From positions 1 to 59,211 of the IMG/VR virus record IMGVR_UViG_3300030102_004787: DNA of 59,211 nucleotides; one strand, written 5' to 3'. The stretch's first letter is position 1, and each line of letters opens with the position of its first letter. Shown here piece by piece: positions 1 through 59,211 of this stretch. The notes beneath the pieces were generated by a model. That model searched no databases, was not told the DNA's origin, and saw only the letters and a program-made list of their open reading frames with translations. Origin of the DNA: a virus. A program made the position numbers and the translations under genes.

Positions 1-98
1 TTGGGAATGAAGCACAAAGGAGCTCACAAACAATCTATGAAAGACAGACGAGACGAGTCAAAGGGAATGGCTAAAAAAATGACAGGACACGCTTATTC
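1..98. repeat. Terminal direct repeat, left copy
   Basis: Bases 1-98 are identical to 59113-59210; the last base of the window (59211, a) differs from base 99 (t). The repeat lies inside a gene whose reading frame continues across the join. The simplest reading is an assembly overlap from a circular or circularly permuted molecule. A true short terminal repeat cannot be excluded from the sequence alone. Confidence 0.9.
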
Positions 99-177
99 TG
101 GAGACCACTCGATGAAGGAGGATAAGCACTACCCTAAAAGTGTAAAAGGACATTTAGGAAAATTAATAAAAAAATGA
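1..177 (+). CDS. Small lysine-rich protein, 3' part (5' part at 59077-59211)
   Basis: The first codon is in frame with the ATG at 59077 when the 98-base terminal repeat is merged, giving a protein of about 70 residues that begins MKQGYNDRLDESLGMKHKGA and ends GHLGKLIKK. It is rich in Lys, His, Asp and Ser and has no membrane segment. The pattern of DESLGMKHKG followed by KMTGHAYSGD is of the kind seen in small proteins of marine phages whose function is unknown. Its stop overlaps the next start (ATGA). It belongs to the array of small basic genes upstream of the tail genes, so a virion or DNA-associated role is possible but unproven. Confidence 0.75.
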   Translation: MGMKHKGAHKQSMKDRRDESKGMAKKMTGHAYSGDHSMKEDKHYPKSVKGHLGKLIKK

Positions 178-329
178 GTAAAGTATCACTAATTATAGCG
201 CATCCTATTTTCAAATCAGCTTGTGCTGGTGCAATAGGAGCATTAATGGTTTTAGAGTCTCACCCTTTGTATGCTGGATTTGCATTCGGAGTTGGGGCAA
301 GAGAGTTTTTATTAGCATTCAAAAAATAA
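174..329 (+). CDS. Small predicted membrane protein, 51 aa
   Basis: The ATG at 174 overlaps the preceding stop as ATGA, which supports translational coupling. The protein is MSKVSLIIAHPIFKSACAGA onward, with a hydrophobic glycine/alanine-rich stretch from about residue 14 to 47 and a KK terminus. One or two short membrane helices are likely. Function is unknown. It sits among small structural-block genes, so a role in the particle or in the envelope at lysis is equally possible. Confidence 0.6.
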   Translation: MSKVSLIIAHPIFKSACAGAIGALMVLESHPLYAGFAFGVGAREFLLAFKK

Positions 330-333
330 AAAT

Positions 334-492
334 ATGAAACTAAAAGGACTCGGAGATGTTGTAAATTTAGCCACTACTGTTACAGGTGTAAAAGCTGGTG
401 TAAAGGCCGTTTCTGAAATGACGGGAAGACCTTGTGGTTGTGAAGAAAGACGAGATACTTTAAATCGAAAATACCCTTTTCAAAAAAAATAA
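334..492 (+). CDS. Small protein with PCGCEERRDTLN motif, 52 aa
   Basis: It starts with ATG at 334, four bases after the previous stop, and ends at 492, three bases before the next gene. The N-terminal half is a short Val/Gly-rich helix-like segment. The C-terminal half carries Cys-Gly-Cys followed by EERRDTLNRKYPF. Small phage proteins with a CGC(x)RR-LN-(F/Y)P ending are, from memory, common near tail genes of Bacteroidetes phages and have no assigned function. The two cysteines could bind a metal or form a disulfide. Confidence 0.65.
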   Translation: MKLKGLGDVVNLATTVTGVKAGVKAVSEMTGRPCGCEERRDTLNRKYPFQKK

Positions 493-495
493 AAA

Positions 496-972
496 ATGGC
501 ATATCAAAAATTACAAACATCTAAAGCATTAAAAGTATTTGCTACGGATAACATCGATGGTTATCCTGATCCTTCTAGAGTTGCTACTTCGGGAACTAAT
601 TCTTCTGCAACTACCGATAAACTAGTTGATGCAGCAGCTTCTTTTTCAAGTACTGTTGAATCAGGATATATTGTAGAAAACAGCACTGACGGATCTTACG
701 CAATTGTGGAAGCAGTAGATAGCGACACTACACTTAGTTTAAGTCACGACATATTTGCGGCAGGTTCAAAAAGTTACATTATTTATAGCCAAGTAGCTAA
801 AGAACCTTGTATTATGTTTGTTGGTACTGGAGGAGATGTAAATCTAGTTACGGGTGGTGAAAACGAGGTTTTATTTAAAAACATAGCCAACGCTTCTTTT
901 TTACCTGTACAGACTAAAGTTGTAAAAGCTACAGGAACAGCTACTGCTGCGGACTTCATAGCTCTTTGGTAG
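496..972 (+). CDS. Putative virion protein, 158 aa
   Basis: It is Thr/Ser/Ala/Val-rich with predicted beta structure, as in small virion or tail-associated proteins. The N-terminus is MAYQKLQTSKALKVFATDNI and the C-terminus ends TATAADFIALW. There is no signal peptide, catalytic motif or coiled coil. It is followed with no gap (TAG then ATG) by a LamG-domain protein, so it probably belongs to the same adsorption cassette, perhaps as a fibre base or decoration protein. The function is inferred from position only. Confidence 0.7.
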   Translation: MAYQKLQTSKALKVFATDNIDGYPDPSRVATSGTNSSATTDKLVDAAASFSSTVESGYIVENSTDGSYAIVEAVDSDTTLSLSHDIFAAGSKSYIIYSQVAKEPCIMFVGTGGDVNLVTGGENEVLFKNIANASFLPVQTKVVKATGTATAADFIALW

Positions 973-1707
973 ATGTTTACAACGATTGGTGTAGGCATAG
1001 GGACTATATTTAGGTCAGTAAAAGGTGATTCTGGTGGTGGTGCTTTTGAATATACTGCTATTGATAATAGTTTTTCAATGAAGTTCGATGGCAATGATGC
1101 CTTTTATGATACTGGATTTATACCTGAATTAAGTCAAGTAAGTAATTACACTATATCAATGTGGATAAATCCTGATTCAGTTCCATCAACAACTCAAGCT
1201 ATTTTCTCTTTTTACTCAAATTCAAACAATAGAATTGAAATGTATCCTGGAAGTGCTGGAACTATAACGTTTGTTAATAGTAGTGGAGGATTGTCGGCTA
1301 CAGCTGCTGCTTTTCCATCGCCAGCACCATCAAATGGTTGGTATCACGTAGCTTTAGTATATGATGGCACTTTTACAGATCCTGATCCTGTAGTACAAAA
1401 TCAAGGAAGAATAAAACCGTACATAAACGCAGTTTACACTCCGGCTGGTGTTTCAGGTACACAACAACAACAAACAGCTAATTTAACTGGCAAAAGAGCT
1501 ACGATAGGCGCTAGAAGCATTAATTACGGTACTCCAACATTAGACTTTAATGGACACATAGATGAAGTAGCTATATTTAGTAGCTCTCTTTCTTCTAATA
1601 CAATACAATCAATATATGATACTACAATAAATAATCCTGGTAAGGTAGCTGATTTAAGTGAAACACCTGAAGGCGCACCTGCAGCTTGGTATAGAATGGG
1701 AGATTAA
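973..1707 (+). CDS. Single LamG-domain adhesin, 244 aa
   Basis: After a 30-residue N-terminal segment comes one LamG/concanavalin A-like domain (about residues 35-215). Its marks are SMKFDGNDAFYDTG, YTISMWINPD, WYHVALVYDGT, a repeated NxR-PYIN strand and DEVAIFSSSLSSNTIQSIYD. This fold commonly binds glycans. In phages it is frequent in receptor-binding proteins. The ending (AAWYRMGD) is mirrored by the protein at 5900-6814 (QYWNRLGD), and each is followed two to four bases later by a large multi-LamG protein. The two pairs are duplicated cassettes. Confidence 0.85.
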   Translation: MFTTIGVGIGTIFRSVKGDSGGGAFEYTAIDNSFSMKFDGNDAFYDTGFIPELSQVSNYTISMWINPDSVPSTTQAIFSFYSNSNNRIEMYPGSAGTITFVNSSGGLSATAAAFPSPAPSNGWYHVALVYDGTFTDPDPVVQNQGRIKPYINAVYTPAGVSGTQQQQTANLTGKRATIGARSINYGTPTLDFNGHIDEVAIFSSSLSSNTIQSIYDTTINNPGKVADLSETPEGAPAAWYRMGD

Positions 1708-1709
1708 TT

Positions 1710-4700
1710 ATGGGAACAAATTACATAGCACCGATATGGCGAATGCCAAGAAACTTTAACAAAGATAAGTTAAGTAATTATAGTATTGAATTTAGTGGAA
1801 GTGAATATATAGATTTAGGAACATCTGTTGATTTAGGTATTAATTCAACTATCTCTTTTTGGTTTAAAAGTAGTTCTGGTAATCCTAACAATACTATAAT
1901 AGGAGAAGATACTTACACTTTTGATTATTTATTGCAAATAGTGTCAGCAAGTAATGAAGCGAATATAAGAATAGGAAGCGTATTTAAAACATACACAGGT
2001 ATTACAGAAATAAATGATGGTAATTGGAATCATTGGATTATTGTAAGAAATGGTGATAGCTTAGAATTGTTTATTAATAACACATCAAAAGGCACAAAAA
2101 CTGGATATGGAACAGGAACAAATACAAAATTTAATAAAATAGGTGCTGAAGGAGATAATCAATTTCCAATATCTGGAGAAATTTCACAAGTATCAGTGTT
2201 TAATTATGCTTTAGATTTATCACAAATAAACTACCTATATAACTTAAATAACCCAATGGCTATATCAGGTGCAGAGCCTGTAGCATATTGGCCACTAGGT
2301 GACAACTCAAATCCAAATGCACCTGGTAGTTTCCCTAACATTTCAGTTGGCGCAGATAGTGTTTTTGAGTTTGATGGTTCTGTTAAGATTGCAAGTCTTG
2401 CAAATAGTGGATTTACAAATAATGATGCAAGGACTTTTTCAGCTTGGGTTAAAACTACAGATACAGGAAATTATAGGACTATAGTACAGGTTGGGCCAGA
2501 CAATAATAGTAATCAAAATTTTGAACTTGGTGCTTTTGGTGGGTTTTTACATTTTAGTTCTTGGTCTACTTATAATTTAACAGGAAATGTCTCTATAGCA
2601 GATGGTAATTGGCATTTTGTATGTATAACTTTTGATGGGTCAGTCATTAATGGATATGTTGATGGTGCTTCTGCTGGTCCTAATTTAACAAATGCTTCTG
2701 TAAGTTTAGCAACTACAAACACACCGTATTTTATTGGTGGTTCTGCTACAGGTAACAGTGTTAAATTTTTTAATGGTCAAATATCTAACGTTCAAATTTG
2801 GAACACAGAACTTTCATCTTCAGAAGTTACTACTCTTTATAATTCAGGAGTACCACTAACAGGCACACAACCACAAGCAAGTAACTTAAAAGCTTGGTAT
2901 AAGTTAGACCAATCAGCAAACTGGGAAGCAGATAGTTCAGGAGCTTGGCAGATACCTGATGCAGTTTCAGCATATCCACAGAGTTTTGATTTTGATGGGA
3001 GTAATGATTTTATAGATTTAGGAACCACTACTGATTATAATAATGGTGATTTAACTGCTGCTATTTGGGTTAATGCATCAAGCTCAAGGTCATCTACAGT
3101 TTATGCTTTTAGTAACTCTGGTTCTCCTTCAATTCCTGGTTTTGATATTAAAGTAAAAACTAATAATCAAGTACAAGTTAGTAGAGTTACAGATACTCAA
3201 AACACAGCAAGTGGTTGGTTAAGTATTGGATTTGTTGAAGATTCTTGGCAACATTTAGCATTTACATATAATGAGTCAACAAATTCTTTAAAACTATTTT
3301 TAAATGGAGTACTTAAAGATACATCTACAGATAGTCCACATACTCCAAAAACATCAACTGTAAAATTAACTATAGGTTCTTATAAGGGTATAAGTACTTT
3401 TTGGCAAGGCCAACTTTCAAATGCACAGATATGGAATACAACATTATCAGATTCACAAATAGAAACACTTTACAACAACGGAGTACCTTTAACAACTGCT
3501 ATAGCTTCTGATAACTTAAAAGCGTGGTATAAACTTGATAACACAGCTACATTCTCAACTAATTGGGTAGTTGAAAATTCTGCAATAACACCAAATTTTA
3601 ATAAAGCTATTGATTTTGTTTCAAGTAGTACTCAATATATAGATTTAACAAACACAGGGTTTCCAACAGGCAACGCATCAAGAACAATATCAGCTTGGAT
3701 AAAATCAGATTCAACTGGTCAAAATAACGAACAGGGTATTTTAAGATATGGTACTACAGCTACAAGACAATTATTTATGATGTCTTTAGCAGCTTCAAGT
3801 GGACAATTAAGAGTAGCTACTTATGCTGATGACTTTACATATTCAACTGCTGATTTAAGAGATGACGCTTGGCATCACGTAGCTTTAACTTATGATGGTA
3901 CATCAATAAAGGGTTATGTAGATGGAAGCTATGTTGGTGTAGAAACAAATACTTTAGTAAATACAACTGCTAATTCGCCAGCTATTGGTAATTGGAATGG
4001 CGCAGGATTCACTTTTAATGGTGCTATTTCTAATGTGCTTTTATATACTGAATCTTTAACAGATGCAAATATTCTTACTCTTTATAATAATGGAACACCA
4101 CAAACTACACCATATGGCTCACCTTTTGGCTGGTGGAAACTTGATAATTTAGTAACTGGTATTCAGGATTCAGGTAGCGGTGGAAATAACGGAACATTAG
4201 TCAATAGTCCATTATTAATATCTACAGACGTTAAAGCTGGTAGTGGTATAAGTTCAGGTATGACAGAGCAGAACCTTGTTAATAACAATGTTTCTGTACT
4301 AAACGGTGAAAGCGTAGGTATGAACACTACTAATCTAGTTCAAAGTAATTTAACTAGAACACAACCATATAGTAGCTATAGTTTTAATTTTGACGCAGCT
4401 CAATCTGATTATTTTGATTGTGGTAACATATTAAATACAACAATTGCAGGTTCTTTTTCTGTTTCAGCTTGGATGAAATCAAGTAACCAAAATAATTATG
4501 CAGTAGCATTAAGTAAAAATAATGGCAGCAATGGTTTTAGTATGCAAATGCGAAAAGTAGGCAATAAATTTGCATTTAACTTAAATGACGGTTCTTGGAG
4601 TGCTGCTGAGTTTACTGTATCACAAATTGATAATGATGAGTGGTATCACGTGGTTGGCACTTTTGATGGTTCTACTATAAAAATATATGTTAATGGAGCA

Positions 4701-5192
4701 TCTGGAACAAGCAACAGTTCTAGCACGCCAATATCAACTTCAGCAAGTTTTTTCATCGGAAAAGAAACAAATGGAAATAATTTTAATGGTCAAATAAGCA
4801 ACGTATCAATATTCAATGAAGATCTAAGTCAAGATGATGTATTAAATTTATATAACAATGGCGTACCTCAAAACTTAAATAACTTTAGAATAACTCCAAT
4901 AGCTTGGTGGCCAATGGATGAACATAGCTCTTACTATGATGGAACGGATTGGGTTGTGAGGGATCTTATAAATGGAAATGATGGTGACGGTGCTAACACA
5001 GGTAACGTAGATGATCTCGTAGGAAGTGCACCTGGTTCAGAAGCTAGTGGAACTGGAACTAATTTAACTATCGCAGATTTAAAAGGTAATATGAGTAATA
5101 GTGATAAAAACGCATATAGTATTAATATGGCTGATTACGCTGATGGGGTAACTAATCCAGCAAACTCAGGACGTTCTACAAATGTCCCTTAA
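1710..5192 (+). CDS. Multi-LamG tail adhesin, five modules, 1160 aa
   Basis: The start MGTNYIAPIWRMPRNFNKDK resembles that of the paralogue at 6818 (MSTKYIASNWRLPNK). Five LamG modules can be read, opening near residues 26 (YSIEFSGSEYIDLG), 220 (SVFEFDGS), 425 (SFDFDGSNDFIDLG), 635 (AIDFVSSSTQYIDL) and 885 (YSFNFDAAQSDYFDCG). Each has an SxWxK strand, a W-H-V/I core and a final S-x-x-Q/L-x-x-LYNNG turn. A C-terminal segment (AWWPMDE to SRSTNVP) is shared with the paralogue. The likely role is host-surface glycan recognition by the tail. Short nucleotide stretches are nearly identical to parts of 6818-9733. Confidence 0.88.
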   Translation: MGTNYIAPIWRMPRNFNKDKLSNYSIEFSGSEYIDLGTSVDLGINSTISFWFKSSSGNPNNTIIGEDTYTFDYLLQIVSASNEANIRIGSVFKTYTGITEINDGNWNHWIIVRNGDSLELFINNTSKGTKTGYGTGTNTKFNKIGAEGDNQFPISGEISQVSVFNYALDLSQINYLYNLNNPMAISGAEPVAYWPLGDNSNPNAPGSFPNISVGADSVFEFDGSVKIASLANSGFTNNDARTFSAWVKTTDTGNYRTIVQVGPDNNSNQNFELGAFGGFLHFSSWSTYNLTGNVSIADGNWHFVCITFDGSVINGYVDGASAGPNLTNASVSLATTNTPYFIGGSATGNSVKFFNGQISNVQIWNTELSSSEVTTLYNSGVPLTGTQPQASNLKAWYKLDQSANWEADSSGAWQIPDAVSAYPQSFDFDGSNDFIDLGTTTDYNNGDLTAAIWVNASSSRSSTVYAFSNSGSPSIPGFDIKVKTNNQVQVSRVTDTQNTASGWLSIGFVEDSWQHLAFTYNESTNSLKLFLNGVLKDTSTDSPHTPKTSTVKLTIGSYKGISTFWQGQLSNAQIWNTTLSDSQIETLYNNGVPLTTAIASDNLKAWYKLDNTATFSTNWVVENSAITPNFNKAIDFVSSSTQYIDLTNTGFPTGNASRTISAWIKSDSTGQNNEQGILRYGTTATRQLFMMSLAASSGQLRVATYADDFTYSTADLRDDAWHHVALTYDGTSIKGYVDGSYVGVETNTLVNTTANSPAIGNWNGAGFTFNGAISNVLLYTESLTDANILTLYNNGTPQTTPYGSPFGWWKLDNLVTGIQDSGSGGNNGTLVNSPLLISTDVKAGSGISSGMTEQNLVNNNVSVLNGESVGMNTTNLVQSNLTRTQPYSSYSFNFDAAQSDYFDCGNILNTTIAGSFSVSAWMKSSNQNNYAVALSKNNGSNGFSMQMRKVGNKFAFNLNDGSWSAAEFTVSQIDNDEWYHVVGTFDGSTIKIYVNGASGTSNSSSTPISTSASFFIGKETNGNNFNGQISNVSIFNEDLSQDDVLNLYNNGVPQNLNNFRITPIAWWPMDEHSSYYDGTDWVVRDLINGNDGDGANTGNVDDLVGSAPGSEASGTGTNLTIADLKGNMSNSDKNAYSINMADYADGVTNPANSGRSTNVP
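2891..2986 (+). repeat. Nucleotide repeat shared with 8065-8160
   Basis: About 96 bases encoding the linker AWYKLDQSANWEADS and following residues differ at only four positions from 8065-8160, while flanking LamG sequence is much more diverged. This points to recent duplication or recombination between the two adhesin genes. Confidence 0.85.
3491..3566 (+). repeat. Nucleotide repeat shared with 8653-8728
   Basis: 76 bases encoding the linker TAIASDNLKAWYKLDNTATF match 8653-8728 with two differences. It marks the boundary after which module four of the longer adhesin is absent from the shorter one. Confidence 0.85.
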
Positions 5193-5198
5193 TTTTAT

Positions 5199-5206
5199 TA
5201 AATTTG
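5199..5206 (+). promoter_or_regulatory. Candidate Bacteroidetes -7 box (TAAATTTG)
   Basis: TAAATTTG fits the TAnnTTTG consensus for the primary sigma factor of Bacteroidetes and lies 15 bases before the ATG at 5221. No convincing -33 TTTG is seen, so this may be a weak internal promoter. Confidence 0.35.
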
Positions 5207-5220
5207 TAAAAAACTAAATA

Positions 5221-5469
5221 ATGGCAACAACATACATAGTAATAGATATTCAAACGCAGACTTCTTTAGTTGATTTTAGTCAGATCAATACAACAAGTTC
5301 ACAAACTATGAGACGAAATTTAGCTAACTCTCAAAGTATGCTTTCGTATCAAGTAGAACCTAGCTTTATAACCAACGGAACTTTAGTTCCTGTATCGACT
5401 CTTAATCACGAAGAGGCAATTGCGTTATTGGCTACTCCAGAGTGGACATCTCCAGAACCAGAAGAATAA
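5221..5469 (+). CDS. Small conserved tail-region protein, 82 aa
   Basis: It begins MATTYIVIDIQTQTSLVDFS and ends LNHEEAIALLATPEWTSPEP. The pattern of a short hydrophobic N-terminus, a DFSQ-x-x-TSS-x-T-x-R segment and a final HEEA-x-x-LL-x-TPEWT recalls short proteins next to tail fibres in crAss-like and other Bacteroidetes phages. That is memory, not a search. No function is known. It sits 12 bases before the next gene, between the two LamG cassettes. Confidence 0.7.
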   Translation: MATTYIVIDIQTQTSLVDFSQINTTSSQTMRRNLANSQSMLSYQVEPSFITNGTLVPVSTLNHEEAIALLATPEWTSPEPEE

Positions 5470-5481
5470 AAAAATAATACA

Positions 5482-5889
5482 ATGGCAACAATACCAACAG
5501 GAACAAAGTTTCAAGGCATTCCTACAACGAATGATGATCTCAATAGAAGATCTGCGCAATCAAATGCAACTGCTCCAGTATATACTATTTCAGATATCAG
5601 AGCATCGGTTGAGCCTGCTGTTCAAGCTACGGGAACTGAAATTAGCTTTACGAAAACTGAAATTTACAATACTTCATCAGCACCTGCAACAGGAAACATT
5701 ACAAATGATTTAACTGGTGCTCAATTAGGAATAGTTCAAAAGATTTATCACAACGCAGGAACATCTCCTACTGTACCAGCAGGATGGGTTTTAATAGGAA
5801 GTGGAACATATACCACATCAGCTTTAAATCTCATTTTTGCAGAATGGGCAGGTGGAACTAGAGTAGAGTATTGGATAGTATCAACATAA
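5482..5889 (+). CDS. Tail-fibre-like protein with shared N-terminal anchor, 135 aa
   Basis: Residues 1-40 (TIPTGTKFQGIPTTNDDLNR, then R-S-x-Q-x-NATAP-Y) match the start of the 346-residue protein at 55730 almost residue for residue. The rest differs. A conserved N-terminus joined to variable C-termini is typical of fibres that attach to one virion site. The C-terminal half is Thr/Gly-rich and ends in a Trp-containing strand (VEYWIVST). A virion attachment role is inferred. Confidence 0.75.
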   Translation: MATIPTGTKFQGIPTTNDDLNRRSAQSNATAPVYTISDIRASVEPAVQATGTEISFTKTEIYNTSSAPATGNITNDLTGAQLGIVQKIYHNAGTSPTVPAGWVLIGSGTYTTSALNLIFAEWAGGTRVEYWIVST

Positions 5890-5899
5890 TTTTTACGAT

Positions 5900-6814
5900 A
5901 TGTCCAGACACTACCACAGCCTTTTAAATGTTTTAACTTCGGCTGCATTTAGTTATGCTAAGAACTCTTATCATCAAGATGAAGCTGATCCTACTCCTAC
6001 GATCACAGGAACTCCAGGGGGCACATTTTCAGCTACTCCTAGCGGTTTAAGTATTAACACTTCTACAGGTACTATTGATCTTGATAATTCTACTATTCAA
6101 TCTTATACTATTACTTATACCGTTAGTGGTGTTAGTGCTAATTTTAGTTTAAGTGTAACTGCTTCTCCATTTATTGCTAATAACTTTAGTATGGATTTTG
6201 ATTCTGCAAGTTCACAGTATGTTGATTCAGATAAAGCTTTAGCAAGTTTAGGTAATAGTTATACAGGTGAATTAACATTTAGTGCTTGGGTAAAATTTGA
6301 TTCTGCTGGCAATAACGGTATTTTATCAGTAACAAGATTTGCAAACACCACTGGACAGATTGGTTTAGTTGCATTCACTAACAAAGTAAGATTTTTTATA
6401 AATGGTTATACTTGGTACAAGGAAGCAACTAATATAACTACAACAAGTTCTAATTGGTATCATTTGGCTTTTTCTGTGGTTCTTGGAGATGCTACAAATA
6501 CAAAAATATATGTTAACGGTCAAGAGCAAGCATCTGGAACTGGTGTGGGAACGATACCTACTTCTATTAATTTAGACACACACAATGGATTTGACGTTAA
6601 GACTATTATTGGAGGTTACTTTTCGCCAGTTTTTACACATAATGGCAAGATAGACGAGGTAGCCATTTGGAACGCAGCACTATCTTCAGATGCAGTTACA
6701 GAGATTTACAACGCTACAGCAAACAACACAGGCAAGGTATTAGATTTAAACACAGATTCAGGAAATTATACATCCAGTGCAAACTTACAATACTGGAACA
6801 GATTAGGAGATTAA
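5900..6814 (+). CDS. LamG adhesin with N-terminal Ig-like domain, 304 aa
   Basis: The first 25 residues are a weakly hydrophobic leader without a clear signal peptidase site. Residues about 30-90 (GGTFSATPSGLSINTSTGTI and the following ITYTVSG) look like an Ig/cadherin-like putative surface domain. A LamG domain follows (about 95-285): SMDFDSASSQYVDS, LTFSAWVKFD, WYHLAFSVV, KIYVNGQ, GKIDEVAIWNAALSS. The C-terminus QYWNRLGD mirrors the 973-1707 protein. It lies four bases before the second multi-LamG gene and so forms the second copy of the cassette. Confidence 0.82.
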   Translation: MSRHYHSLLNVLTSAAFSYAKNSYHQDEADPTPTITGTPGGTFSATPSGLSINTSTGTIDLDNSTIQSYTITYTVSGVSANFSLSVTASPFIANNFSMDFDSASSQYVDSDKALASLGNSYTGELTFSAWVKFDSAGNNGILSVTRFANTTGQIGLVAFTNKVRFFINGYTWYKEATNITTTSSNWYHLAFSVVLGDATNTKIYVNGQEQASGTGVGTIPTSINLDTHNGFDVKTIIGGYFSPVFTHNGKIDEVAIWNAALSSDAVTEIYNATANNTGKVLDLNTDSGNYTSSANLQYWNRLGD

Positions 6815-6817
6815 ATT

Positions 6818-9733
6818 ATGAGTACAAAATACATAGCATCAAACTGGAGATTACCAAACAAAGCAGGAGTAGATTCTTATTTAAATGATAATTATGGGTT
6901 GTTTTTTGATATTGGTCAGTACATTGACATAGCAGCTTCAACAGTTTTTGATTTTAACACAAATAATTTTTCTGTATCTTGTTGGGTAAAAAAAGGTGCA
7001 AGTTCATCAGGTAATTATCAGCCAATTTTTGATTTTGGAGGTTATTCACAAAGTCCATATAATCAAGGAACAAATATTTATTCTAATAATTCAAACCAAA
7101 TACACATTTATAATAGAGGAAGCAGTCCAAGTAATTGGTTAACAAGTATTACAACTTCAACAGGTTGGAATAATATTGTTGTGGTTAGAAATGGAGATAA
7201 TTTAACTGTTTACATAAATAATTCAACAGAGCAAGTAAATCAAACCTTTACAGGTGTTTCAAGTATTAATTTTGGCGGTACTGCAATTAGTAGAATAGGA
7301 GGGTCTAATTCTTGGCAAGGAGATATTTCAGAAGTATCAGTTTTTGACTATGCTTTAAGTTCTACACAAATAAGCACTTTATATGGTAGCAGTTCATTAG
7401 GTGCTGGGAATCCTATGGCTTTAAAACCTGCTCCTGTCGCATATTATAATCTTGCTGATAATAGTTCAGGAGATCCAATTACACAACCAAATGAAGCGGT
7501 AGAAGATGCAAGTGTTTTTGATTTTGATGGTATTTCACAATTTATAAATGCGGGCAATACTACCTATTTAAATGGAGTTACAGAAATGACATTATCTATA
7601 TGGTTCAATTTAGATGTAGCAGCACAAAATAAAGGTCTTATATCAGATAGACAAAGTACTGGGGGTAATGGACATTTTTCAATAGCTACTAAAGGTATTT
7701 CTGGTAATGGTTATAGTTTTAGGTTATATCTTTCTAGGTCTGATGGGGTAGAAGCATCAATCCAAATATCAAATCAACCTTTTACAGCAGGTCAATGGCA
7801 TAATTTGATAATGACTTTTAATGCAGGAACAGTTATATTTTATGCAGATGGTAGTCTTGCTCCTTCTGCAATTTATAGAGCTAATAATGGTATCCCTTCA
7901 ACTCTAGGTAGTACTGCTGAATCTTTAGATATTGGAAAGTATTTGACACTTGAGTGGGATGGTTTAATTACCAACGTAGCACTATGGAACAGTGACCAAA
8001 CTTCAGAAATATCAAACATATATAATTCAGGAGTACCAGCTACATCATACACAAACACACCAACAGCTTGGTATAAGTTAGACCAATCAGCAAACTGGGA
8101 AGCAGATAGTACAGGAGCTTGGCAAATACCAGATGCAGTTTCAGCATATCCACAAAGTTTTAGTTTTGATGGGAATAATGATTTTGTTGAATTATCATCT
8201 CCTTTAAATTTAACTAATAAAAGTTTTAGTCTTGAAACTTGGATAAAATGGGATGGAGCAGCCTCAAGAAGATCTCTTTTCGGTCATTTAGAAGCGAACG
8301 CTACAAAGAAAAATATTCACTGGAGAATATACCCTAATGGTATGTTAAGGTTTGATTTTTATAACAGCTCTATAGATTCATCTGTTGGAGCTATTGAAGC
8401 AGACACTTGGAATCATTTATCTATTACTTATGATTATGATACAAGTACTTGCATATGTTATAAAAATGGACAAGAATTAATGCAGGGAACAATAGGCCCC
8501 TACATTGGTAGTGTATCTAATAGCAGCACTTTTTTAGGTTGTATGAATAATGGTATTGAAGCTTTTCCTGGAAAAATGTCTTCGTTTAGACAATATGATG
8601 TAGTTCTTTCATCTACACAAGTAGAAACACTATACAACAACGGAACTCCCCTAACAACTGCTATAGCTTCTGATAACTTGAAAGCGTGGTATAAACTTGA
8701 CAACACAGCTACATTCTCAACTAATTGGAGTATTCCAGATGCTTCAGGAAATGGCAACACAGGAACAAGTTCAGGAATGACAGAACAAAATCTTGTTAAT
8801 AATAATGTTTCTGCATTAAATGGTGAGAGTTCAGGAATGACTTCAGCTAATTTAGTTTTAACTGATCTAACGAGAAACCTACCTTTTGATAGTTACAGTT
8901 TTAATTTTGATTCAGCAAGTAGTGATTATATTGATTTGGGCAATAACGCAAATTTATATCCAGCTACAAGTGATATGAGTTATTCATTTTGGTTTAAGTT
9001 TGTTACTGGTTCAAGTTATAGGACTATTTTTGGACAAGGAGCAACAGATATAAATGCTTTAAGCACAGGTAATAAAGCTATTTTTATTACAGTATTTGGT
9101 GATGAATTAAGAGTTTTTGTAGCATTTGGTCAAAGTGGTTCTTGGGCTATTGATAATGGTGGAGCATTTAACACAAGTAATGCTAACTTTGTTAATAATG
9201 AATGGTATCATATAGTTTTTACATTTGACAGAGATGGAGATGGAATAATTTATGTAAATGGTTTTCCTAATGTTACACAAGCAGTTAATGGTTCTTCTAC
9301 AAGTGTAGATATTACTTCAACAGATATAACAACAATAGCAAGTCCAACACTTGGCTATAATTCACAAATAAGCAACGTATCAATATTTGACGAAGCCCTA
9401 ACATCTACAGAGGTTATGAAGCTGTATTCAAATGGTATGCCTCAAGATTTAAGTAGTTTTACACCAGCACCTGTAGCTTGGTGGCCATTAGGTTCAAACA
9501 GCTTTTGGAATGGTAGTCAATGGACGGTTAGAGATATGATTGGCTCAAATGATGGAACAGGTGTTAATCTTGGACAGGATGCACTTGTAGGAGACAGCCC
9601 CAGAAGTGAAGCAAATGGAACAGGCACAAATATGGACATACCTACAAATTTAGAAGGAAGCACAAAATGGAGTGAAAACAATAGCTGGAGTATTAATATG
9701 AGCGAAAGCGCAAGAGTAGCAGATACACCATAA
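6818..9733 (+). CDS. Multi-LamG tail adhesin, four modules, 971 aa
   Basis: It is a paralogue of the 1160-residue protein at 1710. Four LamG modules open near residues 25 (GLFFDIGQYIDIA), 235 (SVFDFDGISQFINAG), 445 (QSFSFDGNNDFVELS) and 705 (YSFNFDSASSDYIDLG). Linkers and the C-terminus (PVAWWPLGSN to ESARVADTP) are shared with the first protein. It lacks the counterpart of module four there. The likely role is glycan or surface-polymer binding. The stop TAATG overlaps the endolysin start by one base. Confidence 0.87.
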   Translation: MSTKYIASNWRLPNKAGVDSYLNDNYGLFFDIGQYIDIAASTVFDFNTNNFSVSCWVKKGASSSGNYQPIFDFGGYSQSPYNQGTNIYSNNSNQIHIYNRGSSPSNWLTSITTSTGWNNIVVVRNGDNLTVYINNSTEQVNQTFTGVSSINFGGTAISRIGGSNSWQGDISEVSVFDYALSSTQISTLYGSSSLGAGNPMALKPAPVAYYNLADNSSGDPITQPNEAVEDASVFDFDGISQFINAGNTTYLNGVTEMTLSIWFNLDVAAQNKGLISDRQSTGGNGHFSIATKGISGNGYSFRLYLSRSDGVEASIQISNQPFTAGQWHNLIMTFNAGTVIFYADGSLAPSAIYRANNGIPSTLGSTAESLDIGKYLTLEWDGLITNVALWNSDQTSEISNIYNSGVPATSYTNTPTAWYKLDQSANWEADSTGAWQIPDAVSAYPQSFSFDGNNDFVELSSPLNLTNKSFSLETWIKWDGAASRRSLFGHLEANATKKNIHWRIYPNGMLRFDFYNSSIDSSVGAIEADTWNHLSITYDYDTSTCICYKNGQELMQGTIGPYIGSVSNSSTFLGCMNNGIEAFPGKMSSFRQYDVVLSSTQVETLYNNGTPLTTAIASDNLKAWYKLDNTATFSTNWSIPDASGNGNTGTSSGMTEQNLVNNNVSALNGESSGMTSANLVLTDLTRNLPFDSYSFNFDSASSDYIDLGNNANLYPATSDMSYSFWFKFVTGSSYRTIFGQGATDINALSTGNKAIFITVFGDELRVFVAFGQSGSWAIDNGGAFNTSNANFVNNEWYHIVFTFDRDGDGIIYVNGFPNVTQAVNGSSTSVDITSTDITTIASPTLGYNSQISNVSIFDEALTSTEVMKLYSNGMPQDLSSFTPAPVAWWPLGSNSFWNGSQWTVRDMIGSNDGTGVNLGQDALVGDSPRSEANGTGTNMDIPTNLEGSTKWSENNSWSINMSESARVADTP
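8065..8160 (+). repeat. Nucleotide repeat shared with 2891-2986
   Basis: Right-hand copy of the near-identical 96-base linker described at 2891-2986. Confidence 0.85.
8653..8728 (+). repeat. Nucleotide repeat shared with 3491-3566
   Basis: Right-hand copy of the 76-base linker, with two mismatches. Confidence 0.85.
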
Positions 9734-10206
9734 TGAAACTATCTAAAAACCTATCGCTAAAAGAAATGACTAAGAGCAGAACTGCTTTGCGAAGAGGTAT
9801 AGATAATAGTCCAACGCCAGAGCATATTGAGAATATGAAGGCCCTAGCAGAAAACATTTTTCAGCCAATTAGAGATCACTTTGAAGTTCCTATATATATT
9901 TCTTCTGGATATAGATCTGAAGCTCTTAATAAAGCTATAGGAGGTAGTAAAACATCTCAACATAGCAAAGGACAGGCTATAGATCTAGACAGAGACGCTC
10001 ACTCTCAGCCACATAACTCAGATTTGTTTATCTTTGTAAAAGATAATTTGGATTTTGATCAAATGATTTGGGAATTTGGAACGGATGAGAATCCTGACTG
10101 GGTTCACATTTCTTATAATCCAGTTGGAAAACAAAGAAACCAATTGCTTGTTGCTTACAAAGACAGTAACAACAGAACACGTTACAAACAATGGAAGAAA
10201 AAATAA
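9733..10206 (+). CDS. Endolysin, peptidase M15 family, 157 aa
   Basis: The zinc peptidase signature of the M15 (VanY/M15A-like) family is complete: SSGYRSEALN at 57-66, S-Q-H77-SKGQAI-D84 and W-V-H125-I. H77, D84 and H125 are the expected zinc ligands. It would cut peptide bonds in the peptidoglycan stem or cross-link. There is no signal peptide, so export needs a holin, and two candidate membrane proteins follow directly. The length is that of a single-domain phage endolysin. Its 3' end overlaps the next gene by 16 bases. Confidence 0.9.
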   Translation: MKLSKNLSLKEMTKSRTALRRGIDNSPTPEHIENMKALAENIFQPIRDHFEVPIYISSGYRSEALNKAIGGSKTSQHSKGQAIDLDRDAHSQPHNSDLFIFVKDNLDFDQMIWEFGTDENPDWVHISYNPVGKQRNQLLVAYKDSNNRTRYKQWKKK

Positions 10207-10376
10207 ACCAGTTACTGGAAGGGCAAGCAGTAATGAAAAGCCAGCTTGATGAAATTAGCAAGCAAAAGAACGATCACGAAACTAGAATCAGAAGCTTAGA
10301 AAAAAAGTTCTGGACTTCATTAGCTATATTTGGTGTAAGTATTGGTACGTTCATTGAAGGAATTCTAAACAAATGA
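10191..10376 (+). CDS. XhlA-like coiled coil plus membrane anchor, 61 aa
   Basis: Residues 1-40 form a charged amphipathic helix (MEEKINQLLEGQAVMKSQLD and following heptads) and residues 42-58 form a single hydrophobic segment (FWTSLAIFGVSIGTFIEG). This arrangement is that of the XhlA/haemolysin family of lysis accessory proteins. It overlaps the endolysin by 16 bases and the next gene by four. A role in holin function or in tethering the endolysin to the membrane is inferred. Confidence 0.7.
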   Translation: MEEKINQLLEGQAVMKSQLDEISKQKNDHETRIRSLEKKFWTSLAIFGVSIGTFIEGILNK

Positions 10377-10822
10377 AAACTAAATTAAAAGACACAAAGG
10401 TCGGTCAGTTTCTAAAAACAAAAGCACCTAAAATATTAGACGTTATTGGAGATGTATTGCCAGACAGTGGCAGTCTCGGAATCGTAAAAAACCTCATTTC
10501 AAAAGATCCTGATTTAACACCTGAAGAAAAAGCAGAGCTACACGCTCAGATAGTAGAGGTTTATAAGTTAGAGGTGGAGGATAGAGATTCAGCAAGAAAA
10601 AGAGAAATCGAGGTAGCTAAGGTTAAGAAGTTTGACTTTATGTTCAATTTAACTGGATTGGTCGGTTTAACGGCCTTTGCTTTCTTAGTATATGCCATTG
10701 TTTATTTAGAGGTACCGGAGCATAACAAGGAGATATGGATTCACTTAATCGGTATCACAGAAGGCATAGCTTTGAGTATTACTGGATATTTCTATGGTTC
10801 AACTATGAAAGACAAAAAATAA
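10373..10822 (+). CDS. Holin, GTA 3TM-type, 149 aa
   Basis: It has a soluble N-terminal half with LTPEEKAELHAQIVEVYKLE and EDRDSARKREIEVA, followed by two hydrophobic segments (about 97-118 and 125-145) before a KDKK tail. The DRDSAR segment and the order of parts match the family of holins first described for gene transfer agent release. It would form the membrane lesion that frees the M15 endolysin encoded just upstream. Confidence 0.75.
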   Translation: MKTKLKDTKVGQFLKTKAPKILDVIGDVLPDSGSLGIVKNLISKDPDLTPEEKAELHAQIVEVYKLEVEDRDSARKREIEVAKVKKFDFMFNLTGLVGLTAFAFLVYAIVYLEVPEHNKEIWIHLIGITEGIALSITGYFYGSTMKDKK

Positions 10823-10823
10823 C

Positions 10824-10831
10824 TATCTTTG
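10824..10831 (+). promoter_or_regulatory. Candidate -7 box TATCTTTG
   Basis: TATCTTTG matches TAnnTTTG and lies 29 bases before the ATG at 10860 in a short gap after the holin gene. It would start a new transcript for the fibre and packaging genes. Confidence 0.45.
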
Positions 10832-10859
10832 CAATATAACTATACTTAAATTTAATAAA

Positions 10860-11093
10860 ATGAAATTAGAAAAAAACGAACTTAATAACATAACTGAACT
10901 TAATAAAAATTTTAATACTTTAAAAGTTTCTTTAGGAGATGCAGAATTACAAAAGTTATCTATAATTGAGGAAATACAAGAAATAAAAAGAAAGTTTCAA
11001 CTATTAGAAAGAGATCTAGTAGGCAAGTATGGTAAAGATTCTGTAATTGATTTAAAAACTGGAGAAGTTAAAAAGAAAGAAGAAAATGGCTAA
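10860..11093 (+). CDS. Small coiled-coil protein, 77 aa
   Basis: It is almost wholly helical and charged: MKLEKNELNNITELNKNFNT, then IIEEIQEIKRKFQLLERDLV with heptad spacing, ending in a flexible Lys/Glu tail (GEVKKKEENG). Short coiled-coil proteins of this pattern are frequent beside fibre genes in Bacteroidetes phages and have no assigned role. The stop overlaps the fibre start by eight bases. Confidence 0.7.
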   Translation: MKLEKNELNNITELNKNFNTLKVSLGDAELQKLSIIEEIQEIKRKFQLLERDLVGKYGKDSVIDLKTGEVKKKEENG

Positions 11094-11961
11094 AATATCT
11101 GATACCTCATCCTATCCATCTATAACCCCAGGAGCTGGGGATTATCTAGTATTAACAGACGTTAGCGATTCTAACAGCACTAAAACAGTAACAATGCAAT
11201 CCATTGCTGATTTTATTGGTGGAGGAGGTGCATCTATACAGGCTGGGGATGGTATAGACATTGATTTCGGAACTGTTCCGTCTACAATAAGCGCTGATTT
11301 AAAATCTAATGGAGGTATTGTATTTGAATCTACAGAGCTTGCTGTAGATTTAGGAGCTTCTTCCATAACGGGCACACTAGCTGTGGGAGATGGAGGAACT
11401 GGAGCTACTACACTTACTTCGGGTGGTATATTAAAAGGAAATGGAACATCTTCAATTTCAGCAGATGGAGATATTAATGATTTAGTAAGTGCACAATATT
11501 CTACAGGAACAAATGGTTCTATGTATTTTGGTACTATACCTTCTGGATTAAGTGGAACACCTTTATCTAACACATCTATAGGTAATAAAGCTGGAAACTT
11601 GTTAACAACAGGGGCTGCTAACACTTTGTTAGGTGAAGGAGCTGGAAACTCAATAACAAGTGGTGACAGTAACGTTGTAATAGGAGCTAGAGCTGATGTA
11701 TCAGCAGCTGGTGTTTTAGATGCTACTATAGTAGGTCACTTAGCTTTGGGAGCAAGAGATGGGGTTGCTTTAGGTAAAGAAGCAAATGCAGGAAGAGATG
11801 GTATAGCCATAGGTAGTGGCGCTGAAGCTTTGGCAAATACGATATCTATTGGATCAAGCGGTCACGGTATAACTTTAGATGCTACTAGTAGAACTACAGA
11901 TACTTTCTTACCTATAATGATAAATGGAACACAATACTATATACAATTGTATGTTCCATAA
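11086..11961 (+). CDS. Fibre with YadA-like head repeats, 291 aa
   Basis: The N-terminal 60 residues (YPSITPGAGDYLVLTDVSDS) are of the kind found at the base of phage fibres. Residues about 95-140 carry Gly-rich TLAVGDGGTGATTL repeats. Residues about 165-270 hold repeats such as NTSIGNKAG, NTLLGEGAG, DGVALGKEA and DGIAIGSGA, the left-handed beta-roll repeat of trimeric autotransporter heads. A trimeric virion fibre is the natural reading. The C-terminus ends MINGTQYYIQLYVP. It lies upstream of the packaging genes rather than with the LamG adhesins. Confidence 0.75.
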   Translation: MAKISDTSSYPSITPGAGDYLVLTDVSDSNSTKTVTMQSIADFIGGGGASIQAGDGIDIDFGTVPSTISADLKSNGGIVFESTELAVDLGASSITGTLAVGDGGTGATTLTSGGILKGNGTSSISADGDINDLVSAQYSTGTNGSMYFGTIPSGLSGTPLSNTSIGNKAGNLLTTGAANTLLGEGAGNSITSGDSNVVIGARADVSAAGVLDATIVGHLALGARDGVALGKEANAGRDGIAIGSGAEALANTISIGSSGHGITLDATSRTTDTFLPIMINGTQYYIQLYVP

Positions 11962-11986
11962 AAATAATTTACTTTAATTTAATGAA

Positions 11987-12211
11987 ATGCAAATTAGGAA
12001 AATATCAGTTGGACCTGATTACAAATCTGGTTCAATGCACTATATAATAGGTCAAAGTGTTTTAGGAGGAAAATACAGTATACACCACATAAAACACGAT
12101 ATGAAAGAGGGATCCATAAAAATATGGATCATTAAAGAAGATGAGATTTTTTTGTGGAAATCATTTAACTCCACAATGCCTTTTGCCGTTGAGTATAATT
12201 TAGATTTTTAA
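11987..12211 (+). CDS. Hypothetical protein, 74 aa
   Basis: MQIRKISVGPDYKSGSMHYI onward is a compact alpha/beta sequence with many aromatic residues and no membrane segment. The protein ends one base before the next gene. I do not recognise the family. The pattern IRKISVGPDYKSGSMHYIIGQ suggests a small conserved phage protein. Its place between a fibre and the terminase genes gives no firm clue. Confidence 0.65.
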   Translation: MQIRKISVGPDYKSGSMHYIIGQSVLGGKYSIHHIKHDMKEGSIKIWIIKEDEIFLWKSFNSTMPFAVEYNLDF

Positions 12212-12212
12212 T

Positions 12213-12776
12213 ATGAAGTCACCCTTTTGTTTTTTGGTAAACCCTGTAAACAATCAAAGGTATGACAACGTTAAAAAGATAGGTGATGTAAACTTTATTG
12301 TATCATCTACAAAAGAAGATCATACGGTTTCAAATAGGTTTGCTAAAGTCATATCTAATCCTATAAATTATAAAGGACCAATAAAGCCAGGAGACACTCT
12401 TTTGGTACATCATAATGTATTTAAATTATTTTATGATATGAAAGGAGTGGAGAAAAGCGGTAGAAGTTTTTTAAAAGATAATGAGTTTTTAGTTGATCAA
12501 GATCAGTTTTTTGCTTATAAACAAGACGAAAAGTGGTATGCAAATTATGATTATTGCTTTATAAAGCCCTCATTAAAAGAAGAATCTGTTATATTTAGTA
12601 ATGATACTTATCAACCTTTAACTGGTCGTATTGCAATAAACAACAAATACTTAGAAGATCTTGGATTGAAATTAGGTGATAAAGTTTGTTTCAGACCTAA
12701 CTCTGAGTATGAGTTTAAAATAGATGATGAAAAAGTTTATAGGGTTAGGTGCAGGAATGTAACGATAAAGTTATGA
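12213..12776 (+). CDS. Possible GroES-like beta-barrel protein, 187 aa
   Basis: The sequence is rich in beta strands. It contains GDVNFIVSSTKEDHTVSNRF, then KPGDTLLVHHNVF at about 69-81, and a second barrel-like half with GLKLGDKVCFRPNSEYEFKI. The spacing of a flexible loop, an x-x-GD-x-(L/V)-(L/V) strand and a final hydrophobic strand (NYDYCFIKPS) recalls GroES-fold proteins such as T4 gp31. No mobile-loop IVL motif is obvious, so this is a fold guess. Its place directly upstream of the terminase genes would suit a capsid-folding helper. Its stop overlaps the next ATG. Confidence 0.6.
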   Translation: MKSPFCFLVNPVNNQRYDNVKKIGDVNFIVSSTKEDHTVSNRFAKVISNPINYKGPIKPGDTLLVHHNVFKLFYDMKGVEKSGRSFLKDNEFLVDQDQFFAYKQDEKWYANYDYCFIKPSLKEESVIFSNDTYQPLTGRIAINNKYLEDLGLKLGDKVCFRPNSEYEFKIDDEKVYRVRCRNVTIKL

Positions 12777-13051
12777 AGCAAGACGAAATAAAATTAAAAA
12801 TAATTGAAGCAGGATATAAGGCTGTAGAGCAACTTATTAAAGTAGCTAAAGAAGATATTATTAAGCCTAACCCTGAAGATGAATTAGCGGCAGATAGATT
12901 AAAAAATGCAGCTGCTACCAAGAAACTAGCTATCACTGATGCTTTTGATATATTAAATAGAATAGAGACTGAAAAAGAAAATATAAATGGAACTTCTAAA
13001 AAAGAAGTAAAAACAACTAACCAAGGATTTGCAGAGAGAAGGTCAAAATAA
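12773..13051 (+). CDS. Probable terminase small subunit, 92 aa
   Basis: I chose ATG 12773 (MKQDEIKLKIIEAGYKAVEQ), which overlaps the upstream stop as ATGA, over a GTG 24 bases earlier. The protein is helical. It has a central charged segment (DEDIIKP-type acidic patch, then ELAADRLKNAAATKKLAITDA) and a basic tail. Size, helical content and its place directly before the large subunit fit a small terminase, which binds DNA and regulates packaging. No clear HTH can be asserted. Confidence 0.65.
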   Translation: MKQDEIKLKIIEAGYKAVEQLIKVAKEDIIKPNPEDELAADRLKNAAATKKLAITDAFDILNRIETEKENINGTSKKEVKTTNQGFAERRSK

Positions 13052-15275
13052 TTTATATAAGATTATAGATAATCTTATTCCTAAAAATGTTTTAGTTAAT
13101 AAAAACAAAACTAAAAAATGGGAGTATGGTTACAATGATAAGTATGGTATTGTTATTATATCAAAAGATGGAACTCTAGGTGAAATATACAATATTCAAG
13201 GATTATTAGTTGGTTTACCTTTGCAACCAAAAAAAGTATATTCTAGATCTAAAAAACAACAAGAACAATATTGGGAAAGACAAGAAGACCATAAAGAACT
13301 AAAAAGAATAAATTCTATATTTCAATGGAATGAAAGAGCTTCAGACTTTAAAAACAAGTGGGTAGATTACATTGAGTGCGAGTTTGACAAAAGAGATCTT
13401 GGGTATTGGTTTATGAATAATGGGAAACCCACTTACATTACAGGTACGCATTATAATTATTTACAGTGGACCAAAATAGATGTGGGGTATCCAAACTATA
13501 GAGAAGCAAATCGTATATTTTATATTTTCTGGGAAGCTTGTAAAGCTGATAAAAGAAGTTTTGGAATGTGTTACTTAAAGATTAGACGTTCTGGTTTTTC
13601 TTTTATGGGTTCTTGTGAAGCGGTAAATACAGGAACTATATCTAAAGACTCTAGGATAGGAATATTATCTAAAACAGGTGGAGACGCTAAAAAACTATTC
13701 ACAGATAAAGTTGTTCCTATATCTAACAATTATCCTTTCTTTTTCAAACCCATACAAGATGGTATGGATAAACCAAAAACAGAGTTAGCGTACAGGGTTC
13801 CAGCTAGTAAGATTACAAAAAAAAATATGTATGAGACGGAAGAAGTTGAGTTAGAGGGTCTTGACACCACAATTGACTGGAAAAACACTTCAGATAACTC
13901 ATACGATGGAGAGAAACTACAACTACTTATACACGATGAAAGTGGTAAGTGGGATAAGCCCGATAACATACTTAACAACTGGAGGGTTACTAAAACTTGT
14001 TTGAGGCTGGGTAGCAAGATTATAGGAAAGTGTATGATGGGTTCTACTTCTAATGCACTAGACAAGGGTGGAGATAATTTTAAAAAACTATACTACGATT
14101 CTGATGTGACTAAAAGAAATGCAAATGGTCAGACTAAGAGTGGTTTATATTCTTTGTTTATTCCTATGGAATATAACTTTGAAGGATATATAGATCGTTA
14201 TGGTATGCCAGTTTTAGATACACCTACTAATCCGGTTGTTGGTAATGATGGAGAATACATATATATAGGTGCTGTAAACTATTGGGAAAATGAAGTAGCC
14301 TCACTAAAGAATGATGCAGATGCACTAAATGAATTTTATCGTCAGTTTCCAAGAACAGAGTCACACGCATTTAGAGATGAAAGTAAACAATCTCTTTTTA
14401 ACCTAACTAAGATATATCAACAAATAGATTATAATGATTCTTTAATAAAAGAACATTACTTAACTAGAGGTTCATTTCATTGGCAGAACGGAGTAAAAGA
14501 TACAAAAGTGATTTGGTCTCCTGATCCAAAAGGTAGATTTTTAGTAAGTTGGGTTCCTAAAAATAATTTGCAAAACAAAAAAGAAAGTCGTAACGGAAGA
14601 TATTTTCCTGGAAATGAACACTTAGGTGCTTTTGGCTGTGATAGTTATGATATATCTGGAACTGTAGGTGGAGGAGGTTCTAATGGAGCATTACACGGTA
14701 TGACAAAATACCATATGGATGAAGCTCCAACTAATGAGTTTTTTCTAGAGTATGTCGCTAGACCACAAACAGCAGAGATATTTTTCGAAGAAGTATTAAT
14801 GGCTTGTGTTTTTTATGGTATGCCTATACTGGTAGAGAACAATAAACCTAGGTTGCTTTATCACTTTAAAAACAGAGGATATAGAGGATATTGTATGAAT
14901 AGACCGGACAAAAGATATAGTAAACTATCTGTATCTGAAAAAGAATTAGGAGGTATACCAAATACAAGTGAAGACGTAAAGCAAGCTCACGCAGCAGCCA
15001 TTGAAGCATATATTGAAAAGTATGTAGGTTTTGATTTGGAAGGAATACAAAGAGAATCCGATTGTATCGGGTCTATGTACTTTACAAGAACCCTTGAAGA
15101 TTGGGCTAGATTTGATATAAACAAAAGGACAAAGTTTGATGCTACAATTAGCTCAGGATTAGCTATAATGGCTAATCAAAAACATCTATACCAGCCGGTG
15201 GTAAAAGAGTCAAAAATAAGCATTAACTTTGCAAGATACACAAATAAAGGAAATTTAAGTGAATTAATAAGATAA
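13029..15275 (+). CDS. Terminase large subunit, 748 aa
   Basis: The packaging motor ATPase/nuclease. A divergent Walker A-like segment (KIRRSGFSFMGS, about residues 182-195), a Walker B segment LLIHDESGKW (about 297-306) and an R/K-rich motor domain precede a C-terminal nuclease-like half with AFGCDSYDISG near 533. The start is uncertain. The frame opens at TTG 13029, inside the preceding gene, and no ATG is available before the conserved region, so TTG is taken. It is followed by the portal gene with a one-base overlap, the usual order. Confidence 0.88.
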   Translation: MQREGQNNLYKIIDNLIPKNVLVNKNKTKKWEYGYNDKYGIVIISKDGTLGEIYNIQGLLVGLPLQPKKVYSRSKKQQEQYWERQEDHKELKRINSIFQWNERASDFKNKWVDYIECEFDKRDLGYWFMNNGKPTYITGTHYNYLQWTKIDVGYPNYREANRIFYIFWEACKADKRSFGMCYLKIRRSGFSFMGSCEAVNTGTISKDSRIGILSKTGGDAKKLFTDKVVPISNNYPFFFKPIQDGMDKPKTELAYRVPASKITKKNMYETEEVELEGLDTTIDWKNTSDNSYDGEKLQLLIHDESGKWDKPDNILNNWRVTKTCLRLGSKIIGKCMMGSTSNALDKGGDNFKKLYYDSDVTKRNANGQTKSGLYSLFIPMEYNFEGYIDRYGMPVLDTPTNPVVGNDGEYIYIGAVNYWENEVASLKNDADALNEFYRQFPRTESHAFRDESKQSLFNLTKIYQQIDYNDSLIKEHYLTRGSFHWQNGVKDTKVIWSPDPKGRFLVSWVPKNNLQNKKESRNGRYFPGNEHLGAFGCDSYDISGTVGGGGSNGALHGMTKYHMDEAPTNEFFLEYVARPQTAEIFFEEVLMACVFYGMPILVENNKPRLLYHFKNRGYRGYCMNRPDKRYSKLSVSEKELGGIPNTSEDVKQAHAAAIEAYIEKYVGFDLEGIQRESDCIGSMYFTRTLEDWARFDINKRTKFDATISSGLAIMANQKHLYQPVVKESKISINFARYTNKGNLSELIR

Positions 15276-17716
15276 TGAAGAACATTGAAATACAAGTACA
15301 GTCTACAAGTTTTCCTAATCAATTTGCTTCAGACGCAGAAAAAGAAACGTTAGAATATGGTTTGAAAATCGGTCAAGCCATACAATATGAATGGTTTAGA
15401 AACGGAGGGAGTGCCTACTCTTGTCGTTTCTACGATCAATACAATAAGTTTTTACAATTAAGATTGTATGCGAGAGGAGAACAGTCTGTTGCTAAGTACA
15501 AAAACGAACTTGCTATAGATGGTGATTTATCTTATTTGAATTTAGACTGGACACCAATCCCTGTTTTGCCAAAGTTTGTAGATATTGTAGTAAACGGAAT
15601 GGCAGATAGGTTATTTACAGTAAAAGCTTATGCTCAAGATGCCTTATCAATGGATATGAGAAGTGGATATCAAAAGCAAATTCAATATGATATGAATAAC
15701 CAAGAGCTTTTTAAAGATATGCAAAAAAGTTTTGGTTTAGATTTATTTGTTAGTGGAGTTCAAGATTTACCAGAAAACGACAATGAATTACAGCTTCATA
15801 TGCAATTAAACTACAAACCTTCTATTGAAATTGCAGAAGAAGAAGCTATAAATACCATATTTGAAGAAAATCAATTTTTGGATATAAAAAAGAGAGTAAA
15901 TTATGATATGACTGTTTTAGGTATTGGTGTAATGAAACAACAGTTTTTAGCTGGAGAAGGTGTAAAAATAGATTATGTTGACCCAGCTAATGTGGTATAC
16001 AGTTATACTGAAGATCCATATTTTAAAGATTGTTTTTATTGGGGTGAAGTAAAAACAGTTCCTATTGCAGAATTATTAAAAATAGATCCATCATTAACGA
16101 ATGACGAACTTGAAACTATTGCTAAACACAGTCAGTTATGGTATGACTATTATAACCTCAATAGATTTTATGACAATACTTTATTTCAGAAAAATACTGC
16201 TACACTTCTTTATTTTAATTACAAAACATTTAAAAAGTTTGTTTATAAGAAAAAGAAGTTTGAAAATGGTCAATACAAAATAATTGAAAAAGACGAAGGT
16301 TTCAACCCTCCACAAGAAATGATGGATGAGGGAAATTTTGAAAGAGTAGAAAAGAAAATTGAAGTTTGGTACGAAGGTATAATGGTAATGGGTTCCAATA
16401 TTATGTTGAAATGGGAACTAGCCAAAAATATGGTTAGACCAAAATCAGCCTCACAACACGCTAGACCTGCTTTTGTAGCTTGTGCTCCTAGAATGTATAA
16501 AGGAAGTATTGAATCTTTAGTTAGAAGAATGATTCCTTTTGCAGACCAAATACAAATCACACATTTAAAACTACAGCAAGTTGTAGCTAAGATGGTCCCA
16601 GATGGTGTATTTATTGATGCGGATGGATTAAATGAAGTAGATCTTGGGACTGGAGCAGCATATAACCCAGAAGATGCACTTAGATTGTACTTTCAAACGG
16701 GTAGTGTAGTGGGTAGAAGTTATACTCAAGATGGAGAATTCAATAATGCTAGAGTGCCAATTCAACCACTGACAGGAAACACTGGTGAAAGAAAAATGGC
16801 TGCTTTAATAAATAATTACAATCATTATTTAAATATGATTAGAACCGTAACTGGATTGAATGAAGCTAGAGACGGAAGTACCCCAGACCCAAATTCATTG
16901 GTTGGTTTACAGAAATTGGCTGCTCTTAATTCTAATACAGCTACTAGACACATACTTGATGCTACTTTATATATGAGCAAAACAATGGCTGAAAATATAT
17001 CAATGAGAGTTTCTGACATTCTTGAATATTCAGATTTTAAAGAAGAGTTTATAAATCAAATTGGAAAATACAATGTATCTAGATTAAATGATATAAAAGA
17101 TTTATATATATATGATTTTGGTATTTTTATAGAAATAGCACCAGATGAAGAACAAAGAGCCCAGTTAGAAGCCAACATACAAATGGCTTTGTCAAAAACT
17201 GACATTAGTTTAGAGGACGCCATTGATATCAGAGAAGTAAAAAATATTAAAGTTGCTAATCAATTATTAAAATTAAAAAGAAAACAAAAGCAACAACAAG
17301 ACAGAAAAGATCAAGCTATGCAACAGCAAATGCAAGCTCAAACTCAATTTCAATCTCAGCAAATGGCTGCTCAAGCAGCTCAACAAAAAATGCAAATGGA
17401 AGGGCAAATTAAAATGCAGTCTAAACAAGCAGAAGCTGCATTTGAGATTGAAAAGTTACAAAATGAAGCTGCTCTCAAAAAAGAGTTAATGGATCACGAA
17501 TTTAATTTGCAAATGCAATTAAAGGGAGTGGAAGAAAAAGCCCTTAACAAAAGAGAGAAAGAAAGAGAAGATGGAAAGTCTAAAAGAATAAGTCAGCAAA
17601 ATACGCAACAGTCTAAACTAATTCAACAGAGAAAAGATAATTTAGCACCAATAAATTTTGAATCTAATGAGGATACGTTAGATGGGTTCGACTTTGCAGA
17701 GTTTGAACCTCGGTAA
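15275..17716 (+). CDS. Portal protein, 813 aa
   Basis: The position between the large terminase and scaffold genes, and its size, suit a portal. The sequence has an N-terminal alpha-rich region, a central mixed domain with PKFVDIVVNGMADRLFTVKA and the conserved VDPANVVYSY, and a wing/stem region with TGLNEARDGSTPDPNSLVG (about 528-546). The Q-rich C-terminus (about 665-780, QQQDRKDQAMQQQMQAQTQF) is predicted to be a long coiled coil. That matches portals of Bacteroidetes and crAss-like podoviruses. Twelve copies would form the DNA channel at one capsid vertex. Confidence 0.85.
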   Translation: MKNIEIQVQSTSFPNQFASDAEKETLEYGLKIGQAIQYEWFRNGGSAYSCRFYDQYNKFLQLRLYARGEQSVAKYKNELAIDGDLSYLNLDWTPIPVLPKFVDIVVNGMADRLFTVKAYAQDALSMDMRSGYQKQIQYDMNNQELFKDMQKSFGLDLFVSGVQDLPENDNELQLHMQLNYKPSIEIAEEEAINTIFEENQFLDIKKRVNYDMTVLGIGVMKQQFLAGEGVKIDYVDPANVVYSYTEDPYFKDCFYWGEVKTVPIAELLKIDPSLTNDELETIAKHSQLWYDYYNLNRFYDNTLFQKNTATLLYFNYKTFKKFVYKKKKFENGQYKIIEKDEGFNPPQEMMDEGNFERVEKKIEVWYEGIMVMGSNIMLKWELAKNMVRPKSASQHARPAFVACAPRMYKGSIESLVRRMIPFADQIQITHLKLQQVVAKMVPDGVFIDADGLNEVDLGTGAAYNPEDALRLYFQTGSVVGRSYTQDGEFNNARVPIQPLTGNTGERKMAALINNYNHYLNMIRTVTGLNEARDGSTPDPNSLVGLQKLAALNSNTATRHILDATLYMSKTMAENISMRVSDILEYSDFKEEFINQIGKYNVSRLNDIKDLYIYDFGIFIEIAPDEEQRAQLEANIQMALSKTDISLEDAIDIREVKNIKVANQLLKLKRKQKQQQDRKDQAMQQQMQAQTQFQSQQMAAQAAQQKMQMEGQIKMQSKQAEAAFEIEKLQNEAALKKELMDHEFNLQMQLKGVEEKALNKREKEREDGKSKRISQQNTQQSKLIQQRKDNLAPINFESNEDTLDGFDFAEFEPR

Positions 17717-17733
17717 TATAATAAAATTATTAT

Positions 17734-17741
17734 TAACTTTG
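17734..17741 (+). promoter_or_regulatory. Candidate -7 box TAACTTTG
   Basis: TAACTTTG fits TAnnTTTG and is 18 bases before the scaffold ATG at 17760. It could raise expression of scaffold and capsid over the upstream packaging genes. Confidence 0.45.
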
Positions 17742-17759
17742 TAAAAAAAATCAAATTAA

Positions 17760-18845
17760 ATGGAAATTAAAGTAAAAGCAGTGGAGGATGTTCCACAAAA
17801 ATCTGTTCAACAAGTGGAAGAAGAATTACTTCAAAAACACGAAGAACAGGTAGAGGGTAAAGTAGAAGAAAAAATAGAAGAGCCAAAAGAAGAGGTTGCA
17901 GTCGAAAATGCTGCTGCTGAATTTGGGGAAAAACAAGTTCTTTCATTTATTAAAGACAGATACGACAAAGAGATTAATTCTTTGAATGACCTTTTTGATC
18001 AAAAGAATAATAATTCGGATTTGCCTGAAGATGTAAAATCTTATTTGGATTACAAAAAAGAAACTGGACGAAGTTATGCAGACTTTATGGCATTGAACAA
18101 AGATTATTCTAAAGAAGATCCAGAAAAGGTTTTATTTAGTTATTATTCTGAGCAAGATCCAGAATTAGATGAAGATGAAATAAAATTTTTACTTGACTCT
18201 AAATTTAAATCTGATGAAAATGTAGACTCAGAATATGATATAAAACAAAAAGGAATTCAAAAGAAAAAAGAGCTTTCAAAAGCATTGAAGTATTTTGAGG
18301 ATCAAAAAAGTAAGTATAAAACTTCTGTTGAGTCAACAGAAGAAACTTCTTTTAAGTCTTCGGAAGACTACAAAGCTTTTCAAGAATACAAGGAGAATAC
18401 AATAAAAAGTTCTGAGCTAACTAAAAAGAGATCAGAAAATTTTAAAAACAAAACAAAAAGTCTTTTCGGAGAAGAGTTTAAAGGTTTTAAGTTCAACATT
18501 GAAGATAAGGATTATGTTTTTACTCCAGGAGATAGAAATGAGTTAATGAAATCTCAATCTGACATTGGTAATTTTTTAAACAAATTTACTAATGATCAAG
18601 GAGAGCTTTCTGACGTGAATGGATATCACCGGTCATTAGCTTTAGCTATGAACCCTGATAAGTTTGCAAAGTTTTTCTATGATGCAGGAAAAAGTGAAGC
18701 ATTGGATAATCAAAACAAAAAAATGAAAAACATTGATTTGAAGATGAGATCTGCTCCAGAAACCACAGTAAAACAAGGGCTCAAAATTAAAGCGGTGACT
18801 CCAACCTCAAGGCGAGGTTTAGTAATAAAGTCAAACCGAAAATAA
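17760..18845 (+). CDS. Scaffold protein, 361 aa
   Basis: It is highly acidic and Lys/Glu-rich with predicted coiled coil in the first 60 residues (VQQVEEELLQKHEEQVEGKV) and mid-region, and no globular enzyme motif. It ends in a basic tail (VTPTSRRGLVIKSNRK). An acidic coiled-coil protein directly before the major capsid gene is the normal position and shape of a scaffold, which shapes the procapsid and leaves. The basic C-terminus is probably the capsid-binding end. Confidence 0.8.
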   Translation: MEIKVKAVEDVPQKSVQQVEEELLQKHEEQVEGKVEEKIEEPKEEVAVENAAAEFGEKQVLSFIKDRYDKEINSLNDLFDQKNNNSDLPEDVKSYLDYKKETGRSYADFMALNKDYSKEDPEKVLFSYYSEQDPELDEDEIKFLLDSKFKSDENVDSEYDIKQKGIQKKKELSKALKYFEDQKSKYKTSVESTEETSFKSSEDYKAFQEYKENTIKSSELTKKRSENFKNKTKSLFGEEFKGFKFNIEDKDYVFTPGDRNELMKSQSDIGNFLNKFTNDQGELSDVNGYHRSLALAMNPDKFAKFFYDAGKSEALDNQNKKMKNIDLKMRSAPETTVKQGLKIKAVTPTSRRGLVIKSNRK

Positions 18846-18856
18846 AAACATAAAAA

Positions 18857-20278
18857 ATGAGTTTAAATTTACCTGGCTTTGCGTTACAGCCTAGTGCTAC
18901 TAAAGTACCTAGTGCTACTAACTACTTAGCCAATTTTAATTTCTTAAACCAATATCTTCCTGACACTTATGAAAAAGAGTTTGAAAGATATGGTAATAGA
19001 ACGATAAGCGGTTTCCTTCGAATGACGGGAGCTGAAATGCCTTCTAACTCTGACCTTATTAAATGGGCAGAGCAAGGAAGATTGCATATTAAATATACAG
19101 ACGTATCTACGCCAGCTGCTGCTGCAGATGACACTGCTACTTTTACTGTAGCTGATGCGTTAATTCCTGCAAACCAAGTATTCAATCCTGCTGATGCATC
19201 TGAAATTGCTATTAGAATAGGGAATACTGTTATGATTTCTGGTAACACTGGTTTTGCTGGTATTTCTAACAAAGGTATCGTAACTGCAGTTACTGCTACT
19301 ACTTTCACTGTTAAGTTTTACGAAGGCGGTGGATATACTGGTGTTGGTACTGGAGTTGATGCAAATGAAAAAGTAACTGTTTGGATTTATGGATCTGAAT
19401 TTAAAAAAGGTCAAAATGGGATGTCAGGATCTCTTGAGCCATTTGATACTATTTTAGAAAACAATCCTATTATCTTAAAAGACAATTACGAAGTAAATGG
19501 ATCTGATATGGCACAAATCGGGTGGATCGAAGTATCTACTGAAGATGGTGCTGATGGATACCTTTGGTATTTAAAAGCGGAGCACGAAACACGAATGAGA
19601 TTTGATGATTACTTAGAATCAGCAATGATCGAAGCTGTTCCTGCGCAAGCTGCATCAGGGGCTATTGGAGATTCTTTCAAAGGTTCAGAAGGTCTTTTTC
19701 ACGCTATAGAGCAAAGAGGAAACGTTTTTACTGGAGCTTTAGCTGCATTAGCTGATTTTGACGATATCGTTGAAAGACTAGATAAGCAAGGAGCTATTGA
19801 AGAGAATGTATTGTTCTTAAACAGATCTACTTCTTTTGCAATTGATGATATGTTAGCTGCTCAAAACTCTTATGGTGCAGGTGGTACTTCTTACGGATTA
19901 TTTGATAATGACCAAGAAATGGCACTAAACTTAGGTTTCACTGGATTCCGAAGAGGATATGACTTCTACAAATCAGATTGGAAATATCTTAACGATCCTA
20001 CTATGCGAGGTGGTTTAGTTGGTGGAGCTATTGAAGGTGTATTAGTACCTGCTGGTTCAACTAATGTATACGACCAAGTATTAGGAAGAAACGCTAAGAG
20101 ACCATTCTTACACGTAAGATATAGAGCTTCAGAAACTGAAGACAGAAGATATAAGTCTTGGATAACTGGATCTGCTGGTGGCGCTGCTACTACTGATCAA
20201 GATGTTATGAGAGTTAACTTCTTATCTGAAAGAGCACTTTGTACTATGGGTGCAAATAACTTCTTGTTATTGAAGTAA
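18857..20278 (+). CDS. Major capsid protein, 473 aa
   Basis: Directly after the scaffold gene and before a strong terminator. Its length and mix suit an HK97-fold capsid protein of the type found in crAss-like and Bacteroidetes podoviruses: ANFNFLNQYLPDTYEKEFER, TISGFLRMTGAEMPSNSDLI, KWAEQGRLHIKYTDV and the C-terminal DVMRVNFLSERALCTMGAN. A small beta insertion at about 90-160 (VFNPADASEIAIRIGNTVMI) may be a surface domain. Codon use is more regular than in neighbours, as expected for a highly expressed gene. Confidence 0.9.
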   Translation: MSLNLPGFALQPSATKVPSATNYLANFNFLNQYLPDTYEKEFERYGNRTISGFLRMTGAEMPSNSDLIKWAEQGRLHIKYTDVSTPAAAADDTATFTVADALIPANQVFNPADASEIAIRIGNTVMISGNTGFAGISNKGIVTAVTATTFTVKFYEGGGYTGVGTGVDANEKVTVWIYGSEFKKGQNGMSGSLEPFDTILENNPIILKDNYEVNGSDMAQIGWIEVSTEDGADGYLWYLKAEHETRMRFDDYLESAMIEAVPAQAASGAIGDSFKGSEGLFHAIEQRGNVFTGALAALADFDDIVERLDKQGAIEENVLFLNRSTSFAIDDMLAAQNSYGAGGTSYGLFDNDQEMALNLGFTGFRRGYDFYKSDWKYLNDPTMRGGLVGGAIEGVLVPAGSTNVYDQVLGRNAKRPFLHVRYRASETEDRRYKSWITGSAGGAATTDQDVMRVNFLSERALCTMGANNFLLLK

Positions 20279-20289
20279 TAGTACTTTAA

Positions 20290-20320
20290 GAGGGGGGCTT
20301 TTTTAGCCCTCCTTTTTTTA
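20290..20320 (+). terminator. Intrinsic terminator after the capsid gene
   Basis: AGGGGGGCT (20291-20299) pairs with AGCCCTCCT (20305-20313) around a T-rich loop, followed by a run of T. It lies 12 bases after the capsid stop and would end or attenuate the scaffold-capsid transcript. Confidence 0.85.
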
Positions 20321-20340
20321 ATTTAATTAAATTTAATGTA

Positions 20341-21075
20341 ATGAAAAAAGAAATAAAAGACAGAACGTATAGGCTACGTAATAATGTAAAGCCTTTGAGT
20401 TACACTCTTAACTCAAGAAACAGCAGAAGAAAACCCCTTTTACATTTTGATGGAACAACAAGTAGACCACTCAGGTATGCTTCAAATCAAAAGTCACCCT
20501 TTGAAGATGAGCAGGATGCTAATGTGGTTTTAGAACCTGTTGTTTTTGAAGATGGTATGTTGTTTGTACCAAAAAACAACCCTGTATTACAAGAGTTTTT
20601 ATATTATCACCCTGCAAACGGGCAAATATTTGAAGAAATAGATAAAGAAAAAGATGCTCAAGAAGAGGTGCAATATTTAGAATTAGAAGCTAAAGCACAG
20701 AAAGAAGCGGCTGAACTTACTTTTGAAAAAATGGAATCTTTAGCTAGAGTATATTTAAATGTAGATACTAGGATTGCTGCATCTTCTGAAATAAAAAGAG
20801 ATGTACTATTGTTTGCAAGAAACAATCCTGAAGACTTTTTAAACTCACTAGAAGATCCAGATTTAGATTTATTTGATAATATTGATAAAATATTTCAGCA
20901 AGGTTTATTAAAGACCAGGAACAATGACAAAGAGATTTTTTACAATTTAAAATCTAAGAAAACAAAGTTGTGCAGTATTCCATTTGGTGAGACTCCATCT
21001 TCAGTGTTAAGTAGTTTTTTCAAAAAAGAAAATAACGTTGAAATATATGAAGCATTAGTTAAAATGTTAAAATAA
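20341..21075 (+). CDS. Hypothetical virion-block protein, 244 aa
   Basis: The N-terminal 50 residues are basic (MKKEIKDRTYRLRNNVKPLS). A central region is acidic and helical (EEIDKEKDAQEEVQYLELEA), and the C-terminal part holds ARNNPEDFLNSLEDPDLDLF and SSFFKKENNVEIYEALVKML. I do not recognise it. The position between capsid and connector genes suggests a head-associated protein. From memory, a basic-then-acidic protein of this size is often found there in Bacteroidetes phages. Confidence 0.75.
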   Translation: MKKEIKDRTYRLRNNVKPLSYTLNSRNSRRKPLLHFDGTTSRPLRYASNQKSPFEDEQDANVVLEPVVFEDGMLFVPKNNPVLQEFLYYHPANGQIFEEIDKEKDAQEEVQYLELEAKAQKEAAELTFEKMESLARVYLNVDTRIAASSEIKRDVLLFARNNPEDFLNSLEDPDLDLFDNIDKIFQQGLLKTRNNDKEIFYNLKSKKTKLCSIPFGETPSSVLSSFFKKENNVEIYEALVKMLK

Positions 21076-21082
21076 AATTTGT

Positions 21083-21170
21083 TATATTTGTAGTGATTTA
21101 ATTGTTTGTTTTAATCACAACTCTACTTATCCTTACAATCAAGCCCCACTCACTACAGTGGGGTTTTTTT
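21083..21170 (+). ncRNA. Candidate small RNA between a -7 box and a terminator
   Basis: A TATATTTG box (21083-21090) sits just after a gene end and points at 21212, yet a strong intrinsic terminator lies between: CCCCACT (21144-21150) and AGTGGGG (21157-21163), then seven T. Between them is a hairpin GTGATT (21093-21098) / AATCAC (21113-21118). The implied transcript is about 70 nt and non-coding. No -33 element is clear, so the promoter is the weak point. Confidence 0.3.
21144..21170 (+). terminator. Intrinsic terminator CCCCACT/AGTGGGG
   Basis: A seven-base-pair perfect stem with the loop CACTAC is followed by TTTTTTT. It ends transcription after the 244-residue gene, or ends the short RNA proposed from 21083. 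Confidence 0.9.
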
Positions 21171-21172
21171 AT

Positions 21173-21180
21173 TACCTTTG
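21173..21180 (+). promoter_or_regulatory. Candidate -7 box TACCTTTG
   Basis: TACCTTTG lies three bases after the terminator and 31 before the ATG at 21212. A terminator followed directly by a promoter gives the next gene pair its own transcript. Confidence 0.5.
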
Positions 21181-21211
21181 TTTTTTATTAACCAACTTAA
21201 TTTTTTAAACA

Positions 21212-21493
21212 ATGCAAAAGTTTTTAAGTATACCTGTAACAAATGAGCAAAACCAGTTGGTTTCTGCTACAGATGTTAAATTAATCGAACAAGCTTCTAC
21301 GACTACAGTAACAATTACTTACGGTGGTGGAAAAGTAACAACTATCACTCACGGTACAGCTCCAGCTGGAAATGAGGAAATGAGAGACAAAATCCAAGAT
21401 GAAGTGGTTGAAGCACTACAGCAAACTTGGAAAAGTGTAATAAAGCAAGTAGCTGATTTACCATACGCAGTATCTGGGATTGCTATATCATAA
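21212..21493 (+). CDS. Small virion-block protein, 93 aa (paralogue of the next gene)
   Basis: It begins MQKFLSIPVTNEQNQLVSAT and ends ADLPYAVSGIAIS. It aligns with the C-terminal half of the next protein: both have S-x-x-(D/N)-V-(K/A)-LIEQA, then E-x-(R/V)-D, D-x-(V)-x-x-A-x-Q-x-x-W-K. So this is a tandem duplication of a small domain. It is probably a head or neck decoration protein, by position. Confidence 0.75.
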   Translation: MQKFLSIPVTNEQNQLVSATDVKLIEQASTTTVTITYGGGKVTTITHGTAPAGNEEMRDKIQDEVVEALQQTWKSVIKQVADLPYAVSGIAIS

Positions 21494-21497
21494 AATA

Positions 21498-22022
21498 ATG
21501 GAAAAGTTTTTAAACGTACAAGTCCAGGATTTTATAGTTAGCGGAACTTCGATTACTGCAGGAGGAGTTAATTACTTAACTGATAACGGAGGTGAATTTG
21601 CTAATGTAGCTTCTGGTGACATTATTCATCAAACTACAAATAATCAATTTTATCTAGTAGATCAAAAAGTAGATAATAATAACGTTACAATTACTGCAAT
21701 TACCTTATTTGCACCAGCATCTATTGCGTCTGGTAAAGCATATTCAGTATATTCTGCAACAGAGTTTAATCACCAAATGATATCTGTAAGTAATGTAGCT
21801 CTTATTGAACAGGCAGTGGCTAATCAAACAGTTTTAAAATTTGATGATGTTGCAGCCGTAGATACACTAACTATAGTTCATACTGATGTCCCTCTTCTTA
21901 GTGAATACGTTAGGGATTTAGTAGAAGATGAAATGGTAAAAGCTTATCAAACACATTGGAAAGATGTGTTGCATACTATAGACACCACTCCATACTTCGT
22001 TACTAATATTACTATAGCTTAA
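21498..22022 (+). CDS. Virion-block protein, 174 aa
   Basis: I chose ATG 21498 (MEKFLNVQVQDFIVSGTSIT), four bases after the previous stop, over an upstream non-ATG start. It has an N-terminal beta-rich half with FANVASGDIIHQTTNNQFYL and a C-terminal half homologous to the preceding 93-residue protein (SVSNVALIEQAVANQTVLKF, MVKAYQTHWKDVLHTI). Shared ancestry with its neighbour is clear. The function is unknown and probably structural. A terminator follows. Confidence 0.75.
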   Translation: MEKFLNVQVQDFIVSGTSITAGGVNYLTDNGGEFANVASGDIIHQTTNNQFYLVDQKVDNNNVTITAITLFAPASIASGKAYSVYSATEFNHQMISVSNVALIEQAVANQTVLKFDDVAAVDTLTIVHTDVPLLSEYVRDLVEDEMVKAYQTHWKDVLHTIDTTPYFVTNITIA

Positions 22023-22037
22023 TTTAGTTCAAACATA

Positions 22038-22070
22038 GAAGAGCGTCTTATCAGATGCTCTTCTTTTTTT
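22038..22070 (+). terminator. Intrinsic terminator after 22022
   Basis: GAAGAGCGTC (22038-22047) pairs with GATGCTCTTC (22054-22063) with one G-T wobble around TTATCA, followed by eight T. It closes the two-gene unit 21212-22022. Confidence 0.9.
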
Positions 22071-22074
22071 TGAT

Positions 22075-22082
22075 TATCTTTG
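22075..22082 (+). promoter_or_regulatory. Candidate -7 box TATCTTTG
   Basis: It lies directly after the terminator and 17 bases before the ATG at 22099, and matches TAnnTTTG. It would drive the connector, tail hub and ejection protein genes. Confidence 0.5.
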
Positions 22083-22098
22083 TAAAAAAGGTATTTAG

Positions 22099-22824
22099 AT
22101 GATCAATGAAGTAAGAAACACAGTATTATCTATTTTAAATAAAAATAACTACGGATATATTTCACCTTCTGATTTTAACTTGTTTGCTAAACAAGCTCAA
22201 CTAGACATATTCGAACAATATTTTTATGGATATAATAGACAAATTAACCAGCAAAACAATAGGCTAGGAAGGCTTTCTGGAAGTGGTTTAGCTGACCTAA
22301 AAAAGCAATTAGCAGAAGTAATAGATACTTTTACTATGCAAACTACTATTTCTCAAGCAGCTGGTGTTTATCCACTCCCTGATGATTGGTACACATTGTT
22401 AGATTTACTCAGTGGAACTACTATAGTAGAAAGAGTTAATGAGTCGAAAATAAACTTACTAAACTCATCACTATTAACTGCCCCATCTGAAGAGTTTCCA
22501 GCTTACGTATTTCAACCTAGTGTATCGCCATCCACAAACTTATCTAACTCTTTAAGGGTTTATCCTAACACCATTGTAGGAAACTTAATTTTGCAATACA
22601 TTAGATACCCTAAAGACCCAAAATGGACTTTTACTTCTCTTTTATTAGGAGAGCCTATATTTGATCAATCACAACCAGACTACCAAGACTTTGAGTTGCC
22701 TATGTCTGACTATGATGAATTGGTAACTAGAATACTCAAGTACAGCGGCTTATCTATAAGAGAAGCTGCGATTGTTGCAGACGCTAATGCAACTGAAGTA
22801 TTAACTACACAAACTGAAACATAA
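22099..22824 (+). CDS. Head-tail connector candidate, 241 aa
   Basis: It begins MINEVRNTVLSILNKNNYGY, with ISPSDFNLFAKQAQLDIFEQYFYGYN. The middle is a beta-rich segment (QAAGVYPLPDDWYTLLDLLS, LRVYPNTIVGNLILQYIRYP) and the end is helical (DYDELVTRILKYSGLSIREA). Proteins with this order occupy the adaptor position in Bacteroidetes podoviruses. The stop TAATG overlaps the next start by one base. The role as a portal-bound adaptor is inferred from position and layout. Confidence 0.7.
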   Translation: MINEVRNTVLSILNKNNYGYISPSDFNLFAKQAQLDIFEQYFYGYNRQINQQNNRLGRLSGSGLADLKKQLAEVIDTFTMQTTISQAAGVYPLPDDWYTLLDLLSGTTIVERVNESKINLLNSSLLTAPSEEFPAYVFQPSVSPSTNLSNSLRVYPNTIVGNLILQYIRYPKDPKWTFTSLLLGEPIFDQSQPDYQDFELPMSDYDELVTRILKYSGLSIREAAIVADANATEVLTTQTET

Positions 22825-23756
22825 TGGCTTACATTTCTCAGTATCAATATTATGAAAATAATGGCAATCAACCTCAAAACAAAAACTGGGGTTCTTATCA
22901 GTATGTATCTTTAAAAGATATTGTCAATAATTATTTGTTAATGTACCACGACAATAATAATTTAACAACTAACGAAGAAAGGTACAAGATATTATTTCAC
23001 GCCAAAAGAGCAATACAAGAATTAAATTACGATGCTTTTAAGGAAATTAAAATTTTAGAACTTGAAGTTTGTGATGACACTTTAAGATATATATTACCAT
23101 CTGATTATGTAAATTGGGTGAGAATATCTATTTATCACAACGGAGTTTTATTTCCTTTAACAGAAAATATTCAGACAAATTATGCAGAGGCATATTTACA
23201 AGATAATGATTGTAATATTTTATTTGACCAAAACGGAAATGTCTTGAAACCAAATGATTCTAACATTGATATGGATAGAATTAAAAAAAGAAAAAAGAGT
23301 ATATACCTAAATGAATCTAGTCCTTTTCACGGACAATATGGTTGGTATCTTGAAGAAGCTGGTTGTTGGGCTTTTACTTATGCTTTTGGAAGACGATTTG
23401 GTTTAAATACAGAAACCGCAAATGCTTTACCTACTTTTAGAATAGATAATAAAGGTGGTGTTATTAATTTTAGCAGTGGAGCTGGTGGTAAAACAGTTAT
23501 ACTAGAATATGTTTCTGATGGTATGGAAAATGGAAACAACTCTTCGATAACTGTAAATAAATTGTTTGAAGAATTTATATATGCTTATATTACATATTCA
23601 TTATTAAATTCTAAATTAGGTATTCCTGAATACCAAGTGCAAAGAGCTAGAAGAAACAAAAGTTCTTTACTTAGAAATGCGAAGATTAGAATGAGCAACA
23701 TACATCCAGGTAGGTTGTTAATGAATCTAAGAGGTCAGGATAAAATAATTAAGTAG
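22824..23756 (+). CDS. Tail adaptor/ring protein, 310 aa
   Basis: It contains EERYKILFHAKRAIQELNYD, a helix-plus-strand unit common at the N-terminus of tail adaptor proteins, then RYILPSDYVNWVRISIYHNG and LEYVSDGM, seen in T7 gp11-like and crAss-like ring proteins. The end is basic and helical (VQRARRNKSSLLRNAKIRMS). It would sit between portal adaptor and tail hub. The tail hub starts two bases after its stop. Confidence 0.72.
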   Translation: MAYISQYQYYENNGNQPQNKNWGSYQYVSLKDIVNNYLLMYHDNNNLTTNEERYKILFHAKRAIQELNYDAFKEIKILELEVCDDTLRYILPSDYVNWVRISIYHNGVLFPLTENIQTNYAEAYLQDNDCNILFDQNGNVLKPNDSNIDMDRIKKRKKSIYLNESSPFHGQYGWYLEEAGCWAFTYAFGRRFGLNTETANALPTFRIDNKGGVINFSSGAGGKTVILEYVSDGMENGNNSSITVNKLFEEFIYAYITYSLLNSKLGIPEYQVQRARRNKSSLLRNAKIRMSNIHPGRLLMNLRGQDKIIK

Positions 23757-23757
23757 A

Positions 23758-26700
23758 ATGAAGACAGTAAGTACTTTTTTAAAGGGCGTAATGAATAAGT
23801 CCGATGATGAAAGGATTTTAGCTCCAGGAGAATACATTGATGCTTTAAATTTACGTACTGGTTCTACCGCTGTTTCAGAAGTTGGTTCATTAGAAAAAGC
23901 AAAAGGAAACGAAAAATTAACTGACATTACATTTCAAGGAACAGCTTTATCATCTGAAGCTGTTTGCATTGGTAGTTACGCTGACCAGATATCTAATAAT
24001 ATCTATTGGTTTATTAATGACCCAAACAATGGTGATTTAATTGTGTCTTACAATGTAGTAACAGGAAACATTATATATCACGTTTTATCAGTTAGTGTTT
24101 TAAACTTTAATAAGACTTATCACATAAATGGTGTTAACTTGATTGGTGATTTACTTTTTTGGACAGATGACTATAATCCTCCTAGAAAAATAAACGTAAA
24201 AAGAACTTATGGGTTGCCTACTGGTGGTAGTGATACTATTGTGGAAGATGACTTATCTGTCATTGTAAAACCACCTTCAGAAAAACCTACTGTTATTTTA
24301 ACAGAATCTCCTCCTTTAGAAGAAGGTTATGTTTTTGATAATTTCCTGTGTTTTGCATACAGATACCGATATTTAGATGGGGAGTACAGTGCTTTATCAC
24401 AGTTTACTTCTCCTGCATTTAGACCTCAAGATGAATTTGATTTTGATTTTTCTACATCTTTAAATGATTCAATGCAAAATAAATTTAATTCTTTAACTCT
24501 TCAGTTTAATACTGGGGATAAAAGAGTCACAGATATAGAGCTTTGTTTTAAAGATTCTAATAATGATGTTATAAAAGTTATAGACAGTTATAATAAAGCT
24601 GAAAATGGGTGGGTAAATAATGCCACACAAAGTATTTTATTTAAAGATAAAAAAATTAAAAACGTATTAGCAACTTCAGAGATATTAAGACTTTTTGATA
24701 ATGTTCCTAGATTTGCTAAAGCTCAGACTTTTCAGTCTAATAGATTGATGTATGGTAACTATGTAGATGGATACAACATAAAAGATTCTAATGGTAATGA
24801 TATAAACATTAATTTTAATTCAGAACTTTTTCAACCTAGTCAGGAAAGCCCCCTAACAAACACATCTACTTCTTCAAATATTGTAGGGACAATAACAGAT
24901 TCCGATTACTTAATGGGAAATCCTGGTGTAACAAATACCATTAGCGACACTGAAGCCACTTTTGATTTTACTGGGGTTCAATTTACGGCTGGAACTTTAA
25001 TTACATTTAGTTGTTCCATTGTTTCTGGATTACAATCAGAAGTGGTAAACGACAATGCTGCCCTTTTAAACCTAAATGTAACTAGATCCAATCCAGTTAT
25101 AGCAAACGTTGGATTTTCGTTTTATATAAATGACTCCTATGCTAATGCATACGATTTTTTTAACAGTGATGAATTTGAAAGAGCTTTTGGGATTGGCCCT
25201 GCTAATATTGCACCTACAAAGTCTTTTACTTCTTTTACCAGCGCAGGAAGTGGATCTCCACCGACAGTTACAGATATTATAAATAATGGGTCTTTATTAA
25301 ACCCAGCTGGAAATACGGTTACGGGTACAACCGCAAATCCTGTAAACTCAGCTGCTAATTTTGCATCGCCCAACAACCCTACAGGTTGTCAAGATGGAAC
25401 TTCTATATCTCCTCCAAATTATCCTGTTGGACAAACAGGTTTTAAGATAACCACTGTTGCACCTCCAAACAATGATACCAATAAAATAACAATGCAACTT
25501 CCTATGCCTGTTTACTACAGTACACCAGGTAGTGCAGGTGGAGTTTTTTCTTTTGAAGGTGTTAGGTATCAGGCTTCAGCTCCTCCGTTTTTTACAGTAA
25601 ATGGTCTTTCTGATAAAAAGAGTTTACATAGTAACAGGGATTACGATATTGGTCTTATATATATGGATGAATACAATAGATCTTCTACTCCATTATTAAG
25701 TAACAACAGTAGTTTTAAAGTGCCAGCTTCAAATTCTGTTATACAAAACAAAGCAAAAACTACTATCCCCCCATCAATGAATCCTCCTTCTTGGGCTAAA
25801 AAATATAAATTTGCTATCAAACCCTCTGGTCTTGATTATGACACTATATATGCTGTAAGAGCATATCCAGATGCCGATGAAGTTGATTTTTTTTGGTGTC
25901 TATTAGAAGGAGAACAAGCTGCTAAAGTTACTGAAGGTCAAATACTAATAGCTAAAAACGATGGCAACTCACCGAAAAGTAATTACGAAGAAGTAGTTGT
26001 TATAACAAAAACTACACAACCTAATATTAATTCTAGTACATATAATTTTCCAGCTGGAGTTTATATTAAGTTGAAAAGAACTACCAGTTATGACCCTATA
26101 GGGGGAGATTTTAAATCAGTAAATGTTGAGGAGGTAAAATCTGAGCAAGGATCTTCTCTAGCTCCTCAATATGCTAATTTGTGTTTAGATTTATCGCCTA
26201 TGCTTACAGGCCCCTGGACAACAGGTATTATTCCTGTAGGTACTTACATTACAATTGACGTTTTATTTGAGAGAGAAAAGGCTGATACTTTTCTTTTTAC
26301 TGCTTGTAAAGAAATAGGTTATCAACATTTAAAAATAACTAAAAGAGCAAATAAAGATTATAATGTGTCAACAGGACCTCCTGGTAACAATTTTAGAAGT
26401 AACTTAACTCAAATGATTGTTGATCAGTTTGTTCCTGGATTTAATGGTGATTTTCCTGTGTCAAACATATTTTTTGGTCCAAACTCAGAGCCTGAGTTTC
26501 CTATTAAATTTACTGGAGAAATTATTCAAACTCCTTCCGCTAATAAGCCACTTGGAGATTATCACGTAATAACTTTAAATCCATCGAATACTCCAGGAAA
26601 TCCAGCTATTGGATTTGCTTGTAATTACCAAGCTTGCACTAGTGCAGTTAGTCCTACAGAACTTGATTTTGCTCCTAGTAAAATTTCAGCTAGTATTACA

Positions 26701-28644
26701 ATATCAGAACAAATATCTCAACCACTTGTTTTTGAAACAGAGCCAGTTGAATCAAATCCTAATTTCTTTTTTGAAGGAGAAGAATCTTATGAAATAACAA
26801 ACGGCAAACACCAAGGAAATTTTCAAAATCAATTTGATTGGGATTTTCACGACAATGCTCAAAACAATGCGTATAGAACTTTAGCTTCATTACCTCCTTC
26901 TCCTAATGGATATGGTGGTAATGTGGCTTTTTCAGACTCAACAGTAGTAGGTGGAAATAACACTCCTCATTCTTACTCTGTGGGTGATACCGTTATAATA
27001 AACCAAAGTGTTGGCTTTACTCACACAGAATATCAAGGAGAACACACAGTTGTAGAGATACCTGATCAATATACCATTGTTATAGATGTTGCTTTTCAAG
27101 GATCAACATCTCAACAAGGTGGATCAGCTAATTCACCTGCCATTATTATAAATGAATTTTATGACTGTTTTACATTTAGAAATGGAGTAGAAAGTATTAG
27201 AATATTAGATTCTATTAAAAAACAAAACTTTACTATAGGAAACAGAGTTTATGGAGTGTCTGATGAAGAGTTCAAAGAAGCTGATAGAGGAGCTTCTGTA
27301 ACGTATAGTGGGTTATTTAACTTAGAAGGAAATATTAATCGTTTAAATTCTTTTAATTTAGGAAACTTAAACTTTAAAGATTTAGACAATAGGTATGGAG
27401 ATATACAAATATTAGATGGTAGAAAATCTGATTTATTGGCTTTACAAGAAAATAAAATATCTTATGTTCTTGCAGAAAAAACTCAATTACTAAACTCTGA
27501 TGGAAGCGCAAATATATCAGCATCTACAAATGTGTTAGGAACTCAAATTGCTAGAGTTGAAGAGTATGGTATTAGTAGAAACCCAGAAAGTTATGTACAA
27601 TATGGTGTTGGTAAATATTTCACAGACTCTGCTAGAGGTGCTGTTATAGAGCTTCGTGGAGATTCGTACAGTAATGAACAGCTTAGTGTAGTTTCAAATT
27701 TTGGGTTGAGAAGTTGGTTTAGGGATTTATTTATTGAATATCCAAACACACAAAAAATAGGTTCTTACGACCCTTTTATTGACGAATATGTTTTATCTTC
27801 TAATGAAATTAAATTACCCCAAGAGATAAAACTATACAACTGTGGAAATATATTAACTTTTACAACAAGAAAAGATAATGTAAATTACATTGTAGATTAC
27901 GGAACTGGTGTAGGTTCAGGAAGTCTTGGATATGATATTTCTGCAGGTGAGATTACATTAAACGTAACTTATGATGGAACCACCGCTACCACAGGAGCTG
28001 TTACTGGTAGTGGAACTTTAAACTTTACAAAAGACAAAGCGTCTGTAGAAGAAGCTAATGTTGAGGTAGTTGTGAGTAATCCAAGTGTAACACCAGCTAC
28101 TTTTCAATTAACAAACACTTGTATTAATGCTGCTGAATTTTCAGTTGTTTTAGTAACTGTTTATAATCCTGCTGATGCTGGAAAACAAATAACCAATAAG
28201 TTTAGATGGTCTAATTCAGAGCCTTTTGCAAGCCCATTGTATTCGGATACCATTATTTTTGAAACTGACATTATCCCTGGAAAAACAGCCGGCAACTATG
28301 TAGCTCAGTATGAAATTATATCAGGTCAAGAAGGTGTTAATATGATACCGACCACAGGTTTGGTTACAGGATCTGTTTCTTCAGTGGTGGATGTTATTAC
28401 TTCCAAGGAAGTTTCTGACACGTATGATTTTGATCCTACTAGTAACAGGCAAATGTATTTTTGGAGTAACATATTATACCAAAATGAGCCAACTAATATT
28501 AATGCTTTGCTTACAGCAGCCAACAATATTTCTGGCACATCTGAAATAACAAATGGTGTGTATTCAGGTTCATTTAATTTTAATCCTTCTGCACCACCTC
28601 CAGCTTTAAATTATCTTTATATTATATATGATTATTTTACATAA
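23758..28644 (+). CDS. Tail hub / stabilization protein, 1628 aa
   Basis: The N-terminus reads FLKGVMNKSDDERILAPGEY, IDALNLRTGSTAVSEVGSLE and KAKGNEKLT. That order (M-N-K-x-x-DER, GEYIDALN, S-x-x-G-x-x-E, GN) is a mark of the large tail stabilization or tail-nozzle proteins of crAss-like phages and P22 gp10-type proteins. A beta-propeller-like region follows (YWFINDPNNGDLIVSYNVVT, GDLLFWTDDYNPPRKINVKR), then long beta-rich insertions, and a return to hub-like sequence near 1240-1420 (RNPESYVQYGVGKYFTDSAR, LFIEYPNTQKIGSYDPFIDE). It is the core of a short tail. Confidence 0.82.
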   Translation: MKTVSTFLKGVMNKSDDERILAPGEYIDALNLRTGSTAVSEVGSLEKAKGNEKLTDITFQGTALSSEAVCIGSYADQISNNIYWFINDPNNGDLIVSYNVVTGNIIYHVLSVSVLNFNKTYHINGVNLIGDLLFWTDDYNPPRKINVKRTYGLPTGGSDTIVEDDLSVIVKPPSEKPTVILTESPPLEEGYVFDNFLCFAYRYRYLDGEYSALSQFTSPAFRPQDEFDFDFSTSLNDSMQNKFNSLTLQFNTGDKRVTDIELCFKDSNNDVIKVIDSYNKAENGWVNNATQSILFKDKKIKNVLATSEILRLFDNVPRFAKAQTFQSNRLMYGNYVDGYNIKDSNGNDININFNSELFQPSQESPLTNTSTSSNIVGTITDSDYLMGNPGVTNTISDTEATFDFTGVQFTAGTLITFSCSIVSGLQSEVVNDNAALLNLNVTRSNPVIANVGFSFYINDSYANAYDFFNSDEFERAFGIGPANIAPTKSFTSFTSAGSGSPPTVTDIINNGSLLNPAGNTVTGTTANPVNSAANFASPNNPTGCQDGTSISPPNYPVGQTGFKITTVAPPNNDTNKITMQLPMPVYYSTPGSAGGVFSFEGVRYQASAPPFFTVNGLSDKKSLHSNRDYDIGLIYMDEYNRSSTPLLSNNSSFKVPASNSVIQNKAKTTIPPSMNPPSWAKKYKFAIKPSGLDYDTIYAVRAYPDADEVDFFWCLLEGEQAAKVTEGQILIAKNDGNSPKSNYEEVVVITKTTQPNINSSTYNFPAGVYIKLKRTTSYDPIGGDFKSVNVEEVKSEQGSSLAPQYANLCLDLSPMLTGPWTTGIIPVGTYITIDVLFEREKADTFLFTACKEIGYQHLKITKRANKDYNVSTGPPGNNFRSNLTQMIVDQFVPGFNGDFPVSNIFFGPNSEPEFPIKFTGEIIQTPSANKPLGDYHVITLNPSNTPGNPAIGFACNYQACTSAVSPTELDFAPSKISASITISEQISQPLVFETEPVESNPNFFFEGEESYEITNGKHQGNFQNQFDWDFHDNAQNNAYRTLASLPPSPNGYGGNVAFSDSTVVGGNNTPHSYSVGDTVIINQSVGFTHTEYQGEHTVVEIPDQYTIVIDVAFQGSTSQQGGSANSPAIIINEFYDCFTFRNGVESIRILDSIKKQNFTIGNRVYGVSDEEFKEADRGASVTYSGLFNLEGNINRLNSFNLGNLNFKDLDNRYGDIQILDGRKSDLLALQENKISYVLAEKTQLLNSDGSANISASTNVLGTQIARVEEYGISRNPESYVQYGVGKYFTDSARGAVIELRGDSYSNEQLSVVSNFGLRSWFRDLFIEYPNTQKIGSYDPFIDEYVLSSNEIKLPQEIKLYNCGNILTFTTRKDNVNYIVDYGTGVGSGSLGYDISAGEITLNVTYDGTTATTGAVTGSGTLNFTKDKASVEEANVEVVVSNPSVTPATFQLTNTCINAAEFSVVLVTVYNPADAGKQITNKFRWSNSEPFASPLYSDTIIFETDIIPGKTAGNYVAQYEIISGQEGVNMIPTTGLVTGSVSSVVDVITSKEVSDTYDFDPTSNRQMYFWSNILYQNEPTNINALLTAANNISGTSEITNGVYSGSFNFNPSAPPPALNYLYIIYDYFT

Positions 28645-29444
28645 TGTCAGAATATACTTTAACATATAGCCCACAAGACAAAGGATGGCCTTCTTTTTAT
28701 TCTTTTATACCAGAGTCTATGGTAGGTCTAAATAATTATTTTTATTCATTTAAAAATGGTCAGTTATACCGACACAATACTAATGAAAATAGAGCTAATT
28801 TTTATAATGTTCAGTATGACTCTACTGTTACTAGTGTGTTTAATCAATCTCCTTTGCAAAATAAATTATTTAAAACTCTTGAAATACAATCAGACACAAA
28901 GTGGAAAGCTAATTTAGAAACTGATTTATTAGACTCTCAAGGAGTTGTTCAAAAAGCATTAATAGAAAATAATTATTTTGAAACTAAAGAAGGAAACCAA
29001 TTTGCATTTATTAGATATGTAAGTAATGATGTTGACTTTTTAATAAGATATGCAAATGGTATTGCTAGTTGTACAACAGTAACCAATATAGGTGGTAATT
29101 TATATGAAATAGCTTTTGGAGTTGGTGTTCAAATAGACTCTATACTCAGTGTAGGTGATACTATATTTTCTCCAGGAGTTGCTCCTTCTGGTGTAAAAGC
29201 ATCTGGAACAGTTACAGCTGTTAATCGTTCTACAAATATTATAACTATAGAAGCAGTTTTACCTATTTTACCGCCATTAAATGGTGAATTTATAATGTAT
29301 GTTAAAAATACGGTGGCTGAATCACACGGTGTAAGAGGTCATTATATGAAATATACATTAACAAGTCAGGATAGATTTCCTTCAGAATTGTTTTCTGTAG
29401 TGTCAGATGCGATGATGAGTCACCCTACTTTACGTAAAAATTAA
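28644..29444 (+). CDS. Tail protein, 266 aa
   Basis: It starts on the last base of the tail hub stop. The motif SPQDKGWPSFYSFIPESMVG and GLNNYFYSFKNGQLYRHNT are recurrent in a tail protein that follows the hub in Bacteroidetes podoviruses and in crAss-like phages (from memory). A beta-rich insert near 145-215 (GDTIFSPGVAPSGVKASGTV) looks like a small separate domain. It is probably part of the tail nozzle or a hub-bound ring. Confidence 0.72.
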   Translation: MSEYTLTYSPQDKGWPSFYSFIPESMVGLNNYFYSFKNGQLYRHNTNENRANFYNVQYDSTVTSVFNQSPLQNKLFKTLEIQSDTKWKANLETDLLDSQGVVQKALIENNYFETKEGNQFAFIRYVSNDVDFLIRYANGIASCTTVTNIGGNLYEIAFGVGVQIDSILSVGDTIFSPGVAPSGVKASGTVTAVNRSTNIITIEAVLPILPPLNGEFIMYVKNTVAESHGVRGHYMKYTLTSQDRFPSELFSVVSDAMMSHPTLRKN

Positions 29445-29445
29445 C

Positions 29446-29453
29446 TATATTTG
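29446..29453 (+). promoter_or_regulatory. Candidate -7 box TATATTTG
   Basis: TATATTTG two bases after the preceding stop and 31 before the ATG at 29485 would give the ejection protein genes an added start. Confidence 0.45.
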
Positions 29454-29484
29454 CATTTAAAGCTTACTTAAAAACAAACTCTTT

Positions 29485-30027
29485 ATGGATCCACTCACAG
29501 CAAAGATATTATTGACTTTAGGACTTCAAGCTGCTAGCGGTATTGGAGATTTAGTTAGTGCAAACAAATCAAGAGAGTTAATGCAAGATGCTGAAGATGC
29601 TGCAAGTTTAGCTGTGGAAGATGCTATGAAACAAGCTAAAATAAATGCTGAAAAATTAAGAACAGTAAACGAAGATATATATACACCACAAATAGAAGCT
29701 ACATCACAATCAGCTTCTCAAATATTGGAAAACGTAGGCGGTGATTTTAGAACAGCTTTAGCTTTAGCACCTGGATTACAACAACAAGTTAGTAAGACTC
29801 AGCAAGATATATTTGCTCAAAGACAAAAAGATATTCAACAACTCGAATCTGATATAGCAACTGAAGAACAAGCTGTTGCAAAAAGAATTCAGGATATTCA
29901 GTTAGAGAGAGCTAAAGGTGCTCAAATAGCTGCTGCTCAATTTGAACAACAAAAAGCAGCTCAAATGCAAAGAGGTTTTGAAGCTTTTGGTGAAGCAGGT
30001 GCTGAATTATTTAATTACTTAGCATAA
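29485..30027 (+). CDS. Probable ejection protein, small, 180 aa
   Basis: An N-terminal hydrophobic, glycine-containing segment (KILLTLGLQAASGIGDLVSA) is followed by long Ala/Gln/Glu-rich coiled coil (AAQFEQQKAAQMQRGFEAFG). Small helical proteins with one membrane-like segment, next to two larger helical proteins at the end of a podovirus tail block, are typically internal virion proteins delivered with the DNA. Inferred from position and composition. Confidence 0.68.
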   Translation: MDPLTAKILLTLGLQAASGIGDLVSANKSRELMQDAEDAASLAVEDAMKQAKINAEKLRTVNEDIYTPQIEATSQSASQILENVGGDFRTALALAPGLQQQVSKTQQDIFAQRQKDIQQLESDIATEEQAVAKRIQDIQLERAKGAQIAAAQFEQQKAAQMQRGFEAFGEAGAELFNYLA

Positions 30028-30030
30028 AAA

Positions 30031-31956
30031 ATGGCAAAAGAATTTTACGGATATGTTGAAAGAGAACGACCTACCGCTGTAAATTGGTCAGATGTAACTA
30101 AAAAAATAACTGATAAATTAGAAGAGGGAGAGAAAGCTAGGCTGGAAGAAAGAAGTGGAGTAATATCCGCTGCCAAAGAGTTAGAAGAAGGAATAGAAGG
30201 GTTAAAAACTTCAGAAAGAGCATCTCAGCAAGTTTTTGTATCTAATGTAGGGTATTCTCTAGCAAATGCCAATGAGGCCCTGAAAGATCAAATGTTAGAT
30301 AAAGAGATATCTCAAAAGGATTACAACATTGCTTATGCTGATTTAAAAGGGCAATACAATTTATTTAAAAGCTTTAATCAAAATTACAACACCTCATATC
30401 AAAAATATCAAAAAGGTATTCAATCAGGAGATTATCAAGCTGTTAATATGGCTATGGGTGATTTATTGCAAAAGTTTGGTCAGGTTGATAATTTAGAACC
30501 TAAGTTTCAAAATGGAAGATTAGTTTTTCAAAGATACGATATTAGTAATCAACCTGTTGGAGACCCGATGACTATGAAGGATTTAAATGGTTTAATGTTA
30601 TTTGAGCCTGATAAATTTGATGCTACTGCAGAAGTTGCTGATGTAAGTAAAACAATACAGAAAGGAGCTAGTAAAACTAGCCCAGATGGTAAAACAATTA
30701 TTCTTGATCCCTCGGCAAACCCTAATTTTAATAAAGCATTAAAAGATTTGTCTGCTTCTAAATTTGCTGATCAAGGACAAGTAAGAGCTGCTAACTACTT
30801 AGTTCAAGACAATGTAAGTGGTTATAAAAGAGTTTCTTTTGACACTTATGACCCTAACGACACTGAAACTATTTTTATGACAATGAAAGATGGTATAGCA
30901 AGTGTTGTTCCTCAGCAAATTGAAAAAGTAAATGAAGATGCAATATCATCTTTTTCTGAGGCTGTAAGAGGAACACTGCCTTTTGAAAGTGTAGTAAAAA
31001 AAGAAAGTGATAAAACAAGTTTACAGACAGGTGGTGGTAAATTAACTTCTATTGAAAAATCATCCAAAAAAACACTTGATCTTTTAAATCAACTCGTAGG
31101 AAGTTCTGATAAAAAAACAGCTGTTACAGCAGCTAATGCATTGGTCTCTCAAAATAAAAACATAACAGATATTGATTACGTTGAAGACCCTAATAATCCA
31201 GATGAAATATTAGCTTTTCAAATAACTACACCAACAGGAGTCCAAACGGTGGATATAGCTAACATTTCTGGAACTACCAAATCTATGAGGGATGAAAAAG
31301 ACGTAATACAAGACCTATATAATTACTCTGATGCAGTAGGTCAACAGGGGAAATCTGGTGTTGCATTTGATGATGCTTGGAAAATAAGTGGTTTAACATC
31401 TCAAGGTACTGCTTACAAGCCGACAAGAGCTAGGTCATTTTCGCCTGTGCCTGAAAATTATAGTGAAAGTCCAGGCTTTGAATTTAAAGATAGAAAAGGA
31501 GGTTTAACTTCTATATCTGTTTCATCTGATTTAGATTATTGGTCTAAAGACAATACTAATGTTGCTCAATTAGGCTATTCTGGACCTAATAAGTTTAATG
31601 CTACTATGCAAGATTATTGGAGTTCGTTAAATGATTCTAATGGAGTTCCTGATTTCGCTTTTAAAAATATGACTGTTACTACTCCTCAAGGAGGTAATAC
31701 TGCTGTCACTATTACAAATAAGAGAATGCCTATTTCGTTTGTTGTCCCTAAACTAGCAGATGCACAATCAAACGCAGATTTAACAAGCGCACTTAGAGAG
31801 GCTATGTTTTCATTAAAAGATCAAAACCCTGATTTAAAAGGAAAGGATGAGTACAATGATTATTACTATGAGCAAGTAAAATCAATACTGGAAACAAAAA
31901 ATAAAAATGCATTTCAAGAGTGGGCTAGATTAAATGCTAACTTAGATAAACAATAA
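30031..31956 (+). CDS. Probable ejection protein, 641 aa
   Basis: It is helical and charged in the first 200 residues (LEEGEKARLEERSGVISAAK, AALKDQMLDKEISQKDYNIA-like segments), then mixed. There is no enzyme motif. The C-terminus is YEQVKSILETKNKNAFQEWA. It lies between the small helical protein and the 2383-residue protein, so the three genes form the expected internal-protein set of a short-tailed phage. A part in the DNA conduit through the envelope is inferred. Confidence 0.68.
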   Translation: MAKEFYGYVERERPTAVNWSDVTKKITDKLEEGEKARLEERSGVISAAKELEEGIEGLKTSERASQQVFVSNVGYSLANANEALKDQMLDKEISQKDYNIAYADLKGQYNLFKSFNQNYNTSYQKYQKGIQSGDYQAVNMAMGDLLQKFGQVDNLEPKFQNGRLVFQRYDISNQPVGDPMTMKDLNGLMLFEPDKFDATAEVADVSKTIQKGASKTSPDGKTIILDPSANPNFNKALKDLSASKFADQGQVRAANYLVQDNVSGYKRVSFDTYDPNDTETIFMTMKDGIASVVPQQIEKVNEDAISSFSEAVRGTLPFESVVKKESDKTSLQTGGGKLTSIEKSSKKTLDLLNQLVGSSDKKTAVTAANALVSQNKNITDIDYVEDPNNPDEILAFQITTPTGVQTVDIANISGTTKSMRDEKDVIQDLYNYSDAVGQQGKSGVAFDDAWKISGLTSQGTAYKPTRARSFSPVPENYSESPGFEFKDRKGGLTSISVSSDLDYWSKDNTNVAQLGYSGPNKFNATMQDYWSSLNDSNGVPDFAFKNMTVTTPQGGNTAVTITNKRMPISFVVPKLADAQSNADLTSALREAMFSLKDQNPDLKGKDEYNDYYYEQVKSILETKNKNAFQEWARLNANLDKQ

Positions 31957-31957
31957 G

Positions 31958-34900
31958 ATGAGTAATCAAGAAATATACGAAGAATTAAAAAGTATTGGAG
32001 TTCTTAAAGACAAGACCTTTAATAAGTTTCAAGAAGATATGAAAGATGAATCTTATAAATCAAAGGTTCAAGATGTGTTAGGTGTTGATCTTCAAAAAAA
32101 AAAAGACTCAACTTCCATTTCTCCAGAGGAAAGTATGGAATCCACTACCGTGGAAAATCAAGCTCCTATCTCATCGGAGTCTTCTCAAACTCAAGTAACA
32201 GAAAAGGTTGAACAGCAATCATCTGAAGTAGAACAACCTACTGAAGATGATGATAGTGAACCCAAAACTCCTCCCACTTCAACAACGGAAGTAGATGATT
32301 CTTGGAAGGTAAAGTACAAAGAAATTACAGGTCTAAACCCTGATGAAGAGGGTGTTACTTACGAGCAAGCAAAACAAGGTTTTATTCCAAATAATCCTAC
32401 TAGCGTAAAGTTTAGAGGGCAAAACTTTAAAACAGGGTCTATTAGTTGGAACAGCCAATCATTAGGGCAAAAGTTAAGCAGCAGGAGATACGCTAAAAAA
32501 TATGGCGTTGAAGATTTGTTTGGTAAAAATGGTATATACTGGGAGAAAGGATATAATGATGCCAAAGCTTCGTTAGAGTTAGAAATGCCTGAGTTTGAAC
32601 CAGAAAAAGAAGTGGTTGAGGCTGAGGTTATTGACTCTTCAACTATGCTTGATGAAGTTGAAGTAACAACTGTATCTTTAGAAGAAGCAACTCAACCAAC
32701 TGATTTTGAAAAATTAGATGATGACTCTAAAGATTTAGTGGTTTCTAATATTACTACATCCAACCCTGATTTGGATCCTGAAAAAATAGAAGTAGTATCC
32801 GTTGAAAAATATACTCAAGAAACAAAACCCGTTGAAGTAGCTGATGAACTTATTGATGAAATTGATGTAGTTTCTGGTGAGCAAAAAACTAAAGCTCAAA
32901 AAATACAGGAGTTAGAAGGTGAGATTCAAAAAATAGAAGAAGACAATAAAGCTGCTGAAGAATTACCTGCAAATTTAGAAGATCAAAAAAAGCAAACGCT
33001 TCAAGTCAATAAAGAATTAAAACAGCAAAAAGAGGATCAGATTTCAGAATTGAAACAAGATGTGGCTCGACAAGAAACCACTAGTGAGTACAAGGCTAAA
33101 ATAATTTATGATGGCAAAGAGATGGAGGTTAATGCTGGTACTACCACTACTCTTCCTGAGTTTGAGGTGGTTGCTCCATCAAAAGAAACTGAGAAAGTTT
33201 TTGAAAAACAAGAAGAACAATTTCAAGAAAGCCAATATAATATATTAGCTGATGAGGTTGCATCTAAAATAGGAAAGTATTCCACTGGAGAAGAATCAGA
33301 TCTTCCAAGCAAACAAAGAGTAAAAGCCAAAATAAAAGAGATAGTTTCCTTACAAGACTCTCCTTATGATCCTCCTGTAGAAATATTAGATAACGAAGGA
33401 ATTGGAAGGGAAGTAATCACAAGTGAAGAAGAATATAGTGAGAGATTTATTAATGATGTCTTTAATGAATATGGTATAGAAGCATCACAAGATGAAGAAA
33501 TTATTCCTGGTGTAGATAGGATTAAACTTAGAGCTGTTGATGAAAATGGAAATGTTACTGCTGAAACAACTATAGATTTAGATATAGCTCGAACAGATTT
33601 AGATTTAGATTTAAAACCAATTACTGGAGGAGGAGAAGGTGATTTAGCTATACAGATACTTGATCCTGAAGAGCAAAGAAAAAAAATTCAAGCAGAAAGA
33701 AAAAAGTTAAAAAACTTTATAAAAGAAAACGCTAGGCCAAAGAAAGTAGAAACAGAAAAAGACGTGAAACTTTCTGATCCTGCCGAACTTAATGCAGCCA
33801 GAAAAGAAAGAAATGAACTTTTAGTTGAATTACAAAAAGTTAAAAACGCTACTATTGAATCAATGTTAGAAGCTGCTATGGAAGTGGATGAGCTTCTAGA
33901 TATACTTTCAGATGAAGACAGTACGTTTGAAGAAGTTCAACAAGCACAAGAAGAATATTCTATTGCAACAAAAAAACTTTCTGATCTAAGAGATGATATT
34001 ATAGTAAAGATTAGAGTTATTGATGAATTAAATGATTTAATAATTGAATCTGAAACAGAATCCTACAAAAACATAAAAGAGTTTGGTGTTCCCGAAGGAG
34101 ATGTTGACTATAGTTTATGGTCTTACTCTTGGGATATATTTTTAAATTCATTTAAGGACAGTATATTCGGAACATTTCAAGCGGCTTTAGAATTACTTAG
34201 ATTGCCATTCGGTGGTTTAAGTAAAAAAGACAGAGAGTTTTTAAGAGATGATTTTGATAATTTATTCTCTGGATTAGATGCTGATATAACAGATCTTGAA
34301 AAAGCTAAAGCAAATTACAATGCTGGATGGTGGCAAAAGTTTGGAACAGTATTATTAGAGTTATTAGGTAATGCTGCTGCCGCTTTAACACTTGGAGGTG
34401 GTTCTGGGTCTGTAGGTTCTGTGTTAATGAAATTATTACCTGTTGAGTCAGCAGGTATGGTGTATGAAAGAACATCTCAAAGAATGGATGAAGATCCTAT
34501 TTTTGATAAAATACCAGAGTGGCAAAAGACTTTATTAAAAGATTCCATTGCTTTAGTTATTTACTTTTTAGACAAACTGGGTCTTAAATTATCTGTTGGT
34601 CAACTAAATAGAATATTAATACGTTTAATTGAAGAGTATTCTAAAAAAGCTTCTAAATCTTCTTCAAAGGGTGGTTTTATAAAATATGTTATTGATCAGT
34701 TAGCTGACCCAAACAAAGTAGTTAGATTAGTTGAAAAATCAGCTATAGCTGGATCAGGAGAGGGAAGTACCGAGATAATGCAGGGACTTGGTGAAAAAGC
34801 TTTGAAAGATTTATTTAACCTTACTCAAGATGAAGATGTTTTTAAACCATCTGAAGTGATAGTAGGTAATGAAGATTTAATTGCTCAGTCAATGGAGGAG

Positions 34901-37900
34901 GGGAGTTTAGGTTTTGCCGCAGGAGCATTGCTTGGTCCTTTAGCTCCAGGGGATATAAATGCTTTGAATGACGAAGATATTTCTAGAGCTATCATCACAT
35001 TAGACAAAAACAGTAATGAAAATCTAATTGCTAATCTAAAAGTTAAAATAGCAGAAGGTAAAATGACTGCTGATGACGCTAGTGCTATTATAAATTTTAA
35101 CGAGCAAGTACAGCAGATTGTAAATAAATACAAGGATTTGCCAGATCTTACAAAAGATGAACTTTTTGAATTAGTAAAAAAAGATGCTTTACTGCAAGAC
35201 TTAGAACAGCAATTTAATCAGGGTGGTACTGTTGCTCAAAAAATATTAGGACCCAGGATAGACAAGTTAAAAGCAGAGATGGATGCTATAGCAGAAAATG
35301 CTGTTAAGAGATCGGAGGGAAAACAAATTGAAGAAGCTGAAATAACCCCTGAACCTGAAATAGTGACGGAGCCTGCTCCTGAACCAACTGAGGAAAATGA
35401 TATTATTGAAGCAAGGAAGATTGCTTCGTTTGCTATATCTAGAGATAACAATTTAACATTAGAAGAGCTCAGTCAGGTTGCTGAGTTAATGCCCGATTTA
35501 GATATTGACATTAGTACAGACAGAGATATTAAAGCAGATGAATTACTAACTAAAATTAATGATTATGCCGTACAAAGGGAAACAGCTGATAGCGTGCAAG
35601 ATACAAGAGAAGAAGGACCTGAAAGCAGGCCGGAAGGTGAGATGGAAGTGCCACAGCAACAAGAAGAAGTCCAAGATGAAAAGCAGGTAGATGAAGATAA
35701 ACCTGAAGATGAAGGGCCAGATGAACCACAAATAGAAGTAGCTGGAGTTACATTAGAAGATGTTAAAAGAATATTAGGTGAAGACCCATCTACTGAAGAC
35801 GTGTTCTTTGAAGGTAAAGGAATTAAAAATAAGATAACTAAAATAAAGAGACACGTTTTCTCTAGAAGAAAATTCTTGCCTAAAATCTGGAGTAACTTAG
35901 TAGATCAACGAGACAATCAACAAGCAGCTGATTTGTTTAGAGCTGAGAAATTACTACAGCGATATAATGACAAACTAAAGAAACTACCTAAATCTCAACA
36001 AGAAGTTATTAACAAAATAGGTGGTTTATATTTATCTGGTGGTTTACCTAAATCATTTTTAGATGGTGAAATATCTAGAGATGAAGCCATTACTGAAGTG
36101 GAAAATCAAATTGCTGATTTAAACTTACAGTTAGAACAAACCGATAATGAGTCAGAACAAAGAAAGATTAAAGATCAAATAAACAACGGTATTGACTTCT
36201 TGTTTTTTTTATCAGATATGGATGCAGCTTTGAGTGAAGAGGGGGGTCAGCTAGTTCCCGATGATGTTATTGATATTATAACAGAAATGAGGGATATGAT
36301 AGATGATTTTTCTAAAAGCTTGATATCTGATCCAGATGTAGAAATATCCGAAAACAAAGCTCAGACCATAGAAGAAAATCTTGGAGAGTATGTTAATAGA
36401 AATTATCAAGTTTATAATGATGCTGATTGGAAAAACAAAGTTAGTGAAGAAGTAAAACAAAATGCAGAGAAGTTTTTCTTTGATCAGTATATGAAGTCTT
36501 TCAATCAACAGCAGGAAATGTTGGAGATAGGTCCAGAAGGAGGAACTTTTACGGATCCTATTACTGGTGAAAAAGTAACTGTAAAAGCGGAATCAAAGGA
36601 AGAATTAGAAAACAAACTTAGAAAAAGAGCTAAGAATAAAGTAATATCTATTTTAAGTAAAGAAGGTGCTACTCAAGTCTTAACAATATCTGACAGTAAA
36701 GGCATATTAAAAGAAAGAAAAGACATTCCAATTGAAATAAGAATGTTGATGGGAGAGTATGGTGATACAGGAAGTAAGTTTGTAACTACGGTAACTAAAC
36801 AATCATCTGTATTAAGAAATGCTCAAATGAGAGGTCGTTTTATAAAAACGGGTCTTGATAATGGTTTTATATTTAAAACAGAAGAAGAAGCTTTAGATAA
36901 TAGTGAGGGCGATCAACAATATAATGCTAAAATAACAATAGGAGATAAAACATATTACACTGCTCCTAGTGTGGCATCTGCTTATAACCAAATGAATAAT
37001 GCACAAAAGTCTTATGACTTTTTAATAAACACTTGGTTAAAGGCAGCTTCAGCAGTAAAGTGGGGAAAAACTATTGGTTCTCCAGCTACTCAAAGTGTAA
37101 ACTTTTTATCTAACACAGGTTTTGCGGCTGTGAATGGTCATTTACTTGCACCAGGTGCTGGTAAAGAAGCTAGACAAACATCGCTTTCAGAGTTGTTTAG
37201 TTTTTGGACAGACCCGAATACAAAAAAAGAACAGCAGGAGAAATACGCTAGATATATAGAACTCGGTATAGTAAATCAAAACGTTGGTTTAAATGACATA
37301 AAAGAGTTTGCAAAAAGAGGTGAAGAGAAATGGCTTGAAGACCAATTAAAAACTAATTCTAGTTGGAGGCAAGCTTTTCAATGGGCTGGTAAAGGAGCTG
37401 AAAAGTTATATGAAACAGGAGATAACTTTTGGAAAATAAAAGGGTTTGAAGTAGAGAAAAACAGATATGCTGATGCTTTATATGGAAAACCTTTTGAAGA
37501 GTTGACAGAAGCTGAGAAAAAAGATGTAGAAGAAAGGGCAGCTGAGATAATTAAAAATGTATATCCTAATTACTCTAAATTACCAGAGTATGTAAATGAA
37601 AAAAGAAGATCATCTCTTGGTCCTGCGTTTAGTTCTTTTATTGCTTTTCAGTATGAGTCTTATCGAACTATGTTTGAAACTTTGGCTTTAGCTAAAGAAG
37701 AAATGAAAAACCCGAAGTTAAGAGGAGTAGCTGGTAGAAGAATTGCTGGGGCATTAAGTTACTATGCTGCCAAACAGACTATTCTTGGAACATTAGCCTC
37801 TTCAGCTGGTTTTGCAATAGGAGGTTTAGCAGGAACATTAACGGGTGTTGATGATGAAGAGTCAGAAGAGTTATCTAAATTAAGAGATAGATACTTGCCA

Positions 37901-39109
37901 GAGTGGAGTAAAGGAAAAGGGTCTGCTATATTTACCATAAAAAATCAAGATGGAACATATAGTTATATTGATTTATCACAAATGGATCCTCATCAAAACA
38001 TTGAAAAAATAAGTATGGCATTTACTGAATCAGAAAACATAGCTGATTTTATGATTAAAGTTGTAAGTGAAGGTCTTATAAAGCCTTTTGCATCTGGAGA
38101 TATTGTGGCTCAATGGGCATCTGATTTAGCAACAAATAAAGACTTTTTAATATACAATCCTACTGATCCATTTCAAGTCATATTGAGTGATGTTCTATCT
38201 TATACCAGCAAAAAATTAGCACCTGGTATTTATTCAACTGCTGAAAAATTAATGAAAGATCCAGGGAAAGGCTTGCTTTCTTTCTCAGGAGCTAGGCCCT
38301 ATGATATAGATATACCTAGAGCATTTAATCGTAAGGTTCAGGCATTAAGATACGGAGATATAGAATATTTAATAAAAGATGGGTTAAATGATGCGATCAG
38401 AGATTATGCGAGAGATGCTAAAGTAGATTTAAAATTTTTAGATGAAAATTTTGATCAGCGATCTCAGACTCCTTTAAGTTTGGAAGGGGAAGAAATAGAT
38501 GTAATGTTAGATCCATTAACTAAGTCTATTTTTGGGGGTCTTACTTTGAGTGAATATTATGATAAGCAAAACGAAAGATATAAAGAATACATTAATGAAG
38601 CTCACTTAGATTATAAAGCTGCTATAGAAGTTTATGGTATGGACGAAAAAGATCTTCAAAAGATTATGAAAGATGAAGGTATGAGAGACGAAGAGATACT
38701 TCAAATTATGAATAACACACCCAAGGATATTGAAACTAAATATGGAAAGCTTATAAAAGCTGAAAAGATAGCAAGTCTTAAAAGAAAAATTCAAAAAGAC
38801 AAAGAAAAATTAAAAGCTGGTGGAATGTCTATTCAATCAACGAATAAGTTAAAGGATCAAATTGAGCAGAACGAAAGAAGATTTGATGTGATGACAGGAA
38901 AAACGCAGAAGGAAAACTTAAAAGAAAGACTTTCTCAAAGACCTGATCTTAGAATAAATGAAAACGATTCTCAAGAAGTTAAAGCGGAGAAGAGAAGAAA
39001 GTTAAATGAAGAGATTGAAAAAAGAATGCAGATAGGTTATTCTCAAGAAGGTTTGTATCCAAAGATAAAACAATTTAATGGTGTAGTGGATATGTTACTT
39101 CAGGAATGA
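31958..39109 (+). CDS. Giant ejection protein with large-polyvalent-protein-like C-terminus, 2383 aa
   Basis: Residues 1-720 are acidic, low-complexity and coiled-coil rich (QAKIQELEGEIQKIEEDNKA-like runs). Around 745-1000 are two hydrophobic helical stretches (KFGTVLLELLGNAAAALTLG, SLGFAAGALLGPLAPGDINA). Another acidic linker follows (1110-1270). The C-terminal third holds SAVKWGKTIGSPATQSVNFL, SSFIAFQYESYRTMFETLAL and AAKQTILGTLASSAGFAIGG, which recall large polyvalent protein-associated domains of phage ejection proteins. I see no lysozyme, protease or polymerase motif. It takes 12% of the genome and is the last gene of the rightward block. Its end overlaps the opposing HNH gene by ten bases. 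Confidence 0.78.
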   Translation: MSNQEIYEELKSIGVLKDKTFNKFQEDMKDESYKSKVQDVLGVDLQKKKDSTSISPEESMESTTVENQAPISSESSQTQVTEKVEQQSSEVEQPTEDDDSEPKTPPTSTTEVDDSWKVKYKEITGLNPDEEGVTYEQAKQGFIPNNPTSVKFRGQNFKTGSISWNSQSLGQKLSSRRYAKKYGVEDLFGKNGIYWEKGYNDAKASLELEMPEFEPEKEVVEAEVIDSSTMLDEVEVTTVSLEEATQPTDFEKLDDDSKDLVVSNITTSNPDLDPEKIEVVSVEKYTQETKPVEVADELIDEIDVVSGEQKTKAQKIQELEGEIQKIEEDNKAAEELPANLEDQKKQTLQVNKELKQQKEDQISELKQDVARQETTSEYKAKIIYDGKEMEVNAGTTTTLPEFEVVAPSKETEKVFEKQEEQFQESQYNILADEVASKIGKYSTGEESDLPSKQRVKAKIKEIVSLQDSPYDPPVEILDNEGIGREVITSEEEYSERFINDVFNEYGIEASQDEEIIPGVDRIKLRAVDENGNVTAETTIDLDIARTDLDLDLKPITGGGEGDLAIQILDPEEQRKKIQAERKKLKNFIKENARPKKVETEKDVKLSDPAELNAARKERNELLVELQKVKNATIESMLEAAMEVDELLDILSDEDSTFEEVQQAQEEYSIATKKLSDLRDDIIVKIRVIDELNDLIIESETESYKNIKEFGVPEGDVDYSLWSYSWDIFLNSFKDSIFGTFQAALELLRLPFGGLSKKDREFLRDDFDNLFSGLDADITDLEKAKANYNAGWWQKFGTVLLELLGNAAAALTLGGGSGSVGSVLMKLLPVESAGMVYERTSQRMDEDPIFDKIPEWQKTLLKDSIALVIYFLDKLGLKLSVGQLNRILIRLIEEYSKKASKSSSKGGFIKYVIDQLADPNKVVRLVEKSAIAGSGEGSTEIMQGLGEKALKDLFNLTQDEDVFKPSEVIVGNEDLIAQSMEEGSLGFAAGALLGPLAPGDINALNDEDISRAIITLDKNSNENLIANLKVKIAEGKMTADDASAIINFNEQVQQIVNKYKDLPDLTKDELFELVKKDALLQDLEQQFNQGGTVAQKILGPRIDKLKAEMDAIAENAVKRSEGKQIEEAEITPEPEIVTEPAPEPTEENDIIEARKIASFAISRDNNLTLEELSQVAELMPDLDIDISTDRDIKADELLTKINDYAVQRETADSVQDTREEGPESRPEGEMEVPQQQEEVQDEKQVDEDKPEDEGPDEPQIEVAGVTLEDVKRILGEDPSTEDVFFEGKGIKNKITKIKRHVFSRRKFLPKIWSNLVDQRDNQQAADLFRAEKLLQRYNDKLKKLPKSQQEVINKIGGLYLSGGLPKSFLDGEISRDEAITEVENQIADLNLQLEQTDNESEQRKIKDQINNGIDFLFFLSDMDAALSEEGGQLVPDDVIDIITEMRDMIDDFSKSLISDPDVEISENKAQTIEENLGEYVNRNYQVYNDADWKNKVSEEVKQNAEKFFFDQYMKSFNQQQEMLEIGPEGGTFTDPITGEKVTVKAESKEELENKLRKRAKNKVISILSKEGATQVLTISDSKGILKERKDIPIEIRMLMGEYGDTGSKFVTTVTKQSSVLRNAQMRGRFIKTGLDNGFIFKTEEEALDNSEGDQQYNAKITIGDKTYYTAPSVASAYNQMNNAQKSYDFLINTWLKAASAVKWGKTIGSPATQSVNFLSNTGFAAVNGHLLAPGAGKEARQTSLSELFSFWTDPNTKKEQQEKYARYIELGIVNQNVGLNDIKEFAKRGEEKWLEDQLKTNSSWRQAFQWAGKGAEKLYETGDNFWKIKGFEVEKNRYADALYGKPFEELTEAEKKDVEERAAEIIKNVYPNYSKLPEYVNEKRRSSLGPAFSSFIAFQYESYRTMFETLALAKEEMKNPKLRGVAGRRIAGALSYYAAKQTILGTLASSAGFAIGGLAGTLTGVDDEESEELSKLRDRYLPEWSKGKGSAIFTIKNQDGTYSYIDLSQMDPHQNIEKISMAFTESENIADFMIKVVSEGLIKPFASGDIVAQWASDLATNKDFLIYNPTDPFQVILSDVLSYTSKKLAPGIYSTAEKLMKDPGKGLLSFSGARPYDIDIPRAFNRKVQALRYGDIEYLIKDGLNDAIRDYARDAKVDLKFLDENFDQRSQTPLSLEGEEIDVMLDPLTKSIFGGLTLSEYYDKQNERYKEYINEAHLDYKAAIEVYGMDEKDLQKIMKDEGMRDEEILQIMNNTPKDIETKYGKLIKAEKIASLKRKIQKDKEKLKAGGMSIQSTNKLKDQIEQNERRFDVMTGKTQKENLKERLSQRPDLRINENDSQEVKAEKRRKLNEEIEKRMQIGYSQEGLYPKIKQFNGVVDMLLQE

Positions 39110-39474
39110 AGCTCCATATGACATCTAGAACAAAGTACATCACATTTATCTATCTCATCTTTTAGACGCTGTATAGACATACCACTGTGTACTCCGTTGC
39201 TTACAGCAAACTCTTTATTATCTTCTCTATGATGAAACTCTAAAGCTTTAACACTAAAAGTTGAATGTGTTTCTTTAGAATAACCACATTTCTGACAAGA
39301 TAATTTTTCTTTATAATTTACTAGCCAATCTTTATTTCGATATCGTAAATAGTTTTTAACCTTTCCATAACAAGTTTTGCATTTTCTCCTGTAATGTTTT
39401 TTGCCATTTTTAATTCCTGCGGACCAATAATGATCGTCTGGCAAATTTTTATTACAGGTATTGCAAACCTTCAT
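39100..39474 (-). CDS. HNH endonuclease with zinc-finger cysteines, 124 aa
   Basis: The paired CxxC knuckles at C4-C7, C32-C35, C60-C63 and C115-C118, together with the E79-F-H81-H82 core and H119/H123, give an HNH fold with structural zinc. It would cut DNA. The gene is the last of the leftward operon and overlaps the giant ejection gene tail-to-tail. It is probably either a homing-type nuclease or part of packaging/replication; proximity to replication genes favours neither. Confidence 0.8.
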   Translation of the reverse strand: MKVCNTCNKNLPDDHYWSAGIKNGKKHYRRKCKTCYGKVKNYLRYRNKDWLVNYKEKLSCQKCGYSKETHSTFSVKALEFHHREDNKEFAVSNGVHSGMSIQRLKDEIDKCDVLCSRCHMELHS

Positions 39475-39623
39475 TCCTTTATGTCTCTAGCTAATTTAAT
39501 TAACCTATCACAGTGTTTATTAACTTCACCTTGTTGTTGATCCATAAGGTCCTCATAGATCGCATCAGTACAATCGTTGATCTGTTTCATCACGAAGTTA
39601 ACATAGGTTACGTGCTGGTCCAT
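39471..39623 (-). CDS. Small helical protein, 50 aa
   Basis: It reads MDQHVTYVNFVMKQINDCTD and ends KHCDRLIKLARDIKE. The stop overlaps the HNH start (ATGA), and one base separates it from the upstream gene's stop, so it is a true member of the operon. It is acidic at the N-terminus and basic at the C-terminus, with two cysteines. The function is unknown. Confidence 0.65.
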   Translation of the reverse strand: MDQHVTYVNFVMKQINDCTDAIYEDLMDQQQGEVNKHCDRLIKLARDIKE

Positions 39624-39624
39624 T

Positions 39625-39867
39625 TTACTTATCCATAGCCTGTAAAAAACTTTCTCCCATTGAATAGTCTATAGATTTGATAGACTTGTAAATATTGCGA
39701 GACTTCTTTTTTACATTCTCCTTGTCTGTTTTGGTAGAGTCTTTACCTAGATGAGCATATAAATTGCAATCAATTCTTAGCATCTCGTCAATCTTTTCTC
39801 GATCAGACCAGCTTGAAAAGTTTATAATTTTTTCTATGTCATCGTAGTTGTATGGCAAATCTCTCAT
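39625..39867 (-). CDS. Hypothetical protein, 80 aa
   Basis: MRDLPYNYDDIEKIINFSSW onward, helical and charged, ending AMGESFLQAMDK-like. The start overlaps the stop of the DnaA-like gene (ATGA type). It has no recognised domain. Tight coupling to a DnaA-domain protein suggests a replication-linked role, but this is only context. Confidence 0.68.
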   Translation of the reverse strand: MRDLPYNYDDIEKIINFSSWSDREKIDEMLRIDCNLYAHLGKDSTKTDKENVKKKSRNIYKSIKSIDYSMGESFLQAMDK

Positions 39868-40241
39868 TTTTGTAGTTGTAATTTTAATAATTTATTTTCT
39901 TTTATCAAACTTTTTGTTATTCTTTTTAACTCTAAATAAGTTAATTCATCTAAATTTTCTTCATCAACTGTTAATAAATCTAATAAATCTTGATAATTTT
40001 TTTGAACATTAGCATCATATGTCAGTAAATTTTCTATAGTTTTTTTAGAATGTATAACTGTTGCGTGATTTTTATTAATAATATTTCCTATTTCTTGATA
40101 GGTTAAATTTTTTAAAGTGTCTTTGGTTATTTTTATAAAAAAAGCTCTTGCCTCTATGTACTTTGCTTTTCTGCATTTTTCCTCAAGATTGAGACCGTAT
40201 AACTCTTCTATCGTTTGTTTTATTATATTTAATTGATTCAT
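39864..40241 (-). CDS. DnaA domain IV-like DNA-binding protein, 125 aa
   Basis: Residues about 30-72 match the C-terminal DNA-binding domain of DnaA: A31-R-A-F-F, LTYQEIGNIINKNHATVIHS (46-65) and KKTI. The N-H-A-T-V-I-H core is the DnaA signature helix that reads DnaA boxes. There is no AAA+ domain, so it binds DNA but cannot load helicase by itself. A C-terminal helical tail follows (LDELTYLELKRITKSLIKEN). It may act at the phage origin or compete with host DnaA. A second such protein is at 47648-47947. Confidence 0.75.
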   Translation of the reverse strand: MNQLNIIKQTIEELYGLNLEEKCRKAKYIEARAFFIKITKDTLKNLTYQEIGNIINKNHATVIHSKKTIENLLTYDANVQKNYQDLLDLLTVDEENLDELTYLELKRITKSLIKENKLLKLQLQK

Positions 40242-40614
40242 TTAAGTATTTTTTTTTGTTTATTAAATCTAAGTACCTATCGCAATCTACTTCTTTGATA
40301 TCTATTAACGCTACTAACGGTTGTTTTTCAGTAAATAATGTTTCTACTTCTAGCTCAAAGAACGTAGGTATTTTTTGTGTATGTACTACACCACCATAAT
40401 TTTCAACTGTATATAAATCTTCTTGTAATGCAATTTTTAAATCATCGTGACCATCAATTATTTTATGATTTGGTTTTATTTGGTGAACAGTCTGGTTTAT
40501 TAGTTCAGCTATCTTTAAAGAAACATCAAGATCAAAATCAGTCTGTAGCTTATTCATAAAGTAGTCTTCTACTTCATAAATCATCTCCTCTGTATACTTC
40601 TGTTTTAAATCCAT
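40183..40614 (-). CDS. Hypothetical protein, 143 aa
   Basis: It begins MDLKQKYTEEMIYEVEDYFM, with alpha/beta sequence and a DDLKIALQEDLYTVENYGGV segment. The 3' end overlaps the DnaA-like gene by 59 bases and the 5' end overlaps the VRR-NUC gene by 41, both unusually long but consistent with the crowded operon. I do not recognise a family. Confidence 0.65.
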   Translation of the reverse strand: MDLKQKYTEEMIYEVEDYFMNKLQTDFDLDVSLKIAELINQTVHQIKPNHKIIDGHDDLKIALQEDLYTVENYGGVVHTQKIPTFFELEVETLFTEKQPLVALIDIKEVDCDRYLDLINKKKYLNESIKYNKTNDRRVIRSQS

Positions 40615-40825
40615 AACTTTTTAGTTCTTTAATTCTATACTTCTGCAAACCTGACAAATCTTTCCCTGGTCTTTTTATTTCAGAGAATAAAACGTCAGCT
40701 CCTTTTGGAATAGCAAGTAAGTCAGGTATTCCGTTCTTGTTAGTTAATTTTAATTTAATTACGTAATAGCCTTGCTCCTCTAGTTCTTTGATTCTTTTGC
40801 CTTGAATTTTAGACTCGCTCATCAA
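40574..40825 (-). CDS. VRR-NUC nuclease, 83 aa
   Basis: A stand-alone VRR-NUC domain of the PD-(D/E)XK group: G32-IPD35-LLAIPKG, F-S-E49-I-K51-R and L-Q61-x-x-R. D35, E49, K51 and Q61 are the expected metal-binding and catalytic positions. Such short nucleases are frequent in phages, near replication helicases, and are thought to cut branched or flapped DNA. ATG at 40825 or 40822 may be used. Confidence 0.85.
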   Translation of the reverse strand: MMSESKIQGKRIKELEEQGYYVIKLKLTNKNGIPDLLAIPKGADVLFSEIKRPGKDLSGLQKYRIKELKSYGFKTEVYRGDDL

Positions 40826-40832
40826 AACAAAG

Positions 40833-40991
40833 TTATGAAATTTGTAAGAATCTTTTTCTTATTTCAGCCCCTAAATCAGCATCGTTTGGATACATTTTAC
40901 ACAACTCTTTGATAGACAGTTTCTTAGCTTTTGGATTACTGTACTCACAGTCTTTTGTCTGTCGATACTCGTTGAGTGTTCTTTTTTTCAT
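40833..40991 (-). CDS. Small basic protein, 52 aa
   Basis: MKKRTLNEYRQTKDCEYSNP onward, ending GAEIRKRFLQIS. The ATG overlaps the stop of the next gene upstream (ATGA at 40988-40991). It has the form of a small phage protein with LSIKELCKMYPNDADLG. No function can be assigned. Confidence 0.65.
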   Translation of the reverse strand: MKKRTLNEYRQTKDCEYSNPKAKKLSIKELCKMYPNDADLGAEIRKRFLQIS

Positions 40992-41386
40992 TCAAAGTGC
41001 CTCCCTTCTTCTTTTGTTAGTTCATAAAAATATTTTTCTACAAAAACATTGTTTGCAAACTCTGTTCTATATGGACATTTTATTTTTTGTATTGGCTTTT
41101 TTAACAAATTTTCTTTCAAATCAAATAAATCGTACACGTAGATACCATCTGGATCGCTAACCACATAAAAGGGTCTTTTATTATTTGCTTCTCCTACCAT
41201 TAAGAGCTGAAAGCATTTGTCTACCTGTAAGAATTTAGTCTCGTATGCTTTATCTCTTATCTTTATCTCTAGGATAGAGTTGTCGTTATATGCATCATAC
41301 ACATCAAAATCATCTTCAGATGGTACTAAATACTTGTTGAATCTTTTGTTAAGGTTCTCTATAAATTTGATCTCCTTCTCTTTCAT
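40988..41386 (-). CDS. Possible PD-(D/E)XK-type protein, 132 aa
   Basis: Around residues 24-45 it has D-x-FDVYDAYNDNSILEIKIRD, with a D then (L)E-I-K spacing like a PD-(D/E)XK active site, followed by TKFLQVDKCFQLLMVGEANN and FYVVSDPDGIYVYDLFDL. From memory, short proteins of this kind in Bacteroidetes phages have been seen as restriction-endonuclease-like folds. The call is a guess from motif only. Confidence 0.6.
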   Translation of the reverse strand: MKEKEIKFIENLNKRFNKYLVPSEDDFDVYDAYNDNSILEIKIRDKAYETKFLQVDKCFQLLMVGEANNKRPFYVVSDPDGIYVYDLFDLKENLLKKPIQKIKCPYRTEFANNVFVEKYFYELTKEEGRHFE

Positions 41387-41495
41387 TGATTAGTTCTTTT
41401 ATTAAATAACTTACAAGCCACTCATAATCAGGATGTTTTTTAGTTGCTAATAGTTTAAACGATATCTTATCAGCTATTTTTCTTACATCTTTCAT
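41349..41495 (-). CDS. Small protein, 48 aa
   Basis: MKDVRKIADKISFKLLATKK onward, ending EGDQIYREP. It lies two bases after the helicase stop, and overlaps the next gene's start by 38 bases. It is helical and amphipathic. No family is recognised. The long overlap lowers confidence. Confidence 0.5.
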   Translation of the reverse strand: MKDVRKIADKISFKLLATKKHPDYEWLVSYLIKELINEREGDQIYREP

Positions 41496-41497
41496 AA

Positions 41498-42733
41498 TTA
41501 CAAACTTAATAAATCTCTTTTAAAGTGTCTGAGGGTGTAATCCTTTTTGTTGGATACCGCTTTGTATATTCTAGGTTCAATACCTTTTTTAGTGAATATC
41601 CAATACACCTTATTATTTAATCTGGTCTTTGTGGTCATACGATCACGACTCTGCCAATAGCTTGTCGCACTAAAATCTATGTTGTAGTACACAATGTAGT
41701 CTGCTTTACGAAGGGATATACCTTCCCTTCCGCTTACGATCTGTAAAGCTATAACCTTCCCTTTATCACTATCATCAAATGATGGTAAATCTGTTACCAG
41801 CTGATCACCAAATACTTTTTTAAGTGCATCAAGTTCTGCCTTGAACTTATAAAATATTCCTATCTTCTTATCCTTAAATGTACGTTTTATATACTCTGCT
41901 TTACTTGTATCAAGCACTGTAGTATTTCCACTTTCAAACTTAACCGTACCACTGTACATCTGGTGTAACTTAGACATTAATTTTACAGGTGTGTCTGCCA
42001 ATATTAATTCACCATCCATCTCAATAGCTCTCTCTCTTTTTAACTCCTCGCACATAGCATATACATACGGATCTATATCTACATTTAAAAAACGTTCCTT
42101 AATCTCAGATTGAAAGCCTGCTTCCTTCTGTGTGTATGATATGGTATAAGGTTGCATTAAGTGTTTTATACTTTCCCTTCCTTTGCTGTAATCCGTAACT
42201 CTGAATCCGTTGATCATCTTCTCTATCTTATTTACGTGATCATCCGCAAATCGATAGAAGTTCCTATACTTACTAAAAGGATTAAGTGGACATCCATATA
42301 CCTGGTGATACATCTGAGAGAAACTCTCTGGTGTAGGAGTCCCAGATAAAAATATAACATAAGGATTTGATACATCTATAATCTCTTTTACTTGTTTTGC
42401 TCTTTTACTTGGCTTGGGAAAAGCTCCCAATGAATGTGCTTCATCACATATAATCATATCCCATTTAATATCTGGTAGCTTATGTAATGATTCATAGTTT
42501 ATGCACCAAAAATTCCAGCACTCATTTAACTTCACCTCATCATCAGATATAGATGAAATAGCTTTCTTTTTTGTTATAAACAATATATTATCAACTTTTA
42601 ATTGTTGACAAACGGCTAGACTAGTAAATGTCTTGCCCGTTCTTACTTCCATAGCTAGATACACAAACTTGTAATGTTTTAATATATCTGTTGCTTTTTT
42701 ACTTATTTCTTTTTGATATGTTCTTAATTCCAT
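41498..42733 (-). CDS. SF2 helicase, 411 aa
   Basis: The motifs of an SF2 (SNF2/DEAD-like) helicase are in order: Q-like start LRTYQKEI (3-10), Walker A MEVRTGKT (28-35), DEAH box WDMIICDEAH (91-100), motif III SGTPTPES (130-137), ALQIVSGREGISL and the arginine-finger motif VI QSRDRMTTKTR near 365. It is shorter than most and lacks extra domains. It would unwind or translocate on DNA in replication or recombination. Confidence 0.87.
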   Translation of the reverse strand: MELRTYQKEISKKATDILKHYKFVYLAMEVRTGKTFTSLAVCQQLKVDNILFITKKKAISSISDDEVKLNECWNFWCINYESLHKLPDIKWDMIICDEAHSLGAFPKPSKRAKQVKEIIDVSNPYVIFLSGTPTPESFSQMYHQVYGCPLNPFSKYRNFYRFADDHVNKIEKMINGFRVTDYSKGRESIKHLMQPYTISYTQKEAGFQSEIKERFLNVDIDPYVYAMCEELKRERAIEMDGELILADTPVKLMSKLHQMYSGTVKFESGNTTVLDTSKAEYIKRTFKDKKIGIFYKFKAELDALKKVFGDQLVTDLPSFDDSDKGKVIALQIVSGREGISLRKADYIVYYNIDFSATSYWQSRDRMTTKTRLNNKVYWIFTKKGIEPRIYKAVSNKKDYTLRHFKRDLLSL

Positions 42734-42980
42734 TTCTCAATATTTTATCCAAATTAGCACACCTCTCATAATCCTCCTCCATCTCAAAGTGATGAAGTAA
42801 GAATAACAATTCAAACTTACTTAAAGGAGTGGTTGGATCGTGTGCGAATATTACATCTAAATTTATAAACTTAATCTCAAGATCTTCTAAATAATCTTCC
42901 AGGGTTTTACCTGACATAATAATATTATAAGAATTTACAAAAGCTTGATTTACTCTTTTATTATCGTCTATCTTTTTCAT
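42699..42980 (-). CDS. Hypothetical protein, 93 aa
   Basis: MKKIDDNKRVNQAFVNSYNI onward, acidic centre (LEDYLEDLEIKFINLD), then LLFLLHHFEMEEDYERCANL and a basic tail. The 5' end abuts the primase-helicase stop (one-base overlap) and the 3' end overlaps the SF2 helicase by 35 bases. It is sandwiched between two helicases and is therefore likely a replication accessory. Unknown family. Confidence 0.68.
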   Translation of the reverse strand: MKKIDDNKRVNQAFVNSYNIIMSGKTLEDYLEDLEIKFINLDVIFAHDPTTPLSKFELLFLLHHFEMEEDYERCANLDKILRNGIKNISKRNK

Positions 42981-45475
42981 TAAAATGGTGGTTCTATTAT
43001 TGAATCTTCAGATCCAAATATTTCATTTTTAATTTCCGGTTGTTCTATTACTGGTTCTTCAAAAGGTATTTGTTTTACCTCTTCTTTACTGTGTTTATTT
43101 ACAATCTTAATCCACCTTCCCTTTGCACCATCTTTCCCCTCATCAGGATTCACTCCTGTTTTATACACAGCGTATGCTTTTAACCATCTATAAAACTCTG
43201 TCCTAGAAACCGTCCTTTTAGCCTTTGGGGCAAAGTCTGGGTTGTCTGCTATAAAGTCAAAGTACAAGTCCTGTTTGTATACTCTATCTCCATTCTCAAA
43301 CTCTTCATTAGGAATGTTTCCATCAATTAAGCCTAACCATTCTATAAACTCGTGACAAGTCTTTTGTGCTAGCTTTTTAATTTTAAGATTAACAAACTTA
43401 CTTTTTATCAGACCGTTATTCATATACAATTGCAAACAGTAAATCATATAGTTGTCAAACTGACACCACTCCGATTTATCCCAATCTCCAAATAATAATT
43501 TACCGAACTCATCAAGTGGTGTGTATTTAGCATTGTAATGTTGGGCTAGTTCTAGCTCCCACTTTCTTCTTTCAAAAGAATTACCATCTCCTTTGATAGC
43601 GTAGTTAGTAGTAATAGAAACCTTTGGTGATTTATCAAATGGTATTTTGATTGCGTCTTTATTTTTTTTCTCTAAAGTCAATCCTTCTGTAATCACACTA
43701 AATAACCTCTCAAAATTAAAGTTCTTTCTCACATCATCAAAGCAAAGTAGTTGCGTGTCTGCGGATACTAACTGATAAGGGAATGATCTTTCAAAGTGAA
43801 ACGACTTCCCATCAATGACCACCAGCTTTTTCATATGCTGTAATGCATTCATAAATATACCTTTACCTGTACCACCTTCGGGATCATTACTCAATACTTC
43901 ATCATATAGTATAACAGCTGGACAATAGGATAGATTTTTGTATCCGTGCATCAAATAACCTATTGTACTTTCCATAGACAATATTCTTTCCTTATCTTCT
44001 GCAGATATATTGGATATAAACTTTTGATAGTCGCAATCATAATAATCGCAGAAAGCAAACTTCCGTGGTATAACGTGCTCTTTCCACACAAAGCCACCTA
44101 GATCTATATAATCTATTGATTCTATCTTATTAAGAGTTATCTTAACTGCGCAATTAGTGTAATATAAATAGGAAGCATTTTTAGTGTCCTCCATAAAAAG
44201 TACATCCACAGATGTGAGTAGAGTTAAAAACTCCTCCCTAAAGTACTTTGTATTCTCAGCGAAATAATTATATACATCTACATCGTTTACTTCCATTAAG
44301 TAATTAAGCACATAATCTTTTATTTCTTTTTCTGTTGTGTTATCAATCAAATTGTTTTTTACCCTGACGAATACATAACTAGTACTGCCCTGTGGATTGT
44401 ACTTATAAAAACCTGCCTCCTCTAAAAAGTTTTTAAACTTTAAATGAAATATCTTTATGACTCCCTTTGATGATCTAGTCCAGAAGTCAGCATTACTATT
44501 CTCTAAACTAATCTTATTGACTACCTCTTTTATTTTTTCTTCTTCGTAATCTTCTTTTAGTTCCTGCACAATAGAGTCTTTACTTCTGCCTTGTATTATC
44601 TTAGACTTGATCTCAGATATCTTTTGAGTATCTTCATATGACTTAGTGCCGAAGTTAGCTACCTGTGAATAAGCTGAGTCAATGGTTTGTTTTATTTCTT
44701 TAGCTGTAAATGTAGATGACTCATATCTTTTAATTACAAACTCAGCTAAAGACTTGCTTATACCAAAGTCATTAAAAGCTGCAGCCAATATGTACACATT
44801 GTTATTGCGTTGTCCCTCTTGCATAGGGTATTTCTTTTCCCACCATCCACTAAGCATTTCAACTAATTTACTTTCATCAGTGATTGGTATAGATACTTCA
44901 GAAGTCTTTACTTCAACCGGAGTTATTCTTTCTAATTTATCTACCCATAGTCTTGAGTTTTCGTTTATATAAATATCAGGATCATAACTTTCGTAACATA
45001 CCCTGGATAAGTTCTTGCAAGTCAAATCAAAGTGAGTTGAATTAAAATGCTCATCCAATGCTTCAAAGAAAAATACGTGTGAATCTATTTCATTTGGTAT
45101 CTTAACCAATACCTTCAAACCTCTGCCTGATGGTGAGATGAAACAACTATACACATATTCATCTTTGCAAATATCTTTTTTAAACTTGTGTAGTTCTTTG
45201 TCACTTGCAAACTCATCAAAGTCCAAGCATATTAAACCACTGTGCTCTTGAATAGATGCATCGTTTCTTTTGGTGAACACCCCACTAAAGCAAATAGCAG
45301 GTAGTTGTTTCTTTAGTTCGTTAATCTTATTTTTTTGTTTTAGTGATCTAATCTTTTCGATTAAATCTTTTGACTTACCATTCTGTATTCTTTGTAAAGC
45401 CACCTCTACACCTCTGTGAAAGGGTTGACTTGTCTCTTTTATATTTTTAAATAATGTTATATACCTCTTATCCAT
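42980..45475 (-). CDS. Primase-helicase: VirE-like N-terminus and SF3-type helicase, 831 aa
   Basis: Residues about 45-190 hold the BT4734/VirE N-terminal fold, a primase-like region of Bacteroidetes elements: FTKRNDASIQEHSGLICLDF, FISPSGRGLKVLVKIP, and NLSRVCYESYDPDIYIN. After a helical linker comes an SF3-like ATPase with Walker A NDPEGGTGKG near 535, Walker B LLCFDDVRKN and the sensor-like KVSITTNYAI. The C-terminus (KRTVSRTEFYRWLKAYAV) looks like a DNA-binding tail. It is the main replication enzyme. No polymerase gene is present, so host polymerase is needed. Confidence 0.85.
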   Translation of the reverse strand: MDKRYITLFKNIKETSQPFHRGVEVALQRIQNGKSKDLIEKIRSLKQKNKINELKKQLPAICFSGVFTKRNDASIQEHSGLICLDFDEFASDKELHKFKKDICKDEYVYSCFISPSGRGLKVLVKIPNEIDSHVFFFEALDEHFNSTHFDLTCKNLSRVCYESYDPDIYINENSRLWVDKLERITPVEVKTSEVSIPITDESKLVEMLSGWWEKKYPMQEGQRNNNVYILAAAFNDFGISKSLAEFVIKRYESSTFTAKEIKQTIDSAYSQVANFGTKSYEDTQKISEIKSKIIQGRSKDSIVQELKEDYEEEKIKEVVNKISLENSNADFWTRSSKGVIKIFHLKFKNFLEEAGFYKYNPQGSTSYVFVRVKNNLIDNTTEKEIKDYVLNYLMEVNDVDVYNYFAENTKYFREEFLTLLTSVDVLFMEDTKNASYLYYTNCAVKITLNKIESIDYIDLGGFVWKEHVIPRKFAFCDYYDCDYQKFISNISAEDKERILSMESTIGYLMHGYKNLSYCPAVILYDEVLSNDPEGGTGKGIFMNALQHMKKLVVIDGKSFHFERSFPYQLVSADTQLLCFDDVRKNFNFERLFSVITEGLTLEKKNKDAIKIPFDKSPKVSITTNYAIKGDGNSFERRKWELELAQHYNAKYTPLDEFGKLLFGDWDKSEWCQFDNYMIYCLQLYMNNGLIKSKFVNLKIKKLAQKTCHEFIEWLGLIDGNIPNEEFENGDRVYKQDLYFDFIADNPDFAPKAKRTVSRTEFYRWLKAYAVYKTGVNPDEGKDGAKGRWIKIVNKHSKEEVKQIPFEEPVIEQPEIKNEIFGSEDSIIEPPF

Positions 45476-45506
45476 ACTTAATTTAATTTAATTGTTTGTG
45501 CCGAAA

Positions 45507-45601
45507 TGACGATTTTTTATAAAAATCTAGCGTAAATATATAAAATACATTCATTTATATACTTTTTATTTTTTTTATTTTTTTTAAAAAAAAACGTCCC
45601 A
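45507..45601 (-). promoter_or_regulatory. Composite control element, copy A
   Basis: In the leftward direction: TGGGACGTTT (45592-45601), then an A-rich run with AAAATAAAAAGTATATAA, then TATATTTA (45533-45540), and finally AATCGTCA (45507-45514) inside a GATTTTT/AAAAATC inverted repeat (45511-45527). The same elements occur in the same order upstream of the chaperonin gene (52631-52745), pointing at that gene. Each copy precedes an operon, so it is likely a shared activator or phage-specific promoter. Confidence 0.6.
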
Positions 45602-45700
45602 TATATATATAAATATGTTGTAAATAATTATGTATGTTAATACAATTACACCAAACACTGTAAATATTTCTATTGCTTGTAACATAGTTGTTTATAAATT

Positions 45701-45745
45701 AAAAAGGGGGTGCGGCACTCAAAACTTTACCCAACACCCCCACAG
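45701..45745 (-). terminator. Intrinsic terminator for the leftward gene ending at 45790
   Basis: On the minus strand GGGGGTG (45735-45741) pairs with CACCCCC (45706-45712), loop 22 bases, followed by TTTTT (45701-45705). It separates the single-stranded-DNA/recombination genes from the primase operon. Confidence 0.8.
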
Positions 45746-45789
45746 AATAAAACGCAATCCTCTTTTGGATATACGTCATATTCATATTG

Positions 45790-46023
45790 TTAGAAATTTA
45801 CTTCTTCAGTTTTCTTTGGTTCATAAGTATCCAACTCGCAATAGTAATTACCACCTTTTGCTTGTTTGATATCTAAATTTACCCAACCATTCTTAGCGTG
45901 TGAAGTTAAGAATGCTACCGCCTCATCAACCTTGATGGACTGTCTCCCTACTACAAATTCAGGAGCCGTTTCGCTTCTCTTGAAAGAGAAACCAGATGCA
46001 AATACTTTTTCTTTTGTCATCAT
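45790..46023 (-). CDS. Small conserved protein, 77 aa
   Basis: MMTKEKVFASGFSFKRSETA, then PEFVVGRQSIKVDEAVAFLT and NGWVNLDIKQAKGGNYYCEL. A small beta-rich protein with conserved K-x-FASGF-x-FKR and NGWVN(L)xI-KQ-x-GGxYY-x-ELD segments, common from memory in Bacteroidetes phages beside recombination genes, and without a settled function. A single-stranded-DNA-binding role is conceivable. It lies upstream of a strong terminator, and so is the last gene of its unit. Confidence 0.7.
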   Translation of the reverse strand: MMTKEKVFASGFSFKRSETAPEFVVGRQSIKVDEAVAFLTSHAKNGWVNLDIKQAKGGNYYCELDTYEPKKTEEVNF

Positions 46024-46086
46024 TATTTGTTTTTAATTTACTCACAACTTATCTATACATAATCCAGGGTGTGAGTATACCTGGAA

Positions 46087-46821
46087 TTAATTTAGTAATT
46101 CATCGAAGTAGAAATCATCAATAGATATCTCAGCATCTTCAGAAAAGAACTGACGATAGATATTAACTGCTCTTTCTACTTTTCTTTCTCCGCTTTCTAA
46201 GAACGCTTCTGTAGGTTTATATATGCCCAGTAGCATACTAGTCTTATCAATAGCGTAGAAGTGTACAGGAACTCCAAATATCTGCTGATATATGTATGCC
46301 TGACTATCATAGTTATATTTCTTTGCTGATAAATGAAATTTGGATATATCTGATGTGGTTTTTAGATCTATAATCTTATCCTCGCATAGTATATCTGCTT
46401 TACCTTTCCACTGCTCTCCTTTTAAGAAAGTAACTCCAGGTACTTCATATTTGTTTCCATTAGCATATATATCATCAAAGAATTTAAAGTTAGCTTTCAT
46501 TACACCACATAAACTATTTAAGTGGTCCACTTCGTGTTTTAAAATTAAAATGTTTTCATCATAGTCGTGAAGATCTTTTTTATATTCTGTGCTATTACGA
46601 GACCTTGCACCACTAATTTTAAACGCATCTATCTTATCTGGCTCTAGCATATAGGTGTGAAAATATCTTCCTTCTATAAGTGGTTTTGTTTCTACTGTCT
46701 GCTGTCTGAACGCCCTAGGATTATTCAATAGAGTGTATATGTCTGAGTTCGATAAGAATTTCCTACCGAACTCTCCATAATAATCTTTGTCATTCTCAAG
46801 ACGTTTTAATATCGCCTCCAT
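46087..46821 (-). CDS. PD-(D/E)XK exonuclease, 244 aa (recombination partner of ERF)
   Basis: The active site is read in GEQWKGKAD (135-143), ILCEDKIIDLKTT (144-156) and YNYDSQAYIYQQIFG (about 168-182): D143, D152 and K154, then Q. The order and spacing match phage PD-(D/E)XK exonucleases of the DUF3799/YqaJ group. It would resect double-stranded ends and feed the ERF protein next door; the two genes overlap by one base. Confidence 0.85.
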   Translation of the reverse strand: MEAILKRLENDKDYYGEFGRKFLSNSDIYTLLNNPRAFRQQTVETKPLIEGRYFHTYMLEPDKIDAFKISGARSRNSTEYKKDLHDYDENILILKHEVDHLNSLCGVMKANFKFFDDIYANGNKYEVPGVTFLKGEQWKGKADILCEDKIIDLKTTSDISKFHLSAKKYNYDSQAYIYQQIFGVPVHFYAIDKTSMLLGIYKPTEAFLESGERKVERAVNIYRQFFSEDAEISIDDFYFDELLN

Positions 46822-47381
46822 TACTTAACCTGTTTTTTGATTTCGCTCAACGCTTTTGGAGTAAAGTCATACTTCTTCTTTAGTGCATTTACTACTGCAT
46901 CAAAACCCAAGTGCTTGTTAGCAACCACATACTTCAAGCAATCAGTCCACTTAGCATCTCCAATGTCAATAATACCTTTGTTTTTGAAGGTTTGTTTCTT
47001 GTCGTGTGTGTTGGTTACGTCTGGGTCATTGGTATCATCTATAAGTAACAGCCCATTCAACGCATACTTTCTAGCATACGATGAAGAACTACCAAAACTC
47101 TGGGCAATGTCCATCCCCTTTCTGTTTGGATCCACACCGGCACAAGAACTTACGCTGATCTCTTCTGATCCTTCTCTGTAAGTAGCTGTGGCTACGATAG
47201 TTACGATACCACCCATATCTACTACCTCATCAGATAGTGTAATGGATGCTTTGTGTTTCTTTAGTATAGGCTTAACGGCCTCAAGTATATCCTCACAAGA
47301 ACGATACTTGTATTTACCAAAACTATTGTATTGGTTTTTAGGAGCCTTCAACTCCGATTGTATTAAATTTAATTTACTCAT
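46821..47381 (-). CDS. erf: ERF-family single-strand annealing protein, 186 aa
   Basis: It contains APKNQYNSFGKYKYRSCEDI and LEAVKPILKKHKASITLSDE, a beta segment VTIVATATYREGSEEISVSS and the S-S-S-YARKYALNGLLLID signature of ERF proteins (about 98-116). A short basic C-terminus follows. ERF proteins anneal complementary single strands and are paired with an exonuclease, here directly downstream. With the exonuclease it provides recombination-dependent replication or repair. Confidence 0.87.
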   Translation of the reverse strand: MSKLNLIQSELKAPKNQYNSFGKYKYRSCEDILEAVKPILKKHKASITLSDEVVDMGGIVTIVATATYREGSEEISVSSCAGVDPNRKGMDIAQSFGSSSSYARKYALNGLLLIDDTNDPDVTNTHDKKQTFKNKGIIDIGDAKWTDCLKYVVANKHLGFDAVVNALKKKYDFTPKALSEIKKQVK

Positions 47382-47388
47382 TGTTTAT

Positions 47389-47640
47389 TTATTTATTGTT
47401 TATTTTATTTATAAGCTTTTTATAATATATATCTTTATCTTCCCAGTATTTTTTAAATCCTTCTTTTGTTACCTTGTTTGATTTATATTTTGGATGAATT
47501 ACTTTGTAACCATTGCTTTGCAACATTTCTATTGCTTCCAGTTCTTTTTTATGTAACATTTCTAAAGCTATTAATACATTTTTATAACTAGACTCACTTT
47601 CTTCCATTAACTGATCTAAATACGTGTGTTTTTTTTTCAT
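47389..47640 (-). CDS. Small helical protein, 83 aa
   Basis: MKKKHTYLDQLMEESESSYK, then NVLIALEMLHKKELEAIEML and a basic tail. It is strongly helical, probably coiled coil in residues 5-45. Its leader (47641-47661) is identical over 21 bases to that of the ERF gene (47382-47402). The function is unknown. Confidence 0.65.
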   Translation of the reverse strand: MKKKHTYLDQLMEESESSYKNVLIALEMLHKKELEAIEMLQSNGYKVIHPKYKSNKVTKEGFKKYWEDKDIYYKKLINKINNK

Positions 47641-47647
47641 TGTTTAT

Positions 47648-47947
47648 TTATTTATTGTTTATTTCGTTATAAAGATTTCTCCAGTCAGCATCATCATCTA
47701 TTTTTTCTGCCATCTTATTTTGTGCATATATAATAGTAGAGTGATCAATATACTGATCGTACTTATCATTAGCATACTCCTGTATGTAATGAATGTTTAT
47801 ATTGTTTTGCTTACATATGTAAAAGAACATATGCCTGGCATCAATATGCTTTCTTATTTTTGATTTATCAAATATATTTGATTGTGCTACCCTCAGCCTG
47901 TTGCAGACTTTCCTTAGTAGACTCTGTATAGATTCTGTTTTCGTCAT
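47648..47947 (-). CDS. Second DnaA domain IV-like protein, 99 aa
   Basis: It has the DnaA DNA-binding pattern: K-x-I-DARHMFFYICKQ (35-47), HYIQEYANDKYDQYIDHSTI (53-72) and IYAQNKM. The DHST(I/V) motif at 68-71 is the base-contacting helix of DnaA domain IV. No ATPase domain is present. Its stop is followed by seven bases then the next gene. It is probably a paralogue in fold of the 39864-40241 protein, though sequence identity is low. Confidence 0.72.
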   Translation of the reverse strand: MTKTESIQSLLRKVCNRLRVAQSNIFDKSKIRKHIDARHMFFYICKQNNINIHYIQEYANDKYDQYIDHSTIIYAQNKMAEKIDDDADWRNLYNEINNK

Positions 47948-48044
47948 TTTCTTGTTCGTTTAATAAATACTCTTGTTGTAAATATATGTCATCAATATTC
48001 ATCAATTGATGATAAAACATATACATATCTTTACTTTTTCCCAT
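47868..48044 (-). CDS. Small protein, 58 aa
   Basis: I chose ATG 48044 (MGKSKDMYMFYHQLMNIDDI) over an upstream start in a low-complexity leader. Acidic and helical, ending TESTKESLQQAEGSTIKYI. It overlaps the DnaA-like gene by 80 bases, the longest overlap in the region, which lowers confidence; the acidic bias speaks for coding. Confidence 0.45.
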   Translation of the reverse strand: MGKSKDMYMFYHQLMNIDDIYLQQEYLLNEQENDENRIYTESTKESLQQAEGSTIKYI

Positions 48045-48096
48045 TGTGCTAATATAATTATTGTTAGTAAAATATGCAAGGATTGTTGGCACTATT

Positions 48097-48270
48097 TTAA
48101 ATTGGTGTGCCTGTTACATCAAATTCTTGCCTTTCTATTTTATTTTCAAGATCTTTTAAAACCCTCAGCATTCCTATGCCTTCTGCTTTTTCTCTTGAGC
48201 TACCAAAGTCAAGCAACTCCATTGCCATTTCTCTTTGCGTTTTTATAAATTTTTCTAAGTTCATCGTCAT
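48097..48270 (-). CDS. Small helical protein, 57 aa
   Basis: MTMNLEKFIKTQREMAMELL, then FGSSREKAEGIGMLRVLKDL and ENKIERQEFDVTGTPI. It is amphipathic helical throughout. ATG 48270 or 48264 may start it. It overlaps the next gene's end by 62 bases. Unknown. Confidence 0.5.
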   Translation of the reverse strand: MTMNLEKFIKTQREMAMELLDFGSSREKAEGIGMLRVLKDLENKIERQEFDVTGTPI

Positions 48271-48424
48271 CTTTATTTAGTTTATAAATTATTTTTACTG
48301 CTTTAATGGTGGCTCTTACTTCTCTTTTACGTGAGTACTGCCACCACTTAATGCTTTTTAGTTGCCGGTTTAACTCTCTTATATCAGCTATTCCGTTTAT
48401 TATTTCAATGTCTCTGTTCGTCAT
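48209..48424 (-). CDS. Small basic protein, 71 aa
   Basis: MTNRDIEIINGIADIRELNR, then QLKSIKWWQYSRKREVRATI and a Lys-rich end. Helical and basic with a WW pair at about 26-27. Unknown function. It overlaps both neighbours (20 bases upstream, 62 downstream). Confidence 0.58.
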   Translation of the reverse strand: MTNRDIEIINGIADIRELNRQLKSIKWWQYSRKREVRATIKAVKIIYKLNKDDDELRKIYKNAKRNGNGVA

Positions 48425-48518
48425 CTTCTTCGTCTGTTATGTGAACAAAGTTTTTTTCTAGCCAATCTTTAGAAACTCCCTTCTCGATTAGTTTTTCTTT
48501 TAGTTTATCTTTTTTCAT
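48405..48518 (-). CDS. Microprotein, 37 aa
   Basis: MKKDKLKEKLIEKGVSKDWL, then ENFVHITDEEDDEQRH-like acidic end. A basic N-terminal helix is followed by an acidic tail. It overlaps neighbours on both sides (14 and 20 bases), which fits the coupled gene chain here. Short length keeps confidence modest. Confidence 0.5.
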   Translation of the reverse strand: MKKDKLKEKLIEKGVSKDWLEKNFVHITDEEDDEQRH

Positions 48519-48618
48519 TTGTTATTTTGTTTTTAATTATTTGTTCTATTCTTTTTTGTCTCTTGATCTCTTTGTCAAGTTCTTCTAATTGTTTCTTTAT
48601 TTGTTTTATGATTTCCAT
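48505..48618 (-). CDS. Coiled-coil microprotein, copy 1, 37 aa
   Basis: MEIIKQIKKQLEELDKEIKR is followed by QKRIEQIIKNKITNEKR. It is a tandem duplicate of the 40-residue microprotein at 48636-48758, with the first 20 residues identical but one. The heptad pattern suggests a dimeric coiled coil. Confidence 0.5.
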   Translation of the reverse strand: MEIIKQIKKQLEELDKEIKRQKRIEQIIKNKITNEKR

Positions 48619-48776
48619 TTCTTTAGCCTTTCATTTTATTTATTGTTTGTTATTTTGTTTTTAATTATTTGTTCTATTCTTTCTATATATCTTATTTCTC
48701 TCTTGATCTCTTTGTCAAGTTCTTTTAATTGTTTCTTTATTTGTTTTATGATTTCCATTTCTTTAGCCTTTCATTA
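48528..48776. repeat. Tandem duplication containing two microgenes
   Basis: About 100 bases at 48528-48627 and 48651-48776 are near-identical (both include tctctttgtcaagttctt and atttccatttctttagcc); the second copy has an insertion of about 20 bases coding for REIRYIE. The duplication includes leader, start and most of the gene. Confidence 0.85.
48636..48758 (-). CDS. Coiled-coil microprotein, copy 2, 40 aa
   Basis: MEIIKQIKKQLKELDKEIKR, then EIRYIERIEQIIKNKITNNK. The pair with the 37-residue copy shows selection for a short charged coiled coil despite the duplication. It overlaps the next gene upstream by 13 bases. Confidence 0.5.
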   Translation of the reverse strand: MEIIKQIKKQLKELDKEIKREIRYIERIEQIIKNKITNNK

Positions 48777-48922
48777 TATTTAATTAGTAATTCTCTTTTT
48801 AGTGGGTCCACTATTCCTCGTTCAACGGCATCCATACATATTTGATAATGTAATCTGTGTACCCTTTCTTCCAGGTATAGTTTATGTCTCATACACCTGG
48901 TGTATTTTTTAAATAGTTTCAT
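48746..48922 (-). CDS. Small basic protein, 58 aa
   Basis: MKLFKKYTRCMRHKLYLEER, then HYQICMDAVERGIVDPLKRE and KYNERLKKWKS. Helical and basic. The start overlaps the upstream stop as ATGA (48919-48922). Unknown. Confidence 0.6.
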   Translation of the reverse strand: MKLFKKYTRCMRHKLYLEERVHRLHYQICMDAVERGIVDPLKRELLIKYNERLKKWKS

Positions 48923-49218
48923 AATAATTCATTTAGTTCTAGGTTGCAAATTTCTTCTCCTACTTCATCTATCAAATCTTCATCCACATATATAAGACAT
49001 CCACCTGTTTGCCTTAATGTATCGTAGTGGTCTGATCTTAATATTTCAAACATATCTTTTTTATTTAAGAATATATTTTCTAGATCATACTTTTGTATAT
49101 CATTCAAATGCATATGGTATATCTTATGCTCGTGATAGTTTTCTCTACTTAATATGACTAGGTCTGCAATACCTTCGTATCTAGGATCCGATTTTAGTTC
49201 AAAGAATTTTGTTTCCAT
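48919..49218 (-). CDS. Hypothetical acidic protein, 99 aa
   Basis: METKFFELKSDPRYEGIADL, then VILSRENYHEHKIYHMHLND and an acidic end (EEICNLELNELL). Alpha/beta composition, pI low. One-base overlap with the upstream gene. A small acidic protein in an accessory operon could be an antidefence or host-takeover factor; no homologue is recognised. Confidence 0.65.
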   Translation of the reverse strand: METKFFELKSDPRYEGIADLVILSRENYHEHKIYHMHLNDIQKYDLENIFLNKKDMFEILRSDHYDTLRQTGGCLIYVDEDLIDEVGEEICNLELNELL

Positions 49219-49403
49219 TACTTATCGTTTTTAATTGTTAGTATTTTGTCATTCTCTTTTTTGAACCACACCAATAAATTTATTAGTTGGTCTAACTCCA
49301 ATGCATTCAACCTATTCTCTGAGTAGTGTAATCTAGTTACGTTCTGATTAAATAGTTTTGTAGCTTGGTTTTTTATATCATTGATTAAATTTTGTTTGTT
49401 CAT
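49218..49403 (-). CDS. Small helical protein, 61 aa
   Basis: MNKQNLINDIKNQATKLFNQ, then SENRLNALELDQLINLLVWF and a Lys tail. Helical with an amphipathic middle. It overlaps the neighbours by one base and 26 bases. Unknown. Confidence 0.6.
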   Translation of the reverse strand: MNKQNLINDIKNQATKLFNQNVTRLHYSENRLNALELDQLINLLVWFKKENDKILTIKNDK

Positions 49404-49527
49404 AACTGTTTATTTTATTTATTAATTTAATTGCTCTGTGTATGTAGTATCTATTGCTCATTAGTTTCGAGTCCTCCAGAAATGTCATTCTATTTCTTAG
49501 GTCCTGTTTTATTTTATCGTAGTTCAT
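49378..49527 (-). CDS. Small helical protein, 49 aa
   Basis: MNYDKIKQDLRNRMTFLEDS, then KLMSNRYYIHRAIKLINKIN. Basic and helical, in the same style as its neighbours; its length and fit into the overlap chain argue for it. Unknown. Confidence 0.55.
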   Translation of the reverse strand: MNYDKIKQDLRNRMTFLEDSKLMSNRYYIHRAIKLINKINSYEQTKFNQ

Positions 49528-49529
49528 AT

Positions 49530-49829
49530 TTATATTTCTTTTATAATTCTCATAGCCTTAGCTAATAACCAAGTCCCACCTTGAGACTCGGGCCTGTTCT
49601 CGTAGGTAAAGTCATCTACTTCTACCTCTACCCACACTCTACCCTTAGTTCCTAAATGTGGAGCCTCTGGTTTAAGAGTACAGTGCCATCCAGGTCTGAA
49701 CGCAAAGCCTTTTGTATTATGTTCTTCAGCTTCCATCCATACACCAATTGGCAATCTGTTTGTTTTGTTTATAAACAAGGATGACAAACTGCCGTCCTTC
49801 ATTTTTCTTACTAATTTATACGCTTTCAT
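49530..49829 (-). CDS. Conserved phage protein, 99 aa
   Basis: MKAYKLVRKMKDGSLSSLFI, then RLPIGVWMEAEEHNTKGFAF, RPGWHCTLKPEAPHLGTKGR and VWVEVEVDDFTYENRPESQGG. The RPGWHC-PEAPHL-G--VWVEVE pattern is one I associate with a conserved phage protein of unknown function. A compact beta-rich fold is likely. It is the best-conserved-looking gene of the accessory block. Confidence 0.75.
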   Translation of the reverse strand: MKAYKLVRKMKDGSLSSLFINKTNRLPIGVWMEAEEHNTKGFAFRPGWHCTLKPEAPHLGTKGRVWVEVEVDDFTYENRPESQGGTWLLAKAMRIIKEI

Positions 49830-49956
49830 CTTTTGTGTTTTTATTTATTAAAGTTTTATTAAATAGTTCTGTTTCATTTTTACAATTATTCTGATCAATA
49901 CATTCCTTTAGCCATAAATCTGAATAGTAAATAATAAAGTCAAAATCATTTTTCAT
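49816..49956 (-). CDS. Small protein, 46 aa
   Basis: MKNDFDFIIYYSDLWLKECI, then NETELFNKTLINKNTKDESV. It fills a gap in the overlap chain (14-base overlap with the next gene downstream). Two cysteines. Unknown. Confidence 0.5.
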   Translation of the reverse strand: MKNDFDFIIYYSDLWLKECIDQNNCKNETELFNKTLINKNTKDESV

Positions 49957-49968
49957 AGTTGTTTGTTT

Positions 49969-50157
49969 TTATTTTTTTGCGAATGTGTAGCAATCATTAT
50001 ATAAGTTTTTCTTATTGTGTTTATATATATCATATGTATGTACATTTTGTGTCGATGTACATTGAGACATTACAATAATGGTTAATATAAAAATTGTTGA
50101 TACTGTTATGATTTTACTCAAGTTAAACCATATCATATTCTTTGTGTACTTATTCAT
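49969..50157 (-). CDS. Small membrane protein or lipoprotein, 62 aa
   Basis: The N-terminal 30 residues contain KIITVSTIFILTIIVM followed by SQC, then a polar, Asn/Lys/Tyr-rich tail (TSTQNVHTYDIYKHNKKNLY). Either a signal anchor or a lipoprotein signal with Cys at about 33. Bacteroidetes phages with surface lipoproteins have been suggested to exclude superinfection; here that is only a possibility. Confidence 0.6.
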   Translation of the reverse strand: MNKYTKNMIWFNLSKIITVSTIFILTIIVMSQCTSTQNVHTYDIYKHNKKNLYNDCYTFAKK

Positions 50158-50200
50158 AATTATTTGTTTTTTGTTTGTTTATTGTTTGTTTGTTATATGG

Positions 50201-50301
50201 TGGGGAAAGGAGGATTCGAACCTCCGATTCCGTTTAACCTTTTTACTTGCGAAGTAGAAAGGGTGATTAAGTTTGATAGCATCTCGCTCAATCTTTTCCC
50301 C
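50201..50301 (-). tRNA. tRNA-like gene, about 101 nt, aberrant middle
   Basis: On the minus strand GGGGAAA (50295-50301) pairs with TTTCCCC (50202-50208), and the T arm GGAGG-TTCGAAT-CCTCC is perfect. Between them are about 70 bases where 41-58 are normal. GATTGAG/CTTAATC forms a 7-bp stem and CCTTT-C-TACTT/AAGTA-A-AAAGG a long hairpin. If TTCGCAA is the anticodon loop the anticodon would be CGC (Ala), but the identity is not secure. No encoded CCA. It could be a degenerate or class II-like tRNA, or a tRNA mimic. Confidence 0.5.
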
Positions 50302-50312
50302 TATTTTTATTT

Positions 50313-51038
50313 TTAATCTACTACAAACCCTGTAGTATCTTTTTTAGCGTCTCCTTTTGCTTTGAGACCTAGTACTACATTTTTGTATTTTGTCATTTCT
50401 AAATCTGTTTTGTCTCCGTCTACCACTTTGAAACCTTTGTAGGTATCCGGTAATTCATTTCTAAATACTATCGACACATTGCCACCTGCATTTAATACGT
50501 TCATAACGTCCTGTTCATTGTCTTCCTTTCGTGATAATGTTACGTGATACCTAGTATCTAAATACTTTTTAACTTTCCCAGGTATGGCCGTATAGTCATA
50601 CACTATAATATTTTTGTATGTATCATCATTTAATAAATCTAAATCCGCATACTTTTTCAATTGATACACAAAATCAACATCGCTCAATGTGTTTAGCCTT
50701 AAAGCAAATATTTCATTTGTCAATTTACTTTTGATGGCTATTTTATTTATTTCCTTTGCCAATTGATTAATAAATTTTTGCCTATCAAATAAATAGTAAT
50801 TTGTTTTGTTTATCCGTGCCTGTTGTACGTTGGTAAACTTTCCACGGCCTGCGGTAAATAAACAAGCTAATGCACAGCCCTTGGAGGCTTTCGGGCATAT
50901 GTTTGTACCTTTTGCATTTTGTTTGTATGGTGCAAGAGATAGGTTGTAAGTTGTTACTTCGTTCTTGTTTATCTTTGCATTGCCCCCCTTAGATAGTAAG
51001 TTTTTTACTTCTTTGTATTGCTTTGTTATTGTTTCCAT
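50313..51038 (-). CDS. GP88-family protein, 241 aa
   Basis: It starts METITKQYKEVKNLLSKGGN. The GP88-type core is NICPKASKGCALACLFTAGR, then FTNVQQARINKTNYYLFD, with cysteines spaced as in the family, followed by alpha/beta sequence (NTLSDVDFVYQLKKYADLDL, IIVYDYTAIPGKVKKYLDTR, DGDKTDLEM). The GP88 family is widely found in phages and in NTPase/nuclease neighbourhoods but its biochemical role is not settled. A good leftward promoter lies upstream (51072-51103). Confidence 0.78.
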   Translation of the reverse strand: METITKQYKEVKNLLSKGGNAKINKNEVTTYNLSLAPYKQNAKGTNICPKASKGCALACLFTAGRGKFTNVQQARINKTNYYLFDRQKFINQLAKEINKIAIKSKLTNEIFALRLNTLSDVDFVYQLKKYADLDLLNDDTYKNIIVYDYTAIPGKVKKYLDTRYHVTLSRKEDNEQDVMNVLNAGGNVSIVFRNELPDTYKGFKVVDGDKTDLEMTKYKNVVLGLKAKGDAKKDTTGFVVD

Positions 51039-51396
51039 TTAATTGTTTGTTTATTGTTTGTAAATCGTTGGTAAAGATATTAAAGTTTTTTTAATATCCA
51101 AATATTTATTTAAAAAAGTATTGTTTCAATCCTCATAAATTTTCTTTCATTTCGTCAAAATCCCCAAAAATTTAGTGGTCTATCATCTGTTAAATGTCTT
51201 TTTGGATTGCGTTTCCGTTTTGTTTTTTTCTTTTTTCAATACTCTTTTTTTATTTTTTAAGTTTTAAAAATTTAATTATACAATGACATTTTAAAATGTT
51301 TCTGCTTGTTAGCTTTATTCAAATTGCAATAAATTAAATCTTTGCTTTGCTCCGTCCGTTTTAGATGTGGTCCCCATCGTCTAAATATGTTTGTTT
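51039..51396. other. AT-rich intergenic region with leftward promoter
   Basis: Besides the promoter at 51072-51103 I see runs of T and short imperfect repeats (TTTTT tracts near 51211-51260), and no gene. A leader of repeated TTGTTTG (minus strand CAAACAA) precedes the GP88 gene. Confidence 0.6.
51072..51103 (-). promoter_or_regulatory. Leftward Bacteroidetes promoter for the GP88 gene
   Basis: On the minus strand ATTTGG (51098-51103) and TATCTTTA (51072-51079) stand about 19 bases apart, matching the -33 TTTG / -7 TAnnTTTG layout (last base A instead of G). The start of transcription would fall near 51065, giving a 25-base leader to the gene start at 51038. Confidence 0.6.
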
Positions 51397-51591
51397 TTAT
51401 CTCCTTTTTGCCCTTCTTCGCTCCCTTTGTTTGTTTGCCCTTTCAGCCTTAAAAATGCTTCTATCAATTTCGCTAATTTGCTGATCAATTATCGATTGAA
51501 TCTTTACTAATCTACGGCCTTTTTTATGCTTGTTTGCTCCGTTTCCTAAATCCAGTTTATAATCTTTTTTATTTGCTCTGTATTGTATCAT
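51397..51591 (-). CDS. Small very basic protein, 64 aa
   Basis: MIQYRANKKDYKLDLGNGAN, then KKGRRLVKIQSIIDQQISEI and ERANKQRERRRAKRR. It ends in an Arg-rich tail. Nucleic-acid binding is likely by charge. It begins 16 bases after a GGGGCC hairpin (minus direction). Confidence is limited because of the low complexity. Confidence 0.5.
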   Translation of the reverse strand: MIQYRANKKDYKLDLGNGANKHKKGRRLVKIQSIIDQQISEIDRSIFKAERANKQRERRRAKRR

Positions 51592-51606
51592 CGCGCCTGG
51601 TTTTGT

Positions 51607-51622
51607 GGGGCCTTTCGGCCCC
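51607..51622. terminator. GC-rich hairpin, bidirectional terminator or attenuator candidate
   Basis: GGGGCC (51607-51612), TTTC, GGCCCC (51617-51622) is a perfect stem with tetraloop, unusual in this AT-rich region. On the + strand it is followed by T-rich sequence; on the minus strand by CACAAAAC. It lies between two small genes. Confidence 0.5.
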
Positions 51623-51659
51623 TGTTAATATTATTTTATTGAGATTAATTTATAATAAT

Positions 51660-51875
51660 TCATAATTTTGATTTATCTAAAAAATAATTATATACTTCTG
51701 GTATATGTTTTTTATAATAAGGCTGCTCTGATTTGACCCAATTCTTAAGTTCAGATTTACTTTTAAATGATTGATATTTATAAGTTAATTCTAATTCATC
51801 AATAAAGTCTCCAACTGTCCAGCCTTCCCATATATGTTTATCTCTATTCATAGATAATATTTTTAATTGTTCCAT
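51660..51875 (-). CDS. Small protein, 71 aa
   Basis: MEQLKILSMNRDKHIWEGWT, then VGDFIDELELTYKYQSFKSK and SELKNWVKSEQPYYKKHIPE. Alpha/beta, with several Trp and Tyr; the I-W-E-G-W-TVGDFI pattern is a motif I recall in small phage proteins of unknown role. It is the first gene of the leftward block, beside the control region. Confidence 0.65.
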   Translation of the reverse strand: MEQLKILSMNRDKHIWEGWTVGDFIDELELTYKYQSFKSKSELKNWVKSEQPYYKKHIPEVYNYFLDKSKL

Positions 51876-51962
51876 AATATAAATTTAAGTTTGTTTGTTT
51901 GCAATTTGTTTGCGTTTCGTTGGTACAAGTATACAACAAAAAAGAAATACGATCCAAATTTT

Positions 51963-52249
51963 GTTTAACCTTTTTGATTTTGATCTCACCAGGTAAACAA
52001 CAGATAAGAAAAAAAAGTTTAGCACGTTAAACAAAACAACAAAGTTTTCTAACCTGTTTAACAGGGAACAAAAAAAAATTAATAAACTTTTGGTTGATTT
52101 TAGCACCTGTAAAATGACAATAAAAAATATTTTTGTTTAGGTTAATTATTTGTGGAGCGGGTTCTATTCCTTCCCTCTGAACGTCTTGAAGGGAAGGTTT
52201 AAGATTTAAACTTACTCTGTTGGGCAGGTTAATGTTTAAAACGTTAAAC
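51963..52249. repeat. Iterated GTTTAAC motifs and palindromes
   Basis: Copies: GTTTAAC 51963-51969, GTTAAAC 52026-52032, the palindrome CCTGTTTAACAGG 52053-52065, and the inverted pair GTTTAA-AACG-TTAAAC 52234-52249, plus variants GGTAAAC near 51992 and GTTTAGGTTAA near 52135. Iterated short motifs with palindromes fit binding sites for an initiator or regulator. Confidence 0.6.
52169..52197. other. Hairpin CCTTCCC/GGGAAGG
   Basis: CCTTCCC (52169-52175) pairs with GGGAAGG (52191-52197), 15-base loop. No T run follows, so it is more likely a DNA or RNA structure than a terminator. Confidence 0.5.
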
Positions 52250-52296
52250 GAAAAATAAATTGTTGTACATACTAGGATTTAAAAATTAAAATTTCA

Positions 52297-52362
52297 ACGT
52301 GTATGCACACGCATACGCTACGCACACGCTACGCATCACACACGCATATACACGCACGCGCA
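52297..52362. other. Alternating purine-pyrimidine tract, 66 bp
   Basis: ACGTGTATGCACACGCATAC and the following ACGC/ACGCATC units alternate purine and pyrimidine with about three breaks. It includes the near-repeat TACGCTACGCA/CACGCTACGCA. Such sequence can adopt Z-DNA under negative supercoiling. Confidence 0.75.
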
Positions 52363-52429
52363 AAAACGGCAAAAAATCCGACAAAAAAAAGTTTTTTTTA
52401 TACCCCCCTATCACAAAAAAAATCGTTTT

Positions 52430-52454
52430 CGTATGCGTATACACGTACGTATAT
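52430..52454. other. Perfect alternating purine-pyrimidine tract, 25 bp
   Basis: CGTATGCGTATACACGTACG and five further bases alternate perfectly and contain the palindromes GTATAC and ACGTACGT. It lies 67 bases after the longer tract, past poly-A/T and a C6 run. Confidence 0.75.
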
Positions 52455-52533
52455 TAATATATAACCCCCTACTTCTATACATCTAATATATATTGTATCT
52501 TTATATATACTGTATGTTACTACGGTAAATTCC

Positions 52534-52599
52534 TTGGGACGTTTTTCTGCTGAGAAGTGAAAAGCTAGTTGTAGTTAAAGCCTACCATCAGCAGTGTCC
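52534..52599. other. Structured segment with long-range stem
   Basis: CTGCTGA (52547-52553) pairs with TCAGCAG (52588-52594), and the flanking GGAC (52537-52540) with GTCC (52596-52599). The 34-base loop is free. The first TTGGGACGTTTTT copy is its outer left arm. It could be a leader RNA, a protein site or a cruciform. Confidence 0.5.
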
Positions 52600-52630
52600 T
52601 GGGGTTAATTTCTTTAAAATAGGTCTATTT

Positions 52631-52745
52631 TGGGACGTTTTAGTACTTTAGTGACGATTATTATAAGAAAATAAATAAAAAAAAATAAAAGTATATATAA
52701 GTGCTTTTTTTTATAAGTAGGTTAAATCATAGTAAAAATCGTCAC
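52631..52745 (+). promoter_or_regulatory. Composite control element, copy B
   Basis: Rightward order: TGGGACGTTT (52631-52640), GTGACGATT (52651-52659), an A-rich tract with AAAATAAAAGTATATA, and AATCGTCAC (52737-52745), which is the inverted repeat of GTGACGATT. The same elements appear at 45507-45601 in the leftward direction. It lies upstream of the chaperonin promoter. Confidence 0.6.
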
Positions 52746-52767
52746 AAAGCTAGATATCTAAAATTAG

Positions 52768-52798
52768 TTTGGTAGTATAGTATTTCTTTATATATTTG
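52768..52798 (+). promoter_or_regulatory. Chaperonin promoter, TTTG-19-TATATTTG
   Basis: TTTG (52768-52771) and TATATTTG (52791-52798) are 19 bases apart, a textbook Bacteroidetes primary-sigma promoter. The expected start near 52805 gives a leader of about 22 bases to the ATG at 52827. Confidence 0.75.
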
Positions 52799-52826
52799 TT
52801 GAGAATCTAATTTAATTAAGTACAAT

Positions 52827-54431
52827 ATGTCCTACACGCCTAAAGAGTTGGTCTTTGATGAAGAGGCCAAGCAAAAGTTAAAGAGTGGTATTAGTAAGAT
52901 CTGCAACGCAGTCAAGAGCACTCTTGGTCCAGCTGGTAAAACAGTAGTTATTGAATCCCCTAATCACACCCGTGGTATTACAGTTACAAAGGATGGAGTG
53001 ACTGTAGCTAAGTCGGTTTATTTGTTAGATCCGGTAGAAAATCTAGCGGTTCAGATGATTAGAGAGGCTTCTCAAAACACTGCAGATTCGGCTGGAGATG
53101 GTACGACAACAAGCATAGTTTTGGCTGAAGCATTGATAGAACAGGGGTTGGATGAGTTGGAGGAGGCTCCAGATATGAATATTCCTAAGCTTATAAAGCA
53201 GATAGGCGAAGGGAAGGATAAGGTGGTCAGAGAGCTAGAGAAAATGGCTAAGAAGCTAAATAAAAAAAGACTGCTAGACGTGGCTTCTATATCGGCAAAT
53301 AACGATAGGGACATTGGTAAAATTATTGCCGAAGCTTACGATAAGGTGGGAGCTGATGGTGTAGTGACGGTAGAAAACTCTGAGACTTCTGAGACATATG
53401 CAGAGGTGTATGATGGTATCAAGCTAAAGCGTGGGTATACCAACAATGCGTTTATCAATAATCAAAAGAGGGACGAGTGTATACTGGAGAACTGCTATGT
53501 GTTAATTACGGATCACGTTATAAATAATGTGTTACAGATTGAGAATATATTAAAACCAATCATCAATCAAGGCAAGCAACTTTTGATCATAGCGGACTGC
53601 GGTCAGAACGTAGTGAATACGCTGGCGGCAAACGTGGCTAGAAATGGTTTGAAGATCTGTAACATTACACCACCTAAGTTTGGGTATAAGAAGCAGGAGA
53701 TGATGGGTGATATTGCGCTGGCTACTGGTGGGGCTTATATCAGTGAGTCTACTGGGGATGATTTGAATATGATATCGCTTGATCAGCTGGGTATGGCAGA
53801 GAAGGTGATCGTAGGTAGGGAGGACACGGTGATGATCGGTGGTAAGGGAGATAAAGAGGCGATTGAGGAAAGGGTGAAGGAGCTCAAGGTTCAGCACGGT
53901 AATCTAAATGCGAAAGGTGAGCGAGACTTTGTAACGGAGCGTATTGCTAGTTTGAAGGGTGGGATAGGTGTGATCTTTGTCGGTGGGCACTCTGACATTG
54001 AGCAAAAAGAAAAATTTGACCGCATTGAAGATGCGGTGTGTGCTGTTAGCTCAGCACTAGAGGAAGGAGTCCTTCCTGGAGGTGGGGTGAGTTTATATAG
54101 GGCAGCTCACAAATTAATGGACACAGGGTCTAGTTTTGGAGAGATCTTGCTGTATAAGTATTGTATTACAGAGCCTTTCTTTAATATATGTAAAAACGCA
54201 GGTATGGAGGATATGGAGATTGCGGAGATTGAGACCTTGATCCAGAACAGCGAGATCAATATGGGATACGATGTAAAGAACAATATGTGGGGTGATATGT
54301 ACAAGATGGGTATATTAGATCCGCTTAAAGTAACTAAGAACGCACTAGTCAATGCTGTATCAGTGGCTACGACTATATTAAGCACTAACGCTATTATTAC
54401 AATGGCGAGAGAAGTAAGTAAAGGAGAATGA
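52827..54431 (+). CDS. groEL: GroEL-family chaperonin, 534 aa
   Basis: A full-length group I chaperonin. K-D56-GVTVAK, GD91GTTT (90-95), the apical domain with VLITDHVINNVLQIENILKP and GKQLLIIADCGQNVVNTL, FGYKKQEMMGDIALATGGAYIS, and RIED402AVCAVSSALEEGVLPGGG are all present, so the ATPase aspartates (D52, D87 and D398 in E. coli) are conserved. It ends AIITMAREVSKGE and lacks the GGM-rich tail of cellular GroEL. The GC content by eye is higher than in the rest of the genome. Substrates are probably capsid or tail proteins. A GroES-like partner follows at 54724. Confidence 0.93.
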   Translation: MSYTPKELVFDEEAKQKLKSGISKICNAVKSTLGPAGKTVVIESPNHTRGITVTKDGVTVAKSVYLLDPVENLAVQMIREASQNTADSAGDGTTTSIVLAEALIEQGLDELEEAPDMNIPKLIKQIGEGKDKVVRELEKMAKKLNKKRLLDVASISANNDRDIGKIIAEAYDKVGADGVVTVENSETSETYAEVYDGIKLKRGYTNNAFINNQKRDECILENCYVLITDHVINNVLQIENILKPIINQGKQLLIIADCGQNVVNTLAANVARNGLKICNITPPKFGYKKQEMMGDIALATGGAYISESTGDDLNMISLDQLGMAEKVIVGREDTVMIGGKGDKEAIEERVKELKVQHGNLNAKGERDFVTERIASLKGGIGVIFVGGHSDIEQKEKFDRIEDAVCAVSSALEEGVLPGGGVSLYRAAHKLMDTGSSFGEILLYKYCITEPFFNICKNAGMEDMEIAEIETLIQNSEINMGYDVKNNMWGDMYKMGILDPLKVTKNALVNAVSVATTILSTNAIITMAREVSKGE

Positions 54432-54484
54432 TAGATGATATAGAAACAAAAATAAATTAAAATAATAAACTAAACTAAATTAAA

Positions 54485-54724
54485 ATGAGATCATTAGAAA
54501 ATGCCAAAGAACAAATTGAAGACCTTTTATTAAGCGGTGATACCGTAAATGTTATTGATTTAGCTATACAACTACAACGAAATGATGTACTAGCAGATAT
54601 TGAAGAAGTATTGCAAATAATAAGCATAAAAAAGAACGATGTTACTGACAGTATGAGTAGTATTGTAGATAAACTCGATAATATGGCTTTTAATTTATCT
54701 AATATATCAAAGGATATAGTTTAA
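54485..54724 (+). CDS. Small acidic helical protein between groEL and groES, 79 aa
   Basis: MRSLENAKEQIEDLLLSGDT, then VNVIDLAIQLQRNDVLADIE and LDNMAFNLSNISKDIV. It is helical and acidic with no known domain. Its stop overlaps the co-chaperonin start by one base, so the two are coupled. It may be a phage-specific adapter of the chaperonin system, or simply a cotranscribed gene. Confidence 0.7.
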   Translation: MRSLENAKEQIEDLLLSGDTVNVIDLAIQLQRNDVLADIEEVLQIISIKKNDVTDSMSSIVDKLDNMAFNLSNISKDIV

Positions 54725-54981
54725 TGAAACCCGTAAATAAATACATACTGATTGATCCCATTACAGAGGAAGTCAAGACTAACTCTGGGCTTTTATTAAG
54801 CAGTGATGATAAGAATCAATTCAGATACAAGAAAGCAAATGTGGTAGAGACTAGTGACCTAGTGGAAACCATTAAGAAAGGAGATTCGATTTATTACGAC
54901 AAGGCGCAAGCACACGAAGTAATTATCAAAGATGCTTCTTACGTAGTTATTCAAGAGCGTGACGTGGTGGTTGTTTTATAG
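54724..54981 (+). CDS. groES: GroES-like co-chaperonin, 85 aa
   Basis: KPVNKYILIDPI (2-13) is the first strand of the GroES barrel, and the likely mobile loop V-K-TNSG-LLL (17-25) has the hydrophobic tripeptide that docks on GroEL. IKKGDSIYYDKAQAHEVIIK and the final YVVIQERDVVVVL match the GroES roof and last strand (K-x-GD-x-V/I; E-x-D-(I/V)). It is a little shorter than cellular GroES (about 95). It lies in one operon with groEL. Confidence 0.82.
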   Translation: MKPVNKYILIDPITEEVKTNSGLLLSSDDKNQFRYKKANVVETSDLVETIKKGDSIYYDKAQAHEVIIKDASYVVIQERDVVVVL

Positions 54982-55420
54982 ACTTGTTTAGTTCTATAAT
55001 CGCATTTCGATAAACCTTATCCATATACTTCACATCATCCTTAAATAAGGGGTTGACTCTTGGGTCTTCCCCTATTTCTTCGCCATTTAGCTTGGCATAG
55101 ATAGAGCTGACGGCTCTTTTACCCTTAAAAGACAGTTCGTATATATTTCCTTCTCTACCTTTTCCTTCTCTCCATAGTCTAATATATCCACTGTCAATTA
55201 ATTTTTTAAAACGAGTTCTATCCCAAGACATCATCTCGGCATACTGATGAAACGTTTTCTTATCAAAAAAATTCTCGCTGTATAGAAACAGCATCATATC
55301 CAGATCACCCACGCTAAAACCATACTTGGCTTTTGCCCAGTAACGAATGATTCGCCAGTACTTTAAATAATTATGAGAGGGGGTGATTCGTTGTTTAGGT
55401 TTTCGTAAAATCTTTTTCAT
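54947..55420 (-). CDS. Winged-helix DNA-binding protein, 157 aa
   Basis: Helices with KYWRIIRYWAKAKYGFSVGD and LDMMLFLYSENFFDKKTFHQ, then SWDRTRFKKLIDSGYIRLWR and a wing, GKGREGNIYELSFKGKRAVS, recall MarR/PadR-type winged-helix repressors. The protein is basic at the N-terminus. Its 3' end overlaps the co-chaperonin by 35 bases in opposite orientation, and its start is 40 bases from the start of the late-type rightward block. It is well placed to govern that switch. Confidence 0.72.
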   Translation of the reverse strand: MKKILRKPKQRITPSHNYLKYWRIIRYWAKAKYGFSVGDLDMMLFLYSENFFDKKTFHQYAEMMSWDRTRFKKLIDSGYIRLWREGKGREGNIYELSFKGKRAVSSIYAKLNGEEIGEDPRVNPLFKDDVKYMDKVYRNAIIELNKSIKQPPRHALE

Positions 55421-55427
55421 ATCTTTG
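55420..55427 (+). promoter_or_regulatory. Candidate -7 box TATCTTTG at the start of the small-gene array
   Basis: TATCTTTG is 33 bases before the ATG at 55461 and overlaps the start codon of the opposing winged-helix gene, so the two promoters would interfere or be coregulated. Confidence 0.55.
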
Positions 55428-55460
55428 TAAAATTAATCAATTAATATAAAACTATCAACT

Positions 55461-55577
55461 ATGGCATACGGAAATGGCGGTGGCAAAAAATCAAAATCAA
55501 AATGTAGAAAGGTGGATGGTAAAATGGTTTGCAATCCAAAACCACCAAAAAAAAGTAAAAAAGGAATATATAAATAA
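55461..55577 (+). CDS. Lysine-rich microprotein, 38 aa
   Basis: MAYGNGGGKKSKSKCRKVDG, then KMVCNPKPPKKSKKGIYK. Two Cys and about 13 Lys. It begins the array of basic genes. It has the look of a DNA-binding or RNA-binding tail protein. No function known. Confidence 0.6.
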   Translation: MAYGNGGGKKSKSKCRKVDGKMVCNPKPPKKSKKGIYK

Positions 55578-55583
55578 ATTACA

Positions 55584-55727
55584 ATGGAAAAATGTGATAA
55601 ATGCGGCAAGCCGCTTTTAAAAGAAACTTTAGAAAAATGCGTTAATACAGTTTGCGAATCAGCTATTAAAGCTATTGGAGAAACCAAACAAAAGCTTAAC
55701 GTAAAAATAAATGATTTAAAAATATAA
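55584..55727 (+). CDS. Zinc-knuckle-like microprotein, 47 aa
   Basis: MEKCDKCGKPLLKETLEKCV has C4-x2-C7 and two later Cys (about 19, 24), a possible zinc ribbon, followed by a helical tail. Two bases precede the ATG of the fibre-like gene at 55730. Confidence 0.6.
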   Translation: MEKCDKCGKPLLKETLEKCVNTVCESAIKAIGETKQKLNVKINDLKI

Positions 55728-55729
55728 TT

Positions 55730-56770
55730 ATGGCTATACCAACAGGAACAAAATTCCAAGGAATACCACCTTCAAATGATGACTTAAATAAAAGGTCTAC
55801 TCAAGTAAATGCAACCGCACCTTTATATGATATATCTGAGTTTGCACAATCAGAATTAACTGTTTCAAACTTAACACTACAAGGAACGACAAATGCTTCT
55901 ACATCTCAGGCGATATATGGAATAAACATTATAGATACAGCTACCCCATCTAATTTAGCTACTAGATTACCTGACGCTAAAACAGGAAAACAAACTACTT
56001 TTGTAAACAACTCAACAATGTCTATATTAGTTTTTCCTTCTGTTGTTGGTGGTAAAATTAATGGAGTAGTTGATGGATATGCGTCAATACCCAACGATGG
56101 AAGACCTTACACTTTTTCTTGCGTAGACAATCCTTTACCTGGGGCTTGGGTTTGGAGTCCACCTGCGGTTGGTCAAATTCAGTTACCTACTATATCAGTA
56201 GCTCACACTAATGGTGTAGGTACTGCAGCTTACGGAGTAGGAACAGCTGGTGCTCAATTAATAAACCCAGCTGGTGCTAATTGGTATGACAATGTATCGG
56301 TTTCAGGGTTTCCAACTTTAACGTTTAACGTTATTTCTGGATCAGCCCCTGGAAGAGACTATTGGGCTACTGTACCAAACCTAACCCCGTTAAGAACCTT
56401 AGTAAACACTAAAGTCTATTCAAATTTTGTGGCAGCAGACACTAGTGTTCCTAGTCAAGTTCCACAGGTTTTAAGAAAAGTTGCTTATAATACAGGAAGT
56501 GGGGCTTATGCTAATTACTCAGCTTCTGGTGTTAGTCTATTTGGTGCTGATACTGTGCCAAGTGGACCTCTGAATTCACCTGTAGAAGTAGGAGATGTAG
56601 GTACTTTTTATAAAATACAACCAGCAAACTTAGTTCAAGTTTCTCCAACAGAAACTGATTTAATAGGATTTGGTCCTACAGGAGATCATTATTTTACTTT
56701 TATTATAAGCTTGCCTCAGTTTTTAGCTACTAAAACTTACAAGTTTGATATATTTTTAGAATATACTTAA
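55730..56770 (+). CDS. Tail-fibre-like protein with shared N-terminus, 346 aa
   Basis: AIPTGTKFQGIPPSNDDLNK and RSTQVNATAPLYDISEF match the N-terminus of the protein at 5482. Residues 60-150 are beta-rich (TFVNNSTMSILVFPSVVGGK) and the C-terminal half is a Gly/Thr/Pro-rich beta region ending in TYKFDIFLEYT. The shared first 40 residues probably fix both proteins to the same virion site. Confidence 0.78.
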   Translation: MAIPTGTKFQGIPPSNDDLNKRSTQVNATAPLYDISEFAQSELTVSNLTLQGTTNASTSQAIYGINIIDTATPSNLATRLPDAKTGKQTTFVNNSTMSILVFPSVVGGKINGVVDGYASIPNDGRPYTFSCVDNPLPGAWVWSPPAVGQIQLPTISVAHTNGVGTAAYGVGTAGAQLINPAGANWYDNVSVSGFPTLTFNVISGSAPGRDYWATVPNLTPLRTLVNTKVYSNFVAADTSVPSQVPQVLRKVAYNTGSGAYANYSASGVSLFGADTVPSGPLNSPVEVGDVGTFYKIQPANLVQVSPTETDLIGFGPTGDHYFTFIISLPQFLATKTYKFDIFLEYT

Positions 56771-56771
56771 A

Positions 56772-57041
56772 ATGAAGACTTCAGAGTATTATAAAAATAA
56801 TCCAGATGCATATGAAAAGAAAAAAGCATATGACAAAAAGTATAATGCTACTAGGAAAGCTACTAAAAAAAGAACTAAATTAAACAAGTTTAACAGACAG
56901 AAAGGCACATACGGAAATGGAGACGGATTAGATGCTTGTGAAAAGAAATTCAACAGCAAGGTAAAAATTCGTTTTTGTAAAATGAGAAACAATAGAGGAG
57001 ATAAGGACGATATGCCTGGAGATAAAAGATCGAGAGGTTAA
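56772..57041 (+). CDS. Lysine-rich protein with GNGDGLDA motif, 89 aa
   Basis: MKTSEYYKNNPDAYEKKKAY, then KATKKRTKLNKFNRQKGTYG and NGDGLDACEKKF. The K/R-rich helix plus GTYGNGDGLDA is a pattern I have seen in short proteins of cyanophage, marine phage and large DNA viruses. pI is very high. DNA contact in the particle is likely but unproven. Confidence 0.7.
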   Translation: MKTSEYYKNNPDAYEKKKAYDKKYNATRKATKKRTKLNKFNRQKGTYGNGDGLDACEKKFNSKVKIRFCKMRNNRGDKDDMPGDKRSRG

Positions 57042-57042
57042 T

Positions 57043-57189
57043 ATGGCTATAAAAAAGAAAAATAAGATTTGCCCTAAAGGAAAAGCTTGGGCAATGAGAA
57101 CATACGGTAAATGGTCTGCTTACGCTGCTATGGGGGCAAGTAAATACTGTAAAGATCCTAATTACGCTAAAAAATCAAAAAGAAAATAA
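57043..57189 (+). CDS. Lysine-rich microprotein, 48 aa
   Basis: MAIKKKNKICPKGKAWAMRT, then YGKWSAYAAMGASKYCKDPN. It belongs to a group of short phage proteins with CPKGKA-x-x-(K/R)-x-YxxxSAYA-x-x-x-x-x-x-C. Unknown function. Confidence 0.68.
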   Translation: MAIKKKNKICPKGKAWAMRTYGKWSAYAAMGASKYCKDPNYAKKSKRK

Positions 57190-57190
57190 T

Positions 57191-57373
57191 ATGAAAGGTG
57201 TACCACATTTTAAAAAAGATGGCACTATATATAAGGGTGCAACACATAAATCAGGAAAAAAACTAATGTCAGGTAAAAATCACACAAAAAAAAGTGTTGA
57301 TTTATTTCACATTAATGAATTACCTAAAAGATCATTAATGAAAGCTTATAAACAAGCAGGGTTATTAAAGTAA
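57191..57373 (+). CDS. Lysine-rich protein, 60 aa
   Basis: MKGVPHFKKDGTIYKGATHK, then KSVDLFHINELPKRSLMKAY. Basic; the KKDG-x-x-x-KG-x-x-HK start and LPKRSLMKAY end are seen in short marine-phage proteins. The stop overlaps the next start by one base. Confidence 0.68.
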   Translation: MKGVPHFKKDGTIYKGATHKSGKKLMSGKNHTKKSVDLFHINELPKRSLMKAYKQAGLLK

Positions 57374-57663
57374 TGGCAAAAAAAAGAGACCCTAAAAAAG
57401 GAACTGGCAAAAAACCCAAGGGATCGGGAAGACGTTTGTATACAGATGAAAACCCGAAGGACACAGTTCGTATAAAATTTGCTACTCCTAGTGACGCAAG
57501 GGCTACGGTGGCAAAAGTTAAAAAAATTAGAAAACCTTTTGCAAGGAAAATACAAATACTAACCGTAGGTGAGCAAAGGGCAAAAGTAATGGGAAAGACA
57601 GCGGTAGTTAATATTTTTAAAAAAGGAAAAGAATCAATTAGAAAAGAAAATAAGAAAAAATGA
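57373..57663 (+). CDS. Lysine-rich protein, 96 aa
   Basis: MAKKRDPKKGTGKKPKGSGR, then RLYTDENPKDTVRIKFATPS and QILTVGEQRAKVMGKTAVVN. The first 25 residues are a flexible basic tail, and the rest a small alpha/beta domain. KGSGRRLYTDENPKDTV is a strong motif in marine phage proteins of unknown function. Confidence 0.72.
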   Translation: MAKKRDPKKGTGKKPKGSGRRLYTDENPKDTVRIKFATPSDARATVAKVKKIRKPFARKIQILTVGEQRAKVMGKTAVVNIFKKGKESIRKENKKK

Positions 57664-57788
57664 GCAAGTTAAGCGCAAAACAAAGAAAGATTGCTAGAGC
57701 TGCAATGCCTTTCGATAAAATCACAGGAGCTGATTTTAAAGTATTAAAAATGATAAAAAAGAAAAAAAATGCCAACAGTAAAATATAA
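57660..57788 (+). CDS. Lysine-rich microprotein, 42 aa
   Basis: MSKLSAKQRKIARAAMPFDK, then ITGADFKVLKMIKKKK. The L-SAKQR-KIA-AA-P-DKITGADF motif is frequent in short proteins from cyanophages and other marine viruses. Overlaps both neighbours. No role is known. Confidence 0.65.
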   Translation: MSKLSAKQRKIARAAMPFDKITGADFKVLKMIKKKKNANSKI

Positions 57789-57930
57789 GTGTGGAGACAC
57801 AGGAAAGATGAAAACAAAAAAATTCCCTTACAACGCAATGGGAAAAGCACAAGCCGTTGAGTTTGCAAAAACAATGAGAGGACAAATAAAAATGAATCCT
57901 GGAAAGGGTAAAACAGAAATGGGATATTAA
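57769..57930 (+). CDS. Lysine-rich microprotein, 53 aa
   Basis: MPTVKYKCGDTGKMKTKKFP, then YNAMGKAQAVEFAKTMRGQI. KKFPY-(K/N)xx-GKxxAxxFAK is the repeated core of such proteins. It overlaps the previous gene by 20 bases in another frame, and the next by one. Confidence 0.62.
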   Translation: MPTVKYKCGDTGKMKTKKFPYNAMGKAQAVEFAKTMRGQIKMNPGKGKTEMGY

Positions 57931-58166
57931 TGGGTGCGTTAAAAAAATGGCGAGATGAGAAATGGGTTCGTATTGGAACCGATGGTCGGATTAAAGGGCC
58001 TTGTGGAACCAGTAAAAAGAAAAAGAACCCAGATCGCTGTTTGCCATTATCAAAAGCAAGGAGCCTTAGCAAGAAAGAAAGAGCTGCTACAGCGAGAAAG
58101 AAAAAAGCATCTGGCGGTAAGAAGCAATTTGTACCAAACACAAAAGCAGCAAAAGTTAGAAAATGA
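57930..58166 (+). CDS. Basic protein of DUF6321 type, 78 aa
   Basis: MGALKKWRDEKWVRIGTDGR, then IKGPCGTSKKKKNPDRCLPL, SLSKKERAATARKKKASGGK. The WVRI-x-x-x-G-x-I-GPCGTS and NPDRCLP core is, from memory, highly conserved in marine phages (DUF6321). Two cysteines are likely metal ligands or a disulfide. Its function is unknown. Confidence 0.75.
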   Translation: MGALKKWRDEKWVRIGTDGRIKGPCGTSKKKKNPDRCLPLSKARSLSKKERAATARKKKASGGKKQFVPNTKAAKVRK

Positions 58167-58567
58167 AAGTATCTGAATCTACAGAGTTTAAAATAGATAT
58201 TAAGACCGTAATAGCCATAATAATGATAACGTCTTCTTTTGTGGGTATGTATTATACGTTACAAGAAGATATTGCAGAAGCCAAAACTTTACCTCCTACA
58301 GAGGTAAAAAGGCTAGAATATGACCTAAAAGAGCAGTGGAATAAAGAAAATATAGAAGATCTTCAAGAAAGAGTAGAGATGTTAGAGCAGGTAGATGATG
58401 TTTTGTTTGAAGAATTAAAAGTATTGTCCATATTAATTCAAGAAGGATCAGAAAGTGATGGTAAACTAGAAGAGCTTAATAGACAGTTGGAAGAATTAAA
58501 AAACAAAAAAAATAAACCAACTATAATCGTGAAGGAAATAGAAGTCGATAAGAAAAAAAGAAGGTAA
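58163..58567 (+). CDS. Membrane-anchored coiled coil, 134 aa
   Basis: One membrane segment at 15-33 (TVIAIIMITSSFVGMYYTL) is followed by a long coiled coil (ERVEMLEQVDDVLFEELKVL, EELNRQLEELKNKKNK) and a basic tail. The shape is that of an inner-membrane spanin (Rz-like), but a partner outer-membrane lipoprotein is not seen, and a virion role is also possible. Confidence 0.65.
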   Translation: MKVSESTEFKIDIKTVIAIIMITSSFVGMYYTLQEDIAEAKTLPPTEVKRLEYDLKEQWNKENIEDLQERVEMLEQVDDVLFEELKVLSILIQEGSESDGKLEELNRQLEELKNKKNKPTIIVKEIEVDKKKRR

Positions 58568-58860
58568 TGTCTACGAGTAAAAAAAATATGAAGTGCAATG
58601 TAGTACGTGCTAGCACAAGACCAGGTAAGAAAAAGATGGTAAAAGCGTGTCAAGGTGGTAAAGAAAAGCTAATTCACTTTGGTGCTAAAGGTTATGGGCA
58701 TAACTACAGTGCTGCTGCTAGAAAAAGTTTTAGAGCTAGACATAAGTGTAACACGGCTACATCGAAGTTGACAGCTCGGTATTGGGCGTGTAAACACTTG
58801 TGGGCTGGCAAAGGAGGATCTACTAAGAGCTCTCCTAAATCAAGAAGGGGTAAATATTAA
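58567..58860 (+). CDS. Basic protein with FRARHKC motif, 97 aa
   Basis: MSTSKKNMKCNVVRASTRPG, then EKLIHFGAKGYGHNYSAAAR, KSFRARHKCNTATSKLTARY and WACKHLW. It belongs by eye to a family of small proteins present in phages and in large eukaryotic DNA viruses that carry F(R/K)ARHKC and KLTARYW(A/S)C. Cysteines and histidines could bind zinc. The stop is followed by a promoter-like box (58865). Confidence 0.72.
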   Translation: MSTSKKNMKCNVVRASTRPGKKKMVKACQGGKEKLIHFGAKGYGHNYSAAARKSFRARHKCNTATSKLTARYWACKHLWAGKGGSTKSSPKSRRGKY

Positions 58861-58864
58861 TTTG

Positions 58865-58872
58865 TATATTTG
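58865..58872 (+). promoter_or_regulatory. Candidate -7 box TATATTTG
   Basis: TATATTTG four bases after the previous stop and 15 before the ATG at 58888. It would start a transcript crossing the join into the tail genes. Confidence 0.45.
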
Positions 58873-58887
58873 TAAAAATAAATCACT

Positions 58888-59073
58888 ATGAAAAATTATA
58901 TGTACGGCCTAGGTATGATTGATGGTCGAGAAGTTAATTTGAGACCACAGCCAGAGATGGGGATTTCTAAATTAGCTAGAATGAAAAAAGAAATGAAAAG
59001 GTACGATAAAGTACAGATGATGGCAGAGGCTCAAGAAATGGCTAATGCTAATATTAACTTATTTAAAAAATAA
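58888..59073 (+). CDS. Small protein, 61 aa
   Basis: MKNYMYGLGMIDGREVNLRP, then QPEMGISKLARMKKEMKRYD. Helical, basic, ending NANINLFKK. Unknown family. It follows its own -7 box and precedes the gene across the join by three bases. Confidence 0.65.
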   Translation: MKNYMYGLGMIDGREVNLRPQPEMGISKLARMKKEMKRYDKVQMMAEAQEMANANINLFKK

Positions 59074-59076
59074 AAA

Positions 59077-59211
59077 ATGAAACAAGGTTACAACGACAGA
59101 CTAGATGAGTCTTTGGGAATGAAGCACAAAGGAGCTCACAAACAATCTATGAAAGACAGACGAGACGAGTCAAAGGGAATGGCTAAAAAAATGACAGGAC
59201 ACGCTTATTCA
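59077..59211 (+). CDS. Small lysine-rich protein, 5' part (continues at 1-177)
   Basis: ATG 59077 opens MKQGYNDRLDESLGMKHKGA. The window ends in the middle of the gene; merging the 98-base repeat places 59113 on base 1 in the same frame, so the reading frame runs to the stop at 175-177. The full protein is about 70 residues. Confidence 0.75.
   Translation, partial: MKQGYNDRLDESLGMKHKGAHKQSMKDRRDESKGMAKKMTGHAYS
59113..59210. repeat. Terminal direct repeat, right copy
   Basis: Identical to 1-98; see there. Confidence 0.9.

What the first reader, a model, noticed from the sequence alone, without database searches (positions are those of the whole stretch)
55461..59211. Array of at least ten very short, lysine-rich genes, continuing across the join
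Between 55461 and base 492 there are about 15 genes of 37-134 codons, most with high Lys/Arg and a few Cys/His, coupled by one- to twenty-base overlaps. Several carry motifs (GTYGNGDGLDA, DKITGADF, GPCGTS-NPDRCLP, FRARHKC-KLTARYW) that, from memory, recur in cyanophages and even large DNA viruses of algae. They lie at the head of the structural block. A shared role, for example charge balance of packaged DNA or a protamine-like core, would be new. That role is inference.
Basis: partly seen in the sequence, partly recalled or inferred. Interest (0 to 1): 0.72.

Follow-up and report, generated by a model that had tools for sequence, protein, structure and literature searches.

The report
Array of likely internal capsid proteins
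A marine phage carries a tight row of about 15 tiny, mostly very basic genes; in other phages relatives of several of them are fused to head-assembly proteins or built into polyproteins marked with head-protease cut sites, which suggests that they are small proteins packed inside the virus head next to the DNA.

Summary
Fifteen short same-strand genes (38-134 aa) fill 55461-59211 and 1-492, interrupted by one 346-aa gene; one gene crosses the contig join. Thirteen of the 15 have K+R of 20% or more, and the 13 with homologs show purifying selection (dN/dS 0.03-0.20 where computable). Seven families form a conserved ordered module in dozens of other virus contigs. S11 belongs by homology to the Tlr6F/DUF5754 superfamily, known from phages, polinton-like viruses and giant viruses but without assigned function. 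In protease-encoding phages the same modules occur (a) fused to the head maturation protease, in both orders (ICP1 gp125; Aeromonas PhAER-3); (b) inside a portal-MuF polyprotein detected by MS in CL131 virions; (c) behind a ~33-aa acidic leader ending in a T4-gp21-type site (I/L/V)xE|A; (d) in polyproteins with 3-fold enrichment of such sites. The window phage has no detectable prohead protease and encodes them free-standing, without a leader. Best explanation: internal (core) head proteins, working like T4 IPI-III. No virion proteomics exists for this phage group, and one cyanophage virion proteome did not list the polyproteins.

The parts
55461..55577 (+). S01, 38 aa, K-rich, 2 Cys; no relatives found
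55584..55727 (+). S02, 47 aa, 4 Cys; only in two close relatives
55730..56770 (+). 346-aa non-basic protein interrupting the row; N-terminus shared with 5482-5889 (probably tail-related; inference)
56772..57041 (+). S03, 89 aa, GTYGNGDGLDA family (phrog_6437); embedded in T4-like polyproteins with protease-like sites
57043..57189 (+). S04, 48 aa (phrog_27331); related segment in S-SM2 SSM2_109 and L238 polyproteins
57191..57373 (+). S05, 60 aa, basic; no relatives found
57373..57663 (+). S06, 96 aa, basic; 79% identical relative in HTVC033P; related segment is the N-terminal part of the S-SM2 708-aa polyprotein
57660..57788 (+). S07, 42 aa, DKITGADF family; free-standing also in HTVC106P beside S04 and S11 relatives
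57769..57930 (+). S08, 53 aa, basic
57930..58166 (+). S09, 78 aa, GPCGTS..PDRCLP family (phrog_23735); embedded in S-SM2, L238, L393 and L373 polyproteins
58163..58567 (+). S10, 134 aa, acidic, transmembrane segment plus coiled coil; probably not part of the basic set
58567..58860 (+). S11, 97 aa, Tlr6F/DUF5754 superfamily (phrog_7595)
58888..59073 (+). S12, 61 aa, basic; usually upstream of the module in relatives
59077..59211 (+). S13 first part (70 aa in all, crosses the join), basic
1..177 (+). S13 second part; bases 1-99 repeat the contig end
174..329 (+). S14, 51 aa, hydrophobic; probably not part of the basic set
334..492 (+). S15, 52 aa, basic, CGC motif; conserved in order with S13 and 496-972

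Best explanation
The row encodes a set of internal (core) head proteins: small basic proteins taken into the prohead and kept beside the DNA, working like the T4 internal proteins IPI-III. In phages that have a prohead protease the same modules are delivered as leader-bearing proteins, protease fusions or polyproteins and would be cut into small basic proteins in the prohead. This phage and its podovirus-like relatives have no detectable prohead protease and encode the modules directly in final form as separate coupled late genes. Shown here: gene reality, conservation and order of the module, the fusions, the protease-like sites, and the protease/leader correlation in nine genomes. Published: MS detection of the CL131 Tlr6F-containing portal polyprotein in virions. 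Inferred: that the window proteins enter the head, that the sites are cut, and that they bind DNA. Best supported for S03, S04, S06, S09 and S11; by neighbourhood only for S07, S08, S12, S13 and S15.
For: Fusions: ICP1 gp125 = Peptidase_S78_2 (res 37-160, 39 bits) followed by Tlr6F, lying between portal and scaffold genes; Aeromonas PhAER-3 = Tlr6F followed by S78_2; CL131 gp012 = Portal_3, Tlr6F, InPase, MuF, and this ORF012 was among the LC-MS/MS-identified virion proteins (PMC6293099). Polyproteins: S-SM2 SSM2_109, between TerS and TerL, carries S06-, S09- and S04-like modules plus DUF192 and DUF6321; L238 carries S03, S09, S04 and Tlr6F in three consecutive long ORFs; L393 carries S09, Tlr6F and an S04-like stretch. 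Sites: T4 gp21 cuts after L/I-X-E (PMC9026906). In 17 non-redundant polyproteins [LIV]xE[AGS] occurs 69 times against 22.9 expected (maximum of 300 shuffles 36); 49 control proteins of the same contigs 74 against 60.6; reversed and Asp motifs not enriched. 45 of 58 embedded Tlr6F modules have [LIV]xE within 12 aa upstream (random mean 13.9, max 24; shuffled max 30); S03 10 of 17 (random mean 2.4, max 8). Leader: median 33 aa, net charge -6, in 77 T4-like proteins against 4 aa in 145 podovirus-like ones. Protease: S77 in S-SM2 and HTVC008M, S78_2 in ICP1 and PhAER-3, none of S77/S78/S78_2 in the window, elemoF, CRP-738, HTVC106P or P12053L. Context: relatives lie in late structural/lysis blocks. 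Order: S04 before S09 130/130, S09 before S11 111/120, S13 before S15 101/101.
Against: No virion proteomics for this phage or elemo phages was found. In S-SZBM1 the polyprotein _194 and the DUF6321 protein _192 are absent from the 30 MS-detected virion proteins, although small Lys-rich peptides are easily missed by tryptic MS. CL131 MS shows the polyprotein, not that the Tlr6F segment stays in the virion. Sites near S04 and S09 modules are not significantly enriched. Some Tlr6F fusions (L381, L389, L396, L408) lack the site at the boundary. Five short families have no fusion evidence. Protease absence rests on three Pfam models only.
Confidence: 0.56

Rival explanations
1. Virion proteins, but not in the DNA cavity: minor capsid, neck, portal-vertex or decoration proteins that clamp the shell.
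For: Fusion to portal-MuF in CL131; gene neighbours include terminase, portal and tail genes.
Against: Leader plus cut-site architecture and protease fusion are typical of core-delivered proteins; strong positive charge suits a DNA contact.
Confidence: 0.16
2. Late-expressed host-takeover or nucleoid/ribosome-binding small proteins that act in the cell and are never packaged.
For: Small basic proteins with Cys pairs are common in that role (general knowledge); S-SZBM1 _191/_192/_194 were not seen in virions; some neighbours are membrane or lysis-type genes.
Against: Conservation with late genes, fusion to head protease and portal, and protease-site enrichment have no obvious reason under this view.
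Confidence: 0.15
3. Transient head-assembly factors (scaffold partners or protease regulators) lost before maturation.
For: Tlr6F fused to the protease in two orders.
Against: The same modules persist in phages that have no detectable protease.
Confidence: 0.11
4. Chance short ORFs of an AT-rich genome.
For: The AT-rich code favours Lys; S01 and S05 have no relatives.
Against: dN/dS 0.03-0.20; families recur in tens to hundreds of loci with conserved order.
Confidence: 0.02

Closest known systems
T4 internal proteins IPI-III and the gp21-processed prohead core (PMC9026906, PMC9958956)
   Same: Small basic proteins; in T4-like marine relatives a short acidic leader and an (I/L)xE|A site precede the basic part
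   Different: Window genes have no leader, no detectable prohead protease in the genome, form a long gene row; sequence relation to T4 IPs was not tested
Tlr6F / DUF5754 (PF19058) family of phages, polinton-like viruses, virophages and giant viruses (PMC4642659)
   Same: S11 is homologous: its elemoF ortholog scores 44 bits over the 27.4 cut-off, and its model matches Tunisvirus V9SE36
   Different: S11 itself scores 20.6 bits, below the cut-off; the literature gives no function
Cyanophage T4-GC119 polyprotein (S-SM2 SSM2_109, Syn9 gp114)
   Same: Carries S06-, S09- and S04-like modules (S-SM2)
   Different: One 708-aa gene with added DUF192 and DUF6321 modules; the window has separate genes
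ICP1 gp125 capsid protease
   Same: Contains the S11-type module
   Different: Fused to an XkdF-like S78_2 protease that the window phage lacks

Membership tests
Tlr6F / DUF5754 (PF19058) | Pfam profile above curated cut-off | tested here: not met
   S11 20.6 bits against 27.4; ortholog elemoF gp42 44 bits
Tlr6F / DUF5754 (PF19058) | Homology to accepted members by sequence and predicted fold | tested here: met
   49% identity and E 6e-13 to elemoF gp42; Foldseek to Tunisvirus V9SE36 probability 1.00, E 6e-3
PHROG families 6437, 27331, 23735, 7595 | Profile match | tested here: met
   E 8e-20, 6e-13, 4e-26, 1e-12 for S03, S04, S09, S11
T4 internal head proteins | Small basic proteins | tested here: met
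   pI about 10-11, K+R about 0.2-0.35 for most
T4 internal head proteins | N-terminal targeting leader with L/I-X-E site | tested here: not met
   Absent in the window (leader about 4 aa) but present in T4-like relatives
T4 internal head proteins | Prohead protease in the genome | tested here: not met
   No PF03420, PF04586 or PF14550 in the window
T4 internal head proteins | Presence in purified virions | not testable with these tools
   Only published MS for the CL131 Tlr6F-containing polyprotein
T4 internal head proteins | Sequence homology to IPI-III | not tested
   No direct comparison was made
DUF6321 (PF19846) | Pfam profile match in the window | tested here: not met
   No match in the ten short proteins scanned; present in C75C1, 023Pt, HTVC033P and S-SM2
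Histone or protamine-like families in Pfam | Pfam profile match | tested here: not met

The most novel reading that the evidence does not exclude
A shared, horizontally exchanged kit of capsid-interior basic modules exists across tailed phages and, through Tlr6F, polinton-like and giant viruses of eukaryotes: encoded as gene rows where there is no maturation protease, and as protease-cut polyproteins where there is one. Tlr6F, a widespread viral protein of unknown function, would be a virion core protein.
Probability: 0.3. Interest if true: 0.85.

Novelty: new variant of a known kind. Interest (0 to 1): 0.68.

Why it matters
It gives a testable function to several abundant orphan families of marine viruses, including Tlr6F/DUF5754, which is shared by phages and eukaryotic DNA viruses, and to DUF6321 and DUF3008 through shared polyproteins. 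It suggests that internal head proteins, best known from T4, may be common in ocean phages, including podoviruses that have no prohead protease.

Tried and rejected
Direct DNA match to known phages: none. Solved structures by sequence: no relatives for S11, S09, the ICP1 protease tail or the modules (DUF192 only). Foldseek against PDB for the S11 and S09 models: nothing significant; S11 model moderate (pLDDT 73), S09 81. S-SZBM1_190 and _195, virion proteins encoded between TerS and TerL, looked promising but carry none of the modules. First iterative HMM run with all filters off timed out and was repeated with filters on. Pattern search in the own genome was uninformative. S-SM1 Table S8 (virion MS of a T4-GC119 bearer) is in a supplement that could not be read. 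A literature search for DUF6321 found nothing.

Full report
Observation. The window is a circular virus contig: 99-base terminal direct repeat with one mismatch, 59112 unique bases. Junctions overlap by 1, 4, 20, 1, 4, 1 and 4 bases or leave gaps of 1-27 bases. Thirteen have K+R of at least 0.20; S10 (acidic, membrane plus coiled coil) and S14 (hydrophobic) do not fit. The basic bias is significant against the rest of the genome (p about 1e-6) and against its other short ORFs (p 2e-5), and dN/dS is 0.03-0.20 wherever it could be computed.

The virus. TerL 13029, portal 15275, a virion structural protein at 18857 and an endolysin at 9733 match PHROGs; a GroEL-like and a GroES-like gene lie just upstream of the row. 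Nearest annotated relatives are Flavobacterium phages 'elemo' (60 kb), Podoviridae ctfjg026 and phage 023Pt_psg01.

Co-occurrence. In IMG/VR contigs S03, S04, S07, S08, S09, S11, S12, S13, S15 and the following gene at 496 recur. Of 53 S09 loci with flanks, 100% have S04, 81% S11 and 86% S15 within 4 kb; order is strongly kept (S04 before S09 130/130, S13 before S15 101/101, S15 before the 496 gene 118/118). S03 is the exception: most relatives are in other viruses. S01 and S05 are orphans; S02, S06 and S14 are rare in these loci.

Identity of S11. It belongs to the Tlr6F/DUF5754 superfamily: S11 is below the Pfam cut-off (20.6 against 27.4 bits), but its elemoF ortholog is well above it (44 bits). 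Tlr6F is described as conserved in nearly all polinton-like viruses, several virophages, many giant viruses and some phages, with no known function (PMC4642659). The S11 AlphaFold2 model (pLDDT 73) matches ICP1 ORF125, an XkdF protein, a 1393-aa phage protein and a Tunisvirus protein in the viral library, and nothing significant in the PDB.

Fusions. Tlr6F is C-terminal to the S78_2 capsid protease in ICP1 gp125, between portal and scaffold genes, and N-terminal to it in Aeromonas PhAER-3. It lies between portal and MuF domains in Aphanizomenon phage CL131 ORF012; that portal protein was among 23 virion proteins identified by LC-MS/MS (PMC6293099). S-SM2 SSM2_109 (708 aa, between TerS and TerL, with matches to parts of it in about 500 phage records, mostly T4-like cyanophages) contains S06-, S09- and S04-like modules and DUF6321. 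Contig L238 has S03, S09, S04 and Tlr6F spread over three consecutive long ORFs. L393 has S09, Tlr6F and an S04-like stretch in one protein.

Cut sites. T4 gp21 cuts after L/I-X-E, and the T4 internal proteins are small basic core proteins with short N-terminal leaders (PMC9026906; PMC9958956). In 80 T4-like loci Tlr6F mostly follows an acidic leader ending in (I/L/V)xE|(A/S)E-YQG; 33 of 46 distinct boundary peptides fit, with the middle residue variable. HTVC008M's own protease and core protein carry similar sites. Polyproteins are enriched for such sites, 69 against 22.9 expected, where controls, reversed and Asp versions are not. Sites sit just before Tlr6F (45 of 58) and S03 modules (10 of 17) far above random placement, but not before S04 or S09 modules, for which few cases exist. 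Leader length is 33 aa in T4-like and 4 aa in podovirus-like forms, and the phages with free-standing genes have no detectable prohead protease, with positive controls found. The random-placement and shuffle tests use related sequences, so the counts are not independent events.

Mechanism. The simplest reading is that these are internal head proteins, delivered directly where there is no protease and through cleavable carriers where there is one. Head location of the window proteins, cleavage and DNA contact are inferred. One set of the 15 proteins carries net charge +164; with T4-like copy numbers (about 360 each, PMC9026906) this would be roughly 59000 positive charges against about 118000 phosphates. 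That is arithmetic on an assumed copy number, not evidence.

Against. S-SZBM1 virion MS lists 30 proteins without the polyprotein _194 or the DUF6321 protein _192, although it does list _139, which carries another module type seen in these polyproteins. No MS was found for the window's own group. I therefore put the interior-head explanation at 0.56, rivals at 0.11-0.16.

Noticed in passing
L414:11253-13376 (-), Synechococcus phage S-SZBM1_194: Polyprotein between terminase genes with DUF3008-like and protease-site-like segments and a C-terminal S-AdoMet lyase domain (Pfam 33 bits): a possible packaged anti-restriction enzyme, analogous to T4 IPI.
   Followed up: partly
L415:989-2362 (-), S-SZBM1_139: MS-detected virion protein (PMC9146016) with a CWKGY..GTK..PDCKK module also found in the polyproteins and a long Ala/Lys-rich histone-H1-like C-terminus.
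   Followed up: partly
window 55730-56770 and 5482-5889: Two proteins share an N-terminus (GTKFQGIP..NDDLN..S.Q.NATAP.Y), probably a common virion-attachment domain with different C-terminal parts.
   Followed up: no
window 973-9733: Several large proteins with repeated LamG/concanavalin-like motifs, probably host-binding; recognised by eye, not tested.
   Followed up: no
window 52827-54981: Phage-encoded GroEL-like (534 aa) and GroES-like (85 aa) proteins separated by a 79-aa ORF; the opposite-strand 157-aa ORF at 54947-55420 overlaps the GroES end and its apparent ctfjg026 counterpart is annotated as a repressor.
   Followed up: no
L256:2465-6646, Aphanizomenon phage CL131 gp012: One 1393-aa protein joins portal, Tlr6F, inorganic-pyrophosphatase-like and MuF domains.
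   Followed up: partly
L341-L410: Tlr6F-bearing phage-like contigs binned in MAGs of many phyla, including Lokiarchaeota and Planctomycetes; these may be binning artefacts.
   Followed up: no
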